Part shown: in pieces, positions 1 to 64,000 of the stretch
Layout: the number at the start of each line of letters is the position of its first letter
Numbering within the stretch: the first letter of the stretch is position 1
DNA from: Halogranum rubrum
GTDB lineage: Archaea > Halobacteriota > Halobacteria > Halobacteriales > Haloferacaceae
Direction: 5' to 3'
NCBI RefSeq assembly: GCF_900114455.1
Contig: NZ_FOTC01000001.1
Coordinates: 521,058 to 585,057 of the forward strand
Length of the DNA: 64,000 bases
Program-made: the position numbers and the translations under genes
Notes under the pieces: model-generated
The model's database searches: none
What the model was told of the DNA's origin: nothing
The model's input: the letters and a program-made list of their open reading frames with translations, nothing else

Positions 1-1
1 G

Positions 2-1003
2 GAGTACCACGAGTACCAGTCACCAGCCACCGAGGGGATGTACCCCGCCGCGTTCGACACGTACGAAGACGTGCGGGCGACAGTCGCCGACTTCCTCGGT
101 GCCGACACGGACGAAATCGCCCTCACCCAGAGTACGAACGACGGCATCAATCGCATCGCCTGTGCACTCGAGTGGGAACCCGGCGACGTCGTCGTGCGGA
201 CGGACCTCGAACATCCGGCAGGCATCCTCCCGTGGAAACGACTGGAGCGAACGCGGGGCATCGACATTCGCGTCGTCGAGAGCACGGACGGACGACTCGA
301 TATCGACGCCTATCGTGACGCCGTCGAGGATGCGAAACTCGTCTGTTTCAGTTCGCTCACGTGGAACTACGGGACGCGACTCCCGGTCGAAAAACTGGTC
401 AACATCGCGCACGATGCCGGCGCGTTCGTCCTCGTCGACGCCGTCCAGAGCGTCGGGCAAACGCCCGTCGACGTCCACGAGTGGGGTGCCGACGCCGTCG
501 CCGCCGCCGGCCACAAGTGGCTACTCGGCACCTGGGGCGCGGGCTATCTCTACGTCGACGCCGAGGCCGCCGAAAAACTGCATCCCGGACCGATTGGATA
601 TCGCGGCGTCGTCACTCCCACCGACGACGAGTACGAGTTGAAGACCGGTGCGGCCCGACTAGAGGTGGGCACGACGAACCCCGCGCCGTACGTGGCCCTC
701 CAGGAGGCCATCGAGATGATGGACGAGATGGGTGTCGACGCCGTCGAATCACGGATTCACGACCTCGCGACGAAACTGCGCGACGGGGTGCCCGACGAAC
801 ACGTGGTGAGCCCGGCGACGCCCGAATCGGGGTTGGTGACAATCGACGTTGCCGACCCAGAGCGGACAGTAGAGCGACTGAACGACCAGGGAATCGTGAT
901 TCGCTCACTCCCGTATCCGGGCCTCGTTCGTGTCTCTGTGCACGTGTTCAACACCGAGGCGGATGTCGAGTCGGTGCTCGACGCGTTAGAGGGAGAGTAC
1001 TGA
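2..1003 (+). CDS. Aminotransferase class V (SufS/cysteine desulfurase-like), 5' truncated by window edge
   Basis: PLP-dependent fold-type I enzyme. The reading frame is open from the first bases of the window, before the first internal ATG at 38, so the true start lies upstream and I treat the gene as partial. The motif AAGHKW at about 506-523 carries the expected Schiff-base lysine (codon 515-517). FVLVDAVQSVGQ just before it supplies the Asp that contacts the PLP nitrogen, and TQSTNDGINRIA near the N-terminus is the phosphate-binding region. The C-terminal small domain ends with a typical IRxLPYPGLVRVSVHVFNTEADV stretch. The family includes cysteine desulfurases, kynureninase-like and isopenicillin-epimerase-like enzymes. 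The sequence seen does not decide the substrate, and no Fe-S assembly partner follows. Confidence 0.9.
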   Translation, partial: EYHEYQSPATEGMYPAAFDTYEDVRATVADFLGADTDEIALTQSTNDGINRIACALEWEPGDVVVRTDLEHPAGILPWKRLERTRGIDIRVVESTDGRLDIDAYRDAVEDAKLVCFSSLTWNYGTRLPVEKLVNIAHDAGAFVLVDAVQSVGQTPVDVHEWGADAVAAAGHKWLLGTWGAGYLYVDAEAAEKLHPGPIGYRGVVTPTDDEYELKTGAARLEVGTTNPAPYVALQEAIEMMDEMGVDAVESRIHDLATKLRDGVPDEHVVSPATPESGLVTIDVADPERTVERLNDQGIVIRSLPYPGLVRVSVHVFNTEADVESVLDALEGEY

Positions 1004-1084
1004 ACGGAGGCTGAACCTGCCTGGTGTGATTGGGAGTTACCTAGTAGTGACGAAGAACGCACACACTACTGTTAGGCCAAGTAT

Positions 1085-1109
1085 ATTACACTCGGAAATG
1101 TAGTGTAAT
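1085..1109. repeat. Inverted repeat in AT-rich intergenic DNA
   Basis: Perfect 8-base arms ATTACACT (1085-1092) and AGTGTAAT (1102-1109) are separated by 9 bases. They sit in AT-rich DNA about 80 bases before the next small gene, and the left arm overlaps a TATA-like stretch (AGTATATTAC). This could be an operator or the end of the previous transcript. The sequence alone does not decide. Confidence 0.45.
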
Positions 1110-1186
1110 TCAGTGGGTAGACTGATGATAGAATTAGAGTTCGTGGTTCCCTCCAACGTGGCTGATATCGCAGCAGGAGTGACCAT

Positions 1187-1390
1187 ATGAACCCCGACAG
1201 AGCGAAAATAACGGCAGCTACAGAGTGGCCTCAGTTCACGGTTAAGTGTGCGCTCGGTAGTCACATCCACGGAATCGATGCTGTGTTTGACCCTGACGAA
1301 GTGATTTTGTTCGACCCGACGCAGAAAGGTGGTTCTGCGTGGATCTCCGCAAAGAGCGGCTCGTACGTCCCAACCGATGAGACGTGTTGA
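1187..1390 (+). CDS. Small hypothetical protein, 67 aa
   Basis: Not recognised. The ATG at 1187 is preceded by GGAGTGA at a Shine-Dalgarno-like distance, which supports this start. The protein has no membrane segment or signal peptide. It is mixed alpha/beta-like, with single Cys residues near the middle and the C-terminus (VKCALG, DETC) that do not form a zinc motif. The central segment FDPDEVILFDPTQKGGSAWI looks like beta strands. Small proteins of this kind are common beside accessory genes in haloarchaea. It stands alone between an aminotransferase and a convergent cytosine deaminase. Confidence 0.5.
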   Translation: MNPDRAKITAATEWPQFTVKCALGSHIHGIDAVFDPDEVILFDPTQKGGSAWISAKSGSYVPTDETC

Positions 1391-1464
1391 TCACTCTTTG
1401 TGTCACTGCCTACTGTCCGAGGAGCCACGACCCGATTTATAAAGATCTGTAGACCTATATCGCG

Positions 1465-2751
1465 TTATCGACGAGTGTATGTCACTTCTCGTTCGTCACT
1501 ACCCGCGTACACAGTTGTCTCCGCAGGTGTCGTTCGTGCGATTTCGACACCACGACGAATCACACGGACTCTCGGTGCACGCATGCGCAGTGCATTGAAC
1601 GGATCGTGTGCATCGAAAACGACAAGCGAGCCTTCAGCACCAGGTTCGATGCCATAGTTCTGTGCGCCGAACACAGTCGCGTTCGCCGTCGTCAACATCT
1701 CCCACAGTGGTTCGACGTCATCCCGACCGCTCATGTGAGCGTAGTGAAGCAACACAAAGGCTGCATCCAGTGGATCGCCAACCCCATAGTGATACCACGG
1801 ATCCATCACTGAATCATGGCCGAGTCCGACCGAAACACCCGCTTCACGCAACTGATCGATACGCGTGTGCCCACGCCGTTTCGGATAGTCATCGTAGCGG
1901 CCCTGCAGGACAGCATTATCTGGCGGGTTCGTCACGACGCTGACGCCGCTTTTCGCGAGGAGCGAAATAAGCTTCTGCGCATAGGCGTTCGAATACGAAT
2001 GCATCGCTGTCGTATGACTTGCTGTCGTTTTGGCGCCGATCCCCCGTTTGAGCGCTTCACTGGCTAACACCTCCGTGAATCTCGATTGTGGGTCGTCAGT
2101 CTCATCGATATGCAAATCGAGTGGAAGTCCATGCCTTTCAGCCAAATCGACGGCTGTGTGGACGTCTTTGACCCCATCCTCGCGCGTATGCTCGTTGTGA
2201 GGAATGCCACCAATAACGTCGACGCCCATCTCAACTGCATCAACGAGCAAATCCTCGTGAGAGTCGGCTGTGAAAATGCCATCCTGTGGGAATGCGACGA
2301 CTTGGAGATCAACAACGTCCGAGATCTCCTCACGGAGTTCCACTAACGCCTCGACACCCGTTAGAGACGTCTCAGTTGTATCGGCATGCGTCCGGACACG
2401 AGTGACGCCATGACTGACCAACCACTCGAGTGTTTTGCGGGCCCGCTGTTTGACGTCTGACTTTGTGAGTGAATTTTTTCGGGCGGCCCACGTCTCGATT
2501 CCTTCCGCAAGCGTCCCCGAGCGATTCCACGTTGGTTCACCAGCCGTCAATGTCGCATCGAGGTGGATATGCGGCTCAATGAGCGGCGGCGTGACCAACC
2601 GACCTGCAGCGTCGAAGCGCTGTGACGCGTCAAATGCGTCCCAATCAGCTGTCGTGGCTGCTTGTACCCGCTCGATCGATCCATCTGTGATGACTATGTC
2701 GACAGAAGACTCATCCAGCAGCGTCGCATCGCGGACCAGAAATCGTGACAT
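1465..2751 (-). CDS. codA: Cytosine deaminase (amidohydrolase family)
   Basis: Hydrolyses cytosine to uracil and ammonia in the cytoplasm. At 428 residues it matches the length of the E. coli enzyme. The metal and catalytic residues fall at the same numbers as in E. coli CodA: H61 and H63 (EPHIHLDA), H214 and E217 (LHIDE), H246 (ASHTTAM) and D313 (GHDSVMDPW). This fixes the family with high confidence, although related pterin or isocytosine deaminases share the scaffold. It is transcribed divergently from a cytosine/purine permease across about 95 bases, an arrangement that implies uptake followed by deamination for nitrogen or pyrimidine salvage. Codon use is less GC3-biased than in the right half of the window. 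Confidence 0.92.
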   Translation of the reverse strand: MSRFLVRDATLLDESSVDIVITDGSIERVQAATTADWDAFDASQRFDAAGRLVTPPLIEPHIHLDATLTAGEPTWNRSGTLAEGIETWAARKNSLTKSDVKQRARKTLEWLVSHGVTRVRTHADTTETSLTGVEALVELREEISDVVDLQVVAFPQDGIFTADSHEDLLVDAVEMGVDVIGGIPHNEHTREDGVKDVHTAVDLAERHGLPLDLHIDETDDPQSRFTEVLASEALKRGIGAKTTASHTTAMHSYSNAYAQKLISLLAKSGVSVVTNPPDNAVLQGRYDDYPKRRGHTRIDQLREAGVSVGLGHDSVMDPWYHYGVGDPLDAAFVLLHYAHMSGRDDVEPLWEMLTTANATVFGAQNYGIEPGAEGSLVVFDAHDPFNALRMRAPRVRVIRRGVEIARTTPAETTVYAGSDEREVTYTRR

Positions 2752-2846
2752 GTACTGTCGTTCTTCCAGTGTGTGTATATCTCTATTGACAAACTAAATA
2801 CAACTTCATAAAGATTCAACAGCCATGTCACAAGTTACCAACGGGT

Positions 2847-4274
2847 ATGGCAACACCGAAACCATCGCAGACGCAGGCAGATGAAACGCGATCTACCCTT
2901 CTCAGACGACTTATCTTTGGGCACGAAAATCTCCCCGATCCCGATTGGCCGGTTGATCACGTTCCCCGAGACGAACGCAAGAACTTACTGAGCATCTCGG
3001 CTGTTCTCCTCGGATTCGTGTTCTTCGCAGGGACGCTTTGGGCAGGCGCCGATGTTGGTGCCGCCCTCGGGTTTGCACAGACGTTGACCGTCATGGGCGT
3101 TGGCTATGCAATTTTGGGAATCTATGTCGCTGTGCTCTGTTTGATTGCGGCCCGTTCGGGGTTGACGACTGTATTGCTCTCGCGCTATACGTTCGGGCGC
3201 GTCGGCGCAAAGTGGGCTGACTTGCTGTTGGGTGGAACCCAAGTCGGGTGGTTCGGGGTGACCATCCCACTGATTGCAGTTCCGACGGCGAAATATCTCG
3301 GCATCAATACACCGACCTGGGTTGGGGCGCTTATCATCATCTGGGGGCTGTTGCACCTTGCGACGGCGTACGTTGGCTACGATGGCATGGAAAAACTGTC
3401 TCTCGTGGCTGTGCCAGCGCTTGTGGTCATTGGGACGCTGTCGATCGTCATTGCGCTTCAAGACGTCGGGGGCATCTCAGGACTGTTTGCACAAGCGGGA
3501 GCTGCAGAATCGACGATGACCTTCGGCGCTGCAGTCACGATCGTTGTTGGGACGTTCATCAGTGGCGGGACACAGGCACCGAACTGGGCTCGGTTCGCAC
3601 AGAACCACCGCGTGGGGTTTTGGGCCGGCCTGGTCGCGTTCCTTCTCGGGAACGGGTTTTTGTTTCTCAGTGGAACAGTCGGTGGCGTCGCATACAACGT
3701 TACTCCCCAAGGCGATCTCTTCGAAGTACTTGCTGCACAAGGACTCGCTACCGTTGGTCTTATCGCACTGATTTTCAACATCTGGACGACGAACGACAAC
3801 GCCGCCTATGCATTTGGTGTCGCCGGGAGCGAGGCCTTCGACTTCGACCGGAAACGTCCGTTCGTTCTCATTGGTGGGTTCATCGGCATCGGTCTCGCAC
3901 TGGCCGGCGCTGATGGCTTGCTTATCCCGTGGCTGTCGACGCTTGGCCTCTACATTCCCCCGCTCGGTGGTGTCATCATCGCCGACTTCCTCGTCAGGTG
4001 GCGACTGCAGGTCCCGATTATGGACCACATCGAGTTCACTACCCTTCGTGTGGTTCCCGTTGGGGCGTATCTCCTCGGCTGTGGGGCGGCTGTCCTTACA
4101 GCTGGGTCGGTTATTCCGGGGGTCGCTGCGCCACAACTGCTCCCCGGGATTCCGTCACTGAATGGGATTCTGGTTGCGATGGCTGCACTTGTCGTTGGGC
4201 ACTATGCGCTTGAGGCAACGGGGATTGCGCCAACACATTCAATTTCGCAGAATCCTCAGCTCACTCATCGATAG
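2847..4274 (+). CDS. codB: NCS1-family cytosine/purine permease
   Basis: Integral membrane transporter of 475 residues with about 12 hydrophobic segments, predicted to import cytosine or a related nucleobase by cation symport. The N-terminus has the family-typical DWPVDHVPRDERKNLLS stretch before the first membrane helix. The glycine-rich GFAQTLTVMGVGYAILG helix and NIWTTNDNAAYAFG also match NCS1 transporters. It is divergent from the cytosine deaminase. The spacer holds AT-rich promoter-like sequence (CTAAATACAACTTCATAAAG) some 30-60 bases upstream. Exact substrate is inferred from the codA neighbour; allantoin or purines are alternatives. Confidence 0.88.
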   Translation: MATPKPSQTQADETRSTLLRRLIFGHENLPDPDWPVDHVPRDERKNLLSISAVLLGFVFFAGTLWAGADVGAALGFAQTLTVMGVGYAILGIYVAVLCLIAARSGLTTVLLSRYTFGRVGAKWADLLLGGTQVGWFGVTIPLIAVPTAKYLGINTPTWVGALIIIWGLLHLATAYVGYDGMEKLSLVAVPALVVIGTLSIVIALQDVGGISGLFAQAGAAESTMTFGAAVTIVVGTFISGGTQAPNWARFAQNHRVGFWAGLVAFLLGNGFLFLSGTVGGVAYNVTPQGDLFEVLAAQGLATVGLIALIFNIWTTNDNAAYAFGVAGSEAFDFDRKRPFVLIGGFIGIGLALAGADGLLIPWLSTLGLYIPPLGGVIIADFLVRWRLQVPIMDHIEFTTLRVVPVGAYLLGCGAAVLTAGSVIPGVAAPQLLPGIPSLNGILVAMAALVVGHYALEATGIAPTHSISQNPQLTHR

Positions 4275-4452
4275 CCAGTTTTGCGATTGGTGTCTCTTTC
4301 ACAAACACTCGATTGTCGTTCCTGTGTTTTCCCTGCGTCTCGTAGCCATATCCACATCGGTATTCTCGACATGCTCGTGCTCGGTCGGCTGTGAGAGTGG
4401 CTTCCGGCCGAAAGGAGGGTTGCAAAGACAAAACTAACGTGAGCCAACTGAT

Positions 4453-7400
4453 TCAAAAGGCAAATTCGAAGCGCGCACCGCCTGTCGAACTTGCCGTCAC
4501 TTCGATATCCCACCCGTGTGCACGAACAATCGCAGCAACGATTGAGAGCCCGAACCCGGTTCCAGAGCCATACGACACACCGGACTCGAGCACCTCAGAA
4601 CGCCGTTCGGGTGGAATCCCTGGCCCGTCGTCTTCGACGTAGAACCCACCCTCCGCAAGTGGCCCAACGCCAATCGTCACGTCGTCACCACCGTGTTCGA
4701 TTGCATTCCGAAAGAGATTCTCAAAGAGTTGGATTACGCGACTTCGATCCCCTTTGACAACGGGTACTCCATCGTGTACCTCGAGTGTTGCCTCATCGGT
4801 TTCTACGAACCCCCACGCGTCGCTCACAGCGTCTGCAACATCGAACTCGAGTGCGTCTTCGATTGCGGCCTCTCCGCGGGCTAGCGTCAAGAGATTCGAG
4901 ATGAGCTGCTCGATTCGGTCGTGCGCTGCAGAGACCTTCTCGAAATGCTCGGGACTTTGCGATTCTTTCGCGGCGTCGAGATACCCGATGGCGACGGCCA
5001 ATGGATTCCGCAAATCATGGGCGACGACATCGGTGAACTCACTGAGCCGGTTGTTCTGCTCTTGCAGTGTTGCTTCGCGTTTCGCTCGGATCATTGCAAC
5101 CTCCACTGAGGCGCCGAGAATTCGGAAGAGGTCAATCTCGCGCTCTGAGAACTCTTCGATTCCTGTTGAGCCGGTCGCCAAGAGTCCATGTCGTCCGAGT
5201 GGAACGATTATCTCGCTTCGAATCTGTGTGTCCGGGTTGAACCGGCCTTCGTGGACCGAGACATCGTCATACACCTGCAGTGCCCCGTGTTCAAAGGCCT
5301 CCCAGGCAAGCCCATCGCCGGATGTGAGTGTCGGTGTGACACCAAACAGTTCAGTCGCTCGCTTTGTTTCCGCAATCGGTACTAAACTGTCTGTCTCTTT
5401 CGCGTAGCGCCAGACACTCGTCACCTCCAATCCAAGCACCTGTGCGGCAGCGTCGACTGCGATTTCACCGATTGCTTCAATCGACGACGCGGCCGTGAGT
5501 CGCTGGGCAATCTCTTGGAGTGCACGCAGTTGCCGTTCGTGTTCTTTCTGTTCTGTGATGTCGTCCATCACCGCGAGGATACTCGTGACTGCACCCTCTG
5601 AATCGCGAACCGGTGCCGTCGAGAGCAGGAGGTCCAGTACGGTTCCGTCTTTGGTCTGGCGTGTGACCTCCTTCCCGTGAATTGCCTCACCGGCGAGTGC
5701 TTGCTCCCGGTGCGCTTTATAATCGGAGTGATTCTCTGCCGGGACGAACGGTGCAAACTCCCCGACGATTTCCTCACGATTCCACCCAAACATCTCCTCT
5801 GCTCCACGGTTCCAGCGACTGACGACGCCCTCAGCGGTGACTTCCATGATTGTGAGCGGTGCAGCCTCGATGAGCGATTCGAGACGTGTGTTGGTCGCTT
5901 CGAGCTGCCGGCGGTTTCGCGACCGTGCCAGCTCAGCGGCAACAAGTTCACCCAACAGTCTGAGGAACGTCGTCGATGACTCCGTGAACTCCTGTGGTTG
6001 TGCCTTTTGACCCGAGAAATGAAGTGCCCCGAAGCGCTCGCCGTCGACTGTCAGTGGAATACCGAAGTACGACTCGAGTCCCAACTCACGAGATACCGAA
6101 TGCGGTTCGTTTTCTGTATCGACGGCGTCAACAACCGAGCAAACCCGTTCTTGTTCGAAAACTTCAGCACAGTATGTTTCTGCGAGGTCAGCGACATCAC
6201 TGACGTCGATGTCCACCCCGGGTGCATGTACTGCTTCGACGTGATACTCGTCGTCTGTGACTGCGGTGACGACGCCCATCTCTAAGTCGAGCGTTTCACA
6301 TCCTACCTCAAGCAGACAACCGAGCCGTGCTACTGTGGTGAGGTCTGTGTCTGCCATCACCTCCTGCAGTGAACGGAGCGCGTCGCGCTCAGTTTCTAAC
6401 TGCCGTTGTGCTTCGCTCTGTTCGGTAACGTCACGGGCGACAACCAACACCTCGTTGTGTCTCCCAGTACACGGCGTTAATCGGACGTCGAAACTGCGAA
6501 TACCGAACGCAGTGGTGAGTTCGAGTTGTAAATCTGAGTCGTACAGTCCTGAAACACCACCGTCACCATGAGCCTGGCTGAACGCATCGGCGACAGCCTC
6601 ACTGAACGCGTCGGCCGCATCGTCGGTGACCTGGTTGCCGATGAGCGTCGAGAGCTGTTCACCAACCAATGCAGTCGTCGATGGATACCCCGAGACACGC
6701 GCTGCTGCTGGATTTGCGAACTGTATCTCGAACGTCTCGTCGATGATGAAGACGACATCATGGACATTTTCAAGGATTGTTGCACTTCGCTCAAGTCGCT
6801 GTCTCTGTTCGTGCACCTCGGTTACTTCACGGGAGAAAACAGAGAGTCCAGTCTCGTCCGGGAACACACGTGTCTCTACCCAGTAGTCGAAGGGAGCCCC
6901 GATGTACGAGTTGAATGATGTCGGTTCACCACATTCCATCGCCTGTCGATACGTCCTCTCGAGGTCGGTTCCGAGAAGCGAGGGAAAGACGTCCCACACA
7001 ACGTTCCCAATGAGTTGTGATCGTTCGTATCCGACTCGATTCGCCATCGTCTCGTTGACGTACTCGATACGCCAGTCAGTGTCGACGGTGTACACGCCAT
7101 CAGTGGTTCGTTCGAGCGTTCGCTCAAGGCGAGTCGCAGCCTTGTCGGCACGATCTCTCTCACGTGCTGTGGCAACTAACGTCTGGATGCGTGTCGAAAC
7201 CCGCTTGAAAGGCTTGTGTGGCGTGTGAAGTAAGATGTAGTCGGTGAACTCGCCGGTCGGAAGGGTAGTTGGGTCTCGCTGGTCATCAGAAACGAACAGA
7301 ACCGGCATGCGAGCCCCACGTTCGTGAGCCCGTATCCGAGATAATAACTCGTCTTCGTCCCCGTCGGGAGGGTCGGTCGCAGAGACAACACAATCGATTG

Positions 7401-7566
7401 AATGCTGTGTGAGTGACTGAACTGCAGACTCGATATCGAGTGCCGAGAGCAGTTGTGCGTCCGTCTTTGTCTGGAGGGCTTTTTGAACTAGCTCAGCGAA
7501 CTCTTTGTCGTCGCCAACGACGAGGACCGTGATCGACTGAGCGTCGCTTTCGTCGAGGTAGCTCAC
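4453..7566 (-). CDS. Multi-PAS/GAF sensor histidine kinase with degenerate N-terminal receiver
   Basis: A 1037-residue soluble signal transducer starting with GTG. Domains in order: a receiver-like domain (about 10-130), two PAS domains (about 150-265 and 270-385), GAF (about 395-555), PAS (about 560-675), GAF (about 685-830), then HisKA with the H-box VVAHDLRNPL and an HATPase domain with N box (FENLFRNAIEHGG), DDGPGIP and GTGFGLSI. It has no membrane helix, so the signal is probably cytoplasmic, such as redox, light or a small ligand. In the receiver the usual Asp after the third strand appears to be Ala (CVVSATDPP), so this domain may not accept phosphate. The dedicated output partner is not visible. 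It is convergent with codB. Confidence 0.9.
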   Translation of the reverse strand: MSYLDESDAQSITVLVVGDDKEFAELVQKALQTKTDAQLLSALDIESAVQSLTQHSIDCVVSATDPPDGDEDELLSRIRAHERGARMPVLFVSDDQRDPTTLPTGEFTDYILLHTPHKPFKRVSTRIQTLVATARERDRADKAATRLERTLERTTDGVYTVDTDWRIEYVNETMANRVGYERSQLIGNVVWDVFPSLLGTDLERTYRQAMECGEPTSFNSYIGAPFDYWVETRVFPDETGLSVFSREVTEVHEQRQRLERSATILENVHDVVFIIDETFEIQFANPAAARVSGYPSTTALVGEQLSTLIGNQVTDDAADAFSEAVADAFSQAHGDGGVSGLYDSDLQLELTTAFGIRSFDVRLTPCTGRHNEVLVVARDVTEQSEAQRQLETERDALRSLQEVMADTDLTTVARLGCLLEVGCETLDLEMGVVTAVTDDEYHVEAVHAPGVDIDVSDVADLAETYCAEVFEQERVCSVVDAVDTENEPHSVSRELGLESYFGIPLTVDGERFGALHFSGQKAQPQEFTESSTTFLRLLGELVAAELARSRNRRQLEATNTRLESLIEAAPLTIMEVTAEGVVSRWNRGAEEMFGWNREEIVGEFAPFVPAENHSDYKAHREQALAGEAIHGKEVTRQTKDGTVLDLLLSTAPVRDSEGAVTSILAVMDDITEQKEHERQLRALQEIAQRLTAASSIEAIGEIAVDAAAQVLGLEVTSVWRYAKETDSLVPIAETKRATELFGVTPTLTSGDGLAWEAFEHGALQVYDDVSVHEGRFNPDTQIRSEIIVPLGRHGLLATGSTGIEEFSEREIDLFRILGASVEVAMIRAKREATLQEQNNRLSEFTDVVAHDLRNPLAVAIGYLDAAKESQSPEHFEKVSAAHDRIEQLISNLLTLARGEAAIEDALEFDVADAVSDAWGFVETDEATLEVHDGVPVVKGDRSRVIQLFENLFRNAIEHGGDDVTIGVGPLAEGGFYVEDDGPGIPPERRSEVLESGVSYGSGTGFGLSIVAAIVRAHGWDIEVTASSTGGARFEFAF

Positions 7567-7899
7567 AGTATTCTCCTGTGTTATTCTTGAACATATAACT
7601 TTGTGAAATTTTATAGAGTGATGTTTGAACGGTCGTATCGGTGATCGTGGTACGTTAGAAATAGGGGGATACTTTGTGACGGTTTCACCACACGCGTCGG
7701 CGTTCCCACATCTGGGCTTCGACTGGTGGACTCCCTCTGAACACTAGTTTTTTCTCACCGGAATAAATTTTGATTCAAATTGATTCCACTCTCGTTGTTG
7801 CCATAGTCAGCCCTCTCGTCTCACTTTGTCTTCATGAAGTGTGTCATCTCGTCTGGAGCCCGTATCTATTTATAATTTCATTTAGACACGGTTCATGTC
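7567..7899. promoter_or_regulatory. AT-rich divergent intergenic region with TATA box for the HMG-CoA reductase gene
   Basis: 333 bases without a gene, between the divergent histidine kinase and HMG-CoA reductase genes. A strong TATA-like stretch (CTATTTATAATTTC) lies at about 7864-7880, 20-36 bases before the ATG at 7900, so that transcript should be nearly leaderless. The kinase side is AT rich near 7580-7620. No RNA gene or long repeat was seen. Confidence 0.6.
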
Positions 7900-9171
7900 A
7901 TGGATTCTCGTATTACAGACTTCTACAAGCAACCCCCAACAGAGCGTCTAGACACAATCGCAGAGCGTGCGGACCTCTCAGAAGAGGCTACATCAGCGCT
8001 CGAAGCTATCGGGCTCACAACGACGAACGCCGATAACGTCAGCGAGAACGTCATCGGAACAATCGAGTACCCACTGAGTGTCGCGACGAACTTCGTCATC
8101 GATGGTGCTGACAAACTCGTCCCCATGGCTATTGAAGAGACGAGTGTCGTCGCCGCGGCGTCCTATGGTGCACTGATGGCACGCGAGACTGGTGGCTTCG
8201 AAACCAATGTGTCAGGACCGATTATGATCTCACAGATACAGGCCACTAACGTCGCCGATCCGCATGCTGCCAAAGTGCGGATTCTAAACAAGCGGGACGA
8301 ACTCATTGCACTCGCAAACGAGCAAGACCCCGTACTCGTCGAGCACGGTGGTGGCTGTGAAGACATCGAGGTGCGCGTCATCGACACACCAACGGGACAG
8401 ATGGTCATCACACAACTCGTCGTCGACGTGCGGGATGCGATGGGTGGCAACGCCGTCAACACGATGGCAGAGGCACTCGCCCCAGAAATTGAACAACTCA
8501 CGGATGGTACCGTCTCCCTCCGGATTCTTTCGAATCTTGCCGACCGGCGACTCGCTCGCGCTCGATGTCGGCTCGATCCAACCGTGCTGGCCGCAGATGA
8601 AGACGACCTCGCTGGCTCCGAGGTTCGTGACCGCATCGTCGACGCATGGGCCTTTGCCGCCGGTGATCCCTATCGAGCGGCAACTCACAACAAAGGCATC
8701 ATGAACGGCATCGACGCTGTTGCGACTGCGACATTCAACGACTGGCGAGCAATCGAAGCCGGGGCTCATGCATACGCTGCCCAAGGCGGGTATGGCCCAC
8801 TCACCCACTACGAAGTGGACGACGAGGGATATCTCGCCTGTAGTATTGAAATCCCGATGCAAGTTGGTACCATCGGGGGTGCAACGTCGCTCCATCCGAC
8901 AGCACAGGCCTCAATGGAGCTGTTGGACGTCAATTCTGCAGACGAGCTCGCCGGCGTAATGGCTGCAGTCGGACTTGCCCAGAACTATGCCGGCCTTCGG
9001 GCGCTCGTCTCAGAAGGCATCCAGGCCGGGCACATGAGCCTGCATGCGAAAAACATCGCCATTCAAGCAGGCGTCCCCGAAGACCTCGTTGAGGAGGTTG
9101 CAGCACAGATGGTCGCTGAAGAAGCGATTCGCCAAGATCGAGCCGAAGCCATCGCCAATGAACTCCAATGA
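7900..9171 (+). CDS. mvaA: Class II (degradative-type) hydroxymethylglutaryl-CoA reductase
   Basis: Interconverts mevalonate and HMG-CoA with NAD(P). At 423 residues it has the class II length and lacks the class I N-terminal region. The catalytic set is present at nearly the numbering of the Pseudomonas mevalonii enzyme: Glu79/80 (AIEETSVVAAAS), Lys265 (THNKGIMNGI), Asp281 (NDWRAIEAGAH) and His382 (LHAKNIA). ENVIGT and DAMGGNAVNT are further family blocks. Haloarchaea normally use a class I enzyme for isoprenoid lipids, so this class II gene is probably an extra copy. Its stop overlaps the start of the AtuA-like gene (ATGA), which suggests a joint pathway, perhaps oxidation of mevalonate or a branched acid. 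Direction of reaction is inference; some class II enzymes are biosynthetic. Confidence 0.92.
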   Translation: MDSRITDFYKQPPTERLDTIAERADLSEEATSALEAIGLTTTNADNVSENVIGTIEYPLSVATNFVIDGADKLVPMAIEETSVVAAASYGALMARETGGFETNVSGPIMISQIQATNVADPHAAKVRILNKRDELIALANEQDPVLVEHGGGCEDIEVRVIDTPTGQMVITQLVVDVRDAMGGNAVNTMAEALAPEIEQLTDGTVSLRILSNLADRRLARARCRLDPTVLAADEDDLAGSEVRDRIVDAWAFAAGDPYRAATHNKGIMNGIDAVATATFNDWRAIEAGAHAYAAQGGYGPLTHYEVDDEGYLACSIEIPMQVGTIGGATSLHPTAQASMELLDVNSADELAGVMAAVGLAQNYAGLRALVSEGIQAGHMSLHAKNIAIQAGVPEDLVEEVAAQMVAEEAIRQDRAEAIANELQ

Positions 9172-10514
9172 GTGTCCGTATCGCGAACGCCGCTGGCTTT
9201 TGGGGTGACTACCCGGATGCGACCGCACGGCTCCTCGAAGCCGGCGAGTTCGATTATCTTCAGCTCGAATACCTTGCGGAAGTGACCATGGGGGTCCTCG
9301 CTCGACTCCAAGCGTCGGACCCACAGCGGGGGTATGCCAATGACTTCGTCCGCTTTGTCGTTGAGCCTCATTTAGAAGAACTCCTCGACCGAGAGATTCG
9401 TGTCGTGACGAACGCCGGCGGTATCAATCCCGAAGCGTGTGCACAGCAAGTACGGGATATTGCAGCCGGGAAGGACCTCAATGTGACCGTCGCGACAGTC
9501 ACTGGTGACTCTCTTACCGACGCTCTTTCAGAGATTGACTCAACGACACTCCAGAACCTCGATACTGGTGCGTCCTTCGAGACAATTGTCGACGACGTCG
9601 TCACCGCGGTTGCGTACCTCGGTGCCTTCCCGGTTGCAGAGGCACTCGAGACAGGCGCCGATATCATCATTACTGGTCGTGTTGTCGATCCAGCACTCAC
9701 TCTTGGTCCACTCATCCACGAACATGGATGGACACGAGAGGACTACGACCGCCTCGCAAGTGGTGTCGTCGCCGGTCATCTCATCGAGTGTGGGACACAG
9801 GTAACTGGTGGAAACTTCCTGGGCGACTGGCAGTCCATCGACTTCGAGAATCTCGGGTATCCAATCGCAGATGTCACGTCAGCTGGCAACATCACCGTCA
9901 CCAAACCGCCGGGCACTGGTGGTCGTGTGACCACTGAGACGGTTGCAGAACAACTCATCTACGAGATTGGTGATCCGACAGCGTACACGACCCCGGATGT
10001 CACAGCGGATTTCACGAGTCCCACCGTCTCGCAAGTGCGAGAGAACGCTGTTCGACTCAGCGACATCACGGGAACCGAACGGCCAGAACAGTACAAAGCA
10101 ACGATTCACTATCAGAACGGTTACAAACTGAACGGGAAGCTACTGTACTCTCGCCCTGACGCACTCGAAAAGGCACGTAAAGCCACGGCGTTGCTCGAAC
10201 AACGAATTAACGCGTTGGAGTTGGATATCGAGGCGACCAACGCTGAGTACGTCGGCCACGACGCAACACATGGCCCAGCGGCACCCGAACGTGAGGAGTA
10301 CAACGAGATTTTGCTCCGCTTTGCCGCACGGAGTCATGACAAGGACGCTTTGCGACGTCTCGGGATGGAGTTTGCACCACTATCGATGGCCGGCCCCCCG
10401 AGTGTCACCGGACTCACCGACGGCGGCCGTCCACGACCACAACCAATCATCGACACGTGGCCGACGCTCGTCTCCCGAAAGAACGTCACCCCAGAGGTGA
10501 CTGTCTATGCGTGA
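9168..10514 (+). CDS. AtuA-like protein (DUF1446, acyclic terpene utilisation family), N-terminal domain
   Basis: The 448-residue protein matches the AtuA/DUF1446 family: IANAAGFWGDYPDA near the start, DYLQLEYLAEVTM, VTNAGGINPEACA, ADIIITGRVVDPALTLGP and the CGTQVTGGNF block. AtuA is encoded with acyclic terpene and related branched-chain catabolism genes in Pseudomonas; its exact reaction is not established as far as I know. The start overlaps the HMG-CoA reductase stop and its end overlaps the next gene by 8 bases, so the three are translated together. In many bacteria this domain and the next one are fused in one protein; here they are separate. Substrate is unknown. Confidence 0.85.
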   Translation: MSVRIANAAGFWGDYPDATARLLEAGEFDYLQLEYLAEVTMGVLARLQASDPQRGYANDFVRFVVEPHLEELLDREIRVVTNAGGINPEACAQQVRDIAAGKDLNVTVATVTGDSLTDALSEIDSTTLQNLDTGASFETIVDDVVTAVAYLGAFPVAEALETGADIIITGRVVDPALTLGPLIHEHGWTREDYDRLASGVVAGHLIECGTQVTGGNFLGDWQSIDFENLGYPIADVTSAGNITVTKPPGTGGRVTTETVAEQLIYEIGDPTAYTTPDVTADFTSPTVSQVRENAVRLSDITGTERPEQYKATIHYQNGYKLNGKLLYSRPDALEKARKATALLEQRINALELDIEATNAEYVGHDATHGPAAPEREEYNEILLRFAARSHDKDALRRLGMEFAPLSMAGPPSVTGLTDGGRPRPQPIIDTWPTLVSRKNVTPEVTVYA

Positions 10515-10845
10515 GTGGCCCCAGCCAACGACGGTTGGCGAACTCGCGCATGCTCGGTCTGGTGACAAAGGTGACCGTGTAAATATCGGCGTTATCGCCA
10601 CCGACGAGGCTGCCTTCGAACGCCTTGGGGAGCAACTCACGGCAGCGCGTGTGGCAGCTCACTTCGAGGGACTCATCGACGGTGACGTCACCCGGTATCG
10701 TCTCGAGAACATTCACGCGTTCAACTTTGTTGGAACACAGGCCCTCGACGGCGGCGGGCAAGTCAGCCTTCGCTACGATACACAGGGCAAGACCTACGCA
10801 GCCCTGTTGTTAGCGTGTGAACTCCCCGCTACGACAGACCACTGA
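10507..10845 (+). CDS. AtuA-like C-terminal (ferredoxin-fold) domain protein
   Basis: 112 residues matching the small domain that follows the AtuA/DUF1446 domain: LAHARSGDKGDRVNIGVIA is the conserved signature, followed by the NIHAFNFV strand and a YDTQGKTYAALLL C-terminus. In other organisms this domain is fused to AtuA or acts as a separate subunit, so a complex with the 9168-10514 product is likely. The ATG at 10507 overlaps the end of the AtuA-like gene (ATGCGTGA), consistent with fixed stoichiometry by translational coupling. The reaction is not known. Confidence 0.82.
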   Translation: MREWPQPTTVGELAHARSGDKGDRVNIGVIATDEAAFERLGEQLTAARVAAHFEGLIDGDVTRYRLENIHAFNFVGTQALDGGGQVSLRYDTQGKTYAALLLACELPATTDH

Positions 10846-10849
10846 CGCA

Positions 10850-11311
10850 ATGAGCGACCCATCCGACTCGAAGACACAGCGTGGTCGTGTGTGGGCCAGC
10901 AAATGGTACCGTATTCGCCCCCAGACGTTCGAACACTACGAACTCTTCTTCGAACGCGATCGGATTTATGCGGCGTACGCCGAGGAGTCGTTCAAATCAG
11001 TCTTGCTCCGGCGTGATGGACGTGAACGGGAAGCAACACAGGTTGGCGATACGCTACGCGATGCACCCCCTGAGACCCTCCTCGCCAATGACCGAAGTTT
11101 TGTCATCGACACAGCCGAAGTAACCCGTCTCGAACTCCGCAGTGGAACGTTTCTGTTCAAACCGAAGCTAACCATCGAGACAGAATCGAAAACTTACGAG
11201 TTCTATCATCCCGAGCGGTCACACGACACCACAGCGCTGGCTGACCAACTTGAGACGCAGTTTGGGAATACCGTTCCAATCAAAAAGACAACAGCACCGC
11301 TTAGCTGGTGA
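10850..11311 (+). CDS. Hypothetical protein, 153 aa, last gene of the HMG-CoA reductase operon
   Basis: Not recognised. I chose the ATG at 10850, 4 bases after the preceding stop, rather than an upstream in-frame start. The protein is soluble, without signal or membrane helix, and is rich in beta-strand-like segments (YELFFERDRIYAAYA, RLELRSGTFLFKPKLTIET, KTYEFYH). This resembles a pleckstrin-homology-like or YcxB-like fold, but that is only a visual impression. Its position suggests a role with the HMG-CoA reductase and AtuA-like proteins. Its 3' end overlaps the convergent symporter gene by 11 bases. Confidence 0.7.
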   Translation: MSDPSDSKTQRGRVWASKWYRIRPQTFEHYELFFERDRIYAAYAEESFKSVLLRRDGREREATQVGDTLRDAPPETLLANDRSFVIDTAEVTRLELRSGTFLFKPKLTIETESKTYEFYHPERSHDTTALADQLETQFGNTVPIKKTTAPLSW

Positions 11312-12782
11312 CGACGCGGTAGATATCCGTCGCAATCTGTTCACGAGCGCTTGAGGACGTCACGAAGCTCACCACGATGAGCGTGATTGAGGAAACCACG
11401 AGCGTGAAGGCGCCGATGACGACACCATTTGGGAGTGCAAAGCCAACGAATTCGCCGGCTACAGCCAGCCCAAGATTCGACACGAGCGACACGGCGACAG
11501 CAGCGATCGCACCCTCTCGCGACGCCCCATCCCAGTTGAGGCCAATCCCGAGCAACGGGACGATTGCGCTTGCAAAGAGTGCCCACCCGACGACACCGAG
11601 TAGGCCAACGAGAATCTGTGCGTAGTATGCGAGCAGCAGCGATCCCACAATGATGCTCGCTGCCGCAATCCGGTGTATCCACAACTCTTGGCTGTCAGAG
11701 GAGAACTCGTAGCCAAGACTTTCCGGGATATCTCGTGCCATATTGGCTGCACCGATATTGATGAAGGCGTCGCTGGTGCTCATGATGGCACCGAGTGCGG
11801 CTGCGAAGACGATACCAGCAATTACGGGCGGCGTGAAGTTCGTCAGGAAATACGGTGCGGCTGCGTCCGCATTTTCAAGCGCCGCAATGCCACCGGTTTC
11901 AACGCTTGCCCGAACGCTGATTCCAATGCCGAGCATCATCAGCGACGACGCGAAGTACGACAGGCCTGCGATGGGTGCACCCCATTTCAAGAGCTTCACA
12001 TCGCGAATCATGTAGAGTTTGTGCGCCATATGTGGCTGCCCGGAGTTCCCAATCGTGAACAGGAAATACCAACACAGCACGAGCATCACCGGGAAGCTTC
12101 CGAAGGCGCCAGCAAACGTCGGGTCGTTCACAGCGATATCTCGGCTCATCTGCTCGAGCCCGCCACCGTAGTTGAGCGTCAGTGCAAAGACGACGATACT
12201 CCCGATGACCATTATCACCCCTTGCACAAGGTCGGTCATGACGCCCGCAATCATCCCCCCGCCGACAGTGTAGATGGCGATGACACTGACCGCAATCAAA
12301 AGCGCGACAAATTGACTCGTTCCAATAATCTCCGAGAGCACGAAGCCCATCGCCTTCAACTGAACAGCAAGGTAAGAAATGACGCCCAACAAGACCGACA
12401 CAGCGGTCAGGCCACGCACTGCGTTGCTATTGTAACGTGCGTACGCTGCATCCGGAATCGTCAAAATCTCACGCACCTCCGCCATGAGTCGCATCTTCTT
12501 GCCAAGGACGAACCACGAAATCGGGAATGCAAGCGGGGCCGCAATGGCAATCCACAAGAAGGCATACCCGCCTTGGTAGAACAATCCTGGGCCACCGATA
12601 AAGCCGAACCCGCTCATGATCGAGGCGAACGCCGAGAAGGCGACTGCCCAAATGCCGAAGCGTTTCCCGGCGATGAGGAAATCTGCCGTACTATTCGTTT
12701 CTCGCGTCGCCCACAGTCCGACTCCAAGCATCCCGACCAGATAGAGTCCAACGATGCCAGCGATGATGTAATCGATAGCCAT
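11301..12782 (-). CDS. Sodium:solute symporter (SSS family)
   Basis: A 493-residue membrane protein with about 13 hydrophobic segments, of the SSS family that takes up organic solutes with Na+. Family signatures include the N-terminal AGKRFGIWAVAFSAFASIMSGFGFIGGPG, PDAAYARYNSNAVRGLTA and GALGAIMSTSDAFINIGAAN. The start overlaps the stop of a small membrane protein gene (TGATG), so the two form a large/small subunit pair. It converges on the HMG-CoA reductase/AtuA operon, overlapping by 11 bases. That makes import of a substrate for the operon plausible but unproven. Proline, pantothenate, carboxylates or mevalonate-like acids are all possible. Confidence 0.88.
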   Translation of the reverse strand: MAIDYIIAGIVGLYLVGMLGVGLWATRETNSTADFLIAGKRFGIWAVAFSAFASIMSGFGFIGGPGLFYQGGYAFLWIAIAAPLAFPISWFVLGKKMRLMAEVREILTIPDAAYARYNSNAVRGLTAVSVLLGVISYLAVQLKAMGFVLSEIIGTSQFVALLIAVSVIAIYTVGGGMIAGVMTDLVQGVIMVIGSIVVFALTLNYGGGLEQMSRDIAVNDPTFAGAFGSFPVMLVLCWYFLFTIGNSGQPHMAHKLYMIRDVKLLKWGAPIAGLSYFASSLMMLGIGISVRASVETGGIAALENADAAAPYFLTNFTPPVIAGIVFAAALGAIMSTSDAFINIGAANMARDIPESLGYEFSSDSQELWIHRIAAASIIVGSLLLAYYAQILVGLLGVVGWALFASAIVPLLGIGLNWDGASREGAIAAVAVSLVSNLGLAVAGEFVGFALPNGVVIGAFTLVVSSITLIVVSFVTSSSAREQIATDIYRVVTS

Positions 12783-13252
12783 CAGTCATCCCCCGTCGTC
12801 GCCGACGTTGGCGTGCGCTCCATCTGTTCGAAGCGTTCGGCTTGGTCCTCATGCCAAATGAACCGCTCGAACAAGTAGGGGTACGCGAACATCAACAGTA
12901 GCGCTGGCGGCATCCAGAGTGCATACACCACAATTGCTGTCGCCCGCGGGAAGCCCAGCCAATACGTCGGATCTGTGTACGTTGGATTCTGGAAGTGGAA
13001 ATACCACAATGCAGCGAAGACAACAGCCAGTATGCCGACGAGAGCCCCTGCAAGTGTCAGGAACGGCGCCCACTCGTACCGTTCGGCCGTTGATTGGACG
13101 CCAAGCAACAGATAGAGCCCAAAGAAGGTGATAATAGTGTACGAGAAGAGTACTTGGCCGACGGTGCCACCGAGTAGCATTGCCCCGAGCATGACGACGA
13201 GCGTCGCCAAGGCTGCAAGAATGACTCCATTCGAATTGGTAGTGTCTGTCAT
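12782..13252 (-). CDS. Small membrane subunit of the SSS symporter
   Basis: 156 residues with about four transmembrane helices and a charged cytoplasmic tail (HEDQAERFEQMERT). Haloarchaeal and bacterial SSS transporters are often encoded with a small partner of this size (compare the DUF4212 protein at 62483-62935). It is not obviously DUF4212 itself. The end motif YWLGFPRATAIVVYALWMPPALLL places a conserved-looking aromatic and proline pattern in the last two helices. It is first in a two-gene operon; the stop and the symporter start share bases. Confidence 0.72.
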   Translation of the reverse strand: MTDTTNSNGVILAALATLVVMLGAMLLGGTVGQVLFSYTIITFFGLYLLLGVQSTAERYEWAPFLTLAGALVGILAVVFAALWYFHFQNPTYTDPTYWLGFPRATAIVVYALWMPPALLLMFAYPYLFERFIWHEDQAERFEQMERTPTSATTGDD

Positions 13253-13359
13253 GTGTTCCCCTCACACGATTTGCTGACAACTAATAGAAGTTACTGTTGA
13301 ATCAGTACACTCAACGACCGAATCCGAGGGGGTATACTGTCCTCAGTGACTTGGGAGAC

Positions 13360-13533
13360 TCACGTAGAACTTTTACAAACGGCATCGCGGAGTTCTTCGA
13401 GTAAGTCTGGGTGGTGTTGAGGACTTCGACGTCTTTCGCAACTTCATCGACTCGATCACGAAAGAGCGACCGTGTCTTGTACCGATACGAATCGGAGGCG
13501 TTGCCAGCAATTACCTCTCGTTCACTTTCAATT
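13360..13533 (-). pseudogene. Frameshifted small gene downstream of a winged-helix gene
   Basis: Just after the stop of the winged-helix gene one frame reads SYRYKTRSLFRDRVDEVAKDVEVLNTT. A different frame then continues with HPDLLEELRDAVCKSST and a TGA at 13360-13362. Joined, the two pieces read as one sensible helical C-terminal region; read singly, each turns into low-quality sequence. The shift falls near 13406-13416. No clear start codon is visible in the first frame, so the 5' end may also be damaged. This could be the partner of a two-gene cassette, perhaps toxin-antitoxin-like, but the family is not recognised. Confidence 0.45.
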
Positions 13534-13824
13534 TCACTCGTCGTCGATAACTGTCCACAGGTACGCATTCCCCACTTTCCGCGAAGACACACGCCCCTCA
13601 TCATCTAATTCATGCAATTTGGCGTTGGCAGTCCGGTATTTACAGCCGACTTCGTCAGCGACGTCCTGTGTTCCGGCTGACCCACCGAGTGATGCAAGCG
13701 CCTCGATGAACACCTCAAGTGGATATGTCTCGGTATACCGCCCAGAATTGTCGTCGCGATGAGCCATATCGAATCCATTGCAGCCATCTGCATTAGTTTG
13801 TTCGAACGGGCATACGAAGTCCAA
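13534..13824 (-). CDS. Winged-helix DNA-binding protein, probable autoregulator
   Basis: 96 residues; the C-terminal 70 form a winged helix: FIEALASLGGSAGTQDVADEVG, then recognition helix CKYRTANAKLHELDDEG and a wing RVSSRKVGNAYLWTV. The ATG at 13824 lies about 25 bases from a minus-strand TATA box (about 13846-13853), fitting a leaderless transcript. An internal ATG at 13767 would give a 77-residue protein that still holds the whole domain. Two similar inverted repeats flank the TATA box, one touching the start codon, which suggests autorepression. A frameshifted small gene follows directly. Confidence 0.75.
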   Translation of the reverse strand: MDFVCPFEQTNADGCNGFDMAHRDDNSGRYTETYPLEVFIEALASLGGSAGTQDVADEVGCKYRTANAKLHELDDEGRVSSRKVGNAYLWTVIDDE

Positions 13825-13876
13825 TGCAGGTTACTGCAAAGGAAACACTTATACCCTTTGCAGGAGTCTGCAAAGG
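13821..13876 (-). promoter_or_regulatory. Tandem operators around a TATA box
   Basis: Two copies of one dyad sit 34 bases apart. CCTTTGCAG-GAGT-CTGCAAAGG (13855-13876) is perfect with 9-base arms. CCAATGCAG-GTTA-CTGCAAAGG (13821-13842) is imperfect on its left arm. Between them on the minus strand is the TATA-like GGGTATAAGTG. Binding at both would cover the TATA box and the transcription start of the winged-helix gene at 13824. Confidence 0.65.
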
Positions 13877-13967
13877 TAGAGAAGCCGTGTTCCTCGGGTG
13901 GTGCGATCTTGGAAAACACCCGCGTGTTGGCGCACGCGAGCACGGTCTTCTCAGGCTGAGATAGACC

Positions 13968-14246
13968 ATGTTACGAGATGAATGCGATAGACAAGAACTT
14001 GACGTACTAACTGACGACCGACATTGTCTCGGGAGAGATGCAGAAGGGCGAGCACACTACTGTGACGTCACCGCTGGGGTAGTATGGGTTGTCGTCGGTG
14101 ACGAGATCGTCCATGTTGAGCAGACGAAAGAGATTGCTCGGTGGGTAGACTACACTGCGACTCACGTTGGTTGGGATGTGTGTCGATACGACAATTGCTC
14201 GCTCTCTGAGTGGCTCGCCGATACGCTCTCTGAGGTTGCAGTATGA
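13968..14246 (+). CDS. Small hypothetical protein, 92 aa
   Basis: Not recognised, but of a kind often seen in haloarchaeal accessory regions. It is acidic and soluble. The first half has scattered Cys and His (DECDR, RHCLGRD, AHYCDVTAG), then a beta-rich middle (VVWVVVGDEIVHVEQT) and an amphipathic C-terminus. It is the first of three genes joined by ATGA overlaps at 14243 and 14416. The third encodes an HNH endonuclease, so this protein may be part of that cassette. Confidence 0.6.
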   Translation: MLRDECDRQELDVLTDDRHCLGRDAEGRAHYCDVTAGVVWVVVGDEIVHVEQTKEIARWVDYTATHVGWDVCRYDNCSLSEWLADTLSEVAV

Positions 14247-14419
14247 CAGCGCTCGAAGAGTGTGCCATCTGTGGCGCGAAGGGCCTGCCTGAGCGGATTG
14301 CAGTGCACGAGTGCCAGGACTTTTTGGAACGTCGCCAGCGGCGGGTGATGTCGAGGTTTATACGCGAAGGCGGGGCCAGTGCGGGTCGGGCAAGTGAAAG
14401 CCAAGAGGAACTCAAATGA
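14243..14419 (+). CDS. Small Cys/His zinc-finger-like protein, 58 aa
   Basis: Read directly: ATG at 14243 inside the stop of the previous gene (ATGA), TGA at 14417-14419 inside the start of the next (ATGA). The product has 58 residues. MTALEECAICGAKG supplies CxxC, and AVHECQDFLERRQRR supplies His and Cys with a helix, giving a C-C-H-C arrangement like a small zinc finger. The C-terminus is basic, then polar. Double coupling to its neighbours argues that it is a real gene despite its size. It may bind DNA or the HNH enzyme. Confidence 0.65.
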   Translation: MTALEECAICGAKGLPERIAVHECQDFLERRQRRVMSRFIREGGASAGRASESQEELK

Positions 14420-15396
14420 CGAAGTTAGACAAAGCGACGTTGCTCGCTAACCTGCAAGCGTTCGCCGCTGAACTCGGTGAGACGCCGACGCGGACACAGA
14501 TGAACGACGATGGCCCGCACTCGTCGACGCCGTACTACACACAGTGGGGCAGTTGGAACGCGGCATTAGAGGCTGCCGGGTTAACGACGAACCACGAGAA
14601 CGAGATTTCGAAAGACAGGCTCGTCGCCGAACTCCAGCGGCTCGACACCGAACTTGACCGTCTTCCCCGTTTCGAGGATATGGACGAACACGGCACATTT
14701 TCGGGGCACACCTACCTCCGGACGTTCGGCTCGTGGGGCGACGCGAAGGACGCTGCAGGATTGGATCGTAGGAGACGGACAAATCGACGGCTCTCTCGGG
14801 TGGATCTTGTCGACGCGATGTGCGAGTTGGCACAGGAGTTAGGCAAGACCCCAACGCAGACGGAGATGGCCGATTACGGTCGCTACAGCCAGCGGCCGTA
14901 CTACCGCGAGTGGGACTCGTGGAACGAGGCGGTGCAGGCGGCGGGGCTGGACCCGGAACACGATAGAGGAACACCGAAAGATGCGCTGTTGGGTGAACTC
15001 GAACGACTAGTAGACGAACTCGGTCGGACCCCGACGTTCGCCGAGATGAACGAACGGGGTCGGTACTCGGTGTTTCCGTATCTTCGGGCGTTTGGAACGT
15101 GGAACGACGCTCTCCGTGCCGCCGGACTCTCGATCAACAAAGCGCACGGTGTCGTGATTGGCCATCTCGACTATGGCTCGAACTGGGAGCGACAACGACA
15201 GAAGACGCTTGAACGTGATAATTATGAGTGTCAACACTGCGGTCTGACGAACGCCGAACACGAAGCTGAGTGGAATCAGGGGTTACACATTCATCACCGC
15301 GTCAAGCGACGGAAGTTTGACGACCACCGTAACGCGAATCGGTTAGAGAACTTGGTCACGCTGTGTCGGGACTGTCACTACGATGCCGAGAGCTGA
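14416..15396 (+). CDS. HNH endonuclease with four homing-endonuclease-associated repeats
   Basis: 326 residues. Four copies of a roughly 50-residue repeat span about 6-57, 67-116, 127-178 and 187-240. Each has the pattern ELGxTPTxxEMxxxGxYSxxPYxxxxGSWNxALxAAGL, matching the HNH-associated repeat (HNH_repeat family), a helix-rich DNA-binding module. The C-terminal HNH domain holds CQHCG, the catalytic-type LHIHHRVKR and the closing LVTLCRDCH, so it has both zinc cysteine pairs. Such proteins act as site-specific nucleases in mobile introns, viruses or islands. It is coupled to two small genes upstream. No intron or intein boundary is visible around it. Confidence 0.85.
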   Translation: MTKLDKATLLANLQAFAAELGETPTRTQMNDDGPHSSTPYYTQWGSWNAALEAAGLTTNHENEISKDRLVAELQRLDTELDRLPRFEDMDEHGTFSGHTYLRTFGSWGDAKDAAGLDRRRRTNRRLSRVDLVDAMCELAQELGKTPTQTEMADYGRYSQRPYYREWDSWNEAVQAAGLDPEHDRGTPKDALLGELERLVDELGRTPTFAEMNERGRYSVFPYLRAFGTWNDALRAAGLSINKAHGVVIGHLDYGSNWERQRQKTLERDNYECQHCGLTNAEHEAEWNQGLHIHHRVKRRKFDDHRNANRLENLVTLCRDCHYDAES

Positions 15397-15515
15397 GTGT
15401 CTAAGTCGAGACTGCTTCGAGTGTAAATCAGTGAACGGACCCACTGTATAGCCCCACGGCTACGGGAGGGTGGGCCCGAAAGAAAGATGGCTGGTTGCGT
15501 CAGCGGGTTAGAACT

Positions 15516-15950
15516 TTACTTGACGGTGTACTCGCCAATAACGGTGCTACTGCCTTCGTAAGTTGCAGTCACAGTGATCTTGTCACCGTCACTGAGCTTG
15601 CTTACTTCGATGGTGTCGCCAACTGCAATCGACGAGTCAGCTGTAATCGAGGTTTGGGTGTCGCCGTTGAGCTTGTACTCTTCGTCATCGTCATCCGACT
15701 TCACAGTGAATGAGTCCGCTTGCTGAATGGAGTTAACGGTGATTTTTACTGTTGCGCCATTATCAGCGTCGGTTCCTGACTGCTCAAACGTCACACCGGC
15801 CTGCGCGTTTTGCTGCACGTTGCTACCGAGCCCGAGCACGAAGGTACCTATCACTGCAGCCAGAATTACAGTAATAGCGACCATTAATATAACACCAATT
15901 ACGGGTGAAACAGCACGATCTTCTTTGTTGAACAGATTTTGAATTTGCAT
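15516..15950 (-). CDS. Type IV pilin (PilA-like, DUF1628 N-terminal domain)
   Basis: I chose the ATG at 15950, which gives 144 residues and a class III signal peptide: MQIQNLFNKEDRAVSPVIG followed by a long hydrophobic helix. Cleavage by the PibD prepilin peptidase would fall just before the AVSPVIG block, which is typical of haloarchaeal adhesion pilins. A GGGAG element stands about 10 bases upstream. The mature domain is acidic and beta-rich with a run of DDDDEE, ending GEYTVK. Upstream reading in the same frame is open for 73 more codons but lacks pilin features. The TATA box near 16093-16103 implies a leader of about 120 bases, which is long for this group and could carry regulation. Confidence 0.88.
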   Translation of the reverse strand: MQIQNLFNKEDRAVSPVIGVILMVAITVILAAVIGTFVLGLGSNVQQNAQAGVTFEQSGTDADNGATVKITVNSIQQADSFTVKSDDDDEEYKLNGDTQTSITADSSIAVGDTIEVSKLSDGDKITVTATYEGSSTVIGEYTVK

Positions 15951-16359
15951 TGTGTATTTCTCCCACGCCGTCGAAACGACCCCATCACCAGCGCACTCCG
16001 AGGCAACTGCACGGGTCCATGCCCGAAGCACCTCCTCTGACGTTGTGGGTGTGGTTCCGTCTATGACGTGTTCATCATTCAGGACTATCTGCATGTATAT
16101 AAATACTGTGCTGATTCTCAGAATGTACAATTCAGTAAGGTTTTCGATAATCGAAAGACGGCGGCGCAATCGCCCACCTAGTTACGTGTGAGTAAGTAGC
16201 AGTAGTTACTGATTACTTAACAAGTCGACTATTTAAAGAGACCCGCTGTGCAATCTAAACGCGCACAGACATATCCATTTTCTGGTAGTTAGAATGAGAC
16301 ACCCGAATTGACTCTCTGTACCAGCGGATTTATCAAATACAATATCCCACTGACAGCAA
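15951..16359. promoter_or_regulatory. Divergent promoter region of the pilin and the secreted-protein gene
   Basis: 409 bases without a gene. For the pilin (minus strand) the TATA-like TATTTATATAC lies near 16093-16103. For the plus-strand gene at 16360, an AT-rich TTATCAAATACAATATCCC at about 16330-16348 gives a TATA box some 25 bases before the ATG, hence a leaderless transcript. The middle is AT rich, with no obvious dyad that I could confirm. Confidence 0.55.
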
Positions 16360-16887
16360 ATGAACTCGTCGCACCGTACACTGTTACTCACTATCTGTTG
16401 TATCGCCGTGGCAACAGTCACGAGTGGGCCGCTCGTCCACGCCGTCGACCTCACACCCACCGAGTCAGAGCAGCTTGAGCCGAGTGGCCTCGCATCTGTC
16501 GACGACGAAGCGGGTACACTCGTTGCCTCGAACATCTCCATCCCCGACACAGGCTACCACCTCGAGAAAGGTGTCGCCGGCTCGGGGATCTACAAAGTCT
16601 CGTTCCCACCAGCACGACTTCACATCGAATCTGTCACAAACACCGTGATGCTCACGTTCGCGATCGAGATTCCGGAGTTAGGCTACATGACCCAAGGAGT
16701 GAGCGCCGTCGACGCCGACTCCCCACGGAACTTCACCCTCGGAACACCCGAAGGTCAGATCGAGGCGTCGAAACTCACGAATCAGTCGTACCCAGCCACG
16801 GCAACGCTCTCAGTTCGCTCGAATGGCGAGACACGCACGCTCGCGACTCGAAACGTAACGATCGTCGTCGAGGGAGGCAGCCAGTAG
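16360..16887 (+). CDS. Secreted hypothetical protein, 175 aa
   Basis: Not recognised. Residues 1-28 form a Sec-type signal peptide (LLLTICCIAVATVTSGPLVHA, cleaved after a VHA-like site). The mature part is acidic, with beta-strand-like repeats and several N-x-S/T sites (NISI, NFTL, NQSY, NVTI) that could be N-glycosylated on the cell surface. It has no Cys after the signal and no C-terminal anchor, so it is probably exported and associates with its partner. The stop codon is immediately followed by the ATG of a large membrane protein, so the two probably act together. Confidence 0.75.
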   Translation: MNSSHRTLLLTICCIAVATVTSGPLVHAVDLTPTESEQLEPSGLASVDDEAGTLVASNISIPDTGYHLEKGVAGSGIYKVSFPPARLHIESVTNTVMLTFAIEIPELGYMTQGVSAVDADSPRNFTLGTPEGQIEASKLTNQSYPATATLSVRSNGETRTLATRNVTIVVEGGSQ

Positions 16888-18822
16888 ATGGATTTAGATT
16901 TGGATTTGGATTTCTCGATACTCTCGTCTCGAAGCCACGGCGACACGGCCGACGGATCTACTGACACCGCCACGCGCCACACACTCACCACGGCACTCTT
17001 CGGCGACCACTATGGGCTGTTGCTATTCTTCGGGGCAGTCACCTTTGCGGGTCTCTTTTGGCACATTGGCGTTTTCATCAACGACAACTACACCATTGCG
17101 AACGCGCTCTATAACCTCGCCAATGGCCATTTCGCTGTTACTGACATCATCTATGGCCCCGAATCGGGTGTCACACCCGGGATGGTCACGAACAACGGGC
17201 AGCGGTATGGCCGCAACTACGGCCAGTTGTTCCTCACGCTCCCTGTGGTCTATGCGCTACGCGGGCTCACAACAGTCGGTGACCTTCGAATTGGCCTTAT
17301 CGGCCTGTGGTGTCTCTCGTTGCTCGCAACGTGCTATCAAGTCGGTCGCATCCTGAATCGCGAACTCCTCGCTGCGCGCGTTGGCGCCATCCTTGCACTC
17401 GGTATCTTCGCGCTCAACACCGCCGTCGCAACACAGCTCGACGACAAATGGATCACCCTGCTGGCCCTCCAGCTCACCTCCATCCTCGCAGCGGCGTTCG
17501 TCGCCGTGCTCACCTATCGGCTACTCACGCGTATTCATACTCGACGTATTGGCCTCGCTGCAGGGCTCGCCATCGTCTTCGCCACCCCGGTGAGCTTCTG
17601 GGCGGCCATCCCCAAACGCCACACGTACATGGCGGCGCTCGTTCTCGCGGTCGTCTACAGCTTCTATCGGAGCCGTGAGACCGCCGCCGCAACGACGGCC
17701 CTTCGTTTTCGAGCACTTGCGTATGCCTTCGTCGGGCTGGCGACGTGGCTCCAAGCTGGGGAGGCACTCGTCATCTTCGTGGCGCTCGTCGCCGTCGACC
17801 TTCTCACAGCCGAGTCGAACTCGCCGCGTGAACTCGCCGTCGTCGGCGGCGTCTTCGGACTCTCTCTACTCCCGTTCATGCTCACGAACCTCCTCATCGC
17901 AGGCAACCCCTTCTCGCCGCCGCTGTTCTTGCCGCGCTACACAGGCCCCGAATCACTCGTGGGCAGTCCCTCGACGTCACCGGGGTCGTCTCCCGGAACT
18001 GGTAGCTCAGCCCAGCCAGTGTGGATTGCACTGCTCACGTCGCTCCAGGTTGTTGCTAACGGGCTCTTAGAATCAATCGACCAGCTTGCAATAAGAGTTG
18101 AAGGTGGCCTTCGAGCAGCGCTCGAACCACAACGCCTCTATCACGTGTTCATTCGGGGTGGGTACATCGAGGAAGTCGCACGCAAAGACTTGGGTCACGC
18201 AATCAATCTGTCACTACTTGAGTCGGCGCCGATCTTCGCTGCGCTCGTTGTCCTCCCGAAGGCACTCTACGGACGAGTTCGAGATGGGGTCTCTGTCGAA
18301 ATACGAAGGCTCACACCACACCACGCGACCGACGTTCTCGTTGCGGGAATCGCGGTGCTGTTTTCGCTCTTCTATCTTCGTGTGCTCCCGCTGCACGTCA
18401 TGATTACAGTCCGTTATCTGTTGCCTGTGATGCCACTGTTGCTCTACGCTGTCTTCCGCTTTCGAGCAGTTCATGACTTGCTCACCTATCCACGCACCCT
18501 TGGCATTGCTTTCACCGGTACCGTCTGTATCGGCGTGCAACTCCTCGTCGTCCTTCTCATCCTTCTCGACACCAACCTGGGTGAGGCAGCCCAAGTCCAC
18601 GCGTGGCTCAATTTGACGGCGGCGACCCTCCTGGCACTCTGGCTTCTCGTCCAGACCCGTCTCCCCGAGCGATACACCCCGGTTGGCGCGGCCATCCTCG
18701 GCGTCACTGCTGGGGTCACCACCAATTTCCTCTTGCTAGCTGGCGTCGTCTATTTCGCACTCGAGCCGGGGTTCGTCTTGCCCATCATCGAACTGCTAAG
18801 TGAACGTGTGGGGTGGTTCTGA
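16888..18822 (+). CDS. Polytopic membrane protein, 644 aa, GT-C-like appearance
   Basis: Around 12 hydrophobic segments separated by short loops, with a larger extracytoplasmic loop early on (NDNYTIANALYNLANGHFAVTDI) carrying Asp and Asn after helix 1. That layout resembles GT-C glycosyltransferases or dolichol-phosphate-mannose:protein mannosyltransferase relatives. I see no decisive motif, so function stays open. The N-terminus is unusual: alternating Asp-Leu (MDLDLDLDF) encoded by repeats of GATTTG. It starts directly after the stop of the secreted-protein gene. Together they may modify, export or anchor a surface component. Confidence 0.75.
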   Translation: MDLDLDLDFSILSSRSHGDTADGSTDTATRHTLTTALFGDHYGLLLFFGAVTFAGLFWHIGVFINDNYTIANALYNLANGHFAVTDIIYGPESGVTPGMVTNNGQRYGRNYGQLFLTLPVVYALRGLTTVGDLRIGLIGLWCLSLLATCYQVGRILNRELLAARVGAILALGIFALNTAVATQLDDKWITLLALQLTSILAAAFVAVLTYRLLTRIHTRRIGLAAGLAIVFATPVSFWAAIPKRHTYMAALVLAVVYSFYRSRETAAATTALRFRALAYAFVGLATWLQAGEALVIFVALVAVDLLTAESNSPRELAVVGGVFGLSLLPFMLTNLLIAGNPFSPPLFLPRYTGPESLVGSPSTSPGSSPGTGSSAQPVWIALLTSLQVVANGLLESIDQLAIRVEGGLRAALEPQRLYHVFIRGGYIEEVARKDLGHAINLSLLESAPIFAALVVLPKALYGRVRDGVSVEIRRLTPHHATDVLVAGIAVLFSLFYLRVLPLHVMITVRYLLPVMPLLLYAVFRFRAVHDLLTYPRTLGIAFTGTVCIGVQLLVVLLILLDTNLGEAAQVHAWLNLTAATLLALWLLVQTRLPERYTPVGAAILGVTAGVTTNFLLLAGVVYFALEPGFVLPIIELLSERVGWF

Positions 18823-19520
18823 CGCAACGCGCGCGTTTTCAGAGGCAGCGTACCTCGAATGAGGCCATCTGCCCATCACTGTGTGAACGACTGTACTCAC
18901 AGGAGAGACACGGCTGCCACTCCTTCTGGTGACACCCCTCGTTCTAAGTGAAAACCGGGCGAATTCGAGGCTTAGACGAGTCCTCTGGACGGAATGGCTT
19001 CGTCGAGTTTCATCGAGCGTGCAACCAGCGGGCCCCATCGAACGCCGCCGTCGACGTCGTTGAGTGAGACACACCACCATTGCCAGTATTGCCAGGGCTC
19101 TGAGTGCACTGACAGCGGTCTAGTGTCTCAGACGTGCGAGAAGGACAACCAGAGAACACACTGAGGAGTCGCCGCACGCTACAACGTGTGCGGTCCGCAT
19201 GGGGCGTCCGGGGTGGCGGTGTTCGTCGGTGAGGTGCAGATTGGTTCGTCTGGCTTCGACTCCCGTTGGCGGGATACAGTCGCGCTCGTGGGCAAGATGT
19301 ACGCACGAGACGCTCCTCGACAACCAATCGTGGCCAGCAATCAAGACTCCGAGTGTGACTCGTCTCGGCGGGACGCAGTTGCTGAGCGTACACGTGCTCT
19401 ACTCGCTGGTGGTGGCTGAGTGCTCGAGAGTGCTTTTGTCGCCACACTTGTCCCACGGGAAGTGGTGCCCCAACCGTGTACTGAGTACACGTAGTCGTCA
19501 GCCGAACGGTAGCGTCTGGC
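18823..19520. other. Non-coding region with apparent transposon debris
   Basis: About 700 bases with no gene I can defend. Several reading frames stay open but change quality along their length. Short coding-like pieces (for example CDSSRRDAVAERTRALLAGGG ending near 19419) alternate with stops. It leads directly into a degraded tnpB 3' end, so it is probably the eroded body of that element plus older insertions. No RNA gene was seen. Confidence 0.4.
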
Positions 19521-19819
19521 CACACGTCCGGATTCGCGGTGTCGAGGTGCTGAAAGAGAACGAGTGGAACACCTCAAAGACGTGTTCGGTGTGCGGTGAC
19601 GATACGAAAGGGAACCGCAAACACCGTGGGTTGTACGTCTGCTCGTCGTGTGGATTGGTCGGGAACGCGGATTGCAACGGGGCGGAGAACATGCGACAGA
19701 AGATAACTCCGAGTCCTCATGGCGAGGATAGGAGTAACGGCTGTGTGGCACAGCCATCGGTACACCTGTTCGATTCAGAAAGTGGGGTGTTCGCCCTGCG
19801 AGAACAGGTTGTGTCGTAG
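19520..19819 (+). pseudogene. Remnant of IS1341-type TnpB, C-terminal end only
   Basis: The frame ending at 19819 encodes the TnpB C-terminus: KENEWNTSKTCSVCGDDTKG, then LYVCSSCGLVGNADCNGAENM. That is the four-Cys zinc ribbon followed by the third RuvC motif (D in NADCNGAEN). It aligns well with the C-terminus of the intact tnpB at 54159-55487. Upstream of about 19520 no TnpB sequence can be read, so at least the first 300 residues are missing. A right-end hairpin follows at 19852. Confidence 0.8.
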
Positions 19820-19851
19820 ACCGTCAAATATCCCACCTGCGGTACGGGAAG

Positions 19852-19880
19852 CCCCGTCGTTCACGACGGGGAGGATGTCA
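19852..19880 (+). mobile_element. Right-end hairpin of an IS200/IS605-group (IS1341-type) element
   Basis: Perfect stem CCCCGTCG-TTCA-CGACGGGG (19852-19871) followed by AGGATGTCAC, the usual right end of haloarchaeal tnpB-only elements. It lies 32 bases after the tnpB remnant stop, as expected. In such elements this end also forms the 3' part of the guide-like RNA. Confidence 0.75.
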
Positions 19881-20056
19881 CTTCAGAGTAGGCAATCCCA
19901 AATCTGATTTCGCGGACTGGTAGACACCGAGTAGCTGTCGCGATTCGAACGGCCCGTGCTTGAGGCGGCGAGTAGGTGTGCCGTCGCTGATGGTGGTACC
20001 GTGGCTGCGCGGACTTGGCACCCCAATCTCGGAATACAAACGTCCACGTACTACGA

Positions 20057-21442
20057 CTACAGAATCGCTTCAAGCTCGGATAATCCGAATAGGTGCCACT
20101 CATCACCGAACTGCTCGTGGAGTTCGTCGGTGAAACCACTTTTCGAGAACAGAGCAAACTCTTGGTGACGGTCACCCGTTCGCCATCTCACTGAGTGTGC
20201 CTTTTCGAGAAGATTCTCAGCGAGCGCCGTTCCAACCGGGTCTGTGGTCCATTTGCATTCAGCAAGCAGCAGACGGTTGTCGTTTGGATTCAAGCCAACG
20301 ATGTCGATTTCTTCTTCACCGTACCACCACCGACCGACCTGTGAATACCGCCCATCGAAGCGGTCTGTGCGTATTCCTTCCCAGACTGCCTCGATGCAGA
20401 TGCGCTCAAAGACACGAGCAACATGATGGGTGAACGAGGGACGAATCACGTCTTCGAAGACGAGTTTCGGTGCTTGCTCGATACTGGATCGATTTGGTTC
20501 GATAAATCGAAACCAGAATGATAAGAAATTGTCTGCCACGTGGTACAGCGACCGTTTCGATTTCTTCTGTGACGCCGTCACGGGAACCTCTCGAGTGACA
20601 AAGCGCAGTCGACGGAGCGTCTGAAGGTATTGTGAAAGGGGGCCAGAATCGACGCCGGTCGCTCCAGAGATTTCTTTCGGTGTTGTGTGACCAGTTGCGA
20701 TGGCTTCGAGAATACTCAGATATCGACCAGGGTTTCGAAGCTCAGTCCGCAGTAGAAACTCCGGTTCGTTGTACAAAACAGAGGTGTTCGAGAGGACATA
20801 CTGGCGAATATTGTCTTCCAGCGACTGAGTATAGTCGAACAGCGTGAGATACATGGGTGTCCCACCGGTGACCGCATACGATTCAATCGAACTCTCAAGT
20901 TCGTATGATATCGCGCTCCGCGCTGTTCGAAAGTCGAACGGCTGCAAGTCGATTTGTGCCGTTCGTCGGCCGTAGAGTGGACTTTCGTGTCCAAGCACCT
21001 CCGACTCCATGACGCTAATACTCGACCCACAGAGGACGAGCAGTGACTGTGAGTTTGGTCCGTATTGATCGACGACCGATTGCAGATATGACGGAATTGA
21101 AGCGTTGTTTTCAACGAGGTAGGGGAACTCGTCGATAACGAACACGAACTGGTTTGTAGCGAGTTTTTCGCCGAGATACTCGAACGCCTCATCCCAGGTT
21201 TCGATTTGCGGAACGCGCTCCTCACAGTGCGCTGCAATCGCCTCGACGAACTTCTGTCGCTGTCGTTGTTCTGCCTCCTGTGACGCCAAGTGGTAAACGT
21301 GTGGTCGATCGCTACAGAACTCCTTGAGGAGCTCCGTCTTCCCGACCCGTCGACGTCCGTATACCACGACGAAGCCGAATTGATTCGCTTCGAACTCTCC
21401 TTGGAGCGCAGCAAGTTCGTCGGCACGGTCGTAGAAGGTCAT
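20057..21442 (-). CDS. Archaeal AAA+ ATPase with DUF234-type C-terminus
   Basis: 461 residues of the archaeal ATPase family: Walker A GRRRVGKTELL at about 29-39, Walker B FVFVIDEFPYL at about 98-108, sensor region LLVLCGSSISVM. A winged-helix segment follows (ISGATGVDSGPLSQYLQTLRRLRFV), then the C-terminal DUF234 nuclease-like region (GEEEIDIVGLNPNDNRLLLAECKW, in which the D-ExK pattern resembles restriction-endonuclease folds). These proteins are frequent in archaeal mobile regions; their function is largely unknown. It is monocistronic with a near-perfect palindrome just before the start codon. The start ATG at 21442 fits the family N-terminus FYDRADELAALQ. Confidence 0.88.
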   Translation of the reverse strand: MTFYDRADELAALQGEFEANQFGFVVVYGRRRVGKTELLKEFCSDRPHVYHLASQEAEQRQRQKFVEAIAAHCEERVPQIETWDEAFEYLGEKLATNQFVFVIDEFPYLVENNASIPSYLQSVVDQYGPNSQSLLVLCGSSISVMESEVLGHESPLYGRRTAQIDLQPFDFRTARSAISYELESSIESYAVTGGTPMYLTLFDYTQSLEDNIRQYVLSNTSVLYNEPEFLLRTELRNPGRYLSILEAIATGHTTPKEISGATGVDSGPLSQYLQTLRRLRFVTREVPVTASQKKSKRSLYHVADNFLSFWFRFIEPNRSSIEQAPKLVFEDVIRPSFTHHVARVFERICIEAVWEGIRTDRFDGRYSQVGRWWYGEEEIDIVGLNPNDNRLLLAECKWTTDPVGTALAENLLEKAHSVRWRTGDRHQEFALFSKSGFTDELHEQFGDEWHLFGLSELEAIL

Positions 21443-21464
21443 AATCTAGATTATGATAATCTAG
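21442..21464 (-). promoter_or_regulatory. Palindrome at the start of the AAA ATPase gene
   Basis: CTAGATTAT-G-ATAATCTAG (21446-21464) is a perfect 9-base-arm palindrome. It overlaps a second one, TAATCTAGATTA (21442-21453). It lies 3 bases upstream of the ATG, so a bound protein would block initiation. It is likely an operator, possibly for the ATPase's own winged-helix segment. Confidence 0.6.
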
Positions 21465-21543
21465 GTAATGACTTAGCTGTTCTCGTCGACTAAGTGAACG
21501 CGTGGGGTGGTTCTCAGTGACCACAGCTACTCCTTATCGACCG

Positions 21544-21987
21544 TCACGGCGAGCTATCTGGGGGAACGGCGAGTACGGGGACGCTCGCCGAGCGAACGAC
21601 TCGCTCTGTCACACTGCCGAGGAGTGCACGTGGGAGGCTGCTCCGGCCGTGAGTGCCCATCACGATGAGCCCAACACTGTTGTCGGCGGCGTAGTCCACG
21701 ATTTCGTCGTGGGTGACCCCGACTGTGATGGCTTCGACGACGTCGACACCCGCCTTGTCACACGCGTTTACGACGGCGCCGACGGCGTTCTGGGCGCGGT
21801 CTCGGAGTGGTCGACGGAGCTTTTCGGAGTCGATATCTGTGGGGGTCCGAAGTCCCAGTTCGCTGACGTCGACGACAGAGAGTGCATGGACCGTCGCGTC
21901 GTAGCGAGTGGCGAGATCGATGGCGTGGTCGACAGCCCGGGTGGCCGTTTCACTGCCATCGGTGGGGACCAAGATGATGGAGTACAT
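21544..21987 (-). CDS. Universal stress protein UspA family
   Basis: 147 residues with the Usp fold: the start YSIILVPTDGSETA and the nucleotide-binding C-terminal motif GTHGRSSLPRALLGSVTERVV with the G-x2-G-x9-GS pattern, so ATP binding is expected. Haloarchaea carry many Usp copies, often beside transporters; the specific role here is not shown. It stands alone between the AAA ATPase and a 650-base gene-poor stretch. Confidence 0.9.
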   Translation of the reverse strand: MYSIILVPTDGSETATRAVDHAIDLATRYDATVHALSVVDVSELGLRTPTDIDSEKLRRPLRDRAQNAVGAVVNACDKAGVDVVEAITVGVTHDEIVDYAADNSVGLIVMGTHGRSSLPRALLGSVTERVVRSASVPVLAVPPDSSP

Positions 21988-22637
21988 GCGGTACTGTTGG
22001 TTTGGTAAGGATATGGCTGTGTCTTAGGGGTGAGCAGTTCGCTCTGTAATCGAGGAGAGAACTCCGCTGTTCACGACGAGCGTGAACCTGACCTGGGGCG
22101 AATCAGTATCAGTGCTTCTTCGCGTGAGGGAAGCCTCTGTTTACGGCGAGGGGACCTCAGCAAGGTTCTCCGTAATGTGAGCACCGCCATTCAACGTCGT
22201 CTTCACTTTGGGTAGACGGTATGCTTATTGCTAGCAATATGTGTAAGTCGCGGCATGCTGGCGCGTTTCGCCTCTCAGTCGTTCGGTATGGCACAAAAAC
22301 GACCGTAAGCGTATCGCGCGAAGGTGCGCACTCGAAGGGGACGCCACCGAGAACGGCGGCGACGACCGCGCTGACGAGCGGTCACTCATCGCCGTGGCTA
22401 GTCTGCTCACGGCGCCCCTCCGTCTCTGCCGACCGACTCGACCGATTTATTCACAATCTGGAAATAACCACTGTGGTAGTTGACTATATCGCCAATATGC
22501 TGGATATTATTATGTATAGCTGTGCCTATAAGACATCATGGTGTTCAATCGAGGACGGCTAGCGGTAATCAGCGACTACACGTCAAACTCTATTGGGAGC
22601 GAGCACGGCCGCGCGGTCACGTCGGAAGGTGGGTAAG
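21988..22637. other. Gene-poor region with hairpins and a degenerate transposon end
   Basis: 650 bases without a convincing gene. A hairpin GTTCACG-ACGAG-CGTGAAC lies at 22071-22089. AAGCCTCTGTTTACGGCGAG at about 22131-22150 resembles an eroded IS1341-type right end. ATTGCTAGCAAT near 22227-22238 is a 12-base palindrome. AT-rich promoter-like DNA occupies about 22450-22530. One frame between 22310 and 22400 looks coding-like (GDATENGGDDRADERS), but it has no start and ends quickly. Confidence 0.4.
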
Positions 22638-22952
22638 ATGCCCGACGGTACCGACTCCAGGTTCGACCGTATCTGGTTGCTCGCGACGGGTGTACTGCTC
22701 GTAATCATGCCGGCGCTCACGTTGTTCGTCGCCTACGCAGTCTTGATCGTGACACAGAGTGTCGCTCTCGAACGAATCACACTCGCCGAAGCGGTCGAAC
22801 TCTACCTCGTCGAACTAGCCGCGTTTGCGCTGTTCAGTTACTTCCTGTATCGACTCACACGATACACGATTCACCGACAGGAGATGCAAGAGACGGCACG
22901 GAACGAGCGTGAACGTGAGCAATCGCAGACTGACGGAGCGAGGCCGAGATGA
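22638..22952 (+). CDS. Small membrane protein, 104 aa, hypothetical
   Basis: Not recognised. I chose the ATG at 22638, preceded by GGTGGG at a plausible distance, over the in-frame upstream codon. Two transmembrane helices (about LLATGVLLVIMPALTLFVAY and LVELAAFALFSYFLYRL) are joined by an acidic amphipathic linker. The C-terminal tail is strongly charged (ARNEREREQSQTDG). The layout, two helices plus a coiled-coil-like tail, suggests a cytoplasm-facing adaptor. It lies beside the phosphate regulators but on the opposite strand to the nearest one. Confidence 0.6.
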   Translation: MPDGTDSRFDRIWLLATGVLLVIMPALTLFVAYAVLIVTQSVALERITLAEAVELYLVELAAFALFSYFLYRLTRYTIHRQEMQETARNEREREQSQTDGARPR

Positions 22953-23185
22953 AGACGCCAGAGAATCGGGGGACGGGCGAACCATCCCGGTACTGCCCGG
23001 CAACACCATCGGCAGGGTGGTCCTCGTGATCCTGCTCAACTACGGGCAGACAGAAGACCGATTCCCCGAAGGAAACGGTGCGCGCGCACGTCTCGGGTGG
23101 CGCGACTGGCTGTTCGGTTTCCGCGTCAGCCACCCCACGCAGTAGTGGTCGGCGGTCGTCCAGCCCTCGTCGTCCGTCTCCCGAC

Positions 23186-24220
23186 TCACCCATCTCGTGG
23201 CGCGACCATCTCTGTCTCCTCGCGCCGAATCGCCTGTTGAATCCCCATCTCGGCGATGTTTCGTCCGTAGCTCGCGGTTCGGCGGACGCTGTCGAGCAGG
23301 AGGCCGAACGCGAAGGCGGCCGTGGCGTTCTCGTGTTGATAGAGCTGCTTGTCTAAGTCGTCGGCGGCGGCCTCGAGTTCGGCGACGTCCGAGAGGATGT
23401 CGAACGCCGTCGTGACGTCGACATCCGAGAGGACGACGTCGGCAGCACGTTCGACGATACGGCGAGAGGTGTTGGCGAGTCGTGTGAACTCGTCGAGGCT
23501 CACGTCGGTCAGGTCGCTGTCGTGTTCGACGACGAGACCGGCCATCTTCGTCGCGTGGTCGCCGATCCGTTCGAACTGGCGGGCCGTATGAAAGTACTCG
23601 AAGAGTGCCGAACGCGTCGTGTCGAGCGCGTCGACGGTCTGGAGGTCGTCGAGCGCCCGCTGGAACTGCCGACTGACGAGACAGAACAGTTTGTCCACTT
23701 CGTTGTCGCGGGCGACGACGCGACTCGCCAGCGCTACGTCGCCGTCGGTGACGGCGCGAACCGCATCGCGGTGCATCGACAGGACGACGAGCTTCATCCG
23801 GAGGACGGTCTTGCGAATCGAGATGCTCGACGGATCGACGATGTTCTGAAAGACGAGTGTTCGATCGCTCGTCTCCATGAGTTCGAGGCCGCTCAACTCC
23901 GCACAGAGGTCCAGCGCTGCCTCCAATCGAGCGTCGTCGTGGCCGTTCCGGTCGACGATAACGAGTTTGTCGATGCCGACGAGATACATTGACGTGACGG
24001 CCTGTCGGACCATCGCTGTCCTGTAGCCGGTGACGTCGAGGCGGACCGTTCGGTCGTCGTCGCTCCGCTCTGTGCCCGCTTCGACGAGTAACGTGCCGTC
24101 GTCGTCCGGGTGCAGATACAGGACCGACCCGCTCGAGATGCCGTGTTCGGTGGCCCACGTTTTCGGGAGTGAGACGGTGAACGTGGTGCCGCCCGACAGT
24201 TGGACCTTCCGTGTCTCCAT
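23186..24220 (-). CDS. PhoU-domain regulator with N-terminal AbrB/SpoVT domain
   Basis: 344 residues. An AbrB-type swapped-hairpin DNA-binding domain comes first (RKVQLSGGTTFTVSLPKTWATEHGISSGS), then two PhoU-like helical bundles (for example SLDEFTRLANTSRRIVERAADVVL and YFHTARQFERIGDHATKMAGLV, with the E-x2-R-x2-D-H metal-cluster pattern). PhoU proteins link the Pst transporter and phosphate status to gene control. The archaeal fusion to AbrB suggests direct DNA binding. It is divergent from a second PhoU-type regulator and lies next to the C-P lyase genes, so it may control phosphonate or phosphate uptake. No pst genes are in the window. Confidence 0.9.
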   Translation of the reverse strand: METRKVQLSGGTTFTVSLPKTWATEHGISSGSVLYLHPDDDGTLLVEAGTERSDDDRTVRLDVTGYRTAMVRQAVTSMYLVGIDKLVIVDRNGHDDARLEAALDLCAELSGLELMETSDRTLVFQNIVDPSSISIRKTVLRMKLVVLSMHRDAVRAVTDGDVALASRVVARDNEVDKLFCLVSRQFQRALDDLQTVDALDTTRSALFEYFHTARQFERIGDHATKMAGLVVEHDSDLTDVSLDEFTRLANTSRRIVERAADVVLSDVDVTTAFDILSDVAELEAAADDLDKQLYQHENATAAFAFGLLLDSVRRTASYGRNIAEMGIQQAIRREETEMVAPRDG

Positions 24221-24336
24221 ACTCGATAGGACGACGAGTGGTTCAGCCCTTAGCCGTTCGTATGAGTACTTGCATCCGACCGGGAGCGCTACTGAGTGCT
24301 ATTGAGTGTCGAACCACAGTCACGTCACAGACCTAT

Positions 24337-24372
24337 GTACTGGTCCGGACAGTACGTGGCCAACGAATAACT
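24337..24372. promoter_or_regulatory. Inverted repeat and TATA box between the two PhoU-type genes
   Basis: GTACTG (24337-24342) and CAGTAC (24350-24355) form a dyad around TCCGGA. A TATA-like CGAATAACTA follows about 30 bases before the ATG at 24399. The placement upstream of the TATA box fits an activator or repressor site for the PhoU-type pair. A related GTACAGTACTG occurs in the phnD-phnG divergent promoter. Confidence 0.5.
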
Positions 24373-24398
24373 ACACCCGAGGGAGTTGACCGGACAGA

Positions 24399-25265
24399 AT
24401 GCGTTGGAGCCAACCCAGTTTGACGCCGCAGGGTGGTCGTGAGATAACCCTCGCTCGCGTCATCGAGACTATCGACCGGACGGCACCGGAGACGAAGGCG
24501 GCACTCGCCGACGAACTCGGACTCTCGGAGCACTATCTCTCGGAACTCCTCCAAGAACTGAAAGGGCGCGGCATCGTCCGAAAGGGGTACGTCGTCGACG
24601 ACGTGGCCGTCTACGACCACTCGCCGACGCTCTCGGAACTCCACACTGACGACGGAGCGATGTACACGCGACTCGTCGAGCAACTCGAACGGCTCGAAGC
24701 CGTCACAACCGACCAGTATCGGGCCGCCCGCACACAGTTCGCTGGCGACGACCCCGACCAGAGCGCCGACGACCTCGAACCGCTGGCGAACGAGCGCTGT
24801 CTGGTCGTCCTCCAAGAGTTGAAGTCGATGACGTTGACGACCGATTGGCCGGGGAATCGGGTCGCCTCTGATTTCGGTATCATCGCCACGAACCTCGAAA
24901 TCATCGGTGATCGTGCGTGTTACATCGCCGATATCGCGGCGAAGATGGAGATGGAGTCGGTCGGTATCGTCCACGACCACGTCCTCGATATCTTCGACGG
25001 CGGACTCGACATCCACGACGCCGTCGTCGACGTGTTGTTCGACGCCGACGCGGGTCGACTCGACGACCTCTATGCGGTCGAAGACGAGGTGCATCGCCAA
25101 CTCGACGAACTGTTCGAACTGGTCACCGCCTACGACCCAGAGATGTACGGCCAACTGGCGACGATGACGCGCGCACTGGAACGAACCATCTACTACTGGG
25201 TTCACACCGCAGAGATGGCCGCCCGGATTCACGTCGGTCTCGAACCCGACCATATCCCAACGTAG
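24399..25265 (+). CDS. HTH plus PhoU-like domain regulator
   Basis: 288 residues. The N-terminal winged helix is clear (ETKAALADELGLSEHYLSELLQELKGRGIVRKGYV). A helical PhoU-like domain follows, with FGIIATNLEIIGDRACYIADIAAKME and the second repeat RALERTIYYWVHTAEMAARIHVG, both showing the E-x2-x-D metal-binding layout of PhoU. It is probably a phosphate-responsive transcription factor. The transcript is nearly leaderless from the TATA box at about 24365. It is divergent from the AbrB-PhoU gene and upstream of the C-P lyase locus, which makes the phn genes candidate targets. Confidence 0.85.
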   Translation: MRWSQPSLTPQGGREITLARVIETIDRTAPETKAALADELGLSEHYLSELLQELKGRGIVRKGYVVDDVAVYDHSPTLSELHTDDGAMYTRLVEQLERLEAVTTDQYRAARTQFAGDDPDQSADDLEPLANERCLVVLQELKSMTLTTDWPGNRVASDFGIIATNLEIIGDRACYIADIAAKMEMESVGIVHDHVLDIFDGGLDIHDAVVDVLFDADAGRLDDLYAVEDEVHRQLDELFELVTAYDPEMYGQLATMTRALERTIYYWVHTAEMAARIHVGLEPDHIPT

Positions 25266-25274
25266 GGCGACTCG

Positions 25275-26096
25275 TTACTGGAAGAACTCTACTACCGACC
25301 CGACGTCTCGGTCGGTGAGCATCTCGATGGAGTGATCAGCGAGGGCGGCGGTGTCGAGCGGATACCAGCCATCGCGGTACGCGACGAGCAGTGAGCGTGT
25401 GCCGTAGTCTCGCGCCCACGCGCCCGGTGCGTGCGCTTCGACCGCCTCGACGTAGACGTACTCCCGACCGCCGAACCTGACGGTGAGCGGGTCGGACGCG
25501 AGCAGTGTGGCCGGCACGTCGGCGGTGTCGACGAGGACGGCGCAGTGGCCCTCTGGAATCACGAACCCGGTCCGGAAGTCGAGCGCCGAACTGGACAATA
25601 GACCGGCGAGCAAGAACGCGAGGTCCTCACAGTCGCCCATCCGCTCGGCGATGGTCTCGGCGGGATAGCGGATATACTCCCGTTGGTCGGTCGATTCGAT
25701 GTCGCGTGCGTACTCGATGTCGGTCACGACTGCCTGCGCGGCGAGAAGGCGGTCGGCGTCCGAAGAGTACGTCCGAGCAATCTGTCGACCGAGTCGTTCG
25801 AGTGCCGGACTCTCCCGCGCGGCGTTGGCTGCGCGCGTGAACGACCGTGAGCGGTCGCGAGCCGTGACGTACTCCGACTTCGGGATGTCGACGTGGAACG
25901 CGGCTCGTCCCTCGTCGACGTCCACCGCGTACCGTCGCGAGATTCGTCCCGGGGTGGTCGTCGAGTCGTCGCTCCCGCCGCCGTCGAGACACCCTGCGAG
26001 TCCGGTAACGGCCGTCACCCCGAGTGTTCCGAGGACCTGCCGACGTGTTCGGCCACTGCCTCGTCCCGTCCGTGAGTGGTGACTCTCTTCAGACAT
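25275..26096 (-). CDS. Tat-exported lipoprotein with transglutaminase-like fold
   Basis: 273 residues from the ATG at 26096; an upstream GTG would only extend the signal peptide. The N-terminus has twin arginines (GRTRRQVLGTLG), a hydrophobic stretch and a lipobox TGLAGC, so it is a membrane-anchored lipoprotein outside the cell. MGDCEDLAFLLAGLL has the Cys in the transglutaminase-like position, and PEGHCAVLVDT supplies the His. An Asp may follow in the PLDTAAL region. In bacteria and archaea such folds are often proteases or peptide-binding domains. It lies between the PhoU-type regulator and the phosphonate genes, with no clear link to either. Confidence 0.78.
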   Translation of the reverse strand: MSEESHHSRTGRGSGRTRRQVLGTLGVTAVTGLAGCLDGGGSDDSTTTPGRISRRYAVDVDEGRAAFHVDIPKSEYVTARDRSRSFTRAANAARESPALERLGRQIARTYSSDADRLLAAQAVVTDIEYARDIESTDQREYIRYPAETIAERMGDCEDLAFLLAGLLSSSALDFRTGFVIPEGHCAVLVDTADVPATLLASDPLTVRFGGREYVYVEAVEAHAPGAWARDYGTRSLLVAYRDGWYPLDTAALADHSIEMLTDRDVGSVVEFFQ

Positions 26097-26234
26097 GGTG
26101 ACCCCAGTACTCACTCGACGGTACGCCGAAACGGAGTAAAAACACCTGCTAAGAGGGATATTGAGACAACCGTTGTCGAGAGTGTGGCTGTCTCACGCTC
26201 CGGCGGATTCGCCTCACCGACAGCCTACCGAGCG

Positions 26235-26876
26235 CTACTCCCGAGCGTACTGGTCGAGAAACGTTTCGAGGTCACGGAAGGCGTCGACTCGCTCGGCGAG
26301 CGTCTCGTGGTTCCACTCCCACCACTCGGTTTCGAGGAGTCGTCGTGCTGTCTCCTCGTCGAATCGGCGGTCGAGTGGTTCGGCAGGGACGCCAGCGACG
26401 ACGGTGTAGGGGTCGACGTCGTGCGTGACGACAGCACCCGCGGCGACGACGGCACCGGTTCCGATTTCGACGCCCGGCAGTACTGTCGCTCCGTGTCCAA
26501 TCCAGACGTCATGGCCGACGACGACCGGATTGTCGGCACGCCAGTCAAAGACAGTCTCGTCGTCTTCGCCCATGTCGTACATCTCCGCGCGGTAGGTGAA
26601 ATGGTGCGCTGTCGGGCGGTCGATGGGGTGGTTCGTCGGACCGAGACGAACGTCGGAGGCGACGTTTCCAAAGTTCCCAATGTCGGTGTAGTCCAACTGA
26701 ACCCGTTCCATCAGGTACGTGTAGTCTCCGATGGTCGACTCGTTGAGGCGACATCCCTGCCTGACCTCGGTCCACGCACCGAGTTCGCTCTTCGAAATCG
26801 ACACCGGGTCATGCAGCGTCGGCGCTGGCTCGAGTTCGAGCGTCCGGTCCGGGCCGTATGATTCGATGAAAGTCAC
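26235..26876 (-). CDS. Hexapeptide-repeat acetyltransferase associated with phosphonate genes
   Basis: 213 residues, GTG start, left-handed beta-helix: repeats such as [28 protein letters not shown] and [34 protein letters not shown]. It matches the chloramphenicol acetyltransferase-like family repeatedly found in phn operons (the phosphonate-metabolism hexapeptide transferase family). Predicted to acetylate an aminoalkylphosphonate or a pathway intermediate with acetyl-CoA; the acceptor is unknown. It starts 4 bases before the end of phnE on the same strand, so it is the last gene of the phnDCE transcript. Confidence 0.85.
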
Positions 26877-26880
26877 AGAA

Positions 26881-27870
26881 TCACCGCCGCCCCACCGTCG
26901 ACATGAGGATCTTTTTCGGCGCGGTCACGATGGCTTCGAGGAGGCCGGTCTGCTCGACGTCGTCTTCGCGGAGATACGAACGGACGCGTTGGCTCAGGAG
27001 TTCTACCGACCCAGCCAGTAGGAGAATCAGGAGGATACAGGCCATCATCTCCGTGTAGTTGAACGTCTTTCGCTGGATGTCGAGTTCGAGTCCGAGTCCC
27101 CCGGCACCGATGAGGCCAAGTCCGATGGCGACCCGGACGTTGTGTTCGAGGTCGAAGGCGATCCACGCGATGAACTGGCGGAACACCTGGCTCAGCATGC
27201 CGAAAGAGACGATCTGCGACTTGTTCGCGCCCGTGCTCCGGATTCCTTCGATGGGGCCGTCGGCGATCTCTTCGAGTTCGTCGGTGAACAGTCGGCCGAG
27301 ATAGCCCGTCGTGTCGATTATAATCGCGAGCGTCGCGGTGAACGGCGTGACCCCACCGAGCGGGATCAAGATAAGCACCCACACGAGCGCTGGAATCGCA
27401 CGGATGAGGCTCATCGTCGCCCGAAACACGAAGTTGAACGGGTAGGGGACGACGCGTTCGCTCGCCATGACGCCGAAGAACAGTGCTCCGGGCAGACCGA
27501 GTATCGTCCCCGCGATGGCGATGGCCATCGTCACCTGTGAGGCGGCGAAGAGGTTCTCTTCGACGATGAACTCCCAGTATTGCATCACGTCGACGAAGGG
27601 AACTCCGAAGTATGTCGTCGGCGGGAAGTAGTCCGTGAGCGCGTCGAGGAAGTGAGGTATCTGGGTGAACAGTTCGGTCAACGAGAACCCGACCACGACG
27701 AGACTCGCGTTCAGAACGACGACGGTGAAGACGACGCCGAGCGCGGCGTACAGCCGCCGAACTAGTTTCCGCCGTCGCAGGTCGTCGAGTTTCCGGTCGA
27801 CCGGCGAGTCGCCGGCGTCACCCAAGCCGAGGAGAGTTCTGAGACTGCCGGTGTCGGACTCCGAACTCAT
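26881..27870 (-). CDS. phnE: Phosphonate ABC transporter permease
   Basis: 329 residues with about six transmembrane helices. The inner-membrane component signature [34 protein letters not shown] (EAA-type loop) contacts the ATPase, followed by the [18 protein letters not shown] segment typical of PhnE. A charged N-terminal extension ([14 protein letters not shown]) precedes helix 1. The ATG overlaps the phnC stop (ATGA), so the two are coupled. It forms the membrane channel for alkylphosphonates or phosphite delivered by PhnD. Confidence 0.92.
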
Positions 27871-28652
27871 GGTCTGACCCTCCGCTCTACGACGTCAGAC
27901 GAGGGTTCGTCGCGCTTCTGTGCGGCGAGTCCGACCGTCTCGACGCTGCCGTACAGGTCGTCGACCAGGTCCGGTGTCAGTTCCTCCGGGCCGACGTCGA
28001 ACAGGAGTCGGCCGTCTCGGAGCCCGATGAATCGTTCTCCGAAGTGGGCCGCGATGTTGACCTGGTGGAGACTCACCAGTGCGGTGACTTCGTGGACGTT
28101 CGCGGCCTTTTTCAGGTACGCCATCACGGTTTCGGCGCTGGAGGGGTCGAGACTGGCGACCGGTTCGTCGGCAAGCAGGAGGTCGGGATCCTGAACGAGT
28201 GCCCGTGAGATGCCGACGCGCTGCTGTTGTCCACCGCTCATCTGCGAGACGCGCTGGTGCGCCTCGTCGAGCAGTCCGACGGTCTGGAGCGCTTCGAGCG
28301 CCTGACGTTTCGTCTCCGAGTTCTGACGCTGCAGGAGACTCTCGACTGTTGTGGCTCTGTCGAGCGACCCGGTCAGCGCGTTCATGTATGCGGATATCCC
28401 TTCGACGAGGTTGTGTTGCTGGAAAATCATCCCCACGTTGGGCTGTGAGCCGGTAATCGGCTCCCCGTCGAGAGAGATGTGCCCACTGGTCGGCTCGGTT
28501 AGCCCGTTGATGCAGCGCAGCATCGTCGACTTCCCTGCGCCGGACTCGCCCAGCAAGACGGCGAACTCGTCTTCGATTTCGAAGGAGACGTCTTCTAGCG
28601 CAGTCACGTCTCCGTACTCCTTGGTGAGGTTTTCGATGGTAAGTGTGCTCAT
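27867..28652 (-). CDS. phnC: Phosphonate ABC transporter ATP-binding protein
   Basis: 261 residues with all ABC ATPase motifs: Walker A LLGESGAGKSTML, Q-loop IFQQHNLVEGISAYMNAL, signature QMSGGQQQRVGISRAL, Walker B DLLLADEPVASLDP and the switch His in VSLHQVN. QQHNLV and the NALTG region are characteristic of PhnC. It stands 29 bases downstream of phnD and overlaps phnE. It powers uptake across the cytoplasmic membrane. Confidence 0.93.
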   Translation of the reverse strand: MSTLTIENLTKEYGDVTALEDVSFEIEDEFAVLLGESGAGKSTMLRCINGLTEPTSGHISLDGEPITGSQPNVGMIFQQHNLVEGISAYMNALTGSLDRATTVESLLQRQNSETKRQALEALQTVGLLDEAHQRVSQMSGGQQQRVGISRALVQDPDLLLADEPVASLDPSSAETVMAYLKKAANVHEVTALVSLHQVNIAAHFGERFIGLRDGRLLFDVGPEELTPDLVDDLYGSVETVGLAAQKRDEPSSDVVERRVRP

Positions 28653-28681
28653 TGTGACTAAAAGAACGGCAGTTCTATCGA

Positions 28682-29701
28682 CTACTCTCCGAGTTCGATG
28701 CCGAGGTCGTTGAGACGCTTGATGACCGGCTGATAGGTGTCCATCGACGTGTCTTCGATGGTCGTGAAGGGTAGTTCCTCCTCGTCGTAATCCTCGGGAT
28801 AGTACTGCTCGACAGTCTCCGCATCAGAGTTGACGAGGACGTCTCCGATTTCCTTCTTCTTCGGTGACTCCCAGCTCTTGCGGGCGTAGATGGGCTGTTT
28901 CGGAATCGGGAAGGACCACCAGAACGGTCGGAACTTCGGCGACTCGTCGCCCATCGTGTCGAGGAAGGAACTCTTGTCATCGACACGGCTCGGGACCTCG
29001 GTGTCTTTCGGGATATGCGCGATGCCGTTGCCACCCCACGTCGTCGCGGCGTCGGCCTCGCCGTTACCGAGCTTTTCGAGGGCAACCTCGTGGTTGGACC
29101 AACTTCCCTCGAAGTCGACGGGGTCGCCGTCGGGAGCCTCACCGACGTCGAGTCCAGCCTCTTTGAGGGCGTAGACGGCGAAGATGGACCCACTCGTCGA
29201 GAGGCGGTCGGCGAACGCCATTGTCTTGCCCTCGATGTCGGTTCGCTCCTGAATATCCGAATCGGAGTTGGTCATCATCACGGAGAAGTAGAACGCCGAC
29301 CCGCCCGTGACCGCCGTCCCGTACACGTCCATGATGTCGGGGTTGGAGATGAGCGTGATGTCGTCCATCCCGATTTCTGCCTGTTCACTCTTGAGTGCCG
29401 GGCGGATGGCCGAGTAGTCCTGTGGAACCTGCATCTCGACGTCGATGCCGTCGACTTCGCCCTGAATCAGGTTCTGGATCGGTTTGTAGCGTCGGCGGAC
29501 GTCAGCCGGCGTGTCCGGCGTCAGGAGCATCGTAACCGTCTCGTTGTCACCGCCCCCCGAGCCTATCGTCCCGGCACAGCCAGCGAGGGCGACTGTGCCG
29601 ACCGCACCGGCACCAGCGATGAAGCCGCGCCGAGTGGTATTCGAGCGTGAGCGTGTCCGGTTCGACTGCGTGTCGACTGCCTCCTCGGTGTTGCGCACCA
29701 T
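28682..29701 (-). CDS. phnD: Phosphonate-binding lipoprotein
   Basis: 339 residues from the ATG at 29701. Twin-arginine signal with lipobox (NTTRRGFIAGAGAVGTVALAGC), so it is exported folded and anchored as a lipoprotein. The mature protein is of the PhnD/PtxB solute-binding type: LLTPDTPADVRRRYKPIQNLI, AFADRLSTSGSIFAVYALKEAGLD and GEADAATTWGGNG. The longer upstream frame lies in the divergent promoter and has no signal features. A TATA-like GGTTAT about 30 bases upstream fits a leaderless message. It is the first gene of the uptake operon. Confidence 0.92.
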   Translation of the reverse strand: MVRNTEEAVDTQSNRTRSRSNTTRRGFIAGAGAVGTVALAGCAGTIGSGGGDNETVTMLLTPDTPADVRRRYKPIQNLIQGEVDGIDVEMQVPQDYSAIRPALKSEQAEIGMDDITLISNPDIMDVYGTAVTGGSAFYFSVMMTNSDSDIQERTDIEGKTMAFADRLSTSGSIFAVYALKEAGLDVGEAPDGDPVDFEGSWSNHEVALEKLGNGEADAATTWGGNGIAHIPKDTEVPSRVDDKSSFLDTMGDESPKFRPFWWSFPIPKQPIYARKSWESPKKKEIGDVLVNSDAETVEQYYPEDYDEEELPFTTIEDTSMDTYQPVIKRLNDLGIELGE

Positions 29702-29978
29702 TACAGACGGTGCAAACGGGGTTTCCCGGATAACCGTTGTCTGGGTACAGTACTGATGTCTGCACGGGGAGGCCCACGAACGCCCACTCGCCGAGTCGGC
29801 TCCATCCGGTTCCTGAGTCGAGAACACGCACCCCCGAAACGTCGGGGTCGGATTGTGAAGTCCAGACTCGTCCGGACGCCGCTCGGTCGGACCGGTGTTC
29901 GGTCTGCTCTCGCTGCCGGTAGGGGAGAGTACCCAGCGAACCCTTATGCGGATTCTTCGGCTGTCACCGACCGAGTGC
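29702..29978. promoter_or_regulatory. Divergent promoter of phnDCE and phnG-M
   Basis: 277 bases between divergent phnD and phnG. For phnG, CTTATG at about 29943-29948 lies about 34 bases before the ATG at 29979. For phnD, GGTTAT on the minus strand lies near 29730. GTACAGTACTG (29745-29755), containing the palindrome CAGTACTG, resembles the dyad at 24337-24355 and sits just upstream of the phnD TATA. Shared control by the PhoU-type regulators is an inference. Confidence 0.5.
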
Positions 29979-30425
29979 ATGGCCGACCCAACTGAGAGAA
30001 CAGACCGATTCGAGTTGATCGCGGCGTGTGACGCCGACACGCTCGTCGGACTCGCCGACGAGGTGCTCGACGGCGAGACGCCAGTCCGTATCCTTCAGGA
30101 GCCGAAGCCACAGCTCTTGATGCACCAAGTCCGCGAACCGGTCGAACGACGACCGTTCAACCTCGGCGAGGTGGTCGTCACCGCCGCCGAAGTCACCATC
30201 GCGGGCGAACGTGGGTTCGCGATGGTCGCCGGGAAGGCCGAGTCGAAGGCCGTCTCCGGTGCCATCCTCGACGCCGCCGTCGCCGCCAACCACGCGACGG
30301 CCGACCGTATCTGCGAGTCGCTCGTCGACGCCGAGGTCGACCGAGACGAGACTCGTCGTCGCCAGTGGAACGAGAGTCGCGCGACCACGGTGGCATTCGA
30401 GACGATGGAGGACGAGGACGAATGA
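29979..30425 (+). CDS. phnG: C-P lyase core subunit PhnG
   Basis: 148 residues from the ATG at 29979. The family core is visible: VRILQEPKPQLLMHQVREPVERRPFNLGEVVVTAAEV and GFAMVAGKAESKAVSGAILDAAVA. PhnG forms the PhnGHIJ core with PhnH, I and J. In E. coli, PhnI with PhnG, H and L attaches the phosphonate to the ribose of ATP. The stop overlaps the phnH start (ATGA). It is the first gene of a fully coupled plus-strand operon. Confidence 0.92.
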   Translation: MADPTERTDRFELIAACDADTLVGLADEVLDGETPVRILQEPKPQLLMHQVREPVERRPFNLGEVVVTAAEVTIAGERGFAMVAGKAESKAVSGAILDAAVAANHATADRICESLVDAEVDRDETRRRQWNESRATTVAFETMEDEDE

Positions 30426-31021
30426 GGGCGCTCGACATCGATCCCGTCCACGACACGCGCGAGACGTTCCGTGCGCTCGTCGATGCGACGAGTCGCCCCG
30501 GGACCGTCGAGCAGACGCCGACCACCCCTGCAGTTCACGCCGTCGTCGCGACGCTCGTCGACCACGAGGTGACCCTCCACGGTGGCGGTGACGAACTCCG
30601 GACGACGCTCGGCCGCGAGAGTCGTCTCGACACCGCGCCGTTCGAGGACGCCGACGTCGTCGTCGTCGACGGACACACCGACGGCCGCGTCACTGTGGCC
30701 AAACGAGGCAGTCTGAAAGAACCGAGCGAGGGCGCGACGCTCGTCTACGAGGTAGCTGACCTATCGGCAGATACCGAACCTATCGACGGCGACGACGACC
30801 AGACGCTGACACTCGCCGTGAGCGGCCCAGGTGTCCCCGACACGCGCACGTTCGGTGTCGATGGGCTCCCTGCCACAGAAGTCGAGGCGATTGCGGAGGC
30901 GCAGTCTGGCTACCCGCGTGGCGTCGACGTCTATCTCGCGGCCGACGACCGTGTGGTCGGACTGCCGCGATCGGTCGACCTGTCGGTCGCGTCTGACGTA
31001 CCGGACGAGGAGGTGGCGTAG
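30422..31021 (+). CDS. phnH: C-P lyase core subunit PhnH
   Basis: 199 residues. The N-terminus IDPVHDTRETFRALVDATSRPGTV is the PhnH signature. The remainder is Asp/Glu rich with EGATLVYEVADL and the closing SGYPRGVDVYLAADDRVVGLPRS. PhnH resembles PLP-dependent transferase folds but has no catalytic lysine; it is a structural core subunit. It overlaps phnG by 4 bases and its TAG abuts the phnI ATG. Confidence 0.92.
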   Translation: MRALDIDPVHDTRETFRALVDATSRPGTVEQTPTTPAVHAVVATLVDHEVTLHGGGDELRTTLGRESRLDTAPFEDADVVVVDGHTDGRVTVAKRGSLKEPSEGATLVYEVADLSADTEPIDGDDDQTLTLAVSGPGVPDTRTFGVDGLPATEVEAIAEAQSGYPRGVDVYLAADDRVVGLPRSVDLSVASDVPDEEVA

Positions 31022-32161
31022 ATGGGCTACGTCGCCGTGAAGGCGGGTGAAGAAGTTATCCGCCGGGCAGAGGACCTCTTCGAGAAGCGCCGCGTCGACG
31101 GCGAAGACGAACCGGTCTCCGTCGAACAGGTCGAATCGCAGTTCAGCCGACTCGTCGGGCAGGTCATGAGTGAGGGTGGTCTGTACGCTCCGAAACTCGC
31201 CGCCCGCGCGGTCAAGCAGGCGCAGGGCGACGCCGCCGAGGCAGCGTTCCTCCTGCGCGCCTACCGGTCGACGCTCGAACGCTACGACGACTCGCTGCCC
31301 TCGAGTCCGGACGCGATGTTTGCCACGCGGCGCGTCTCGCCCGCGTACAAGGACGTCCCGGGTGGGCAGATCCTCGGGGCGACGAAGGACTACACGCAGC
31401 GACTACTGGACTTCGAGTTCGACGAGTCGGACCCGACCGACGAGTGGGACCTCGGTGACGACGAACCCGAGTCGCTTCGGAACGTGATGGAAGTGCTCCG
31501 CGACGAGGGACTGGTCTCGGACCCCGACCCCGTCGACGACACTGACGTCACGGATACGACCCGCGAACCGGTGATGTTCCCCGCGCCACGCGACGCCATC
31601 CTACAGGAACTCGCACGCGGCGAGACGGGTGCGGTGACCGCCCTCGCCTACAGCGCCCTCCGTGGATACGGACAGGTGCATCCGACACTCGGCGAAGTAC
31701 GGGTCGGGTCGCTCCCGGTCGAAATCGAACACCCCTACACGGGAGAGTCGGCCGAGGTGACGAGCGTCGAAGTGACCGAGTCCGAGAGCGTCGTCCCGGT
31801 CTACGCCAAACGCGACGACCCGCAGTTCTCCTTCGGCTACGGACTGGTGTTCGGCCGCAACGAGCGCAAAGCCATCGGGATGACCATCCTCGACGCCTCC
31901 ATCCAACTCGACGGCGACGAACCCGCCGAAGACGCGGAGTTCGTCCTCGATACGGTGGACGGTATCGACTCCTTCGGCTTCATCGAACACCTCAAACTCC
32001 CGCACTACGTCACGTTCCAGAGCATCCTCGACCGGATTCGGGCGATTCGAGAGCGGAAGGGATTGGACCCTGTCGATGGCGGGGAGCGCACGGACGGTGA
32101 TGGCGGCGGCGACACACCGAGCGACCGCGAGGCACCGCAGGCGGTGAGCGACGATGACTGA
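31022..32161 (+). CDS. phnI: C-P lyase core subunit PhnI, nucleosidase
   Basis: 379 residues. MGYVAVKAGEEVIRRAEDLFEKRR, RRVSPAYKDVPGGQILGATKDYTQRLLDFEF and the C-terminal FIEHLKLPHYVTFQSILDRIRAIRE are characteristic of PhnI. In E. coli PhnI is the nucleosidase and transferase that replaces adenine of ATP with the phosphonate, giving ribosyl phosphonate triphosphate with PhnG, H and L. The acidic tail after residue 345 is a haloarchaeal addition. It overlaps phnJ by 8 bases. Confidence 0.93.
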   Translation: MGYVAVKAGEEVIRRAEDLFEKRRVDGEDEPVSVEQVESQFSRLVGQVMSEGGLYAPKLAARAVKQAQGDAAEAAFLLRAYRSTLERYDDSLPSSPDAMFATRRVSPAYKDVPGGQILGATKDYTQRLLDFEFDESDPTDEWDLGDDEPESLRNVMEVLRDEGLVSDPDPVDDTDVTDTTREPVMFPAPRDAILQELARGETGAVTALAYSALRGYGQVHPTLGEVRVGSLPVEIEHPYTGESAEVTSVEVTESESVVPVYAKRDDPQFSFGYGLVFGRNERKAIGMTILDASIQLDGDEPAEDAEFVLDTVDGIDSFGFIEHLKLPHYVTFQSILDRIRAIRERKGLDPVDGGERTDGDGGGDTPSDREAPQAVSDDD

Positions 32162-33203
32162 CCAGACCCAGATGCACGAGACGAGTCCGACGACAGAAGC
32201 GACCGACAACGAACAGCAGGAGTCCGCCACGACACCGACCGGCGTCTCCGACCTCCTCAGCGAGTCCGGCGCCGGAATGGCCGGCTACAACTACGCCTAC
32301 CTCGACGAGCACACGAAGCGCGAGGTGCGACGCGGCGTGCTGAAGGCCATCTCACTCCCGGGCCACCAGGTACCTTTCGCCTCTCGGGAGATGCCGCTCG
32401 CTCGCGGATGGGGAACTGGTGGGATTCAGGCCTCGCTCTCACTGCTCGGTCCGGCGGACACGTTCAAGGTCATCGACCAGGGAAGTGACGAGAGCGTCAA
32501 CGCCGCCAACATCCGCCGACTGGCGAAGACGACGGCGGACGTCGAGACGACCACAGACACGACCGAGGCGTCGGTTATCCAGACGCGACACCGCATCCCC
32601 GAAGAAGTCCTCACCGACGAGCAGATTCTCGTCTTACAGGTCCCGACGACCGACGCACTCCGCCGTGTCGACGGGAGCGACGACGCGAACCGTCGCCGTC
32701 ACGCGCACAAGAACTACTCGAAGATGTGGGTCGCACTCTACGAGAACGTCGTCAAGTGGGACGAGATTCAGATCTCTGCCCGCTATCCGGCGATGGTGAA
32801 CGGCCGCTACCTGATGGACCCTTCGCCCATCCCGCGGTGGGACACGACCAAACTCAACGACGCCGACTCGCTGTTCCTCTTCGCCGCCGGACGCGAGGCA
32901 CGCATCTACGCCGTCCCACCGCACACCGACGTCGAACCGCTGGCGTTCGAGGACCGCTCGTTTCAGGTCGAACGGTTCGACGAGAGCTGTCACCGCTGTG
33001 GGTCGACTGATACCTACCTGACCGAGGTTACCGGCGACGACGGTGTCACGCGCTACGCCTGCAACGACGCCTCGTTCTGCGAGAAGCGTGCGGAGCATCC
33101 GGACCTCTCGAAGGACCACCACCTCGACGAGGACGACGTGGCTTGGGGGCCGGAGACGCCGGACCCGATTCTGTCCGACGAGACGGGAGGTGAGGACGCG
33201 TGA
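32154..33203 (+). CDS. phnJ: Radical SAM C-P lyase
   Basis: 349 residues. It cleaves the C-P bond of ribosyl phosphonate with S-adenosylmethionine and an iron-sulfur cluster. The family block GYNYAYLDEHTKREVRR, then LPGHQVPFASREMPLARGWGTGGIQ, is strong; Gly70 in LPGHQVPF corresponds to the glycyl-radical Gly32 of E. coli PhnJ. Four Cys fall at 279, 282, 303 and 309 (CHRCG and CNDASFC), one residue shorter between the second and third than in E. coli. An acidic extension of about 40 residues precedes the conserved start. It overlaps phnI by 8 bases and phnK by GTGA. Confidence 0.95.
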   Translation: MTDQTQMHETSPTTEATDNEQQESATTPTGVSDLLSESGAGMAGYNYAYLDEHTKREVRRGVLKAISLPGHQVPFASREMPLARGWGTGGIQASLSLLGPADTFKVIDQGSDESVNAANIRRLAKTTADVETTTDTTEASVIQTRHRIPEEVLTDEQILVLQVPTTDALRRVDGSDDANRRRHAHKNYSKMWVALYENVVKWDEIQISARYPAMVNGRYLMDPSPIPRWDTTKLNDADSLFLFAAGREARIYAVPPHTDVEPLAFEDRSFQVERFDESCHRCGSTDTYLTEVTGDDGVTRYACNDASFCEKRAEHPDLSKDHHLDEDDVAWGPETPDPILSDETGGEDA

Positions 33204-34027
33204 GCCTTCTCGACGCGGAGAACGTGACCCGATTCTACGGCGAGTTCGAGCCCTGCGGTGACTGTGTCGACCTCACTGGCCCGACCCACGGCCGAAACCA
33301 GTGTCCGGACTGCGGGACGGTCGTCGGCTGTGCCGACGTGGACCTCGACGTCGAACGCGGTGAAGTCTTGGGAATCGTCGGCGAGTCCGGCAGCGGCAAG
33401 TCCAGTCTCGCGGAGATGCTGGCGCTGGACCTCGCGGCGACGGCGGGGAACGTCGAGTTCGCCTCCTACGACGGCAACCTCCTCGATGCGAACTACGAGG
33501 AGCGCGTCGACCTGCGGAACACGAACGTCGGGATGGTCCACCAGCACGTCCGCGACGGCTTGAATCTGGAGTTCACTGGGGGTGGCAACGTCGCCGAGTC
33601 GCTCTTGGCTGCCGGGTGGCGCAACTTCGATGAGATCCGGGCGCGCGTCCGCGACCTCTTCGAGGAGACGGAGGTCCCGGTAGACCGGATGGACGACCCG
33701 ACAGACACCTACAGCGGCGGGATGCAGCGCCGTGTCCAGATTGCGAAGGCCATCGCCAACGACCCCGAACTCGTCATTCTCGACGAACCGACCACCGGTC
33801 TCGACGTGAGCGTGCAGGCCCGCGTTCTCGATATGTTTCGCCGCATTCAGCGCGAGCAGGACGTCGCCACCATCGTCGTCTCACACGACCTCGGTGTGGT
33901 CCGCCTGCTCGCCGACCGAACCGTCGTGATGCGGCACGGGCGTGTCATCGAGTCGGGCCTGACCGACCGCGTCATGGAAGACCCGCAGCGCGAGTACACC
34001 CAGACCCTCATCAATTCAGTCATATGA
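33200..34027 (+). CDS. phnK: C-P lyase ABC subunit PhnK with a cysteine-rich insert
   Basis: 275 residues, GTG start overlapping the phnJ stop (GTGA). ABC ATPase with Walker A GESGSGKS at 61-68, Q-loop MVHQHVRDGLN, signature TYSGGMQRRVQ, Walker B LVILDEPTTGLD and His switch. In E. coli PhnK docks onto the core through PhnJ, and no transport function is expected. The N-terminus is odd: Cys19, 22, 35, 38 and 44 (CGDC, CPDCG, GC) sit between the first strand and Walker A and look like a zinc ribbon. E. coli PhnK has only a short loop there. It overlaps phnL (ATGA). Confidence 0.92.
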   Translation: MSLLDAENVTRFYGEFEPCGDCVDLTGPTHGRNQCPDCGTVVGCADVDLDVERGEVLGIVGESGSGKSSLAEMLALDLAATAGNVEFASYDGNLLDANYEERVDLRNTNVGMVHQHVRDGLNLEFTGGGNVAESLLAAGWRNFDEIRARVRDLFEETEVPVDRMDDPTDTYSGGMQRRVQIAKAIANDPELVILDEPTTGLDVSVQARVLDMFRRIQREQDVATIVVSHDLGVVRLLADRTVVMRHGRVIESGLTDRVMEDPQREYTQTLINSVI

Positions 34028-34791
34028 CAATCCTCGAAATCGACCAGCTACGAAAGGAGTTCCAGATGCACGTCGTCGGCGGGAAGCGCGTCGTCGGTCT
34101 CGACGGCGTCTCGTTCGACGTCGCAGACGGTGAGTTCCTCGCCATCGTGGGTGAATCCGGCAGCGGGAAGTCGTCGCTGTTGAAGTGTCTCTACCGGACC
34201 TACCTTCCCTCGGGCGGGGCGATTCGGTTCGAGAGCACCGACGGCTCTGTCGACCTCGCGTCCTGTTCGGAGCGTCGACTGCTCGAACTCAGAGACGACG
34301 AAATCGGCTACGCCTCACAGTTCCTCGACGAAATCCCACGCGTACCCGCCCTCGACGTGGTCGCACGACCGCTCGTCGAAGAGGGCGTTGAACGACCCGC
34401 GGCGCGGGATGTCGCCCGCGACCTGCTCACGGCGTTGAACCTTCCGGAAGAGCTCCACGACGCCTACCCGGCGACGTTCAGCGGCGGCGAGCGACAGCGG
34501 GTGAATCTCGCTCGTGCCATCGCACCCCGTCCCCGTCTCCTTCTGCTCGACGAACCGACTAGCGCGCTCGACCCGGAGACGAAAGCGGCCGCTATCGACC
34601 TGCTGGACCGCTACCTCACCGAGGAGACCACGGTCGTCGGCGTCTTTCACAACCGCGACGTCGTCGCACAGGTTGCAGACCGGGTCGTCGTCCTCGACGA
34701 CGCCGCACTCCAGCGCGTCGTCGACGTGGAGACGTACGCCGAGGAGACGAGTTCCGAGATCGACCTCGCGGAATCGGAGGTGGGCGTATGA
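34024..34791 (+). CDS. phnL: C-P lyase ABC subunit PhnL
   Basis: 255 residues, ABC ATPase: Walker A VGESGSGKSSLLKCLYRTYLP, the PhnL-typical Q-loop YASQFLDEIPRVPALDVV, signature FSGGERQRVNLARAI, Walker B LLLLDEPTSALD and HN switch region. In E. coli PhnL joins PhnG, H and I in the ATP-phosphonate coupling. The FLDEIPRV stretch separates it from PhnK. It overlaps phnK and phnM by 4 bases each. Confidence 0.92.
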   Translation: MTILEIDQLRKEFQMHVVGGKRVVGLDGVSFDVADGEFLAIVGESGSGKSSLLKCLYRTYLPSGGAIRFESTDGSVDLASCSERRLLELRDDEIGYASQFLDEIPRVPALDVVARPLVEEGVERPAARDVARDLLTALNLPEELHDAYPATFSGGERQRVNLARAIAPRPRLLLLDEPTSALDPETKAAAIDLLDRYLTEETTVVGVFHNRDVVAQVADRVVVLDDAALQRVVDVETYAEETSSEIDLAESEVGV

Positions 34792-35984
34792 GTGGTCCCG
34801 AGACCGCAGAACGAGTTCGTCACGACGAACAGAGGACGTACGACGTCGTCGTCGCCGACGCTCGGGTAGTGACGCCCACGGAGACGGTTCGCGGAAGCGT
34901 CGCCGTCCGCGACGGCAAAATCGCTGCCATCGAGTCGGGTGAGTTCGAGAGCGACGCCGAGGCGACCACCCGCGTCGACGCCGACGGGCGCGTACTCATG
35001 CCCGGTATCGTCGACCTACACGGCGACGACATCGAGAAGCATCTCCACCCACGGAGCAACGCCGCGGTCGAACCGCCGATGGCGCTCGCCTCCGCCGACA
35101 GGGCCAACGTCTCGTCGGGTATCACGACCAAGTTCCACGCCATCGCCTTCGAGGAGGCCCCCGAGAAGGACCGCTCGCCCGAACTAGCGATGGACCTCGT
35201 CGACTCGATTCGCGCCAGCGACTCGCTCATCGCCGACCACCGTATCCACGCCCGCTGTGAGATTACGGACGAATCTTGCGTCGACGCTGTCGAACGGGTT
35301 CTCGACGGCGACGCCGCCTCACTCGTTTCGGTGATGAGCCACATCCCCGGCAAGGGGCAGTTCGGCGACATCGAGCGGTTCCGCTCCTACTACGAGAACG
35401 ACGCGAACCTCTCGGTCGAGGAGGCCGAGGAACTCATCGAGGAGCGGACGAGTCTCTCCGAGGAGACGCTCTCGACGCGTATCGACCGCATCGTCGCCGC
35501 CGCCGAGGAGGCAGACGTGGTCGTGGCCTCCCACGACGACGAGACACCGGTCGAAGTCGAGCGACTCGACGACCGCGGCGTCGCCATCAGCGAGTACCCC
35601 ATCACACTCGACGCGGCCGAACGCGCCCGTGACCTCGGGATGGTCACCGCGATGGGCGCACCGAACCTCGTCCGAGGCGGGAGTCAGTGGGGCAACCTCG
35701 CCACCGAGGAGGCTATCGAGGCCGACGCGGCCGACGCACTGCTCGCGGACTACCACCCGCCGTCGCTGCTCGCCGCCCCGTTCGTCGACACCGGCGAGTC
35801 GCTGGCGACGCGAGTCGCTCGCGTGACGACGAACCCGGCCGATGCCGTCGGTCTGACTGAACGAGGTCGCATCGAAGTCGGGGCGCGAGCCGACCTGATT
35901 CTGGTCGACCCCGAACCTACCCCAGTCGTCGAGCGTGCCTTCGTCGACGGCGAACCCGCGTTCGTCGCGGAGGCTCCACGATGA
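34788..35984 (+). CDS. phnM: Ribosyl phosphonate triphosphate diphosphatase PhnM
   Basis: 398 residues of the amidohydrolase fold. Metal motif VDLHGDDIEKHLHPR (PhnM variant of HxH), carboxylate region in SVMSHIPGKGQFGD, and ASHDDETPVEVERL plus the end MGAPNLVRGGSQWGN. The N-terminal beta-sandwich begins VADARVVTPTETVRGSVAVRDGKI. PhnM removes diphosphate to leave ribosyl phosphonate 5-phosphate, the PhnJ substrate. It is coupled upstream to phnL and downstream to a TIM-barrel gene (ATGA both sides). Confidence 0.93.
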   Translation: MSGPETAERVRHDEQRTYDVVVADARVVTPTETVRGSVAVRDGKIAAIESGEFESDAEATTRVDADGRVLMPGIVDLHGDDIEKHLHPRSNAAVEPPMALASADRANVSSGITTKFHAIAFEEAPEKDRSPELAMDLVDSIRASDSLIADHRIHARCEITDESCVDAVERVLDGDAASLVSVMSHIPGKGQFGDIERFRSYYENDANLSVEEAEELIEERTSLSEETLSTRIDRIVAAAEEADVVVASHDDETPVEVERLDDRGVAISEYPITLDAAERARDLGMVTAMGAPNLVRGGSQWGNLATEEAIEADAADALLADYHPPSLLAAPFVDTGESLATRVARVTTNPADAVGLTERGRIEVGARADLILVDPEPTPVVERAFVDGEPAFVAEAPR

Positions 35985-36772
35985 GCACCGAGTCCAGACT
36001 CGGGGCCGCCATGGACCTTCGCTTCGAGGAGTCGGTCCAGGAGTTCGCGGCGTACGTCACCGACCGTGGCCTCGACCACGTCGAACTCAAACGCGAGTAC
36101 CTCCACGCGCATCCCGACGCACCAACGCCACACGAACTCGCCGAACTCGGCCGCGAGTCCGACGTGACGTTCACGCTCCACGCACCCTTTCGCGACTGGA
36201 ACCTCGGGAGTTTCAACGACGCCTCGCGCCGCGCCTCGGTCGAACAGGTCAAGCGGACGCTAGACGACGCCGCGGCCGCAGACGCGGGTGCCGTTGTCGT
36301 CCACGGTGGGTCGGTTCCGCGGCGCTATCCCGACCACGTTCACGCGAAGGCGCGACAGAACGCGGTCGAGTCGCTGCGAGCGTGCGCGGAGCACGCCGCC
36401 CACGTGGGCGTGCCGCTGTGTCTCGAGAACCAGCCTCGTTCGGATACGAAACTACGCCACACGACGACACCGGACGACCTCGACTCGCTTCTCACGGCCG
36501 TCGACGCTGACCCCGAGTGGCTGAGAGTCACCCTCGACGTCGGCCACGCGAAGGTCAACGGTTTCGACTGGCGAACCTTCGCCGACCGGTTCGGGAACCG
36601 CATCGAAGTGGTCCACCTCCACGACAACGACGGCACCAACGACGACCACGAACCATTGACCGACTACGAGACTGTCGTCTCGGCCACGGACGCTACCTAC
36701 CACGTCTTCGAGATGAAACGAGTGTGCGACGTCGACGCCTGTCTCGCAGTGGCGCCGTCGAGACTGTCGTGA
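35981..36772 (+). CDS. TIM-barrel protein (xylose isomerase/AP endonuclease 2 family) at the end of the C-P lyase operon
   Basis: 263 residues of the sugar-phosphate isomerase/epimerase-like TIM barrel. It shows the metal-site layout of the family: HVELKREYL, FTLHAPF, VVHGGSVP, CLENQPR with a metal-binding Glu, TLDVGHAKVNG and VVHLHDNDG. The ATG overlaps the phnM stop (ATGA). E. coli operons end with PhnN, PhnO and PhnP; PhnP opens the ribosyl cyclic phosphate. No phnP-like gene is seen here, so this metal-dependent enzyme is a candidate for that step or for later sugar isomerisation. Family is clear, substrate is inference. Confidence 0.85.
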   Translation: MSTESRLGAAMDLRFEESVQEFAAYVTDRGLDHVELKREYLHAHPDAPTPHELAELGRESDVTFTLHAPFRDWNLGSFNDASRRASVEQVKRTLDDAAAADAGAVVVHGGSVPRRYPDHVHAKARQNAVESLRACAEHAAHVGVPLCLENQPRSDTKLRHTTTPDDLDSLLTAVDADPEWLRVTLDVGHAKVNGFDWRTFADRFGNRIEVVHLHDNDGTNDDHEPLTDYETVVSATDATYHVFEMKRVCDVDACLAVAPSRLS

Positions 36773-36893
36773 GGTAGCCATTCCCGGTCGAATACGGCCG
36801 TTCTCAGGTCTACACTGACCGGTGGGAGTGGCTCCCCCAACCACCGAATCGCTCAACCCACCCCTCCGTTCGAAAGAGGTATATTGGTATATG

Positions 36894-36914
36894 CTAATAT
36901 TAGAAATTACTAAT
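36894..36914 (+). promoter_or_regulatory. Operator and promoter of arsR
   Basis: AT-rich DNA upstream of the ArsR gene holds overlapping dyads: CTAATATTAG (36894-36903) and ATTAG-AAATTA-CTAAT (36899-36914), ending directly at the ATG at 36915. TATA-like sequence GGTATATTGGTATATG lies just upstream at about 36878-36893. This layout fits autorepression by ArsR. Confidence 0.65.
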
Positions 36915-37292
36915 ATGAATCGGCAAGCGTCGAACACCGGTGAGACCGAGCAAGTGCAGACCGACGGCGACAGAGTGTGCTGTAGCGCCGAGCACTCGCT
37001 GAGTGAGGACGAACTGGCCGCAGACGTACAGTTGTTGTCTGCGCTCGGCAACGACACGCGCTACGAGGCGCTTCGGCTCATCGCCGGAACCGACAGCGAC
37101 GTCTGCGTCTGCGAGTTAGAGCCTGCCCTCGGCGTCAGTCAGAGTGCTGTCAGTCAGGCGCTCTCTCGGCTCTACTCGGCAGGGCTCGTCTCCCGCCGGA
37201 AGGACGGCCGGTGGCGCTACTACGCCGCGACGCCGCAGGCCGAGCGACTATTGGACGCACTCGACGACGTCCGGGGTGGGGCCGATGCGTGA
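36915..37292 (+). CDS. arsR: ArsR-family metalloregulator
   Basis: 125 residues from the ATG at 36915, chosen because it follows the operator-like dyads. The winged helix ALGNDTRYEALRLIAG, then SDVCVCELEPALGVSQSAVSQALSRLYSAGLVSRRKDGRWRYY is typical ArsR/SmtB. CVCEL is the As(III)/Sb(III)-sensing Cys pair at the recognition region; a second CC pair lies near the N-terminus. It should leave DNA when arsenite binds. The end overlaps arsM by 8 bases, so it controls and is translated with the methyltransferase. Confidence 0.93.
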   Translation: MNRQASNTGETEQVQTDGDRVCCSAEHSLSEDELAADVQLLSALGNDTRYEALRLIAGTDSDVCVCELEPALGVSQSAVSQALSRLYSAGLVSRRKDGRWRYYAATPQAERLLDALDDVRGGADA

Positions 37293-38115
37293 CGACGCCG
37301 ACACACCCGAGTCGACGACCGGTCTCGACCCGAACACCCAGCGCCGAGCGGTCCGTCGGCGCTACGCTCGTATCGCCACCGAGGAGTCGAGTTGCTGTGC
37401 TAGCTCAAGTTGTGGAGGCGACGACGACAACGACGACCTGAACCGACAGCTGGGCTACTCCGCGGCGGACGACGAGTCCGTCGCAGAGGGTGCGAATCTC
37501 GGACTCGGCTGTGGCAACCCGAACGCGCTCGCCGCGCTGCAACCGGGTGAGACGGTCCTCGACCTCGGATCGGGCGCGGGGTTCGACTGCTTTCTCGCCG
37601 CACGGGAAGTCGGCGAGACGGGCCGCGTCGTCGGCGTCGACATGACGCCGGAGATGGTCGAGAAAGCGCGAGAGAACGTCGAGAAGAACGACGCGCACAA
37701 CGTGGCGTTCCGCCTCGGTGAAATCGAACATCTACCCGTCGCGGACGGGACGGTCGACGTGATCATCTCGAACTGCGTCGTGAACCTCTCGCCGGACAAA
37801 CAGCAGGTGTTCGACGAAGCCCATCGCGTTCTCCGGCCCGGTGGCCGACTCGCCATCTCGGATGTGGTGCTAACTGCACGACTGCCGAGCGATGTCCACG
37901 CAGACCCGGAGTCCGTCGCCTCTTGCGTTGCTGGCGCGTCGCCGATTGCCGACCTCGAAACGATGCTGTCGACGGCGGGGTTCGAACAGATCACGATCGT
38001 CCCAAGGGAAGCGAGTGAACAGTTCATCCGCGAGTGGGACGACGCGCGTGACGTCAGCGACTACGTCGTCTCCGCGACTATCGAGGGTCGGAAGCCCGAA
38101 CAGAACGTGTCGTGA
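37285..38115 (+). CDS. arsM: Arsenite S-adenosylmethionine methyltransferase
   Basis: 276 residues from the ATG at 37285. Class I methyltransferase with SAM motif VLDLGSGAGFDCFLA (about 91-105) and VGVDMTPEMV. The arsenic-binding cysteines of ArsM families correspond to Cys76 (GLGCGNP), Cys164 (SNCVVNLS) and Cys214 (SCVAGAS). An N-terminal Cys run (ESSCCASSSCGG) may deliver metal. It methylates As(III) to organic, partly volatile forms. It is expressed with arsR; no arsenite pump is in the window. Confidence 0.93.
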   Translation: MRDDADTPESTTGLDPNTQRRAVRRRYARIATEESSCCASSSCGGDDDNDDLNRQLGYSAADDESVAEGANLGLGCGNPNALAALQPGETVLDLGSGAGFDCFLAAREVGETGRVVGVDMTPEMVEKARENVEKNDAHNVAFRLGEIEHLPVADGTVDVIISNCVVNLSPDKQQVFDEAHRVLRPGGRLAISDVVLTARLPSDVHADPESVASCVAGASPIADLETMLSTAGFEQITIVPREASEQFIREWDDARDVSDYVVSATIEGRKPEQNVS

Positions 38116-38200
38116 GAACGAGTCCAATAGGAGAGGCTGGTGCGAGGATTGGGGTCGATTCGCTCGGCCACCGTGTCGTGTTCCGACTACGCGCTGACTC

Positions 38201-38863
38201 TCACGGTTTCGACGCGGACGTCTGGTCGACGTAGCCGGGGAACGCGGGAACCCTCTCGCCGTGTGAGAGTGCGTCCGAGAGGAGTTTCGACTCTGCCTTT
38301 CGGAGGTGTTCTAGCACCGTCGAGTGAGTGATATCCAACTCCTGTGCCAACTCCTCGCTGGTGAGGCGCCGTGGCCACTCGAAATACCCGCGTTCGAGCG
38401 CCAGTTCGAGCACTTCGTACTGCCGCGGTGTCAACGCGGCCGTCGGTGGATGAAACTCTTTGACGTGGCCCAGTGTCGCCGTCCCAATCTCTTTGAACTC
38501 CTCGATGACCGCACGGAGGTCCTCACGACGGAACAGCAAGACGGTGTACTCTCGCCGACTCGACGAGATATAGTTCCGTCGCCGCATGATACCGTGGTTC
38601 CGGTCGACCGCCTCGTAGGCACCGCACGACGTCTTCGTGACGAGGAACGTCGTCTCGGTGAGTCGTTCGATGTGGGTGACCTGCGACGATTGCTCGAAGA
38701 ACTCGTACACTTTCTCGCAGGCTTCCTCCAGTTCGATGATGAACGTCACCTGGTGGTCGTGGAGTTCCTCGATGGCGACTTCGAACGAGGTGTCGAATCG
38801 CGCCGCGATGTCGGAGAGGACACAACTCTTCTCCTGCTGGAGGTGAATCTCTGCCTGGAACAT
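38201..38863 (-). CDS. Bacterio-opsin-activator-type HTH regulator
   Basis: 220 residues. The C-terminal HTH_10 domain is clear (LTPRQYEVLELALERGYFEWPRRLTSEELAQELDITHSTVLEHLRKAESKLL). The N-terminal region (about 1-150) is the usual sensor part of the Bat-like family, with FEQSSQVTHIERLTETTFLVTK. Its ligand is not known. It lies 113 bases beyond the end of the HMGL-like gene on the same strand, last in line with the hydantoinase-type operon, so it may regulate it. Start at the ATG 38863 is standard for the family (MFQAEIHLQQ). Confidence 0.88.
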   Translation of the reverse strand: MFQAEIHLQQEKSCVLSDIAARFDTSFEVAIEELHDHQVTFIIELEEACEKVYEFFEQSSQVTHIERLTETTFLVTKTSCGAYEAVDRNHGIMRRRNYISSSRREYTVLLFRREDLRAVIEEFKEIGTATLGHVKEFHPPTAALTPRQYEVLELALERGYFEWPRRLTSEELAQELDITHSTVLEHLRKAESKLLSDALSHGERVPAFPGYVDQTSASKP

Positions 38864-38976
38864 TGTGACAGACTACCAATACACAAACAGTGACTTGAAA
38901 CTGTGCCGTTTCCTCACGGCCGGTTGGGGGTGGAACGATAGAGCGCCCGCCGGGGATTTGAGCCGGACATTTCTCC

Positions 38977-40077
38977 TCAGGAACCGAACTCTCGCTCGGC
39001 GAGTGCCACCGCGTCGGCCAGATGTAGCGGCCCTCGGTCGTCGAGCAGGTCGAGGAAGGCAGCGACGGTTTCGTCGTCAGCGTCGACGCCGGCCCGCTGG
39101 AGGAGCTTTCGCGCACCGCCTTTCCCAGTCGGTTTCCCGAAGACGAGTCGTCGGCCCCCCCCGAACGTCGCTGGGTCGAAGGGTTCGAGCGTCGCCGGGT
39201 CGCTGAGCATCGCCGCGGTGTGAATCCCCGACTCGTGTTCGGCGATGGCCGACCCGAGGACGGCCTTTCGCTCGCCGTACGACTCACCGAGTTCGTCGAG
39301 GACGTCACGACACACCGGAATCAGTTCGCCGACGTCGACGCCGAGGGTGTCGTCGTCGTCGACCGTACAGGCGGCGACGACCTCTTCGAGAGAACTGTTT
39401 CCGGCACGTTCGCCGAGTCCACCGACGCTCACGTCCGCTTTCGCGACACCGAGGTGGTAGGCCGCGAGGACGTTGGCCGTCCCACACCCGAGGTCGTCGT
39501 GGAAGTGAACGCCGACACGGCCGAGGTCGACATCCTCTCGCAACGCTTCGAGAAACGTCTGCACACTCGCCGGTGTCCGCACGCCGACGGAGTCCGCGAG
39601 GGTGACCATCGGCACGTTCGGAAGCGACTCGAACACGTCGACGAGGTCCGCGTGGTCAGTACGAAACGCGTCGGCGAGCGTCACGTGCGGCGTCCCCCCG
39701 TGGTCGACGACGTGGTCGACGGCGTTCGTGAGCATCGCGAGCATCTCCGGTCTGGACTTTCCGAGCAGATGTTCGAGATGACGGTCGGAGACGGAGACGA
39801 ATACCTCGACGACGTCGGCGCCGGCGTCGAGCGAGACGTCGATGTCGCCCGTCACCGCCCGGGCGAGTGCGACGATGTCCGCGTCGGTCGTCCCGGCGAG
39901 TTCGCTGACGACGGACCGGTCTTTCTCGCCGGTAATCGGGAACGCCGGTTGGATGAACGGGACGCCGAGTTCGTCGAGTCGGCGCGCGGCACGAACTTTC
40001 TGGTCGGCGGTGAACGCACGGCCGGGCATCTGGTCTCCTTCTCGGAGGGTGACGTCGTTGAGTTGCATCCGGGGCAT
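38977..40077 (-). CDS. HMGL-like (isopropylmalate/homocitrate/citramalate synthase-related) enzyme
   Basis: 366 residues of the DRE-TIM metallolyase superfamily. LNDVTLREGDQMPG supplies the DRE-like motif as LREGDQ (with Arg and Asp/Glu). VGVHFHDDLGCGTANVLAAY provides the metal-binding HxH, and GLGERAGNSSLEEVV is the usual loop. The C-terminus ESGIHTAAMLSDP resembles the synthase type (homocitrate/isopropylmalate) rather than HMG-CoA lyase, but it lacks the long LeuA regulatory domain. The start abuts the CoA transferase stop. Likely an acyl-CoA condensation or its reverse in a catabolic pathway; substrate unknown. Confidence 0.85.
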   Translation of the reverse strand: MPRMQLNDVTLREGDQMPGRAFTADQKVRAARRLDELGVPFIQPAFPITGEKDRSVVSELAGTTDADIVALARAVTGDIDVSLDAGADVVEVFVSVSDRHLEHLLGKSRPEMLAMLTNAVDHVVDHGGTPHVTLADAFRTDHADLVDVFESLPNVPMVTLADSVGVRTPASVQTFLEALREDVDLGRVGVHFHDDLGCGTANVLAAYHLGVAKADVSVGGLGERAGNSSLEEVVAACTVDDDDTLGVDVGELIPVCRDVLDELGESYGERKAVLGSAIAEHESGIHTAAMLSDPATLEPFDPATFGGGRRLVFGKPTGKGGARKLLQRAGVDADDETVAAFLDLLDDRGPLHLADAVALAEREFGS

Positions 40078-41295
40078 CTAGATGACCCCGTCTGCCCGAA
40101 GGTCGGCCAGTTCGTCTGCCGAGAGACCGAGTTCGTCGCCGTACACCTCGCTGTTGTGCTCGCCGTGCTGTGGTCCCATGAACTCGACTTCGCCGGGCGT
40201 CCGCGAGAACTTCGGCGTCGGCGCGAACGTCTTGATGTCGCCGACGTCGGGGTCCGTCACCTCGATGATAGCGTCGCGCGCCTGGAACTGCTCGTCGTCG
40301 AAGATGTCCGCCATGTCGTAGACGGGGCCGACGATAGCGTCGTTCGCTTCGAGAATCTCGATGGCTTCGTCGGTGGTGTGTTCTCTCGTCCACGCCTCGA
40401 TTTCGGCGTCGAGGGCGTCGACGTTTTTCACACGGGTCGCGTTGTCCGCGAACCGCGGGTCGTCGATGAGGTCGGGTCGGTCGATACTGTTGGCGACTCG
40501 CTCGAAGATTTTCTGATTCGAGGCGGAGAGCGTCATGTAGCCGTCGGCCGTCTCGTAGATGTTCCGCGGGGCGGTGTTGGGATGGCGGTTCCCCGTCCGC
40601 TCACGGACGTGACCCTGCCGGTCGTAGGCTTCGACCTCGCCGAAGAACAGTCGCCACAGCGGTTCGGTCAATGAGACGTCGATGACCTGTCCTTTTCCAC
40701 TGCCGCCGCGGCCGAGGTCACGTTCGTAGACGGCCATCATCGTCGCCTGCAACGCGAACTGCGCGGCCGTGAGGTCGGCGAGGCTCACCGGTGGCAAGAG
40801 CGGTTCTCTGTCCGGGAAGCCGTTGGCGTGTGCCCACCCCGAGATACCCTCGGCGATGGTACCGAATCCGGGTTTCTGTGATTTCGGTCCCGTCTGGCCG
40901 TACCCCGAGAGTCGAACCATGATGGCCCGTTCGTTGACCTCGTGGATGTCGTCGGGGCCGAGTCCCCACCGCTCCATCGTCCCCGGCCGGAAGTTCTCGA
41001 AGACGACGTCCGCATCTTCGATGAGGTCGAGTGCGATGGCTCGTCCGCGCTCGTCGCCCAAATCGAGCGTCACACAGCGCTTGTTCCGACCGAGCGACTT
41101 CCACGAGAGCGAACTCCCGTCGTCGGTCTTCTGCGGCCACTCACGAATCGGATCGCCGACCTTCGGATGTTCTATCATCACGACGTCAGCCCCGAAGTCG
41201 CCCATCATCGTCGTCGCGAACGCACCGCTTATCATGCCGGACATGTCGATGACGCGGAGACCGTCGAGCGGTCCCTGTCGTTCGCGTGCGGTCAT
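40078..41295 (-). CDS. Class III CoA transferase (CaiB/BaiF family)
   Basis: 405 residues. GLRVIDMSGMISGAFATTMMGDFGADVVMIEHP, DVVFENFRPGTMERWGLGPDDI and MVRLSGYGQTGP are family hallmarks. The catalytic Asp is expected in SLADLTAAQFALQA. Moves CoA between organic acids. Its ATG overlaps the stop of a 35-residue ORF (ATGA), and its stop abuts the HMGL-like gene, so it activates an acid for that enzyme, or receives CoA from it. Substrate not determinable from sequence. Confidence 0.9.
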   Translation of the reverse strand: MTARERQGPLDGLRVIDMSGMISGAFATTMMGDFGADVVMIEHPKVGDPIREWPQKTDDGSSLSWKSLGRNKRCVTLDLGDERGRAIALDLIEDADVVFENFRPGTMERWGLGPDDIHEVNERAIMVRLSGYGQTGPKSQKPGFGTIAEGISGWAHANGFPDREPLLPPVSLADLTAAQFALQATMMAVYERDLGRGGSGKGQVIDVSLTEPLWRLFFGEVEAYDRQGHVRERTGNRHPNTAPRNIYETADGYMTLSASNQKIFERVANSIDRPDLIDDPRFADNATRVKNVDALDAEIEAWTREHTTDEAIEILEANDAIVGPVYDMADIFDDEQFQARDAIIEVTDPDVGDIKTFAPTPKFSRTPGEVEFMGPQHGEHNSEVYGDELGLSADELADLRADGVI

Positions 41296-41399
41296 TCGTG
41301 GTTCTCCTGTGTACTCAGTGCAATCGTGGTGTGCATCGGTTTCGTCGTTCCCGTCGCTCCCGTCGCCGAGTCGGTCTCGGTCTCAGTTCTCGTACTCAT
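41292..41399 (-). CDS. Putative 35-residue coupled microprotein
   Basis: Between the isochorismatase-like gene and the CoA transferase, an open frame starts with ATG at 41399-41397 inside the upstream stop (ATGA). It ends with TGA at 41294-41292 inside the downstream start (ATGA). Product: mostly Thr, Ser, Ala and acidic residues at first, then MHTTIALSTQENHE. It has no known domain. The double 4-base overlap matches the style of real coupled genes here, but such a frame could also simply serve as a translational bridge. Confidence 0.45.
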   Translation of the reverse strand: MSTRTETETDSATGATGTTKPMHTTIALSTQENHE

Positions 41400-42067
41400 G
41401 TGCTCTCGGCGTCGCTGGTCGAACCGTACGTCTCGTCGAGGTGCTCGCAGACGGCATCCGTCGTCACGACGTCGCCGTACTTCGCGTCGATGTCGAACAG
41501 GTTCGCCTCGTGTGGTCCCTGTGCTCTGTCGCCGACGGCGTCGGCCGGGACGATGGTGCGATAGCCGTGTTGGAGGCTGTCGACTGCCGTCGCCCGGATA
41601 CACCCGCTCGTCGTCACGCCGGCGAGGACGAGCGTATCCACTCGCTGCGTCGTCAACTCCGTCTGGAGGTCGGTGCCGAAGAAGGCGCTCGCGTACTTCT
41701 TGAGGACGACTCGCTCGTCGCCGACCGGTTCGATTCGGTCGTCGACTTCGACGCGTTCCGTCCCGAGTCGAAGCTCTCGCAAGGCGGGCACCTTCTCGAT
41801 GAACATGCCCGCGTCGCCGTAGGACTCCTCGAAGGCGACGGTGGTGAAGTACCGCGGCAGGTCGTACTCGCGGAAGGCGTCGAGGAGTCGCTTCGTCGCG
41901 TCGAGCACGTCGTCGACGTCCGACCCGAGGTTCGAGTCGGGGTCGGTGAACGCGTTGATGAGGTCGATGACGACGAGCGCCGGTTGCTCGCCGAACCCTA
42001 CCGACTCGCCGAACTCGCGTTCGGCGTACAGTTCGCCAGCCTCGTCGAGCCAACTGGTCGAACTCAT
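41396..42067 (-). CDS. Isochorismatase-like cysteine hydrolase (N-carbamoylsarcosine amidase type)
   Basis: 223 residues. The catalytic triad pattern is intact: Asp in ALVVIDLINAFTDPDS, Lys in VVLKKYASAFFGTDLQ and Cys in AGVTTSGCIRATAVDSLQ. The closing TIVPADAVGDRA is standard for the family. Members hydrolyse N-carbamoylsarcosine, nicotinamide or isochorismate. Beside hydantoinase-type subunits, an amidase for an N-carbamoyl product fits best. It starts 3 bases after the hyuB stop and overlaps the 35-residue ORF. Confidence 0.88.
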   Translation of the reverse strand: MSSTSWLDEAGELYAEREFGESVGFGEQPALVVIDLINAFTDPDSNLGSDVDDVLDATKRLLDAFREYDLPRYFTTVAFEESYGDAGMFIEKVPALRELRLGTERVEVDDRIEPVGDERVVLKKYASAFFGTDLQTELTTQRVDTLVLAGVTTSGCIRATAVDSLQHGYRTIVPADAVGDRAQGPHEANLFDIDAKYGDVVTTDAVCEHLDETYGSTSDAEST

Positions 42068-42070
42068 CGC

Positions 42071-43924
42071 TCACTCCCGGTCATCGAACTCACGCCGTTC
42101 CGCTGCGATGTTCGCCGCCAGTTCGTCGTAGTCGGGGAGCGGCCCGTAGTCGAACTCCGAGAGGTCCTCTCGGCTATCGCGAAGTTCCTCGCGGGCGTCG
42201 GCCGTCGCAGACTCGTCTACAGACCCGTCGTCGTCGACGACGACGCCGTACGCCGACTTCGCACTCGCCGCGGAGACGAGTCCCTGTCGGACCTCTCGGG
42301 CGACGACGGCGGCATCTCGGTCGAGCGGGTCACCCAGTCCGCCGCCCGCGGCCGTCCGGAAGACGAACTTGTCGCCGGCGCTGACCGCGACGTTCTCCGC
42401 CTTCGAGGGGAGTCGTTCTTCGGTGCCGTCGGTCCGAACGAGAACCTTCTCGCTCCTCTCGCCGTGCGTCCCGCCGTCGACGCCCCACGGGTAGGTGTGT
42501 GCGCGGTCGTCTTGGAACGTTATCGCGCCATCCTCTTCGAAGGTGTAGACCTTCGTGATGCCGTGGCCGCCGCGGAACTCGCCGGCACCGCCCGTATCTG
42601 CCCGCGTACTGTACTCGTCGATGGTCAGCGGGTAGTACGCCTCTTGATACTCGGCGGGAACGGTGCGGAACATCGGCCACCACGAGTGGCCGTCCAGTCC
42701 GTCACCGCCGGGGCGTGCCGGAATCCCTCCGTAGAGAATCTCCAGCATCTGGAACGAGTTCCCCTCGGAGTCGGTTCCGGCGTAGACGAGATTCGGCGAG
42801 GTGCCGTAACTGCCGGCGACACTGAAGCCGTCGATGAGTTTCGAGAACGTCGCCTGCAGGACGTCGAACTGCCGCGCCATGAGCGGAAGGCGATTCCCGA
42901 GGGCGGCGGGATACTCCGGTTGGACGACGCTCCCCTTCGGCAGGTTCACCTCGAAGAGGTCGTAGTAGCCGTCGTTGAAGGTGAGAAGCGGGTCGAACGC
43001 CATGATGAGAAACACCCCGACGAACATCTTGAACATCTTCTCGTTCAGGAGGAAGTTGACCGTGCCCGGTACCTGGTCGTCGGTGCCCTCCCAGTCGAGG
43101 TAGACGGTGTCGCCCTCGCGGTAGATTTCGAGGTGGAGTTTGATGGGGCCGTTGCCGAGGCCGTCGTCGTCGACGAAGTCCTCGAACGTGTAGCGTTCGC
43201 CTTCGGGGACGAACTCGCGGATGAGGTCTATCATCCCGTCGCGGGTTCGGTCGAGGATGGCGTCGGTCGCTTCCACGTACGTCTCTCGACCGAAGCGGTC
43301 ACAGAGTTCGCGTACCCGCGTCTCTGCTGCCTTCGTCCCGGCGGCGAGCGCCTTGATGTCGGCTTCGGCGTGGTCGGGGAGACGCGTGTTGTGCGCGAAC
43401 GTGTGGAGCAGTTCCTCGTCCAGCGTTCCCTCCTTGTAGAGTTTCACCGGCGGCAGTCGCATCCCCTCCTCGAAGATGGTGCGGGCGTTGACGGGCATGC
43501 TCCCCGGCGTCTTCCCGCCGACGTCCATCAGGTTCCCCCACTGACTGGAGAACCCGACGAGGTGACCCTCGTAGAAGATGGGCCGCAACAGCAGCATGTC
43601 GGGCGTGTGCGACAGCGCACCCGCACACATGTAGGGGTCGTTCGTCGCGATGACGTCGCCGTCGTTCAGGTCGTCCCACTCGAACGGCGAGTTCTCGATG
43701 ATGGTGTCGATGGCGCTCCCGAACTGTCCCATTACCATCCGCCCCTTTCCGTCGGCGATGAGCGGGAACTGGTCGGACTGCTCGCGGATGACCGGGCTGA
43801 TGGCCGTCGTCTCCAAGACGCGGTCCATCTCGTAGCGGGTGTTCGATAGCGTGCTCTCGATGATGTCTAAGGTCGTCGAGTCGACGTCGTGTTCGCCGAC
43901 GAATTCGGGTGTCTGGTCGCTCAT
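42071..43924 (-). CDS. hyuB: Hydantoinase B/oxoprolinase family, beta subunit
   Basis: 617 residues of the HyuB family: TISPVIREQSDQFPLIADGKGRMVMGQFGS, DVIATNDPYMCAGALSHTPDMLLLRPIF, MPVNARTIFEEGMRLPPVKLY and TGGAGEFRGGHGITKVY. It forms a complex with HyuA. Members are ATP-dependent hydantoinases, 5-oxoprolinases, caprolactamases or the larger subunit of acetone/acetophenone carboxylases. The ATG overlaps the hyuA stop (ATGA). Which reaction is run depends on the substrate, which the sequence does not show; the amidase next door favours a cyclic amide such as N-methylhydantoin. Confidence 0.9.
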   Translation of the reverse strand: MSDQTPEFVGEHDVDSTTLDIIESTLSNTRYEMDRVLETTAISPVIREQSDQFPLIADGKGRMVMGQFGSAIDTIIENSPFEWDDLNDGDVIATNDPYMCAGALSHTPDMLLLRPIFYEGHLVGFSSQWGNLMDVGGKTPGSMPVNARTIFEEGMRLPPVKLYKEGTLDEELLHTFAHNTRLPDHAEADIKALAAGTKAAETRVRELCDRFGRETYVEATDAILDRTRDGMIDLIREFVPEGERYTFEDFVDDDGLGNGPIKLHLEIYREGDTVYLDWEGTDDQVPGTVNFLLNEKMFKMFVGVFLIMAFDPLLTFNDGYYDLFEVNLPKGSVVQPEYPAALGNRLPLMARQFDVLQATFSKLIDGFSVAGSYGTSPNLVYAGTDSEGNSFQMLEILYGGIPARPGGDGLDGHSWWPMFRTVPAEYQEAYYPLTIDEYSTRADTGGAGEFRGGHGITKVYTFEEDGAITFQDDRAHTYPWGVDGGTHGERSEKVLVRTDGTEERLPSKAENVAVSAGDKFVFRTAAGGGLGDPLDRDAAVVAREVRQGLVSAASAKSAYGVVVDDDGSVDESATADAREELRDSREDLSEFDYGPLPDYDELAANIAAERREFDDRE

Positions 43925-45984
43925 TGGCTCTCTCCTCGGGTAATTTCGAGATTCTCGTACGAGTCTACGCGCGCCTCGTGGTTCGGTTGGACGACGACGG
44001 TGGAGTCGTCGTCGACGACGATAGCCGGACCGTCGATTCGGTTGCCCGGTCGTAACTGCCCACGGTCGTAGATGGGGGTGTCGTGGTACGACTCGTCGAA
44101 GTAGACCTCGTGACTCCCGGTTCGTGCGTCGCTCGCGTCTTCGCCGCCGAGTTCGTGTTCGACGAGTGTGACACCGTCGACGGCACCTTTACCGACGATT
44201 CGGAGGTTGGCGATTTCGAGGGGCGCGTCGAGCGAGAAGCCGAAGCGCTGGTCGTGGCGTCGTTCGAAGTCGGCTTTGATCTCGTCGAGACCCGTCTCAC
44301 GCTGGAGATTCTCGACGTCGACCGGAATCGACATCTGGATGTCCTGTCGGTAGTACCGGCAGTCCGCGAAGTACTCGAACGACTGGTCGTCGTCCGAGAC
44401 GCCCTCGGAGTCGAGCCAGTCGGCGGCTTCGTCTCGAATCGCGTAGAGTCGTTCGGCGACGTCGGTGCCGGTGACGTCCTCGTCGGTCTCCAGATACGTC
44501 TCGGAGAACTCGTTTTGGATGTCGCTCGTGAGGAAGCCGAACGCACTCATCACACCCGGTCCCGGCGGGACGAGCAGTGGGTACGCTCCCATGACGTCCG
44601 CGAGGGCGTTCGCGTGCATCGGTCCGGCACCGCCGAACGCGACGAGTCCGAACTCGCGGGGGTCGTATCCGCGCTCGACGGAGACGACCCGGAGCGCGCC
44701 GTGCATGTTCTCGTTGACCAGGTCGACGATAGCCTGTGCAGCCTCTTCGACGGAGGTGCCCCGCTCGTCTGCCACCGTCTCGATTGCCTCGCGAGCGGCG
44801 TCTCGGTCGAGGTCCATCCGCCCGCCGAGTTGGACAGACGGCGGAATCCGTCCGAGGACGACGTTCGCGTCGGTGACGGTCGGTTCCGTCCCCCCTCGTC
44901 CGTAGCACGCTGGTCCGGGGTCCGCCCCCGCACTCTCTGGACCGACCTGCAGTGCCCCGGAGAGTTGGACGCGTGCAATCGACCCGCCGCCCGCACCGAC
45001 GGTGGTCACGTCGACACCGCGCGATTTGAACTCTCGATACCCCACCTTCGTCTCTCGGGTCGACTCCGGCGTCCCGCCTTCGACGAGTGAGACGTCCGTC
45101 GACGTTCCACCCATATCGAGGGTGAGCACGTCCGGGACACCCTTCTTGCTCGCGATGGTCGCCGCGCCGACGACACCACCGGAGGGACCAGACAGCGCGA
45201 GTTCGACGGGGCGATGTTTCGCCGCCTCGGAGCTCATCAACCCGCCGTCCGAGCGGACGACGTTCATCGTTGCGCTCGAACCGGAGTCGCGCAGTGAGGC
45301 GTCGAGGTCGTCGAGATAGTCGATGACCTTCGGACGAGCGTAGTCGTTGATGACCGTCGTCAGGGTCCGCTCGTACTCGCCGTACTCGGGCACGATTTCC
45401 GACGAGATAGAGACTGGAAGGTCTGGATACTCCTCGGTGACGACGTCGCGGACGGCCCGCTCGTGGGCGGGGTTGAGATACGAGTTCATCAGCGCGATGG
45501 TGAGTGATTCGATACCCGACTCGTACAGGTCGGCGACGTGCTCACGTATCTCCGTCTCGTCGATGGGTTCGACTTCGGTACCGTCCGGTGACGAGATTCG
45601 CCCCGAGACACTTCGCGTGTCGACGAGGTCGGCCAGTGGGTCCGGTTTCTCCATCCCCATCCAGCCGTAGAGTGGGCCCGGTGTCCACGCTCGCGCGAGG
45701 TGGAGGATGTGCTCGTGCCCAGCCGTGGTGATGAGACCGACCCGAGCACCCGTCTCCTCCAGCAACATGTTCGTGACGACAGTCGTCCCGTGAAAGAGCA
45801 AGTCGAGTTCGGCGACGGTGGTCCCTGCCTTCTCGGTCGCTTCCCTGATACCCGTGACGACGCCGTTCGACGGGTTGTCCGGCGTCGAGAGCACCTTGTC
45901 TATCGTCAGTTCCTGCGACTCGCCGTCGAAGACGATGACGTCGGTGAACGTTCCACCGACGTCTACCCCTAGATTGTGTGTCAT
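43921..45984 (-). CDS. hyuA: Hydantoinase A/oxoprolinase family, alpha subunit (ATP-binding)
   Basis: 687 residues from the ATG at 45984, which gives the family N-terminus LGVDVGGTFTDVIVFDG (ASKHA-type phosphate-binding loop); the longer upstream frame has no homology features. LFHGTTVVTNMLLEETGARVGLITTAGHEHIL, the second nucleotide motif LTLDMGGTSTDVSLVEGG, and AFGGAGPMHANALADVMG all match HyuA. It uses ATP to activate the ring amide or a carboxylation substrate together with HyuB. First gene of a five-to-six gene minus-strand operon. Confidence 0.92.
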   Translation of the reverse strand: MTHNLGVDVGGTFTDVIVFDGESQELTIDKVLSTPDNPSNGVVTGIREATEKAGTTVAELDLLFHGTTVVTNMLLEETGARVGLITTAGHEHILHLARAWTPGPLYGWMGMEKPDPLADLVDTRSVSGRISSPDGTEVEPIDETEIREHVADLYESGIESLTIALMNSYLNPAHERAVRDVVTEEYPDLPVSISSEIVPEYGEYERTLTTVINDYARPKVIDYLDDLDASLRDSGSSATMNVVRSDGGLMSSEAAKHRPVELALSGPSGGVVGAATIASKKGVPDVLTLDMGGTSTDVSLVEGGTPESTRETKVGYREFKSRGVDVTTVGAGGGSIARVQLSGALQVGPESAGADPGPACYGRGGTEPTVTDANVVLGRIPPSVQLGGRMDLDRDAAREAIETVADERGTSVEEAAQAIVDLVNENMHGALRVVSVERGYDPREFGLVAFGGAGPMHANALADVMGAYPLLVPPGPGVMSAFGFLTSDIQNEFSETYLETDEDVTGTDVAERLYAIRDEAADWLDSEGVSDDDQSFEYFADCRYYRQDIQMSIPVDVENLQRETGLDEIKADFERRHDQRFGFSLDAPLEIANLRIVGKGAVDGVTLVEHELGGEDASDARTGSHEVYFDESYHDTPIYDRGQLRPGNRIDGPAIVVDDDSTVVVQPNHEARVDSYENLEITRGESQ

Positions 45985-46172
45985 ACGGTAACTACCCAAC
46001 AGTCTGTTTGGGGAAAATAGGCTAAACGTTCCCCCCACACTTGTTGGTCGTATATCCGCCACCGTCTCTGATCGCCAGACAGAGACGCTACGACGGTCTA
46101 CTCGCACACTCGAAGGTGTCCGGGACGAATCTGTCGTTCAGGGCGACTTCAGACGATGTAGAGTGACGTAGG

Positions 46173-46199
46173 GCAACTCAGAGTGAGTTGCGCAACTCA
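46173..46199. repeat. Triple-arm inverted repeat between convergently spaced minus-strand genes
   Basis: GCAACTCA-GAG-TGAGTTGC (46173-46191) is a perfect hairpin. Its right arm also pairs with the next bases as a 16-base palindrome, TGAGTTGCGCAACTCA (46184-46199), which overlaps the end of the 72-residue gene. Two alternative hairpins share one arm. It could be a terminator, a switch or a protein site. Confidence 0.55.
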
Positions 46200-46415
46200 A
46201 GGTAACCGGAGTAGACCGTCGACTTCGTAGAGATACCCCTTCTGGAGGAGTTCCGTGAGGACGGCCGCCGCGTCGTCGTCGGTGAACTCGCGGTCCGCGA
46301 GACGGGACTCGGCTGTCGAGCGTGACAACCCTGTACTCGTGGCTTCGATCTCAGGCCGAAGCAGGTCGAGTGCCTCCTCGGCGCTCGCACTGAGCGGTGT
46401 CCGACTGTTCCGCAT
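46197..46415 (-). CDS. Small hypothetical protein, 72 aa, haloarchaeal type
   Basis: Helical acidic protein, residues 8-72 readable as a small winged-helix-like unit (EEALDLLRPEIEATSTGLSRSTAESRLADREFTDDDAAAVLTELLQKGYLYEVDGLLRLP). The last LLQKGYLYEVDGLLRL resembles a wing. It is a good candidate for a DNA-binding protein, but no family is recognised. Two copies of TACAATGCGG (minus strand, 46437-46446 and 46410-46419) precede the start, the second containing the ATG. The gene end overlaps the hairpin at 46173-46199. Confidence 0.6.
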   Translation of the reverse strand: MRNSRTPLSASAEEALDLLRPEIEATSTGLSRSTAESRLADREFTDDDAAAVLTELLQKGYLYEVDGLLRLP

Positions 46416-46574
46416 TGTATGGGTATTTCCGCTTTACCGCATTGTAGGTTCGGGTCGGTGAAAGTGGTCGTGACTGGTCAACGTGGGCTACTCTCTGCTC
46501 ACACACCTCACGACGTGAGTGAACAGAACCCACGCAGGAAAGCTTATCTCGTCTGCTCGCGCCGAATACAGTCA

Positions 46575-46673
46575 ATGTACCAACACTGTTCGACGTGTGC
46601 TACACGTGCCGCAACTCAGTACTTCGACCGCTGTCCGACCTGCCTGTACGTCCCGCCGCACGGGGCCGACTGA
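46575..46673 (+). CDS. CPxC-type zinc microprotein, 32 aa
   Basis: Read from ATG 46575 to TGA 46671-46673: MYQHCSTCATRAATQYFDRC then PTCLYVPPHGAD. Two CxxC pairs make a zinc-ribbon-like microprotein of the CPxCG-related kind common in haloarchaea. The box AAAGCTTATC at about 46538-46547 lies about 28 bases before the ATG, so the message should be leaderless, which supports this start over the longer upstream frame. Function unknown; related microproteins affect motility, biofilm or stress responses. Confidence 0.7.
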   Translation: MYQHCSTCATRAATQYFDRCPTCLYVPPHGAD

Positions 46674-46755
46674 GACGACTGTCCTGTTACGGAGCGATAT
46701 GTACTGACGCCTCGGGAGCGTGAGCTACATCCCGTTGCGACTCGTTCGTCCCGGC

Positions 46756-47286
46756 ATGGGTTGGGTCAAACGCCACCTCCTCGTCACTTCGTTCGTCGGC
46801 CTCCTCCTGTCGGTGGGTCTCCTTACGGCGCTCGTCGGCTATCTCGGCGTCGTCGTCTACGCGGCACTCGTGAGCGGTGGCTCCATCGTCGGACCGCTCC
46901 TCGAACTCGCGCTTCCCTTTCTGCTCGGCGTCGCCGTCCTCCTCACGACTGCGACGCTGTCGGGTGTCGGGTTCGCCGTCGCCGTCCTGCGGCGACTCTC
47001 CCTCCCGCGGAGTGAGCGCGTCCACGCTGTCGTCGACCACGTCGAACGCGAGTACTCGCCACTGAGCTCGGTCGTCTTCGCCGACTTTCTCGCCCCACCG
47101 GAACCCTCCGCCGACGAACGAGCGGAACGAGCACTCGCCGATCTGAAACAGCAGTACGTCGAGGGTGACCTCACCGAAGCGGAGTTCGAACGGAAAGTCG
47201 ACCGCCTCGTCGCCACCGACTCGGTGGACGAGGCCCGCGCGGACCGAGAGCGTCGCCTCGTCCACGAGCGTGAGCAGTCGCGCTGA
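46756..47286 (+). CDS. Membrane protein with C-terminal SHOCT domain
   Basis: 176 residues from the ATG at 46756, preferred over an upstream GTG at 46720. Two strong transmembrane helices (LLVTSFVGLLLSVGLLTALVGYLGVVVYAAL and LLELALPFLLGVAVLLTTATLSGVGFAVAVL), a linker, then the SHOCT motif ALADLKQQYVEGDLTEAEFERKVDRL, a short oligomerisation domain. Such proteins are widespread but unassigned. Divergent small genes lie upstream; it is monocistronic. Confidence 0.8.
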   Translation: MGWVKRHLLVTSFVGLLLSVGLLTALVGYLGVVVYAALVSGGSIVGPLLELALPFLLGVAVLLTTATLSGVGFAVAVLRRLSLPRSERVHAVVDHVEREYSPLSSVVFADFLAPPEPSADERAERALADLKQQYVEGDLTEAEFERKVDRLVATDSVDEARADRERRLVHEREQSR

Positions 47287-47366
47287 ACGCGTCGCTATGG
47301 GCGACTGTCGAGGCTCCCCGAACCACCCCCAACGGTTATCTTCGAGAAGGCTGTTACACAGAACCT

Positions 47367-47696
47367 ATGAGTGCTATCGCCCCCGCACCTCCATACGGGG
47401 CACCGGACCCGTCCGTCCCCAGCCACGTCGGTCAGTCAGCGACGGCGTCGGCTGGCGGTATCCCGACGGCGAACTGTGCAGTGTGTGCCGAGACGTTGTA
47501 CGAAGGCATGCGCGTGACCGGCTATCTCCGAACCGGCGACGACGTGCGCGACATCGCCGTCGCGTGTGAGACGTGCAGCGACCGACTTGACGTTCCCAAG
47601 ACCGACTCCGCACGGTACGAGGTGTTCTCCGGAAGTCTCGTTCCGAACACCGTGTTCACTGGCTTCGAGTACCTCTACGTCGACACCACGGTCTAA
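47367..47696 (+). CDS. Hypothetical zinc-ribbon protein, 109 aa
   Basis: Not assigned to a family. A Pro/Ala/Ser-rich N-terminus of about 35 residues precedes a compact domain with two Cys pairs (NCAVCAE and CETCSD) separated by beta strands (GMRVTGYLRTGDDVRDIAVA), so it probably binds zinc. It ends with GSLVPNTVFTGFEYLYVDTTV. It has no signal or membrane helix. The gene is monocistronic, with an open start at ATG 47367. Confidence 0.65.
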   Translation: MSAIAPAPPYGAPDPSVPSHVGQSATASAGGIPTANCAVCAETLYEGMRVTGYLRTGDDVRDIAVACETCSDRLDVPKTDSARYEVFSGSLVPNTVFTGFEYLYVDTTV

Positions 47697-47768
47697 AACG
47701 CGACCCCTTTTTCCGTCTATACCGCTGGAAGCACAGCGCTTTTCGACTCCCCGCGAGTCGGCCTCGAC

Positions 47769-48839
47769 ATGACTGACTCCGCGGTGGAAAGTGAGCAGGC
47801 GAGTGATGGGACTAGCGAGACAGAAACCCTCCGAGTCGGTGTCGTCGGCGGCGGGTTCATCGGAACGGCAGTCGGCGGCGAGTTCGTCGAACACGAAGAC
47901 GCCAGTGTCGTCGCACTCGTCGACATCGACGAGTCGGTGCTCGAAGAGGCCGGTGCCGAACTCGGCGTCGACGACGCCTCGCGGTACACCGACTACGAGG
48001 CGATGCTCGACACCGAGACGCTCGACGCCGTCCTCATTGGGACGCCGCACACGCTGCACTACGACCAGATTCTCGCGGCGTTCGACCAGGACCTGCACGT
48101 CCTCTGTGACAAGCCGCTCACGACGGACCTCGACGACGCCCGTGACCTCGTCGAACGCGACGCCGAGCGTGACGAGGTGCTGATGGTCGGCTACCAGCGA
48201 CACTTCTACGAGGGGTTCATCCGCGCTCGCGACCTGTGGGCACAAGAAGACCGCGAACCCCGTTGGATCACGGCCGAAGTCTGTCAGTACTGGGTCGACC
48301 GATTCGAGGGGACGTGGCGACAGAACCCCGACCTCTCGGGCGGCGGCTATCTGTACGACACGGGCAGTCACCTGCTCGACTGTATCCTCTGGAGTACCCG
48401 ACTCACGCCCGAGGCCGTCTCGGCGAGCATGGACTTCATCGACGACGAGGAGCGCGTCGACGGCCGCGCGAACGTCACGGTTCGGTTCACGAACGGGGCG
48501 ACGGCGTCTATCTCGCTCTCGGGTGAGACACCGTGTATGCGTGAGGACGTCCGAATGTGGGACGAGGAGGGTGCCGTCACGCTCGACAGCCAGGACTGGG
48601 AGCCGAACCGATACGTCGAAATCGACGACGAGAGCGGCGAGTACCGACCGAAACTGGCTCGTACCGACCGACAGACCAAGGTCGAAGCGTTCGTCGAGTC
48701 GATTCAGACCGGCGAGGAACCGGCGGCGACGGCGCTCGACGGTCTGCGCGTGACGGCCGTCACCGAGGCGGCTTACGAGTCTGCCAAAGGCGACGGCTCG
48801 TTCGTCGACATCGACCCCGACGACGTGAGACTGGAGTAA
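47769..48839 (+). CDS. Gfo/Idh/MocA-family NAD(P)-dependent oxidoreductase
   Basis: 356 residues. A polar acidic N-terminus leads to the Rossmann dinucleotide motif RVGVVGGGFIGTAVGGEF. VLIGTPHTLHYDQILAAFDQDLHVLCDKPLTT gives the family EKP-like motif as CDKP. DTGSHLLDCILW includes the substrate-site Asp and His. Acts on a sugar, inositol or related alcohol, substrate not deducible. Monocistronic with no sugar transporter nearby. Confidence 0.9.
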   Translation: MTDSAVESEQASDGTSETETLRVGVVGGGFIGTAVGGEFVEHEDASVVALVDIDESVLEEAGAELGVDDASRYTDYEAMLDTETLDAVLIGTPHTLHYDQILAAFDQDLHVLCDKPLTTDLDDARDLVERDAERDEVLMVGYQRHFYEGFIRARDLWAQEDREPRWITAEVCQYWVDRFEGTWRQNPDLSGGGYLYDTGSHLLDCILWSTRLTPEAVSASMDFIDDEERVDGRANVTVRFTNGATASISLSGETPCMREDVRMWDEEGAVTLDSQDWEPNRYVEIDDESGEYRPKLARTDRQTKVEAFVESIQTGEEPAATALDGLRVTAVTEAAYESAKGDGSFVDIDPDDVRLE

Positions 48840-48903
48840 CGGTTCGCGACGGACGCGAGAAACTCCTCCAGTGGAGCCGTCCGTCTCGCTCGCACTTCGG
48901 TCT

Positions 48904-49494
48904 TCACTCGGTGCTTTCCGGTCTGTCACTCGCCGTCCGCGAAGACCGCCGTCGGAGTGTGAAGAGGGCCGTCGACCCAACGAGAATCAACCCGAGGCCG
49001 AACAGGAGACCGAGCACCCACGCGGCCGTGCTGGGCCACGAGACGACGAGCAGTGCGGCGATGGCGACGAGTGCGACACCGACCAGTGCGGAACGCAGTT
49101 CCGTCGTTCCACGGACGACACCGACGAGTCGGCCGACGGCGTCGAGGAGGAGCAGTACGGCGAGGAGAGACGAGAGCCGAGTCGGTTCCAGCGGGAAGAC
49201 GACGAGGAGGATGCCGACGAGAACGTACCCCGTCGCCCGGAGTGCCTCCGAGAGGACGAGTCGGATGTCGGCCGTCGGCTGATGTTTCAGCGACTCTATG
49301 CGAGCGACACCGAGGACGACGAGCAGTATCCCGAGCCAGAGGCCGAGGAGTGCTCCGGTGAGAAGCGGCATCGCGACGGCGACGACACCGACAGCGATGG
49401 CGATGACACCGACCGTCGCCCCGACGTCGTCACCTGCCGGAGTGGTCGACGCGACGTGTGTGGGGTCGCCGGTGTCGTCAGTAACTGACCTCAT
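48904..49494 (-). CDS. HdeD-family membrane protein
   Basis: 196 residues from the ATG at 49494. Six short transmembrane helices arranged as three pairs, the DUF308/HdeD pattern (AVGVVAVAMPLLTGALLGLWLGILLVVLGVARI, LRATGYVLVGILLVVFPL, STAAWVLGLLFGLGLILVGSTALF). HdeD is linked to acid stress in enterobacteria; the archaeal role is unknown. The ATG overlaps the stop of the next upstream gene (ATGA), so it is last in a three-gene membrane operon. A second HdeD-type gene lies at 50824-51441. Confidence 0.82.
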   Translation of the reverse strand: MRSVTDDTGDPTHVASTTPAGDDVGATVGVIAIAVGVVAVAMPLLTGALLGLWLGILLVVLGVARIESLKHQPTADIRLVLSEALRATGYVLVGILLVVFPLEPTRLSSLLAVLLLLDAVGRLVGVVRGTTELRSALVGVALVAIAALLVVSWPSTAAWVLGLLFGLGLILVGSTALFTLRRRSSRTASDRPESTE

Positions 49495-50171
49495 CGGTTG
49501 GCTGACCTCGCGTCGAGTCGAGCGGCCAACTGCTCTGAGAGCCCCGTGAGATACGCTGTCCCGAAGAGCGCGACCACCAGCCCACCGGCGGTGTCGTACA
49601 TCAAGTCGAACACCGTGTCGTCCAGCCCGAACTGAGTGAGCACCTGCGCAGTCCCGAACAGCCGGGCCGCTTCGCCGATTGCGAACTCCAGTAGTTCCCA
49701 GACGACGCCGAACGCCATAGTGAACAGTAGGAGACAGACGAAGGTGAACGTCGGCGTGAGACGAACGCCGTCCACGTGCTTTTCGACTGCTCGGAGGGTC
49801 GCGTAGGCGGCCCCTGCGACCAGTGACGCAGAGAACAGATGCGTGAGGTGGTCCCACCACCAAATCGCTTGATACGGGCTGAGAAACTCCAACCCCGGGA
49901 GCGGGAGTGTTCCCAGTGCGTGGAGGAACATCGCAGTCGTAATCCACAACACGAGACCGACGTTCATGGTGATTCGGTAGTTCCGTTCGAGATACGTCGG
50001 TGCCAGCGTCACGAGGAGGCCGACGCCAGCGTTGACGACGACGCCCACGTTCCCGTACCACAGACCGAGTCCGAGGATGAGGACGATGACTGCCTGCAAC
50101 GCGCGGACGAGGCGACGTTCCCATCGCTCCGTGCGGTGATGCCGTGACTGGTTCGTGTTCTTGGTGCTCAT
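49491..50171 (-). CDS. Membrane protein, 226 aa, DUF2238-like
   Basis: From the ATG at 50171. About six to seven hydrophobic segments. The stretch IWWWDHLTHLFSASLVAGAAYA with WDHLTH resembles DUF2238-type integral membrane proteins of the YjdF kind, and GVVWELLEFAIGE and DTVFDLMYDTAGGLVVALFG are also like that family. Function is unknown. It overlaps the genes on both sides by ATGA, so it sits in a coupled trio. Confidence 0.75.
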   Translation of the reverse strand: MSTKNTNQSRHHRTERWERRLVRALQAVIVLILGLGLWYGNVGVVVNAGVGLLVTLAPTYLERNYRITMNVGLVLWITTAMFLHALGTLPLPGLEFLSPYQAIWWWDHLTHLFSASLVAGAAYATLRAVEKHVDGVRLTPTFTFVCLLLFTMAFGVVWELLEFAIGEAARLFGTAQVLTQFGLDDTVFDLMYDTAGGLVVALFGTAYLTGLSEQLAARLDARSANR

Positions 50172-50770
50172 ACGACCTCCTGTTCGTCGGGAGCACGTCC
50201 CGCTCGGGCGGTGTCCGGATGGTGAGTGAAGTACCATCGGAACCCGAGTCCGGCGAGCAACCCTGCGACGGCCGCTGCGGTGAACGCGTACATGAGTTCT
50301 TGGTTCGTCTCGAAGAACGCCGTCCCGAAGTACTGACTCGACAGCGCCGACCCGACAGCCCAGAACCCGACGAGTCCGAGCGTCGCCATGACGACGACAC
50401 CGACTGCGAAGGTGGGCGTCATCCGGACGGGCGTCACCATCTGGAGCGCGGTGACGACGAGCATCGCGAGCGTCGCCACCGAAATCCCCACGACGACTTC
50501 GAAGAGGAACGACGGTTGAGAGACGCGGACGAGAAGCGGGATGGCGGCGACGAGCACCATCGGCCACGGCATCGTCCGTTTCCACGACCGGTGGACGACT
50601 GCCGGAACGGCGACGGTGACGACGACAGCCGAAGCGAGCATCACGTCGACGAGTCCGACTCGGAAGAAGGCGGCAACAGCCGTCGCTGTCACTATCGCGA
50701 CCAGCGCCCAGACGACGACAGCGTTGGTGGTCGAGTCGGTGACGAACCACTCGTTTTCCGCGTCACTCAT
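50168..50770 (-). CDS. Membrane protein, 200 aa, hypothetical
   Basis: From the ATG at 50770. About six transmembrane segments. The pattern SWKRTMPWPMVLVAAIPLLVRV and MTPTFAVGVVVMATLGLVGFWAVGSALSSQYFG parallels that of its downstream neighbour (LTPTFTFVCLLLFTMAFGVVWELLEF), so the two may be related paralogues or subunits. Not recognised. The stop overlaps the next start by ATGA. Confidence 0.65.
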   Translation of the reverse strand: MSDAENEWFVTDSTTNAVVVWALVAIVTATAVAAFFRVGLVDVMLASAVVVTVAVPAVVHRSWKRTMPWPMVLVAAIPLLVRVSQPSFLFEVVVGISVATLAMLVVTALQMVTPVRMTPTFAVGVVVMATLGLVGFWAVGSALSSQYFGTAFFETNQELMYAFTAAAVAGLLAGLGFRWYFTHHPDTARAGRAPDEQEVV

Positions 50771-50823
50771 CGTCACTCCCGGCTTCGAGCCAAAAAACGA
50801 AACTCCCGTCGACGACGAACCGC

Positions 50824-51441
50824 TCAAACACCGCCGGCCCCGGCAACTTGACCACTCTCGGTCGGTTCGTCGGCCGTCCGTCCACCGAGGGCGATTGCCA
50901 CCATCGACGTCCCGGTCAGGAGGAGGTTGATGCCGAACAGGAGTCCGACAGCCCAGAGCGCCGTGCTCGGGAACCCACTCCACAGTAACACTGCGAGAGC
51001 GATGCCGAGGACACCACTCACGACGCTCCAGAACCAGTTCTTCTCGCCCCGGAGGCGATAGCCCATCAGAATCTCGACGACGCCGGAGGCGAAGAGATAG
51101 CCGATGACGACGAGCGTCAACGTTAGAAGGCCGAACAGAGGATTAAACAGGATGACGAGGCCAGCGACGACCCCGATGGCTCCGAGTAGGATCTGCCAGA
51201 CGAATCCGGCCCATCCCTGTCCTTTGAACGCACCCACGAAGTGGAACAACCCGCCGACGACGAGGAGCGCGCCGACCAACATCGCAATCGAGATACCGGT
51301 TAAGAACGGTGCAACTATCGCGATCAATCCGATGACCGAGAGAACGATTCCGGCGTAGAGTAAGGGCCGCCAGTTGCCCTGGAGAGTGTTCGAGAGAGCG
51401 ACGTTCGTGTTCGATTCTGGGTACTCTGTCGTAGATTCCAT
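50824..51441 (-). CDS. HdeD-family membrane protein (second copy)
   Basis: 205 residues, six helices in paired repeats: LLYAGIVLSVIGLIAIVAPFLTGISIAMLVGALLVVGGLFHFVGAF, FVWQILLGAIGVVAGLVILFNPLFGLLTLTLVVIGYLFASGVVEILMGYRLRG, then STALWAVGLLFGINLLLTGTSMVAIALGG. This is the canonical HdeD/DUF308 layout with the MGYRLR motif after helix 4. It lies 53 bases upstream of the three-gene membrane operon, on the same strand, so probably co-expressed. Confidence 0.85.
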   Translation of the reverse strand: MESTTEYPESNTNVALSNTLQGNWRPLLYAGIVLSVIGLIAIVAPFLTGISIAMLVGALLVVGGLFHFVGAFKGQGWAGFVWQILLGAIGVVAGLVILFNPLFGLLTLTLVVIGYLFASGVVEILMGYRLRGEKNWFWSVVSGVLGIALAVLLWSGFPSTALWAVGLLFGINLLLTGTSMVAIALGGRTADEPTESGQVAGAGGV

Positions 51442-51812
51442 CTCGTCTTCTACAATCGCTGTGTGTGGTATTAACCAACATCTAGCAAAAAATAGTTTAT
51501 CTTCGAATAGAAAAAGAATATATATTCGGACATTTCTGATATTGGCACCCGAACACCAATATTCTGTGCCGATGTAGTAGAGCGGCTGTTTGGCCTCGAT
51601 GAACCGAGGCCAACGTCGACGAGTTCAGGACAACGGGCTGGGTCGATACCGTCGACGGAAGACGAAGCTAACGGTTGAAGCCACGGACCAGTCGCGGACC
51701 AGTCGGTGTCGATGCCGTTCTCTCCGACACAGACGACGACTGCTGCTCCACCGACGCGGATGAGACTGCCGTCCCCGACTGAGGTTGGCTGTCGCTCGAC
51801 TCCTCTCTCGAA
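51442..51812. other. Gene-free region with AT-rich promoter DNA and a strong hairpin
   Basis: 371 bases. AT-rich DNA at about 51480-51540 (AAAAAATAGTTTATC, GAATATATATTC) is the promoter of the HdeD gene or an unknown transcript. A perfect hairpin TTGGCCTCG-ATGAAC-CGAGGCCAA spans 51590-51613, and ATTGG...CCAAT arms lie just before it at 51541-51560. No open frame is convincing. A small non-coding RNA is possible. Confidence 0.4.
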
Positions 51813-52643
51813 TCACTGTGGTCCGTCGGGCGTCTCTCTGTTCGGTTGGTCGGGTCCGTCGATTCGGTTCCCGCAGTGAGGACACCGGTCGACTGCCGTC
51901 GACTCCCCTGCTTGCTTGACGAATCCGGCTGCCAAGATACTCGACGGAACGGCGAAGAGTGCGATTCCGCCGAGCGCGGTCAGTGCACCGAGTAACCGAC
52001 CGAGTGGGGTGACAGGGACGACATCACCGTAGCCGACGGTGGTGAGTGTCACAATAGACCACCACATCGTCTCGGGAATCGACGAGAACGCCTCGGGTTG
52101 TGCGGTGTGTTCGGCGAAGTACATCGAGACGGAACTGGCGACGAACAGCGTCGTCGCACCAGCGGAGGCGACGAAGAGGTCTTCTCTCTGCGCTCGATAC
52201 GCCCCAACGAACCGCCGCCGAGACTCTACGTATCGGTCTCTCCGGAACAGCCGAAGGAACCAGAAGAGCCGAAGAAATCGCAAAAACTGGAGGTCGACGA
52301 ACGCCCCAAGATAGAACGGAAGGATGGCGACGAGGTCGATGAGTGGATACGGACGACTCAGAAACCGGAGTCGCCCGGTGAGTGGTCCTGCATAGTCTGG
52401 TGCCGTAGTCGAGGACCAGACACGCAGGACGAACTCGATGGTGAAGACGACGAGAGAGAACTGGAGGATTAGGCGGAACACACCACTGAAACGTTCGTAT
52501 ACGGGGTCGACAGTTTCGAGGATGAAGATACCGAGATTCAGCACGATGAGCCCCAAGATGAACGCGTTGACTGCGACACCGAGAGCACTCCGGTCGTCCC
52601 CGTTTAACACTGCCCACACCCGTCGTTTGACCGGTTCGTCCAT
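51813..52643 (-). CDS. Voltage-gated-type cation (potassium) channel
   Basis: 276 residues from the ATG at 52643. Six transmembrane helices: S1 GVAVNAFILGLIVLNLGIFILE, S4-like RRDRYVESRRRFVGAYRAQREDLF with spaced Arg after FLRFLRLFWFLRLF, pore helix and K+ filter ETMWWSIVTLTTVGYGDVVPVTP. The C-terminus holds CPHCG, half of a zinc-ribbon-like site. Predicted plasma-membrane K+ channel. Arg spacing in S4 suggests voltage sensing. It is divergent from the KptA gene. Confidence 0.9.
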   Translation of the reverse strand: MDEPVKRRVWAVLNGDDRSALGVAVNAFILGLIVLNLGIFILETVDPVYERFSGVFRLILQFSLVVFTIEFVLRVWSSTTAPDYAGPLTGRLRFLSRPYPLIDLVAILPFYLGAFVDLQFLRFLRLFWFLRLFRRDRYVESRRRFVGAYRAQREDLFVASAGATTLFVASSVSMYFAEHTAQPEAFSSIPETMWWSIVTLTTVGYGDVVPVTPLGRLLGALTALGGIALFAVPSSILAAGFVKQAGESTAVDRCPHCGNRIDGPDQPNRETPDGPQ

Positions 52644-52773
52644 GGCACAACGTGACAACCCGGACAGTAATACACTGGTGGGTCGTCAGGCCCTCCCCGA
52701 TATTCGACACACGGACGACCGTCTCGTGGCCTCACCCGCAACCTACTACAGGTAGACGGCCCTCTCGTCGGCT

Positions 52774-53400
52774 GTGATTCGCCTCTGTGGGGACCACGGC
52801 TACGTCGACGGCGAGTCGTGTCCAGTGTGTGCGAACGAGGGACGACACGTCCTCGACGACGACCGCCGCACTCGGCTCTCGACGTTCGTGAGCGGTGCGC
52901 TCCGGCACTTCCCCGACGACGTGGGCCTCTCGCTCGACGCGAACGGCTGGGTCGCATACGACGCGCTCGTCGACGCCGTCTGCCAGAAATATTCGTGGGC
53001 CGAACGCGACCACGTCGACGCCGTCGTCGCCACCGACCCGAAGGGACGGTTCGAGCGCCGAGAAGGAGCGATTCGTGCGGCCTACGGCCACTCGGTCGAC
53101 GTGACACTCGATGCGACCGACTCGATGGTTCCCGACCGACTGTACCACGGAACGGCCCGACGAACCCTTGATTCGATTAGCGAGGAGGGACTCCGTCCGA
53201 TGGGGCGACAGCAGGTCCATCTCTCGGCGACGGTCGAGGATGCACGCGAGGTCGGACGGAGACACGACGCCGACCCGGTCGTCCTCGTCGTCGACGCGGA
53301 CGCACTCGTCAGAGACGGACTCGATGTCGACAAACGAGGTCACGACACCTACACTGTCGACTACGTTCCACCGGCGTATCTGACGACGCTCTCTGAGTGA
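52774..53400 (+). CDS. kptA: RNA 2'-phosphotransferase (Tpt1/KptA family)
   Basis: 208 residues from a GTG start at 52774. An N-terminal zinc-like CGDH and CPVC region is followed by the KptA core: RLSTFVSGALRHFPDDVGLSLDANGWV, GRFERREGAIRAAYGHSV, then LYHGTARRTLDSISEEGLRPMGRQQVHLS, which holds the Arg-His-Arg residues used with NAD. It removes an internal 2'-phosphate from RNA; in archaea its substrate is uncertain because tRNA splicing does not leave one. Related enzymes also ADP-ribosylate nucleic acids. Confidence 0.92.
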   Translation: MIRLCGDHGYVDGESCPVCANEGRHVLDDDRRTRLSTFVSGALRHFPDDVGLSLDANGWVAYDALVDAVCQKYSWAERDHVDAVVATDPKGRFERREGAIRAAYGHSVDVTLDATDSMVPDRLYHGTARRTLDSISEEGLRPMGRQQVHLSATVEDAREVGRRHDADPVVLVVDADALVRDGLDVDKRGHDTYTVDYVPPAYLTTLSE

Positions 53401-53425
53401 GGAGTGACGTTCTGTCTCCGACCGA

Positions 53426-53860
53426 CTACGAATCGGCGGTCTGCTCGTCGCTGTTCTCGACGTAGGTGTCGATCGCGTCCTGCATCGGCGGCTCCGAGAC
53501 CTGACTCTCGCTCAACTCGACGAGCGTCTCTATGACCGCGTCGATATCGACGTTCTCCGTCGCGGTTCGGAACGTCTCCGCGGCGATTCGACTCCCGATT
53601 TCGCTCCCGAGTGCTCGCTTGACGACATCGAACTTCCCGCCGTCGTCGAAGACATACTGAGCGAGTGCGCGGCCGAGTGGTCGACCGACTGCTTCGGCGA
53701 GTCTGTCGACGTCGACGGCGTCGCGTGCCGGGTCGCCTGCGAGAATCGCCTCGAAGTCGACTGCCGCGAGCACTTCTTTCGTCACCTGCGCGGTGAACAC
53801 GACGTTGAGACCCTGTTCGATGCGCTTCATCCGTGTGCTCTTGGAATTCGTATCAGACAT
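53426..53860 (-). CDS. Hypothetical protein, 144 aa
   Basis: Not recognised. Acidic helical protein without signal or membrane helix. The middle has LAEAVGRPLGRALAQYVFDDGGKFDVVKRALGSEIGSRIAAETFRTATENVDIDAVIETLVEL, which looks like amphipathic helices. The N-terminal 15 residues are basic and polar. It is convergent with kptA, 25 bases from its stop, and unlinked to other genes. Confidence 0.6.
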   Translation of the reverse strand: MSDTNSKSTRMKRIEQGLNVVFTAQVTKEVLAAVDFEAILAGDPARDAVDVDRLAEAVGRPLGRALAQYVFDDGGKFDVVKRALGSEIGSRIAAETFRTATENVDIDAVIETLVELSESQVSEPPMQDAIDTYVENSDEQTADS

Positions 53861-54095
53861 CGTTTATATCACTCCGAGCTGCCGCAGAGACAACTAGTGA
53901 AACTGCCTCACCCCACGACGAAAGCACTGTGGCCTTCACCTGCAAGCACGCTCGATGTGACGAGCCGCCTCGAACGAAGAAGCCGAGACGCGGGTCGGAA
54001 ATCACCGCCTTAGACGGCGAGATACTCGACGATGACTTCCTCGTCGGCGAGTCGTGCTGGACCGAGTTCGTCGACGATTTCTCCGCGTCGACCGC
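53861..54095 (+). other. Gene-poor stretch with a possible short ORF abutting the transposon
   Basis: One plus-strand frame stays open up to the transposon end at about 54097. Its last part (ALDGEILDDDFLVGESCWTEFVDDFSAS) has high G/C at third positions like real genes of this window. Its stop codon (TGA at 54097-54099) is formed by the transposon end itself, so this may be a gene cut by the insertion. No family is recognised and the 5' end is unclear. Confidence 0.35.
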
Positions 54096-55632
54096 TTGAC
54101 ATCCTCCCGCACCTGAAGACGCGGGAATCCCACGGCACCGCACCGCTTGATTGGGATATTAGGGTTTGCAGTCCACCACCTCTGCCCGAGGTTGGAATCC
54201 TCGGGAGAGGTCATGAAGGTAGACCCCGGGCTGTGCCAACCAGCCGGTACTCCTATCCCCGGACAACTGCCCGGAAGACTCGGAGTTACTTTGATTGATG
54301 TTGAGACGGATGTTCTCCGCCCCGTTCACATCCGCGTTGAACGCCGCATCACACGACTCACAAACGTACAAGCCACGCTCAACACGCTGACTATCGTCTT
54401 CTCTACCGCACACGCAACACGTCTTGCTCGTGTCGCGTTCAGACACTTCTACGACTTCGATACCCTCGACCTTCGCCTTGTAGGTGAGAATCTTGGTGAA
54501 TCGGTCGAACGCCCACCCGTGCAGGTCGAGGTTTCCGTGCTTACCCCAGTCCTTCGACTCGCCGTTCTCATCCTCACGGACACCAGCGAGTTTCCCGACG
54601 TTGATGCGTCCAACCTCCTGCTCAACACACCGTTCAACGATGTGTTTCGCTAAGGAGTGGAAGAAGTGGGTGCGACGCTCCGACCACTTCGCGTGTAGAC
54701 GGGTGGCTCTTTCCCCACCTGCATCATCGCATTTGGCGATTTCTTTCGGGAAGTAGTATCCGTCTTGTTTCAGGCGGTTTCCGGGGTACAGGTCGGCTTC
54801 CTCGGTACTGTACGCGACTGCCGAGAAATTGCAGATACCGAGGTCAACACCCGCTGTCTCGTTGCCGGGAGAGGAGGGCGTTTTGATTTCGTCTTTACAG
54901 ACGAGGTGCAGTTCCCATCGCCCCTTCGCTTTGTCGTAGACGGCGCGGACTTGTTGCAGGTTTTCGACGGTGACACCGGGGCGGGTTTCGTATTTGACAA
55001 GGATGTATTCCCACGCGCGGGGGTGTTCCTTGTGATTCGCACCTTTTGAGAGGCGTACTCGCCCGTTTTTGATGTCGTGACGGATGCCTTTCTGCTTCCA
55101 CGTCACGGTTGAACGAGGGTGTTCTTCATGGACGCGGTTACCGTTGTTGTCGTAGTAGTTTTTCTTGCGGTAGCCGGGCGGATTCGCTCGATTGTCGGAT
55201 TCCCTCTTGCCGTACCATGAGTTGAAGGATTCAGCGAGTTCCTCCAGAACGCGCTGACTGGACTGCGAGTGCAGTCCTTTGTATTTTGGATGAGTCTTCA
55301 ACTCGCCTTTGAGGTCACCGTGGTCGGGAATCTTGCCCGTCTCATCCCAGACTTCTCGGGAATGGTGGTTGGCGACGTTCCAGAGTTTGCTGGCCGACCA
55401 CCCGTGCCGGTCAAGCGACTCCTCCACCTGTGAATGGTTGAGGATTTTCGCTCGATGGGTGCGGTGGACATCCAACATCTTGAACACCTGTATAACCAGT
55501 TATACTCGCGTATATTGTAAAGGTTCGGGCTGAGAATGTAAAATATCCGACCCTGCTATTGACGGTGGGTTGTGGAGGAGTTGTCGGATTCATCCCGCGC
55601 CTAAAGGCGCGGGTATTCTCCTTGAGTTTTAG
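54096..55632 (-). mobile_element. IS1341-type (tnpB-only, IS200/IS605 group) element
   Basis: The right end, left on the plus strand, starts TTGACATCCTCCCGC at about 54096 with stem TCCCGC-GCGGGA (54105-54126) just downstream of tnpB. The left end has a perfect hairpin CCCGCGCC-TAAA-GGCGCGGG at 55594-55613 followed by TATTCTCCTTGAGTTTT. No tnpA is present, so movement would need a transposase from elsewhere. The right end region also should encode the guide-like RNA that TnpB binds. Exact borders are estimated from typical ends. Confidence 0.75.
54159..55487 (-). CDS. tnpB: TnpB (IS1341-type RNA-guided nuclease family)
   Basis: 442 residues. N-terminal helix-turn-helix-like region (SASKLWNVANHHSREVWDETGKIPDHGDLKGEL), then RuvC-I AGVDLGICNFSAVAYS, the bridge region with RLHAKWSERRTHFFHSLAKHIVERC, RuvC-II area GRINVGKLAGVREDE, a zinc ribbon (CCVCG...CESC) and RuvC-III NADVNGAENIR. 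The RuvC-II position, where most TnpBs have an acidic residue before the Leu (EDL or GDL), reads GKL, so activity may be altered. Start at the ATG 55487 fits the domain. The gene is intact, unlike the remnant at 19520. Confidence 0.92.
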   Translation of the reverse strand: MFKMLDVHRTHRAKILNHSQVEESLDRHGWSASKLWNVANHHSREVWDETGKIPDHGDLKGELKTHPKYKGLHSQSSQRVLEELAESFNSWYGKRESDNRANPPGYRKKNYYDNNGNRVHEEHPRSTVTWKQKGIRHDIKNGRVRLSKGANHKEHPRAWEYILVKYETRPGVTVENLQQVRAVYDKAKGRWELHLVCKDEIKTPSSPGNETAGVDLGICNFSAVAYSTEEADLYPGNRLKQDGYYFPKEIAKCDDAGGERATRLHAKWSERRTHFFHSLAKHIVERCVEQEVGRINVGKLAGVREDENGESKDWGKHGNLDLHGWAFDRFTKILTYKAKVEGIEVVEVSERDTSKTCCVCGREDDSQRVERGLYVCESCDAAFNADVNGAENIRLNINQSNSESSGQLSGDRSTGWLAQPGVYLHDLSRGFQPRAEVVDCKP

Positions 55633-55771
55633 AACCTGATGCAACTCGCCGAACACGGCGGCCACGACGAGGTGGTCGATCTGCCAACAGAACCTCGAAG
55701 ACGAAGAGAACGCCCTCGACAAACTGCAGACGGCGGCTTCCGACTTCGACTACGACTCGCTGAACCACTGA
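55633..55771 (+). pseudogene. C-terminal remnant of a DUF892 (YciE-type ferritin-like) gene
   Basis: After the transposon end, one frame reads MQLAEHGGHDEVVDL. The next frame continues QQNLEDEENALDKLQTAASDF then DYDSLNH and a TGA at 55769-55771. Joined, this is the typical C-terminus of haloarchaeal DUF892 ferritin-like proteins (VVDLLQQNLEDEENALDKL). The shift lies at about 55680. The first 110 or so residues are absent on both sides of the element as far as I can read, so the gene is truncated and frameshifted. Confidence 0.7.
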
Positions 55772-55840
55772 CTCAACGCCGAACGAGAACTTCTCTTTTT
55801 AACTAATATCGGCCAAATCCTTTCGGGAATAGATACAGAT

Positions 55841-56005
55841 ATGCCGAGTACGTTTACTCCTGTACGTACGATGGCACACTCTCCGCAGACCAACCGACAG
55901 GTCGAGTATCACCTTCGACAGGCGCATCTAACTGCGGAGTCGGAGTCGACGAAGTATCACATCCGACAAGCGGCGTCGCTCTTGGGTATCGACTCGACCG
56001 GGTGA
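55841..56005 (+). CDS. Small protein with a repeated YHxRQA motif, 54 aa
   Basis: Read from ATG 55841 to TGA 56003-56005; a second ATG at 55871 would give 44 residues with the same core. Two copies of a short motif are visible, EYHLRQAHLTAE and KYHIRQAASLLG, suggesting two repeated amphipathic helices. Such proteins recur in haloarchaeal genomes, without assigned function. AT-rich sequence (AACTAATATCGGC) lies some 40 bases upstream. Confidence 0.6.
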   Translation: MPSTFTPVRTMAHSPQTNRQVEYHLRQAHLTAESESTKYHIRQAASLLGIDSTG

Positions 56006-56065
56006 GAGCGGGCCGTCTCCACGTCGTCGAACGTCACGCTCGCCCAGTCGTCAGTCTACTGCCGC

Positions 56066-56350
56066 TCACCGCTGTACGTTCGGCCTTGACAGCCGTCCAG
56101 CACGCCACTCCCATACGACGACGAAGAGTTCCCACAGCAGGAACCAAGCCATCGTGAGGGCGATGACGAGCACAGACGTCGCGACGAGGCCGAGACCCAT
56201 CACGGCGCTCACCAACACCGAGTACAGCACGGACGTCACCAGAGCCGTAACGACGAACGCGAGACAGCCACAGATGTACTGTTCTCGCACTGGAACTGGT
56301 TGTTGTCCCTGCTCGTCGTCGAGACGTGTGCCACCTCCTGGATAGTACAT
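56066..56350 (-). CDS. Small membrane protein, 94 aa
   Basis: Two transmembrane helices (IAFVVTALVTSVLYSVLVSAVMGLG-like segment and LVIALTMAWFLLWELFVVVWEW) after a polar N-terminus rich in Gly, Asp and Gln. A Cys pair lies just ahead of helix 1 (YICGCLAF). The basic C-terminus RLSRPNVQR faces the cytoplasm by the positive-inside rule. Not recognised; AT-rich promoter DNA lies upstream. Confidence 0.6.
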   Translation of the reverse strand: MYYPGGGTRLDDEQGQQPVPVREQYICGCLAFVVTALVTSVLYSVLVSAVMGLGLVATSVLVIALTMAWFLLWELFVVVWEWRAGRLSRPNVQR

Positions 56351-56518
56351 AGTAATTAATGATGAACTATGCTAATAGTAGTTGCGCTCGCCTCGCACTC
56401 GTTCGCCGTCGTCTCTAGCGAGACGTCGGCTTCCTCCGCTCTTCGGTCGTGAAAACCACTGGTGATTGTTACAGTGTGTCACCAGAAAAGATATAGTCGA
56501 GAGTGACAGAGACCGGAC

Positions 56519-56896
56519 ATGGTTCAGCCACACGTCCGCCGAGAAATCGCCGTCTACGGTGGTGTGCTCGCCGCCGTGGTCGTCGCCGTCGCGCTCGGTG
56601 CGAGCTATCTGGCCGACTTCCCGTTTCGCTACGTGTTGATGCCGCTCGTCATCGTGACGCTGTGCATCGGTGGCATCCTCGCCGGTGCGAGCGACGTCGG
56701 GCCGGGACTCGCCGCCGAGGGTAACGTCAGCGGCGACGCTGGTGGTGGGAGTGCCGAGAGCGGACGTGGCGACTTCACGCCCGGCAGTACGAAGACGATG
56801 GTCCCGTCGATTCGCTCGCGTCCGGTCGTCTTCCTGCTCCTCGGCGTCGCTGCGTGGAGCATCCTCGGCTTGGTGGCGACGGCGATGGTCGCCTGA
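56519..56896 (+). CDS. Membrane protein, 125 aa, haloarchaeal hypothetical
   Basis: Helix pairs REIAVYGGVLAAVVVAVALGASYLADF and YVLMPLVIVTLCIGGILAGA, then a Gly/Ser/Asp-rich loop and a final helix VVFLLLGVAAWSILGLVATAMVA: three or four membrane segments. A TATA-like GATATAGTC about 28 bases before the ATG fits a leaderless start. It is convergent with a UspA gene, separated by 3 bases. Function unknown. Confidence 0.65.
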   Translation: MVQPHVRREIAVYGGVLAAVVVAVALGASYLADFPFRYVLMPLVIVTLCIGGILAGASDVGPGLAAEGNVSGDAGGGSAESGRGDFTPGSTKTMVPSIRSRPVVFLLLGVAAWSILGLVATAMVA

Positions 56897-56899
56897 AGT

Positions 56900-57787
56900 T
56901 CACTCCTCCACCGACTCTCGGACCGTCAACACGGGTACCGGTGACGTTCGGACGAGTTTTTCGGTCACACTACCCAGTAGGTAGCGGTCGAACCCGGTTC
57001 GTCCGTGTGTCCCCACCACGACGACGTCGATGTCGTGGTTCTCGACGTACGAGAGAATCGCGCGGTGAATCGACGTCGACGTCTCCACGGCCGTCGTCAC
57101 CGTCTCGACGCCACCCTCTCGCGCAGTCGTCGCTGCGTCGGCCACCGTCTCCTCGGCGCGCTGTTCGAATCCCTCGATCTGGAGTTCAACCCGTGTGTCC
57201 ATCCCTAGACTGGCGATATCGACGACCGAGAGCAAGTGGAGTGTCGCGTCGTCGACGGCGCTGAGGTCGATGCCGAGCGCCACTGCCGTCTCCGCGCACG
57301 TACTCCCGTCGGTCGGGACGAGGACGTTTCGGTAGGGGTAGGAGTGGTCGGTCTGGGTCGCGTCGGCGTCCGGTCGAATCGTGAGTACGGGCACGTCCGA
57401 CCGCCTGACGACGCGTTCGGTCGTACTCCCGAGGAGCAGTCTGCCGAGTCCGCTTCGACCGCGAGTCGGCATGATGACGAGATCGAGGTCGGTGGCCGTG
57501 GCGTAGCCGACGATTTCGCGGTAGGGTTCGCCCTGCCGAATCTCCGTCACCGTCGTGACGCCGCGGCGCCGTGCGCGCTCCGCAGCATCGTCGAGGACGT
57601 CTTCACCCACCGCTTCGAGTGCGTCGACGATTTCGCCGTGAATCTGCGTGACGCTGTCTCGGGTCGTGTCCGCTACGTAGAGGAGATGCAGCGTCGCTCC
57701 GTGGGTACTCGCAACGTCGAGTGCGTGCTCTAGTGTTGGTATCGTCCCTTCGCTTCCGTCTGTCGGAAACAGTACGCCGTCGAACAT
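56900..57787 (-). CDS. Tandem universal stress protein (two Usp domains)
   Basis: 295 residues with two Usp repeats. Domain 1 starts FDGVLFPTDGSEGT and ends MPTRGRSGLGRLLLGSTTERVVRRSDVPVLTI. Domain 2 begins YRNVLVPTDGSTCAETA and ends GTHGRTGFDRYLLGSVTEKLVRTSPVPVLTV. Both have the G-x2-G-x9-GS ATP-binding pattern. Tandem Usps act as intramolecular dimers; in halophiles they link to transporters or stress. Confidence 0.9.
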   Translation of the reverse strand: MFDGVLFPTDGSEGTIPTLEHALDVASTHGATLHLLYVADTTRDSVTQIHGEIVDALEAVGEDVLDDAAERARRRGVTTVTEIRQGEPYREIVGYATATDLDLVIMPTRGRSGLGRLLLGSTTERVVRRSDVPVLTIRPDADATQTDHSYPYRNVLVPTDGSTCAETAVALGIDLSAVDDATLHLLSVVDIASLGMDTRVELQIEGFEQRAEETVADAATTAREGGVETVTTAVETSTSIHRAILSYVENHDIDVVVVGTHGRTGFDRYLLGSVTEKLVRTSPVPVLTVRESVEE

Positions 57788-57858
57788 ACCACCACTACGA
57801 CCGACAGCAACAAAAACAAACGCCGTGCGTTCAGCGGGTCAGTTCCGGTGGCGAAGAC

Positions 57859-58071
57859 TCACCGGTTGCCCGTCGCGACGAGCACAAGTCCGACGAGGAC
57901 GCCGAGCACGACGAGGACGATACCGCTGATACCGTACAACTCGCCGGAACTGAACTGGAGGCGGTCACCGTAGGTCATGATTCCGGCAGAGAGGAGAAGC
58001 GTCACTCCCGAACCAGTCAGCACTGTCGCGACGTCGAATCCCGCTGGGCTTCCGATGTCTGGCACACGCAC
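57859..58071 (-). CDS. Small membrane protein, 70 aa
   Basis: GTG start at 58071 (another GTG two codons later is possible). Two transmembrane helices: ATVLTGSGVTLLLSAGIMTYGDRL and LYGISGIVLVVLGVLVGLVLVA. Not recognised. It lies 71 bases upstream of the tandem Usp gene on the same strand, so it may be transcribed with it. Confidence 0.5.
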   Translation of the reverse strand: MRVPDIGSPAGFDVATVLTGSGVTLLLSAGIMTYGDRLQFSSGELYGISGIVLVVLGVLVGLVLVATGNR

Positions 58072-58154
58072 AGTCCGTCGGCAGTGCTCTTCACGATGTG
58101 GCCTGCACTTGCAAGCATCTTCGACCGCTCTACGGGTCGTCAGTGGCGACAGCC

Positions 58155-58778
58155 TCAGTTCGAACTGTTCGAGTCGTTCGTGCTACTGGAGTTGTCGGAA
58201 CTGCCGGCCTGCGTCGACGACTTCCACCAGACCTTGTACTCCCCGCTCGTCCGGGATTCCTCGTAGAGGACGCTGAACGACTCGGGCGAGACGTCCGACG
58301 GAGTGAGAAACATCATGTCGCCGCGCCGCTCTTCACCACCCTCGACTTTTCCGCCGATGTACTTCGCAGAGACGCTCTTGTTTCGACCGGGGTGGAAGAC
58401 GATGTTGCCGACGACGCCGAGGAAGTTCTGCGTCAACGGCAGTCGGACCGTCCTGTTCGTCGTGTTCTTGGTGTGTACTGGGACGACGACCCACTGTTTC
58501 CCCTCGCCCGCTTCCGCCTGTTGTGTCTCTCCGTCTTTACTCCACGTGTAGCGCTTCGTCGTGCGGGGTTCGCCGAGCGAGAGCGTGACCTGCGGTAGTT
58601 CGTACGTCTCGCCGAACGCCATCTCCTCTCCGCCGGTCATCTTCGAGGAGACGGTCTTGGTCGGCTGACCGCCGAGTTTCAGGTCGCCGCTGTCACCGCC
58701 GTCGTCGCCGCTGGCGGTACATCCGGCGAGTCCAGTCGACGCGACTGCTGCTGTCGTGAGGAAGGTGCGTCTGTTCAT
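58155..58778 (-). CDS. Tat-exported lipoprotein, DUF4352-like
   Basis: 207 residues from the ATG at 58778: MNRRTFLTTAAVASTGLAGC has twin Arg, a hydrophobic core and the lipobox with Cys20. The mature part begins with a Gly/Asp-rich linker. A beta-sandwich follows: ETYELPQVTLSLGEPRTTKRY, QWVVVPVHTKNTTNRTVRLPLTQNF, like DUF4352 domains that bind at cell surfaces. Ser/Asn-rich tail. Its ATG lies in the end of the upstream membrane protein gene, so the two are coupled (ATGA). Confidence 0.8.
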   Translation of the reverse strand: MNRRTFLTTAAVASTGLAGCTASGDDGGDSGDLKLGGQPTKTVSSKMTGGEEMAFGETYELPQVTLSLGEPRTTKRYTWSKDGETQQAEAGEGKQWVVVPVHTKNTTNRTVRLPLTQNFLGVVGNIVFHPGRNKSVSAKYIGGKVEGGEERRGDMMFLTPSDVSPESFSVLYEESRTSGEYKVWWKSSTQAGSSDNSSSTNDSNSSN

Positions 58779-59284
58779 TTGAGATAGGCCCTGAGACCGA
58801 ACGCTGCTTGGACGACGATACCGAGTGCGAGTGTGCCGAGGTTCCACAGTTTCGACTTCACGAACGCCACGTCGAGGATGACTCGGTCAGTCAAGAGCGG
58901 ATACAACGGCTTTATCGGCGGTGCGATGTCGGGCGTCGTCAGCATGTCCGCGAACATGTGGGCGGTCATCCCGGTGAACAGCCCCAAGGCGGCGAAGCCG
59001 AATATCGCCCACTTGGACGTTCGCCCCTCCCCGCGGATTGCGATGTAGGCACCCGAGACGACCCCGCCGAGCAGCAGGGCCGTGGGGATGGTGAACACGA
59101 AACTGTGCGTCAGCCCGTGGTGTTCGATGAAGAAGTACTTCATCAACACGAGGTCTGCGTCGGGCAGCATCCCCGTCGACGCTGCCAACGCGGTGAACGC
59201 CACGCTCGACTTCCACTCCGAGAAGACGAGCCACGCGGGGGCGGCGAAGAGGAGTGCCATGCCGATGTGGCCAGGAGATTGCAC
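58775..59284 (-). CDS. YdjM-like (DUF457) membrane-bound metal-dependent hydrolase
   Basis: 169 residues from a GTG at 59284 whose product starts QSPGHIGMALLFAAPAW. Four to five helices carry the family's His/Asp pattern: GHIGMA, GMLPDADLVLMKYFFIEHHGLTHSFVF and GMTAHMFADMLTTPD. That is the putative metal-binding set of the YdjM/metal-dependent hydrolase superfamily. The in-frame upstream extension is basic and unlike the family, so the GTG start is preferred. It overlaps the lipoprotein gene. Confidence 0.8.
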   Translation of the reverse strand: MQSPGHIGMALLFAAPAWLVFSEWKSSVAFTALAASTGMLPDADLVLMKYFFIEHHGLTHSFVFTIPTALLLGGVVSGAYIAIRGEGRTSKWAIFGFAALGLFTGMTAHMFADMLTTPDIAPPIKPLYPLLTDRVILDVAFVKSKLWNLGTLALGIVVQAAFGLRAYLK

Positions 59285-59426
59285 GCCTCTCCGTACGCGG
59301 GAACGTTTCAAATACGATGTGGCCGGGGAAACGACCACGGGTCGGGTGACCCGTGGAACTCTCGCTGTTTTCTAGAGAAGGGTGAGCAGTCCGACGGCGG
59401 ACACCGGACGCTGCTCCCGAGTGCGG

Positions 59427-59867
59427 TCAGTCCGGTCGTGCCGTCTGACCGACGGCGCCGGCGAAGAGTTCGCGCTCGAAGAGGGCACGTTCGAGCGAGA
59501 GCGCACCGGGACCGCTGAGCACGAGCGAGCCTGCAATCAGCGTCAACACGAGCGTCAGTTCGATGCCACCGTAGCCGTCCGGGAGGTGGACGAGCACCGT
59601 CGCCACGAGCATGTCGAGTGCGACCAGCGCGCCCGTCACACGGACGAGCAACCCGACGAGGAGAAGTGCTCCGCCGACGAGTTCGAGGAGTCCGACTCCC
59701 CACGCGGCGAGCGTCGGCAGCGGAACACCGAGACTCGACAGGAACCCGGCGAATCCGGAGATACCCGACGCCTTCGGTCCGACTCCGAGTACCTTCCCCA
59801 CGCCGGAGACGAGCATCGGAACCCCCAGTGCGAGTCGAACTAGCACTGGACCCCATCGCGTGGCCAT
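59427..59867 (-). CDS. DoxX-family membrane protein
   Basis: 146 residues from the ATG at 59867; a farther in-frame TTG would add 10 residues. Four helices in DoxX order: VLVRLALGVPMLVSGVGKVLG, TLAAWGVGLLELVGGALLLVGLLVRVTGALVALDMLVATVLVHLPDG and GIELTLVLTLIAGSLVLSGPGALSLERAL. ALDMLVA and the GGIEL stretch match the family. Roles in sulfur or redox metabolism are known only for some members. Monocistronic. Confidence 0.85.
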   Translation of the reverse strand: MATRWGPVLVRLALGVPMLVSGVGKVLGVGPKASGISGFAGFLSSLGVPLPTLAAWGVGLLELVGGALLLVGLLVRVTGALVALDMLVATVLVHLPDGYGGIELTLVLTLIAGSLVLSGPGALSLERALFERELFAGAVGQTARPD

Positions 59868-60088
59868 CTCGTTCGATAGCTCACGCGACACGGCCAATCA
59901 CGCCCTTACTCGTCTGTCCGTTCGACTGTTCGAGCCGGCATATTTGTCCCATAGTGCGTCTACGTTGGATTAACACGCGGATATAACCACAGGTATCGCC
60001 GACGCAATCGAGGTGCAAGCGCTCGTCGTCTCAGCACCGCGAGCGGAGAGAGGACGAGCGGAGAAGAGACGGCGAGTCGTTGAGCGGA

Positions 60089-60328
60089 CTACTGCGTCGA
60101 CGACGTCTGCTCTTTCGCCATCGACAGCGACGTGAAGAAGCCGAAGTACGCGACGACGCCCGCCGCGAGACAGAGTTGGTAGGCCCAACTCGGTCCCTGG
60201 ACGAGTTCGAACAGGAGCGACACGACTGTCACCCACGTGAGTGCGAACACGAGGTCGACGACCATCCCGTCGCGGTGTTCGTCGACGTGGTTCCGGATGG
60301 TGGCGACGACGCCGGCGTCGTCGCTCAC
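60089..60328 (-). CDS. Small membrane protein, 79 aa, downstream of uspA
   Basis: GTG start overlapping the uspA stop (GTGA). Two helices (MVVDLVFALTWVTVVSLLFELV and YQLCLAAGVVAYFGFFTSLSMA) after a polar N-terminus (IRNHVDEHRDG). Conserved-looking small partner found beside acetate transporter clusters in haloarchaea, by my impression only. Last gene of the acs-linked operon. Confidence 0.65.
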   Translation of the reverse strand: MSDDAGVVATIRNHVDEHRDGMVVDLVFALTWVTVVSLLFELVQGPSWAYQLCLAAGVVAYFGFFTSLSMAKEQTSSTQ

Positions 60329-60792
60329 TTCTCCTCACCTCTGCGTTCGTCGATGACGAGCACCGGGCGGTGCGTCGAGCGGAGCACCCGTTCCGTGACG
60401 CTCCCGAGGAGCGCTCGCTCGACGCCGGAGCGGCCGTGACTGCCCATCACGACGAGGTCGATGTCCTCGTCGTCGGCGTAGTCGGCGATGACTCTGTGCG
60501 GTGCACCGACGCGTACCTCCTCGCGGACGTCGACGTCGTGGTCGGCGGCCGCTGCGGCGACGGTGCCTGTCGCCTTGTCCGCTTTCTCTTGGAGGTCGGT
60601 CATCTCGCCGAAGTTACCCTGGGTGATACGGTCGACCTGTTCGGTCCCGAGGCCGAAGTTTACCGCGTCGATGTCGACGACGTACAGCGCGTGCAGTTGC
60701 GCGCCGTACGTCGCCGCGAGTTCGACGGCGTGGTCGACTGCGACGTTCGCCGTGGCGCTTCCGTCGGTTGGGATGAGGATGTTGTCGTACAT
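60325..60792 (-). CDS. Universal stress protein UspA family
   Basis: 155 residues. YDNILIPTDGSATANVAVDHAVELA at the N-terminus and MGSHGRSGVERALLGSVTERVLRSTHRPVLVI with the nucleotide pattern at the C-terminus. It stands 8 bases downstream of the SSS symporter and overlaps a small membrane protein. Usps placed right after acetate symporters probably tune transport with ATP or stress; this is an inference from context. Confidence 0.9.
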   Translation of the reverse strand: MYDNILIPTDGSATANVAVDHAVELAATYGAQLHALYVVDIDAVNFGLGTEQVDRITQGNFGEMTDLQEKADKATGTVAAAAADHDVDVREEVRVGAPHRVIADYADDEDIDLVVMGSHGRSGVERALLGSVTERVLRSTHRPVLVIDERRGEEK

Positions 60793-60800
60793 GGTCTCGA

Positions 60801-62486
60801 TTAGTCGTCAGCAGGTGTCTCGCCGCCACTACTGGAGACGAAGTCTTCTGCGCTCTGTTGCTGGCCCATCGGTTCGGGGCTGTGACACTGGCGGACCATC
60901 TGTTTGGTCTCCAGCGGCGGTTCCGGCGTCACCAGCGAGACGGCGATGGTGACGAGGAAGACCAGCGGCGTCCCGACCAGTGCAGCGCCGATTGGCGGCA
61001 CGTACTGCGCGTATATCGGGATGATGGCCTGTCCGGAGCCACCGGCGATGTCGGCGAGGAAGCCGACGTACGCCGGGAGCACGCTGTTGATGACGGAGGT
61101 TATCCACAGCAGGAGGCCGACGGTCATCCCGGCCAGTGCGCCCTGTCGGTTGGTGTTCTCCCACCACAGACCGAGGAAGAACATCGGGAACAGCACGGTT
61201 CCCGCGAGCGAGAACGCGTAGGCGACGAGTTCGCCGATGAGTGCCGGCGGGTTGAACGCGGTGACGGTGACGAGTGCGCCGATAGCGACGATGGTCGCAC
61301 GACCGATGAGCACCTGTTGGCGCTGCGTCGCGTCGGGGTTGATGAGTTCCGAGTAGATGTCGTGTGCGACTGCGGAGGAGGCGGTGATGAACAGCCCCGC
61401 CGTCGTCGCAATCGCAGCAGCCATCCCGCCGGCGGCCACGAGGCCGACGAACCAGCGCGGGAGGTCGGCGAACTGCGCGGCGAGGACGACGATGACGTCA
61501 CCCTCCGCACCCGACATCGCCTGTTCGCCGGAGTAGACGGCGTCCGGCGAGAGGTTGTTCACCTGCGCGAAGAGGTCGACGCCGAACGCCGCCATCGCGG
61601 GTGCACCCCAGTAGAGCAGGAGGATGAAGAACAGGCCCCAGACCGTCGACCAGCGGGCCGTCCGTTCGCTCTTGACCGTGTAGAACCGCACGAGGACGTG
61701 CGGGAGTCCGCAGGTTCCGAAGATGAGCGAGAACGCCGTCGCGATCCAGATGTAGTAGGAGCTGTTGATGAAGGGGGCGGAGAACTCGGTACTCAGGTCG
61801 TTGATGAGCGCCCCGTACTCTATCTGCGGCAGAATCGTCGAGTAGCCCTGCGTGAAGCCGACGACGTAGATGCCCGCGAGGAACGCGAGGATGAGGATGA
61901 CGTACTGGACGGCCATGTTCTTCGTCGCGCCCAACATCCCCGAGAGCGTCAGATAGCCGACGGTGAGCGTCATCATCACGACGATCATCGGGATGATGTC
62001 GAGTCCGAAGACGTACTGGCCGACCAGTCCCATCCCGCGGGCCTGTCCGACCGAGTAGACGTACGCGATGAGCAGCGTCGTGAACGCCGCCAGCGCGCGG
62101 GCCGTCGGCGAGTTGAAGCGGTCGGCGACGAAGTCAGGCGCGGTGTACTTCCCGAACCGCCGCATCTGTGCGGCGAGGAAGATGAGTAGCACGAAGTAGC
62201 CGGTGGTCCAGCCGACGATGAACGCGAGACCGTAGAACCCCGAGAGGGCGACCAGTCCCGCCAGTCCGAGGTAGGATGCGGCCGACATCCAGTTGGCCCC
62301 GATAGCCATCCCGTTCTCGATGTTTCCGATTCCCCGACCGGCGACCCACATCCCGTCGGCGTCGGCCACCTTGAAGATGTAGCCGATGACGAGGAACGAC
62401 GCCATCATCAAGAAGACGATGATGGCGGGAATGAGTTTGAACGAGATGTCGAGTGCTTCGGCTTGCAGCGGGAGGAGTGGCGTCAT
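60801..62486 (-). CDS. actP: Sodium:solute symporter, acetate/carboxylate permease type
   Basis: 561 residues, about 13 helices. GMAIGANWMSAASYLGLAGLVALSGF, VADRFNSPTARALAAFTTLLIAYVYSVGQARGMGLV and GMAAAIATTAGLFITASSAVAHDIYSELI match the cation/acetate symporters of the SSS family. ATGA overlap with the DUF4212 gene. With acetyl-CoA synthetase just upstream on the same strand, it probably imports acetate or another short carboxylate for activation. Gene symbol is by similarity. Confidence 0.88.
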   Translation of the reverse strand: MTPLLPLQAEALDISFKLIPAIIVFLMMASFLVIGYIFKVADADGMWVAGRGIGNIENGMAIGANWMSAASYLGLAGLVALSGFYGLAFIVGWTTGYFVLLIFLAAQMRRFGKYTAPDFVADRFNSPTARALAAFTTLLIAYVYSVGQARGMGLVGQYVFGLDIIPMIVVMMTLTVGYLTLSGMLGATKNMAVQYVILILAFLAGIYVVGFTQGYSTILPQIEYGALINDLSTEFSAPFINSSYYIWIATAFSLIFGTCGLPHVLVRFYTVKSERTARWSTVWGLFFILLLYWGAPAMAAFGVDLFAQVNNLSPDAVYSGEQAMSGAEGDVIVVLAAQFADLPRWFVGLVAAGGMAAAIATTAGLFITASSAVAHDIYSELINPDATQRQQVLIGRATIVAIGALVTVTAFNPPALIGELVAYAFSLAGTVLFPMFFLGLWWENTNRQGALAGMTVGLLLWITSVINSVLPAYVGFLADIAGGSGQAIIPIYAQYVPPIGAALVGTPLVFLVTIAVSLVTPEPPLETKQMVRQCHSPEPMGQQQSAEDFVSSSGGETPADD

Positions 62487-62935
62487 TCGGCGACACCTCC
62501 GTCGGTGGCCGCCGCGTCGGCCGATTCACTGCTCTCCGTGGGTGCAGGGGTGCTGGGGTCGATACCGTACTTCTCGTCGAGTTTGTCCCGCTGGCGGGCG
62601 TAGATAGCCGCCAAGATGAGCGCACCCGTCGGTGCACAGAAGGCGACGAGGAAGTAGTGCCACGGGAAGCCCAGCACCGGCATCGTCGTCGTCATCACTT
62701 CGGGGGCGACGAGCGTCGCCGTCACCGGCCCGAAGACGATGAGCGCCCAGACGATGAACCCGATCCAGACGACTTTGAGGTGGTCTCGCATGAACGCCGT
62801 ACTCGGATTGAGGAGGTTCACCTCCTCGTCGAGATAGTTCGTGTTCTGATGTGCCTGTGCGGCCTGCGTGAGCGTGCCACCGTCGGGTTCGGCTGGCCTC
62901 GCCCCGTCTCTCGTGTGCGTGTCTTTCTCTGCCAT
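62483..62935 (-). CDS. DUF4212 small subunit of the symporter
   Basis: 150 residues. Cytoplasmic N-terminus, then INPSTAFMRDHLKVVWIGFIVWALIVFGPVTATLVAPEVMTTTMPVLGFPWHYFLVAFCAPTGALILAAIYARQRDKLDEKYGID, the DUF4212 (sodium/substrate symporter small subunit) core with two helices and the closing RQRDKLDEKYG motif. The pair forms one transporter. Coupled to the symporter by ATGA, 61 bases downstream of acs. Confidence 0.9.
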   Translation of the reverse strand: MAEKDTHTRDGARPAEPDGGTLTQAAQAHQNTNYLDEEVNLLNPSTAFMRDHLKVVWIGFIVWALIVFGPVTATLVAPEVMTTTMPVLGFPWHYFLVAFCAPTGALILAAIYARQRDKLDEKYGIDPSTPAPTESSESADAAATDGGVAE

Positions 62936-62996
62936 GTGTGAATGTGTGTGCTGTCGTGTCGGCGGTGTCGTGTGTCAAAAAGACGGTTCGTCTCGC

Positions 62997-63998
62997 TCAG
63001 TCGCCGCTCACTTTCGTGGCGATGTCCTTGACGACGTCGGGGTTCCGCAGCGTCGAGGTGTTGCCGAGTTCGTCGCCGTTGGCGATGTCTTCGAGCAGGC
63101 GACGCATGATCTTCCCAGAGCGCGTCTTCGGCAACTCTGGCGTGAAGACGACCTGTTCGGGTCGAGCGATGGGACCGATGGCATCGTCGACCCCGTCGAC
63201 GACGCGCTGGCGCATCTCGTCGCTCTCCTCGTAGCCGTCTTCGAGGATGACGTACGCGTAGACCGCTTCACCCTTCACGTCGTGGTTGCCGCCGACGACG
63301 GCCGCTTCGGCGACGCCTTCGACGCCGACGATGGCCGACTCGATCTCCATCGTCCCCAGCCGGTGACCGGAGACGTTGATGACGTCGTCGACGCGGCCGA
63401 GGACGGTGATGTAGCCGTCTTCGTCTATCTTCGCACCGTCTTCGGGGAAGTAGACCCAGTCGTCGGTGTCGTCGCTGTCGGTGTCGGAGTACTCCGCCCA
63501 GTACTCCTCGATGTAGCGTTCGTCGTTGTTGTAGAGCGTTCTGAGCATCCCCGGCCACGGTTTCTGGACGGTGAGATAGCCCGCACGACCCGGCTCTACC
63601 GTCTCACCTTTCGTGTCGACGATTTGGACGTCCAGTCCGGGGAGTGCCGGACCGGCCGACCCAGGCTTCATGTCCTTCACGCCGGGGAGCGTCGTCACCA
63701 TCATGCCGCCCGTCTCGGTCTGCCACCACGTGTCGACGATGGGGCACTCCTCGCCACCGATGTGCTTGTAGTACCACTTCCACGCGCGTGGGTTGATGGG
63801 TTCACCGACCGTTCCCAGTAGGCGGAGCGACGAGAGGTCGTGTTTCTCCGGGTAACTCGAACCCCACTTCATGAACGCCCGAATCGCCGTCGGCGCGGTG
63901 TACAGTTGGTCGGCCTCGTACTCTTCGATGATGTCCCAGAGACGGTCCTTGTCGGGGTAGTCGGGGGTTCCCTCGTACATCATCGTCGTCGTGCCGAG
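62997..63998 (-). CDS. acs: Acetyl-CoA synthetase, C-terminal part (cut by window edge)
   Basis: The frame is open beyond the first internal ATG to the window end (LGTTTMMYEGTPDYPD), so the N-terminal half lies outside. Adenylate-forming motifs present: PIVDTWWQTETGGMMVTTLPG (core motif), GDGAKI-type DEDGYITVLGRVDDVINVSGHRLGTMEIESAIVG and the catalytic lysine region PKTRSGKIMRRLL. It makes acetyl-CoA from acetate, ATP and CoA. Same strand and immediately upstream of the DUF4212/SSS transporter, thus an acetate uptake and activation unit. Confidence 0.93.
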   Translation of the reverse strand, partial: LGTTTMMYEGTPDYPDKDRLWDIIEEYEADQLYTAPTAIRAFMKWGSSYPEKHDLSSLRLLGTVGEPINPRAWKWYYKHIGGEECPIVDTWWQTETGGMMVTTLPGVKDMKPGSAGPALPGLDVQIVDTKGETVEPGRAGYLTVQKPWPGMLRTLYNNDERYIEEYWAEYSDTDSDDTDDWVYFPEDGAKIDEDGYITVLGRVDDVINVSGHRLGTMEIESAIVGVEGVAEAAVVGGNHDVKGEAVYAYVILEDGYEESDEMRQRVVDGVDDAIGPIARPEQVVFTPELPKTRSGKIMRRLLEDIANGDELGNTSTLRNPDVVKDIATKVSGD

Positions 63999-64000
63999 TG

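Follow-up and report, generated by a model that had tools for sequence, protein, structure and literature searches.

Operon organization and gene assignment

We analyzed a 64,000-nucleotide stretch of the Halogranum rubrum genome (NZ_FOTC01000001.1, positions 521,058 to 585,057), called here the window. Five long open reading frames lie on its minus strand, at the coordinates where an earlier note had placed them, together with a promoter element, a short frame and a regulator gene, listed below in the order of reading.

46020..46060, minus strand: TATA box and inverted-repeat operator of hyuA, GGCGGATATACGACCAACAAGTGTGGGGGGAACGTTTAGCC, found with a position-weight matrix
43921..45984, minus strand: hyuA, 687 aa, ATP-binding subunit of the hydantoinase/oxoprolinase/lactamase type (PF01968, PF05378, PF19278)
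42071..43924, minus strand: hyuB, 617 aa, metal-site subunit (PF02538)
41396..42067, minus strand: cysteine amidohydrolase of the isochorismatase family, 223 aa, putatively acting on half-amides or N-carbamoyl compounds (PF00857)
41292..41399, minus strand: 35-aa frame between the amidase gene and caiB, a spacer and not a gene (no family)
40078..41295, minus strand: caiB, 405 aa, family III CoA-transferase (PF02515)
38977..40077, minus strand: LeuA-family protein ("HMGL"), putative alkylmalyl-CoA lyase (PF00682 and HCS_D2)
38201..38863, minus strand: HTH_10 regulator of the Bat type, which may control the operon (PF04967)

The Pfam families agree with this layout of five genes on one strand, and all scores are far over the cut-off (Hydantoinase_A 317, Hydantoinase_B 453, Isochorismatase 125, CoA_transf_3 400 and HMGL-like 194 bits). 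The gene downstream of the operon has an HTH_10 domain (80 bits in Pfam), as the note had expected of a Bat-type regulator, and in 39 of 41 relatives such a gene likewise lies close to the cluster. The note had given overlaps or gaps of 0–3 bases between the genes: hyuA and hyuB overlap by 4 bp, the gap is 3 bp between hyuB and the amidase gene and 0 between caiB and the LeuA-like gene, but 100 bp separate the amidase gene from caiB. The 35-residue frame that was said to bridge two genes does fill these 100 bp, but we rejected it as a gene, as it has no Pfam family match and is not conserved in the relatives examined. Because the gap varies in length and sequence among these relatives, and is replaced by a 4-bp overlap in three loci, it is best read as a spacer. 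As for the gene starts, position 45984 is supported for hyuA over a longer GTG start at 46107 by the conserved promoter element at 46020–46060. Relatives of the LeuA-like protein start at a Met corresponding to residue 4 of the present frame, so that its true start is probably 40068. A scan for sigma-70 promoters and terminators was uninformative for an archaeon and was set aside.

HyuA-HyuB and the amidase

HyuA and HyuB contain the full Hydantoinase_A (with the N and C domains) and Hydantoinase_B domains, and the phosphate-binding motifs VDVGGTFTDV and LDMGGTSTDV are conserved in HyuA. The metal ligands of the caprolactamase subunit CapB are Asp-His-Asp-His, including His124 (PMC8453981); in our alignment, D51, H106 and D109 of HyuB correspond to three of the four, and His124 is replaced by Asn131. 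The nearest solved relative of HyuB in the PDB is N-methylhydantoinase.

Among the NCBIfam models, caprolactamase alpha is the closest to HyuA, which would suit a lactam-amide as substrate: HyuAB would open the lactam ring and the amidase would hydrolyze another amide group of that molecule, with the later steps of the pathway proposed below unchanged. We consider this improbable, since it requires a more elaborate substrate, and the opened lactam leaves an amine while the cluster has no enzyme to remove it. Against the CapAB equivalog models (NF050156/NF050157), the scores are 531 and 218 bits, with a cut-off of 1000. The earlier note had also allowed for a ketone. Although ATP-dependent ketone carboxylases of the acetone/acetophenone type belong to the same superfamily as HyuAB, just two subunits are present here, the acetophenone-type carboxylase models in NCBIfam give 150–340 bits against cut-offs of 1250–1500, and carboxylation would leave the constant partnership with an amidase unexplained. 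We regard this activity as very unlikely, and a cyclic amide or imide is favored.

In the amidase, the catalytic Asp-Lys-Cys is present in the motifs VVIDLINAF, LKKYASAFFGTDL and TTSGCIRATAVD, which were read by eye. The nearest PDB chains are N-carbamoylsarcosine amidohydrolases, the isochorismatase-family hydrolase 4l07 and 3ot4/3uao. The sequence is about equally close to annotated N-carbamoylsarcosine and maleamate amidohydrolases, and the label "N-carbamoylsarcosine amidohydrolase" on such genes may mislead.

CaiB and the LeuA-like protein

CaiB matches the CoA_transf_3 domain over its full length at 400 bits, as a family III CoA-transferase, and remains under the equivalog cut-offs of CoA-transferases with known substrates (237 bits against 750 for the best model). 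In the tree, it is sister to the CaiB clade of the bacterial HyuAB clusters.

The last enzyme had been called HMGL-like, but taken as HMG-CoA lyase this name does not hold. Judged by its sequence, the protein belongs to the LeuA family, of the isopropylmalate/homocitrate-synthase type with HCS_D2. It scores 64 bits against the HMG-CoA lyase model NF004283 (cut-off 246), and in place of the GGCPYA-type catalytic-Cys loop of that enzyme it has GLGERAGN. The HMGL-like barrel, the HxH metal ligands and the HCS_D2 domain of the LeuA superfamily are all found, and the fold follows from the sequence identity to synthases of solved structure. At the same time, it is under every equivalog cut-off for LeuA, CimA and homocitrate synthase. 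The Asn of the VNG(I/L)GER motif is gone in all 34 members of the LeuA-like family, which have Ala or Gly at this site as in true HMGL, and it is present in 8/8 haloarchaeal paralogues and in two solved synthases. Loss of the catalytic Glu was rejected as a lyase signature, since haloarchaeal LeuA/CimA paralogues are without it too (MDAT motif).

The public (NCBI) annotation of the protein is citramalate synthase. If this were right, the LeuA-like enzyme would condense acetyl-CoA with a 2-oxoacid from the first three enzymes to a citramalate- or homocitrate-like acid, and CaiB would recycle CoA. The LeuA-family fold and metal ligands agree with such a role, but the scores under all synthase cut-offs and the Asn lost in 34/34 members argue against it, as do the relatives that substitute HMG-CoA lyase or lyases of the isocitrate-lyase superfamily (ISL), both cleaving enzymes. 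We therefore find condensation quite improbable, and of the two outcomes in the note, cleaved or condensed, cleavage is favored. The citramalate synthase label on LeuA-like genes may mislead. For Haloferax volcanii, HVO_A0489 is given among the LeuA-family paralogues, and its function is stated in general terms only (PMC8305020). The LeuA-like branch may include or closely resemble this protein, the link being that listing and its numbering next to cobA/cbiA, which are neighbours seen on a Haloferax gibbonsii plasmid.

Conservation of the cluster and exchange of the lyase

The earlier note expected the gene neighbourhood to be conserved across haloarchaea. None of the 42 haloarchaeal loci that we examined lacks HyuA, HyuB or the amidase, and 21 of them have the full five-gene set, in several gene orders and strands; a lack of joint conservation was looked for in these loci, and the contrary was found. 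A copy of HyuAB and the amidase is carried by plasmid PL131 of Natronomonas pharaonis. In the other 21, an ISL lyase replaces CaiB and the LeuA-like protein, with both modules in 0/42 and neither in 0/42. This lyase has a KRCGH motif, and its best PDB matches are of the methylisocitrate lyase type, 2,3-dimethylmalate lyase, oxaloacetate acetylhydrolase and petal death protein.

Many independent swaps among haloarchaea were rejected, as the tree shows a single event there; the independence stems from bacteria, where about six more clades show the same exchange. The HyuA tree requires 9 changes between the two lyase types. Among 79 bacterial relatives, CaiB is found in 57, mostly with a true HMG-CoA lyase, and an ISL-type lyase in 11; CaiB accompanies 1/11 of the loci with the ISL-type lyase versus 56/68 of those without it (Fisher p 4e-6). 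Some C-C lyase module is attached in 42/42 haloarchaeal and 61/79 bacterial loci. Neither lyase type lies within 8 kb in 19 of 120 loci, for some of which contig ends account. Since unrelated lyases have replaced one another several times at a single step, the choice of possible intermediates is narrowed, and the substrate can be sought with a small set of assays.

LeuCD occurs in eight bacterial clusters. The idea that it is a dedicated extra copy in every one is partly true: about half are an extra genomic copy, and about half seem to be the sole leuC-type copy of the genome. A second cluster in the H. rubrum genome follows a like logic, with an amidase, a hydantoinase-type amidohydrolase, CaiB, a true HMGL and LeuCD, and by computation LeuCD is independently associated with the same modules.

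A shared operator

With a matrix from 42 hyuA upstream regions, the operator at 46020–46060 scores 37.5 and the rest of the window below 0; the pattern is found once in the 4.57 Mb genome. All 42 haloarchaeal loci have it ahead of hyuA, and 13/21 ahead of caiB; in the same loci it never precedes hyuB, the amidase, LeuA-like or ISL-type genes. Only 1 of 479 control upstream regions scores above 0. In six genomes, the strong form is present solely at hyuA, at one site per genome. In Natronorubrum daqingense, the operator lies ahead of caiB-leuA-like, leuCD and an ABC transporter. This predicted common operator connects the caiB unit with that of hyuA.

These results also bear on nitrogen scavenging from hydantoin- or creatinine-type compounds, in which HyuAB would open an (N-methyl)hydantoin, the amidase would release an amino acid by cleaving off the carbamoyl group, and CaiB and the LeuA-like protein would serve some unrelated purpose. 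The best PDB matches of HyuB (N-methylhydantoinase) and of the amidase (N-carbamoylsarcosine amidohydrolase) would suit this route. On the other hand, the lyase module is exchanged yet not lost, the operator of hyuA is also at caiB, and an amino acid product needs neither a malate-type lyase nor LeuCD. We consider this route unlikely, though less so than a lactam.

Proposed pathway

We consider it somewhat probable that the operon, which has an operator of its own, is dedicated to one catabolic pathway, and that the substrate is a cyclic imide, or else a cyclic amide much like it, with a 2-alkylmaleate/2-alkylmalate skeleton. HyuA-HyuB would open the ring to a half-amide in an ATP-driven reaction, and the amidase would convert the half-amide to a dicarboxylate and ammonia. 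If the dicarboxylate is unsaturated, a LeuCD-type hydratase encoded outside the operon would make the 2-alkylmalate. CaiB would then move CoA onto the alkylmalate, and the LeuA-like enzyme would act as a lyase, giving a 2-oxoacid and an acyl-CoA from alkylmalyl-CoA. The linear route of the note, with ring opening, deamidation, CoA activation and a C-C step, is supported by the computed gene linkage, lyase-module exchange and shared operator. The three unrelated lyase types fit a shared 2-alkylmalate-type intermediate, and 2-alkylmalate is one skeleton that fits all three and the LeuCD hydratase. We infer the substrate, the direction of the reactions and the imide itself.

Several findings count against this pathway. 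Hydantoins are indicated equally by the closest relatives of HyuB and the amidase that have solved structures, no hydratase gene is inside the operon, the ligand His124 of CapB is Asn in HyuB, the haloarchaeal lyase swap is single, and those 19 loci are without either lyase type within 8 kb. The NCBI label of the LeuA-like protein also counts against it.

As a more specific substrate, alkylmaleimides from tetrapyrrole oxidation (methyl-ethyl-maleimide, methyl-vinyl-maleimide and hematinic acid, from chlorophyll or heme) may be considered, although we hold this to be a long shot. In this case, hematinic acid, ring opened and hydrated, would yield a methylhomocitrate-like acid, which a homocitrate-synthase-like enzyme could cut to propionyl-CoA and 2-oxoglutarate. 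If true, this would be a genetic route, common to archaea and bacteria, that mineralises the monopyrrole end products of chlorophyll.

In agreement with the note, which knew of no archaeal pathway with this gene set, the open-access literature yielded no account of the pathway when searched for this set of genes, for the breakdown of maleimides together with hydantoinase, and for the family names jointly. If the imide pathway is true, it would be a further pathway present in many archaea and bacteria, yielding ammonia and central metabolites from a cyclic nitrogen compound. A branch of the LeuA family would also gain a cleaving role, which touches the annotation problem of H. volcanii HVO_A0489 (PMC8305020).

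Comparison with known systems

HyuAB shares with CapAB, N-methylhydantoinase and 5-oxoprolinase the two subunits, the ATP-site motifs in A and, in B, three of the four metal ligands, but it is partnered by an amidase and a lyase module. It differs from CapAB in reaching about half or less of the caprolactamase cut-offs and in the Asn at His124. Across the entire domain, the amidase has about half of its residues in common with N-carbamoylsarcosine amidohydrolase and the maleamate amidohydrolase NicF, and shares the catalytic D/K/C and the GCxRATAVD/LFDIDAKYGDV motifs, whereas in haloarchaeal loci it is always with HyuAB. With LeuA, CimA and NifV/AksA, the LeuA-like protein shares the metal ligands and HCS_D2, and it is 35–40% identical to haloarchaeal paralogues; it differs in lacking the Asn of VNG and the Glu of IEAGF and in nearly always adjoining a CaiB.

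Clusters of HyuA-HyuB-CaiB-HMG-CoA lyase-isochorismatase that we found in Sphingomonadales, marine Gammaproteobacteria, Actinomycetes and Roseiflexus contain the same gene families and the same CaiB subfamily. Unlike the operon, they have a true HMG-CoA lyase in place of the LeuA-like enzyme, and GntR regulators, often with TonB-dependent receptors, where the haloarchaeal operon has a Bat regulator.

Nicotinate fermentation ends with dimethylmaleate hydratase and 2,3-dimethylmalate lyase. Rv2498c is a citramalyl-CoA/HMG-CoA lyase (PMC6689899). Both resemble the proposed pathway in the hydration of an alkylmaleate followed by cleavage of an alkylmalate or a 3-hydroxy-3-methylacyl-CoA, but they use other lyase families, and entry into the operon's pathway would be by HyuAB ring opening.

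Operon structure and the exchange of the lyase

All five genes claimed for this operon lie on the minus strand as described, and the HTH_10 (Bat-type) regulator is also present. Of the junctions, claimed to be overlaps or gaps of 0-3 bases, hyuA/hyuB (4-bp overlap), hyuB-amidase (3 bp) and caiB with the last gene (abutting) agreed, but amidase and caiB are separated by 100 bp; the reported bridging ORF fills this junction but is not conserved. The last gene, labelled HMGL in the earlier note, instead encodes a LeuA-family member (LeuA-like; HMGL-like barrel plus homocitrate-synthase D2 domain). Its top models were isopropylmalate and homocitrate synthases, at about half their cut-offs, and the true HMG-CoA lyase model gave 64 of the 246 bits required. 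The window of this haloarchaeon also has genes for taking up phosphonates and an operon for C-P lyase (23186-36772; PhnH, PhnI, PhnJ, two ABC ATPases, an amidohydrolase and a TIM-barrel protein). An arsenite methyltransferase (37144-38115; 358 bits, cut-off 263) separates this operon from the regulator.

HyuA, counted at ≥70% identity across the aligned stretch, was found in 42 of 391 Halobacteria genomes. The genes are kept together, with HyuB and the amidase beside HyuA in 42/42 loci, window included, and a Bat-like gene close by in nearly all. On the one hand, 21 loci contain CaiB and the LeuA-like gene, arranged as a single operon, as divergent units or as CaiB-LeuA-Bat-HyuA-HyuB-amidase. 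On the other hand, the remaining 21 carry one isocitrate-lyase-superfamily (ISL-type) gene immediately after the amidase, as on Natronomonas pharaonis plasmid PL131, and no locus of the 42 had both types or neither. The ISL-type protein is predicted to be a C-C lyase, not a mutase, from its KRCGH motif and from its top matches, which are methylisocitrate lyase, 2,3-dimethylmalate lyase and petal death protein. The swap is a single change on the haloarchaeal HyuA+HyuB+amidase tree and therefore counts as one event. The window genome has two further HyuA paralogues, and the amidase, CaiB, LeuA-like and ISL-type genes are all absent from their surroundings. In two other genomes hyuA is disrupted, by a break into two frames (G028, L104) or one internal TGA (G258, L103), reflecting decay or assembly error.

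When 84,980 species genomes were searched with an alignment headed by the Rubrobacter HyuA, which shares 58% identity with window HyuA, 80 loci were retrieved, nearly all of them bacterial. The majority contain HyuA, HyuB, amidase, CaiB and a true HMG-CoA lyase, and a minority an ISL-type lyase. CaiB occurs in 1/11 loci with the ISL-type lyase versus 56/68 without (p 4e-6; the test ignores relatedness). The HyuA tree requires nine changes between the two types, in about six separate bacterial clades and the haloarchaeal one, and the clade of the window CaiB and that of the bacterial HyuAB clusters are sisters. Considering this near-exclusive occurrence, the repeated exchange and the sister CaiB clades, CaiB plus lyase on one side and the ISL-type lyase on the other appear to be analogous ways of carrying out a single step. 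Two bacterial loci (L126, L152) have an extra histidinol-dehydrogenase-family gene, an SDR and a 3-hydroxyacyl-CoA-dehydrogenase-like gene, and L126 a ribose-type ABC importer in addition, hinting at a polyol-bearing substrate in those clusters.

Chemistry and direction of the exchanged step

ISL-type lyases of this group release a 2-oxoacid plus an acid from 2-alkylmalates, HMG-CoA lyases cleave 3-hydroxy-3-alkylacyl-CoA thioesters, alkylmalyl-CoA is an intermediate in alkylmalate synthesis by LeuA-family enzymes, and LeuCD is a hydratase of alkylmaleates. From this family knowledge and the exchanges found here, we infer that the three lyase types converge on one skeleton, R-C(OH)(COO-)-CHR'-COO- or its CoA ester. 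LeuCD was found in eight bacterial clusters, which include both lyase types, and in roughly half of these the cluster copy is an extra one for the genome; this linkage independently supports a common alkylmalate skeleton. The Mycobacterium tuberculosis lyase Rv2498c acts on both citramalyl-CoA and HMG-CoA (PMC6689899).

At the VNG-GER motif, 34/34 LeuA-like family members have Ala or Gly, as in true HMG-CoA lyase, in place of the Asn found in two solved synthases and in each of the eight haloarchaeal paralogues that were examined. The Glu of IEAGF is Gln in 32/34, and CaiB adjoins the gene in nearly all members. Given these substitutions, the adjoining CaiB and the replacement by cleaving enzymes elsewhere, the LeuA-like enzyme probably cleaves rather than condenses.

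Operator and regulation

Linkage and exchange are joined by co-regulation, all three established computationally. A TATA box and a CCAACA-n-TGTTGG element lie about 73-77 nt upstream of hyuA in 42/42 loci. The hyuA-derived matrix also scores before caiB in 13/21 loci, where caiB has its own promoter, with no site before hyuB, amidase, LeuA-like or ISL-type genes in the haloarchaeal loci; 1/479 control upstream regions scored >0. In the window genome and five others, a strong site occurs once per genome, at hyuA. In Natronorubrum daqingense, where CaiB-LeuA-like has no hyuAB nearby, caiB, leuCD and an ABC transporter operon each have a site 65-74 nt ahead of the start; on two Haladaptatus plasmids, sites lie ahead of caiB and a sodium:solute symporter. 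The operator thus links CaiB-LeuA-like to a hydratase and to uptake systems, on evidence other than gene families. The adjacent Bat-type protein presumably binds it.

Haloarchaeal loci L032-L035, L108 and L109 combine a Bat regulator, CUT1-type ABC importer, CaiB and LeuA-like with a similar operator, without hyuAB, and Haloferax volcanii HVO_A0489 appears to belong with them. A histidine-utilisation operon has a TATA plus inverted-repeat promoter of like build beside its own HTH gene (L219 15831-15871, L224 13528-13568), suggesting that Bat-type regulators generally use operators laid out in this way.

Substrate and comparison with a second cluster

We infer all catalytic steps and the substrate, and found no published description of the pathway in an open-access library. 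A substrate that yields a dicarboxylate after two C-N hydrolyses in a row should be a cyclic imide or near equivalent. Among relatives of the amidase and HyuB with known function, substrates range over half-amides, N-carbamoyl compounds, lactams and hydantoins, so sequence does not single out one of them. Alkylmaleimides from chlorophyll and heme oxidation are found in nature (PMC7318184) and fit the chemistry; no gene among those here is specific to them, and we consider them an improbable substrate.

The window genome contains a second cluster:

L218 (G000:C6:321000-340999), 6041-15153, about 327-336 kb of G000:C6; one strand, with a flavoprotein opposite

It encodes an NTF2-like protein, LLM-class flavin oxidoreductase, isochorismatase-family amidase, dihydropyrimidinase/hydantoinase-type amidohydrolase, CaiB (49% to window CaiB), true HMG-CoA lyase, and LeuC-like and LeuD-like proteins; the opposite-strand flavoprotein is TcuA-like. 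Two relatives carry the cluster too, as do plasmids of Haloferax and Natrinema, and in Haloferax gibbonsii (L224) its equivalent adjoins hut genes. Its logic is like that of the window operon, but the ring opener is ATP-independent and the hydratase lies within the unit.
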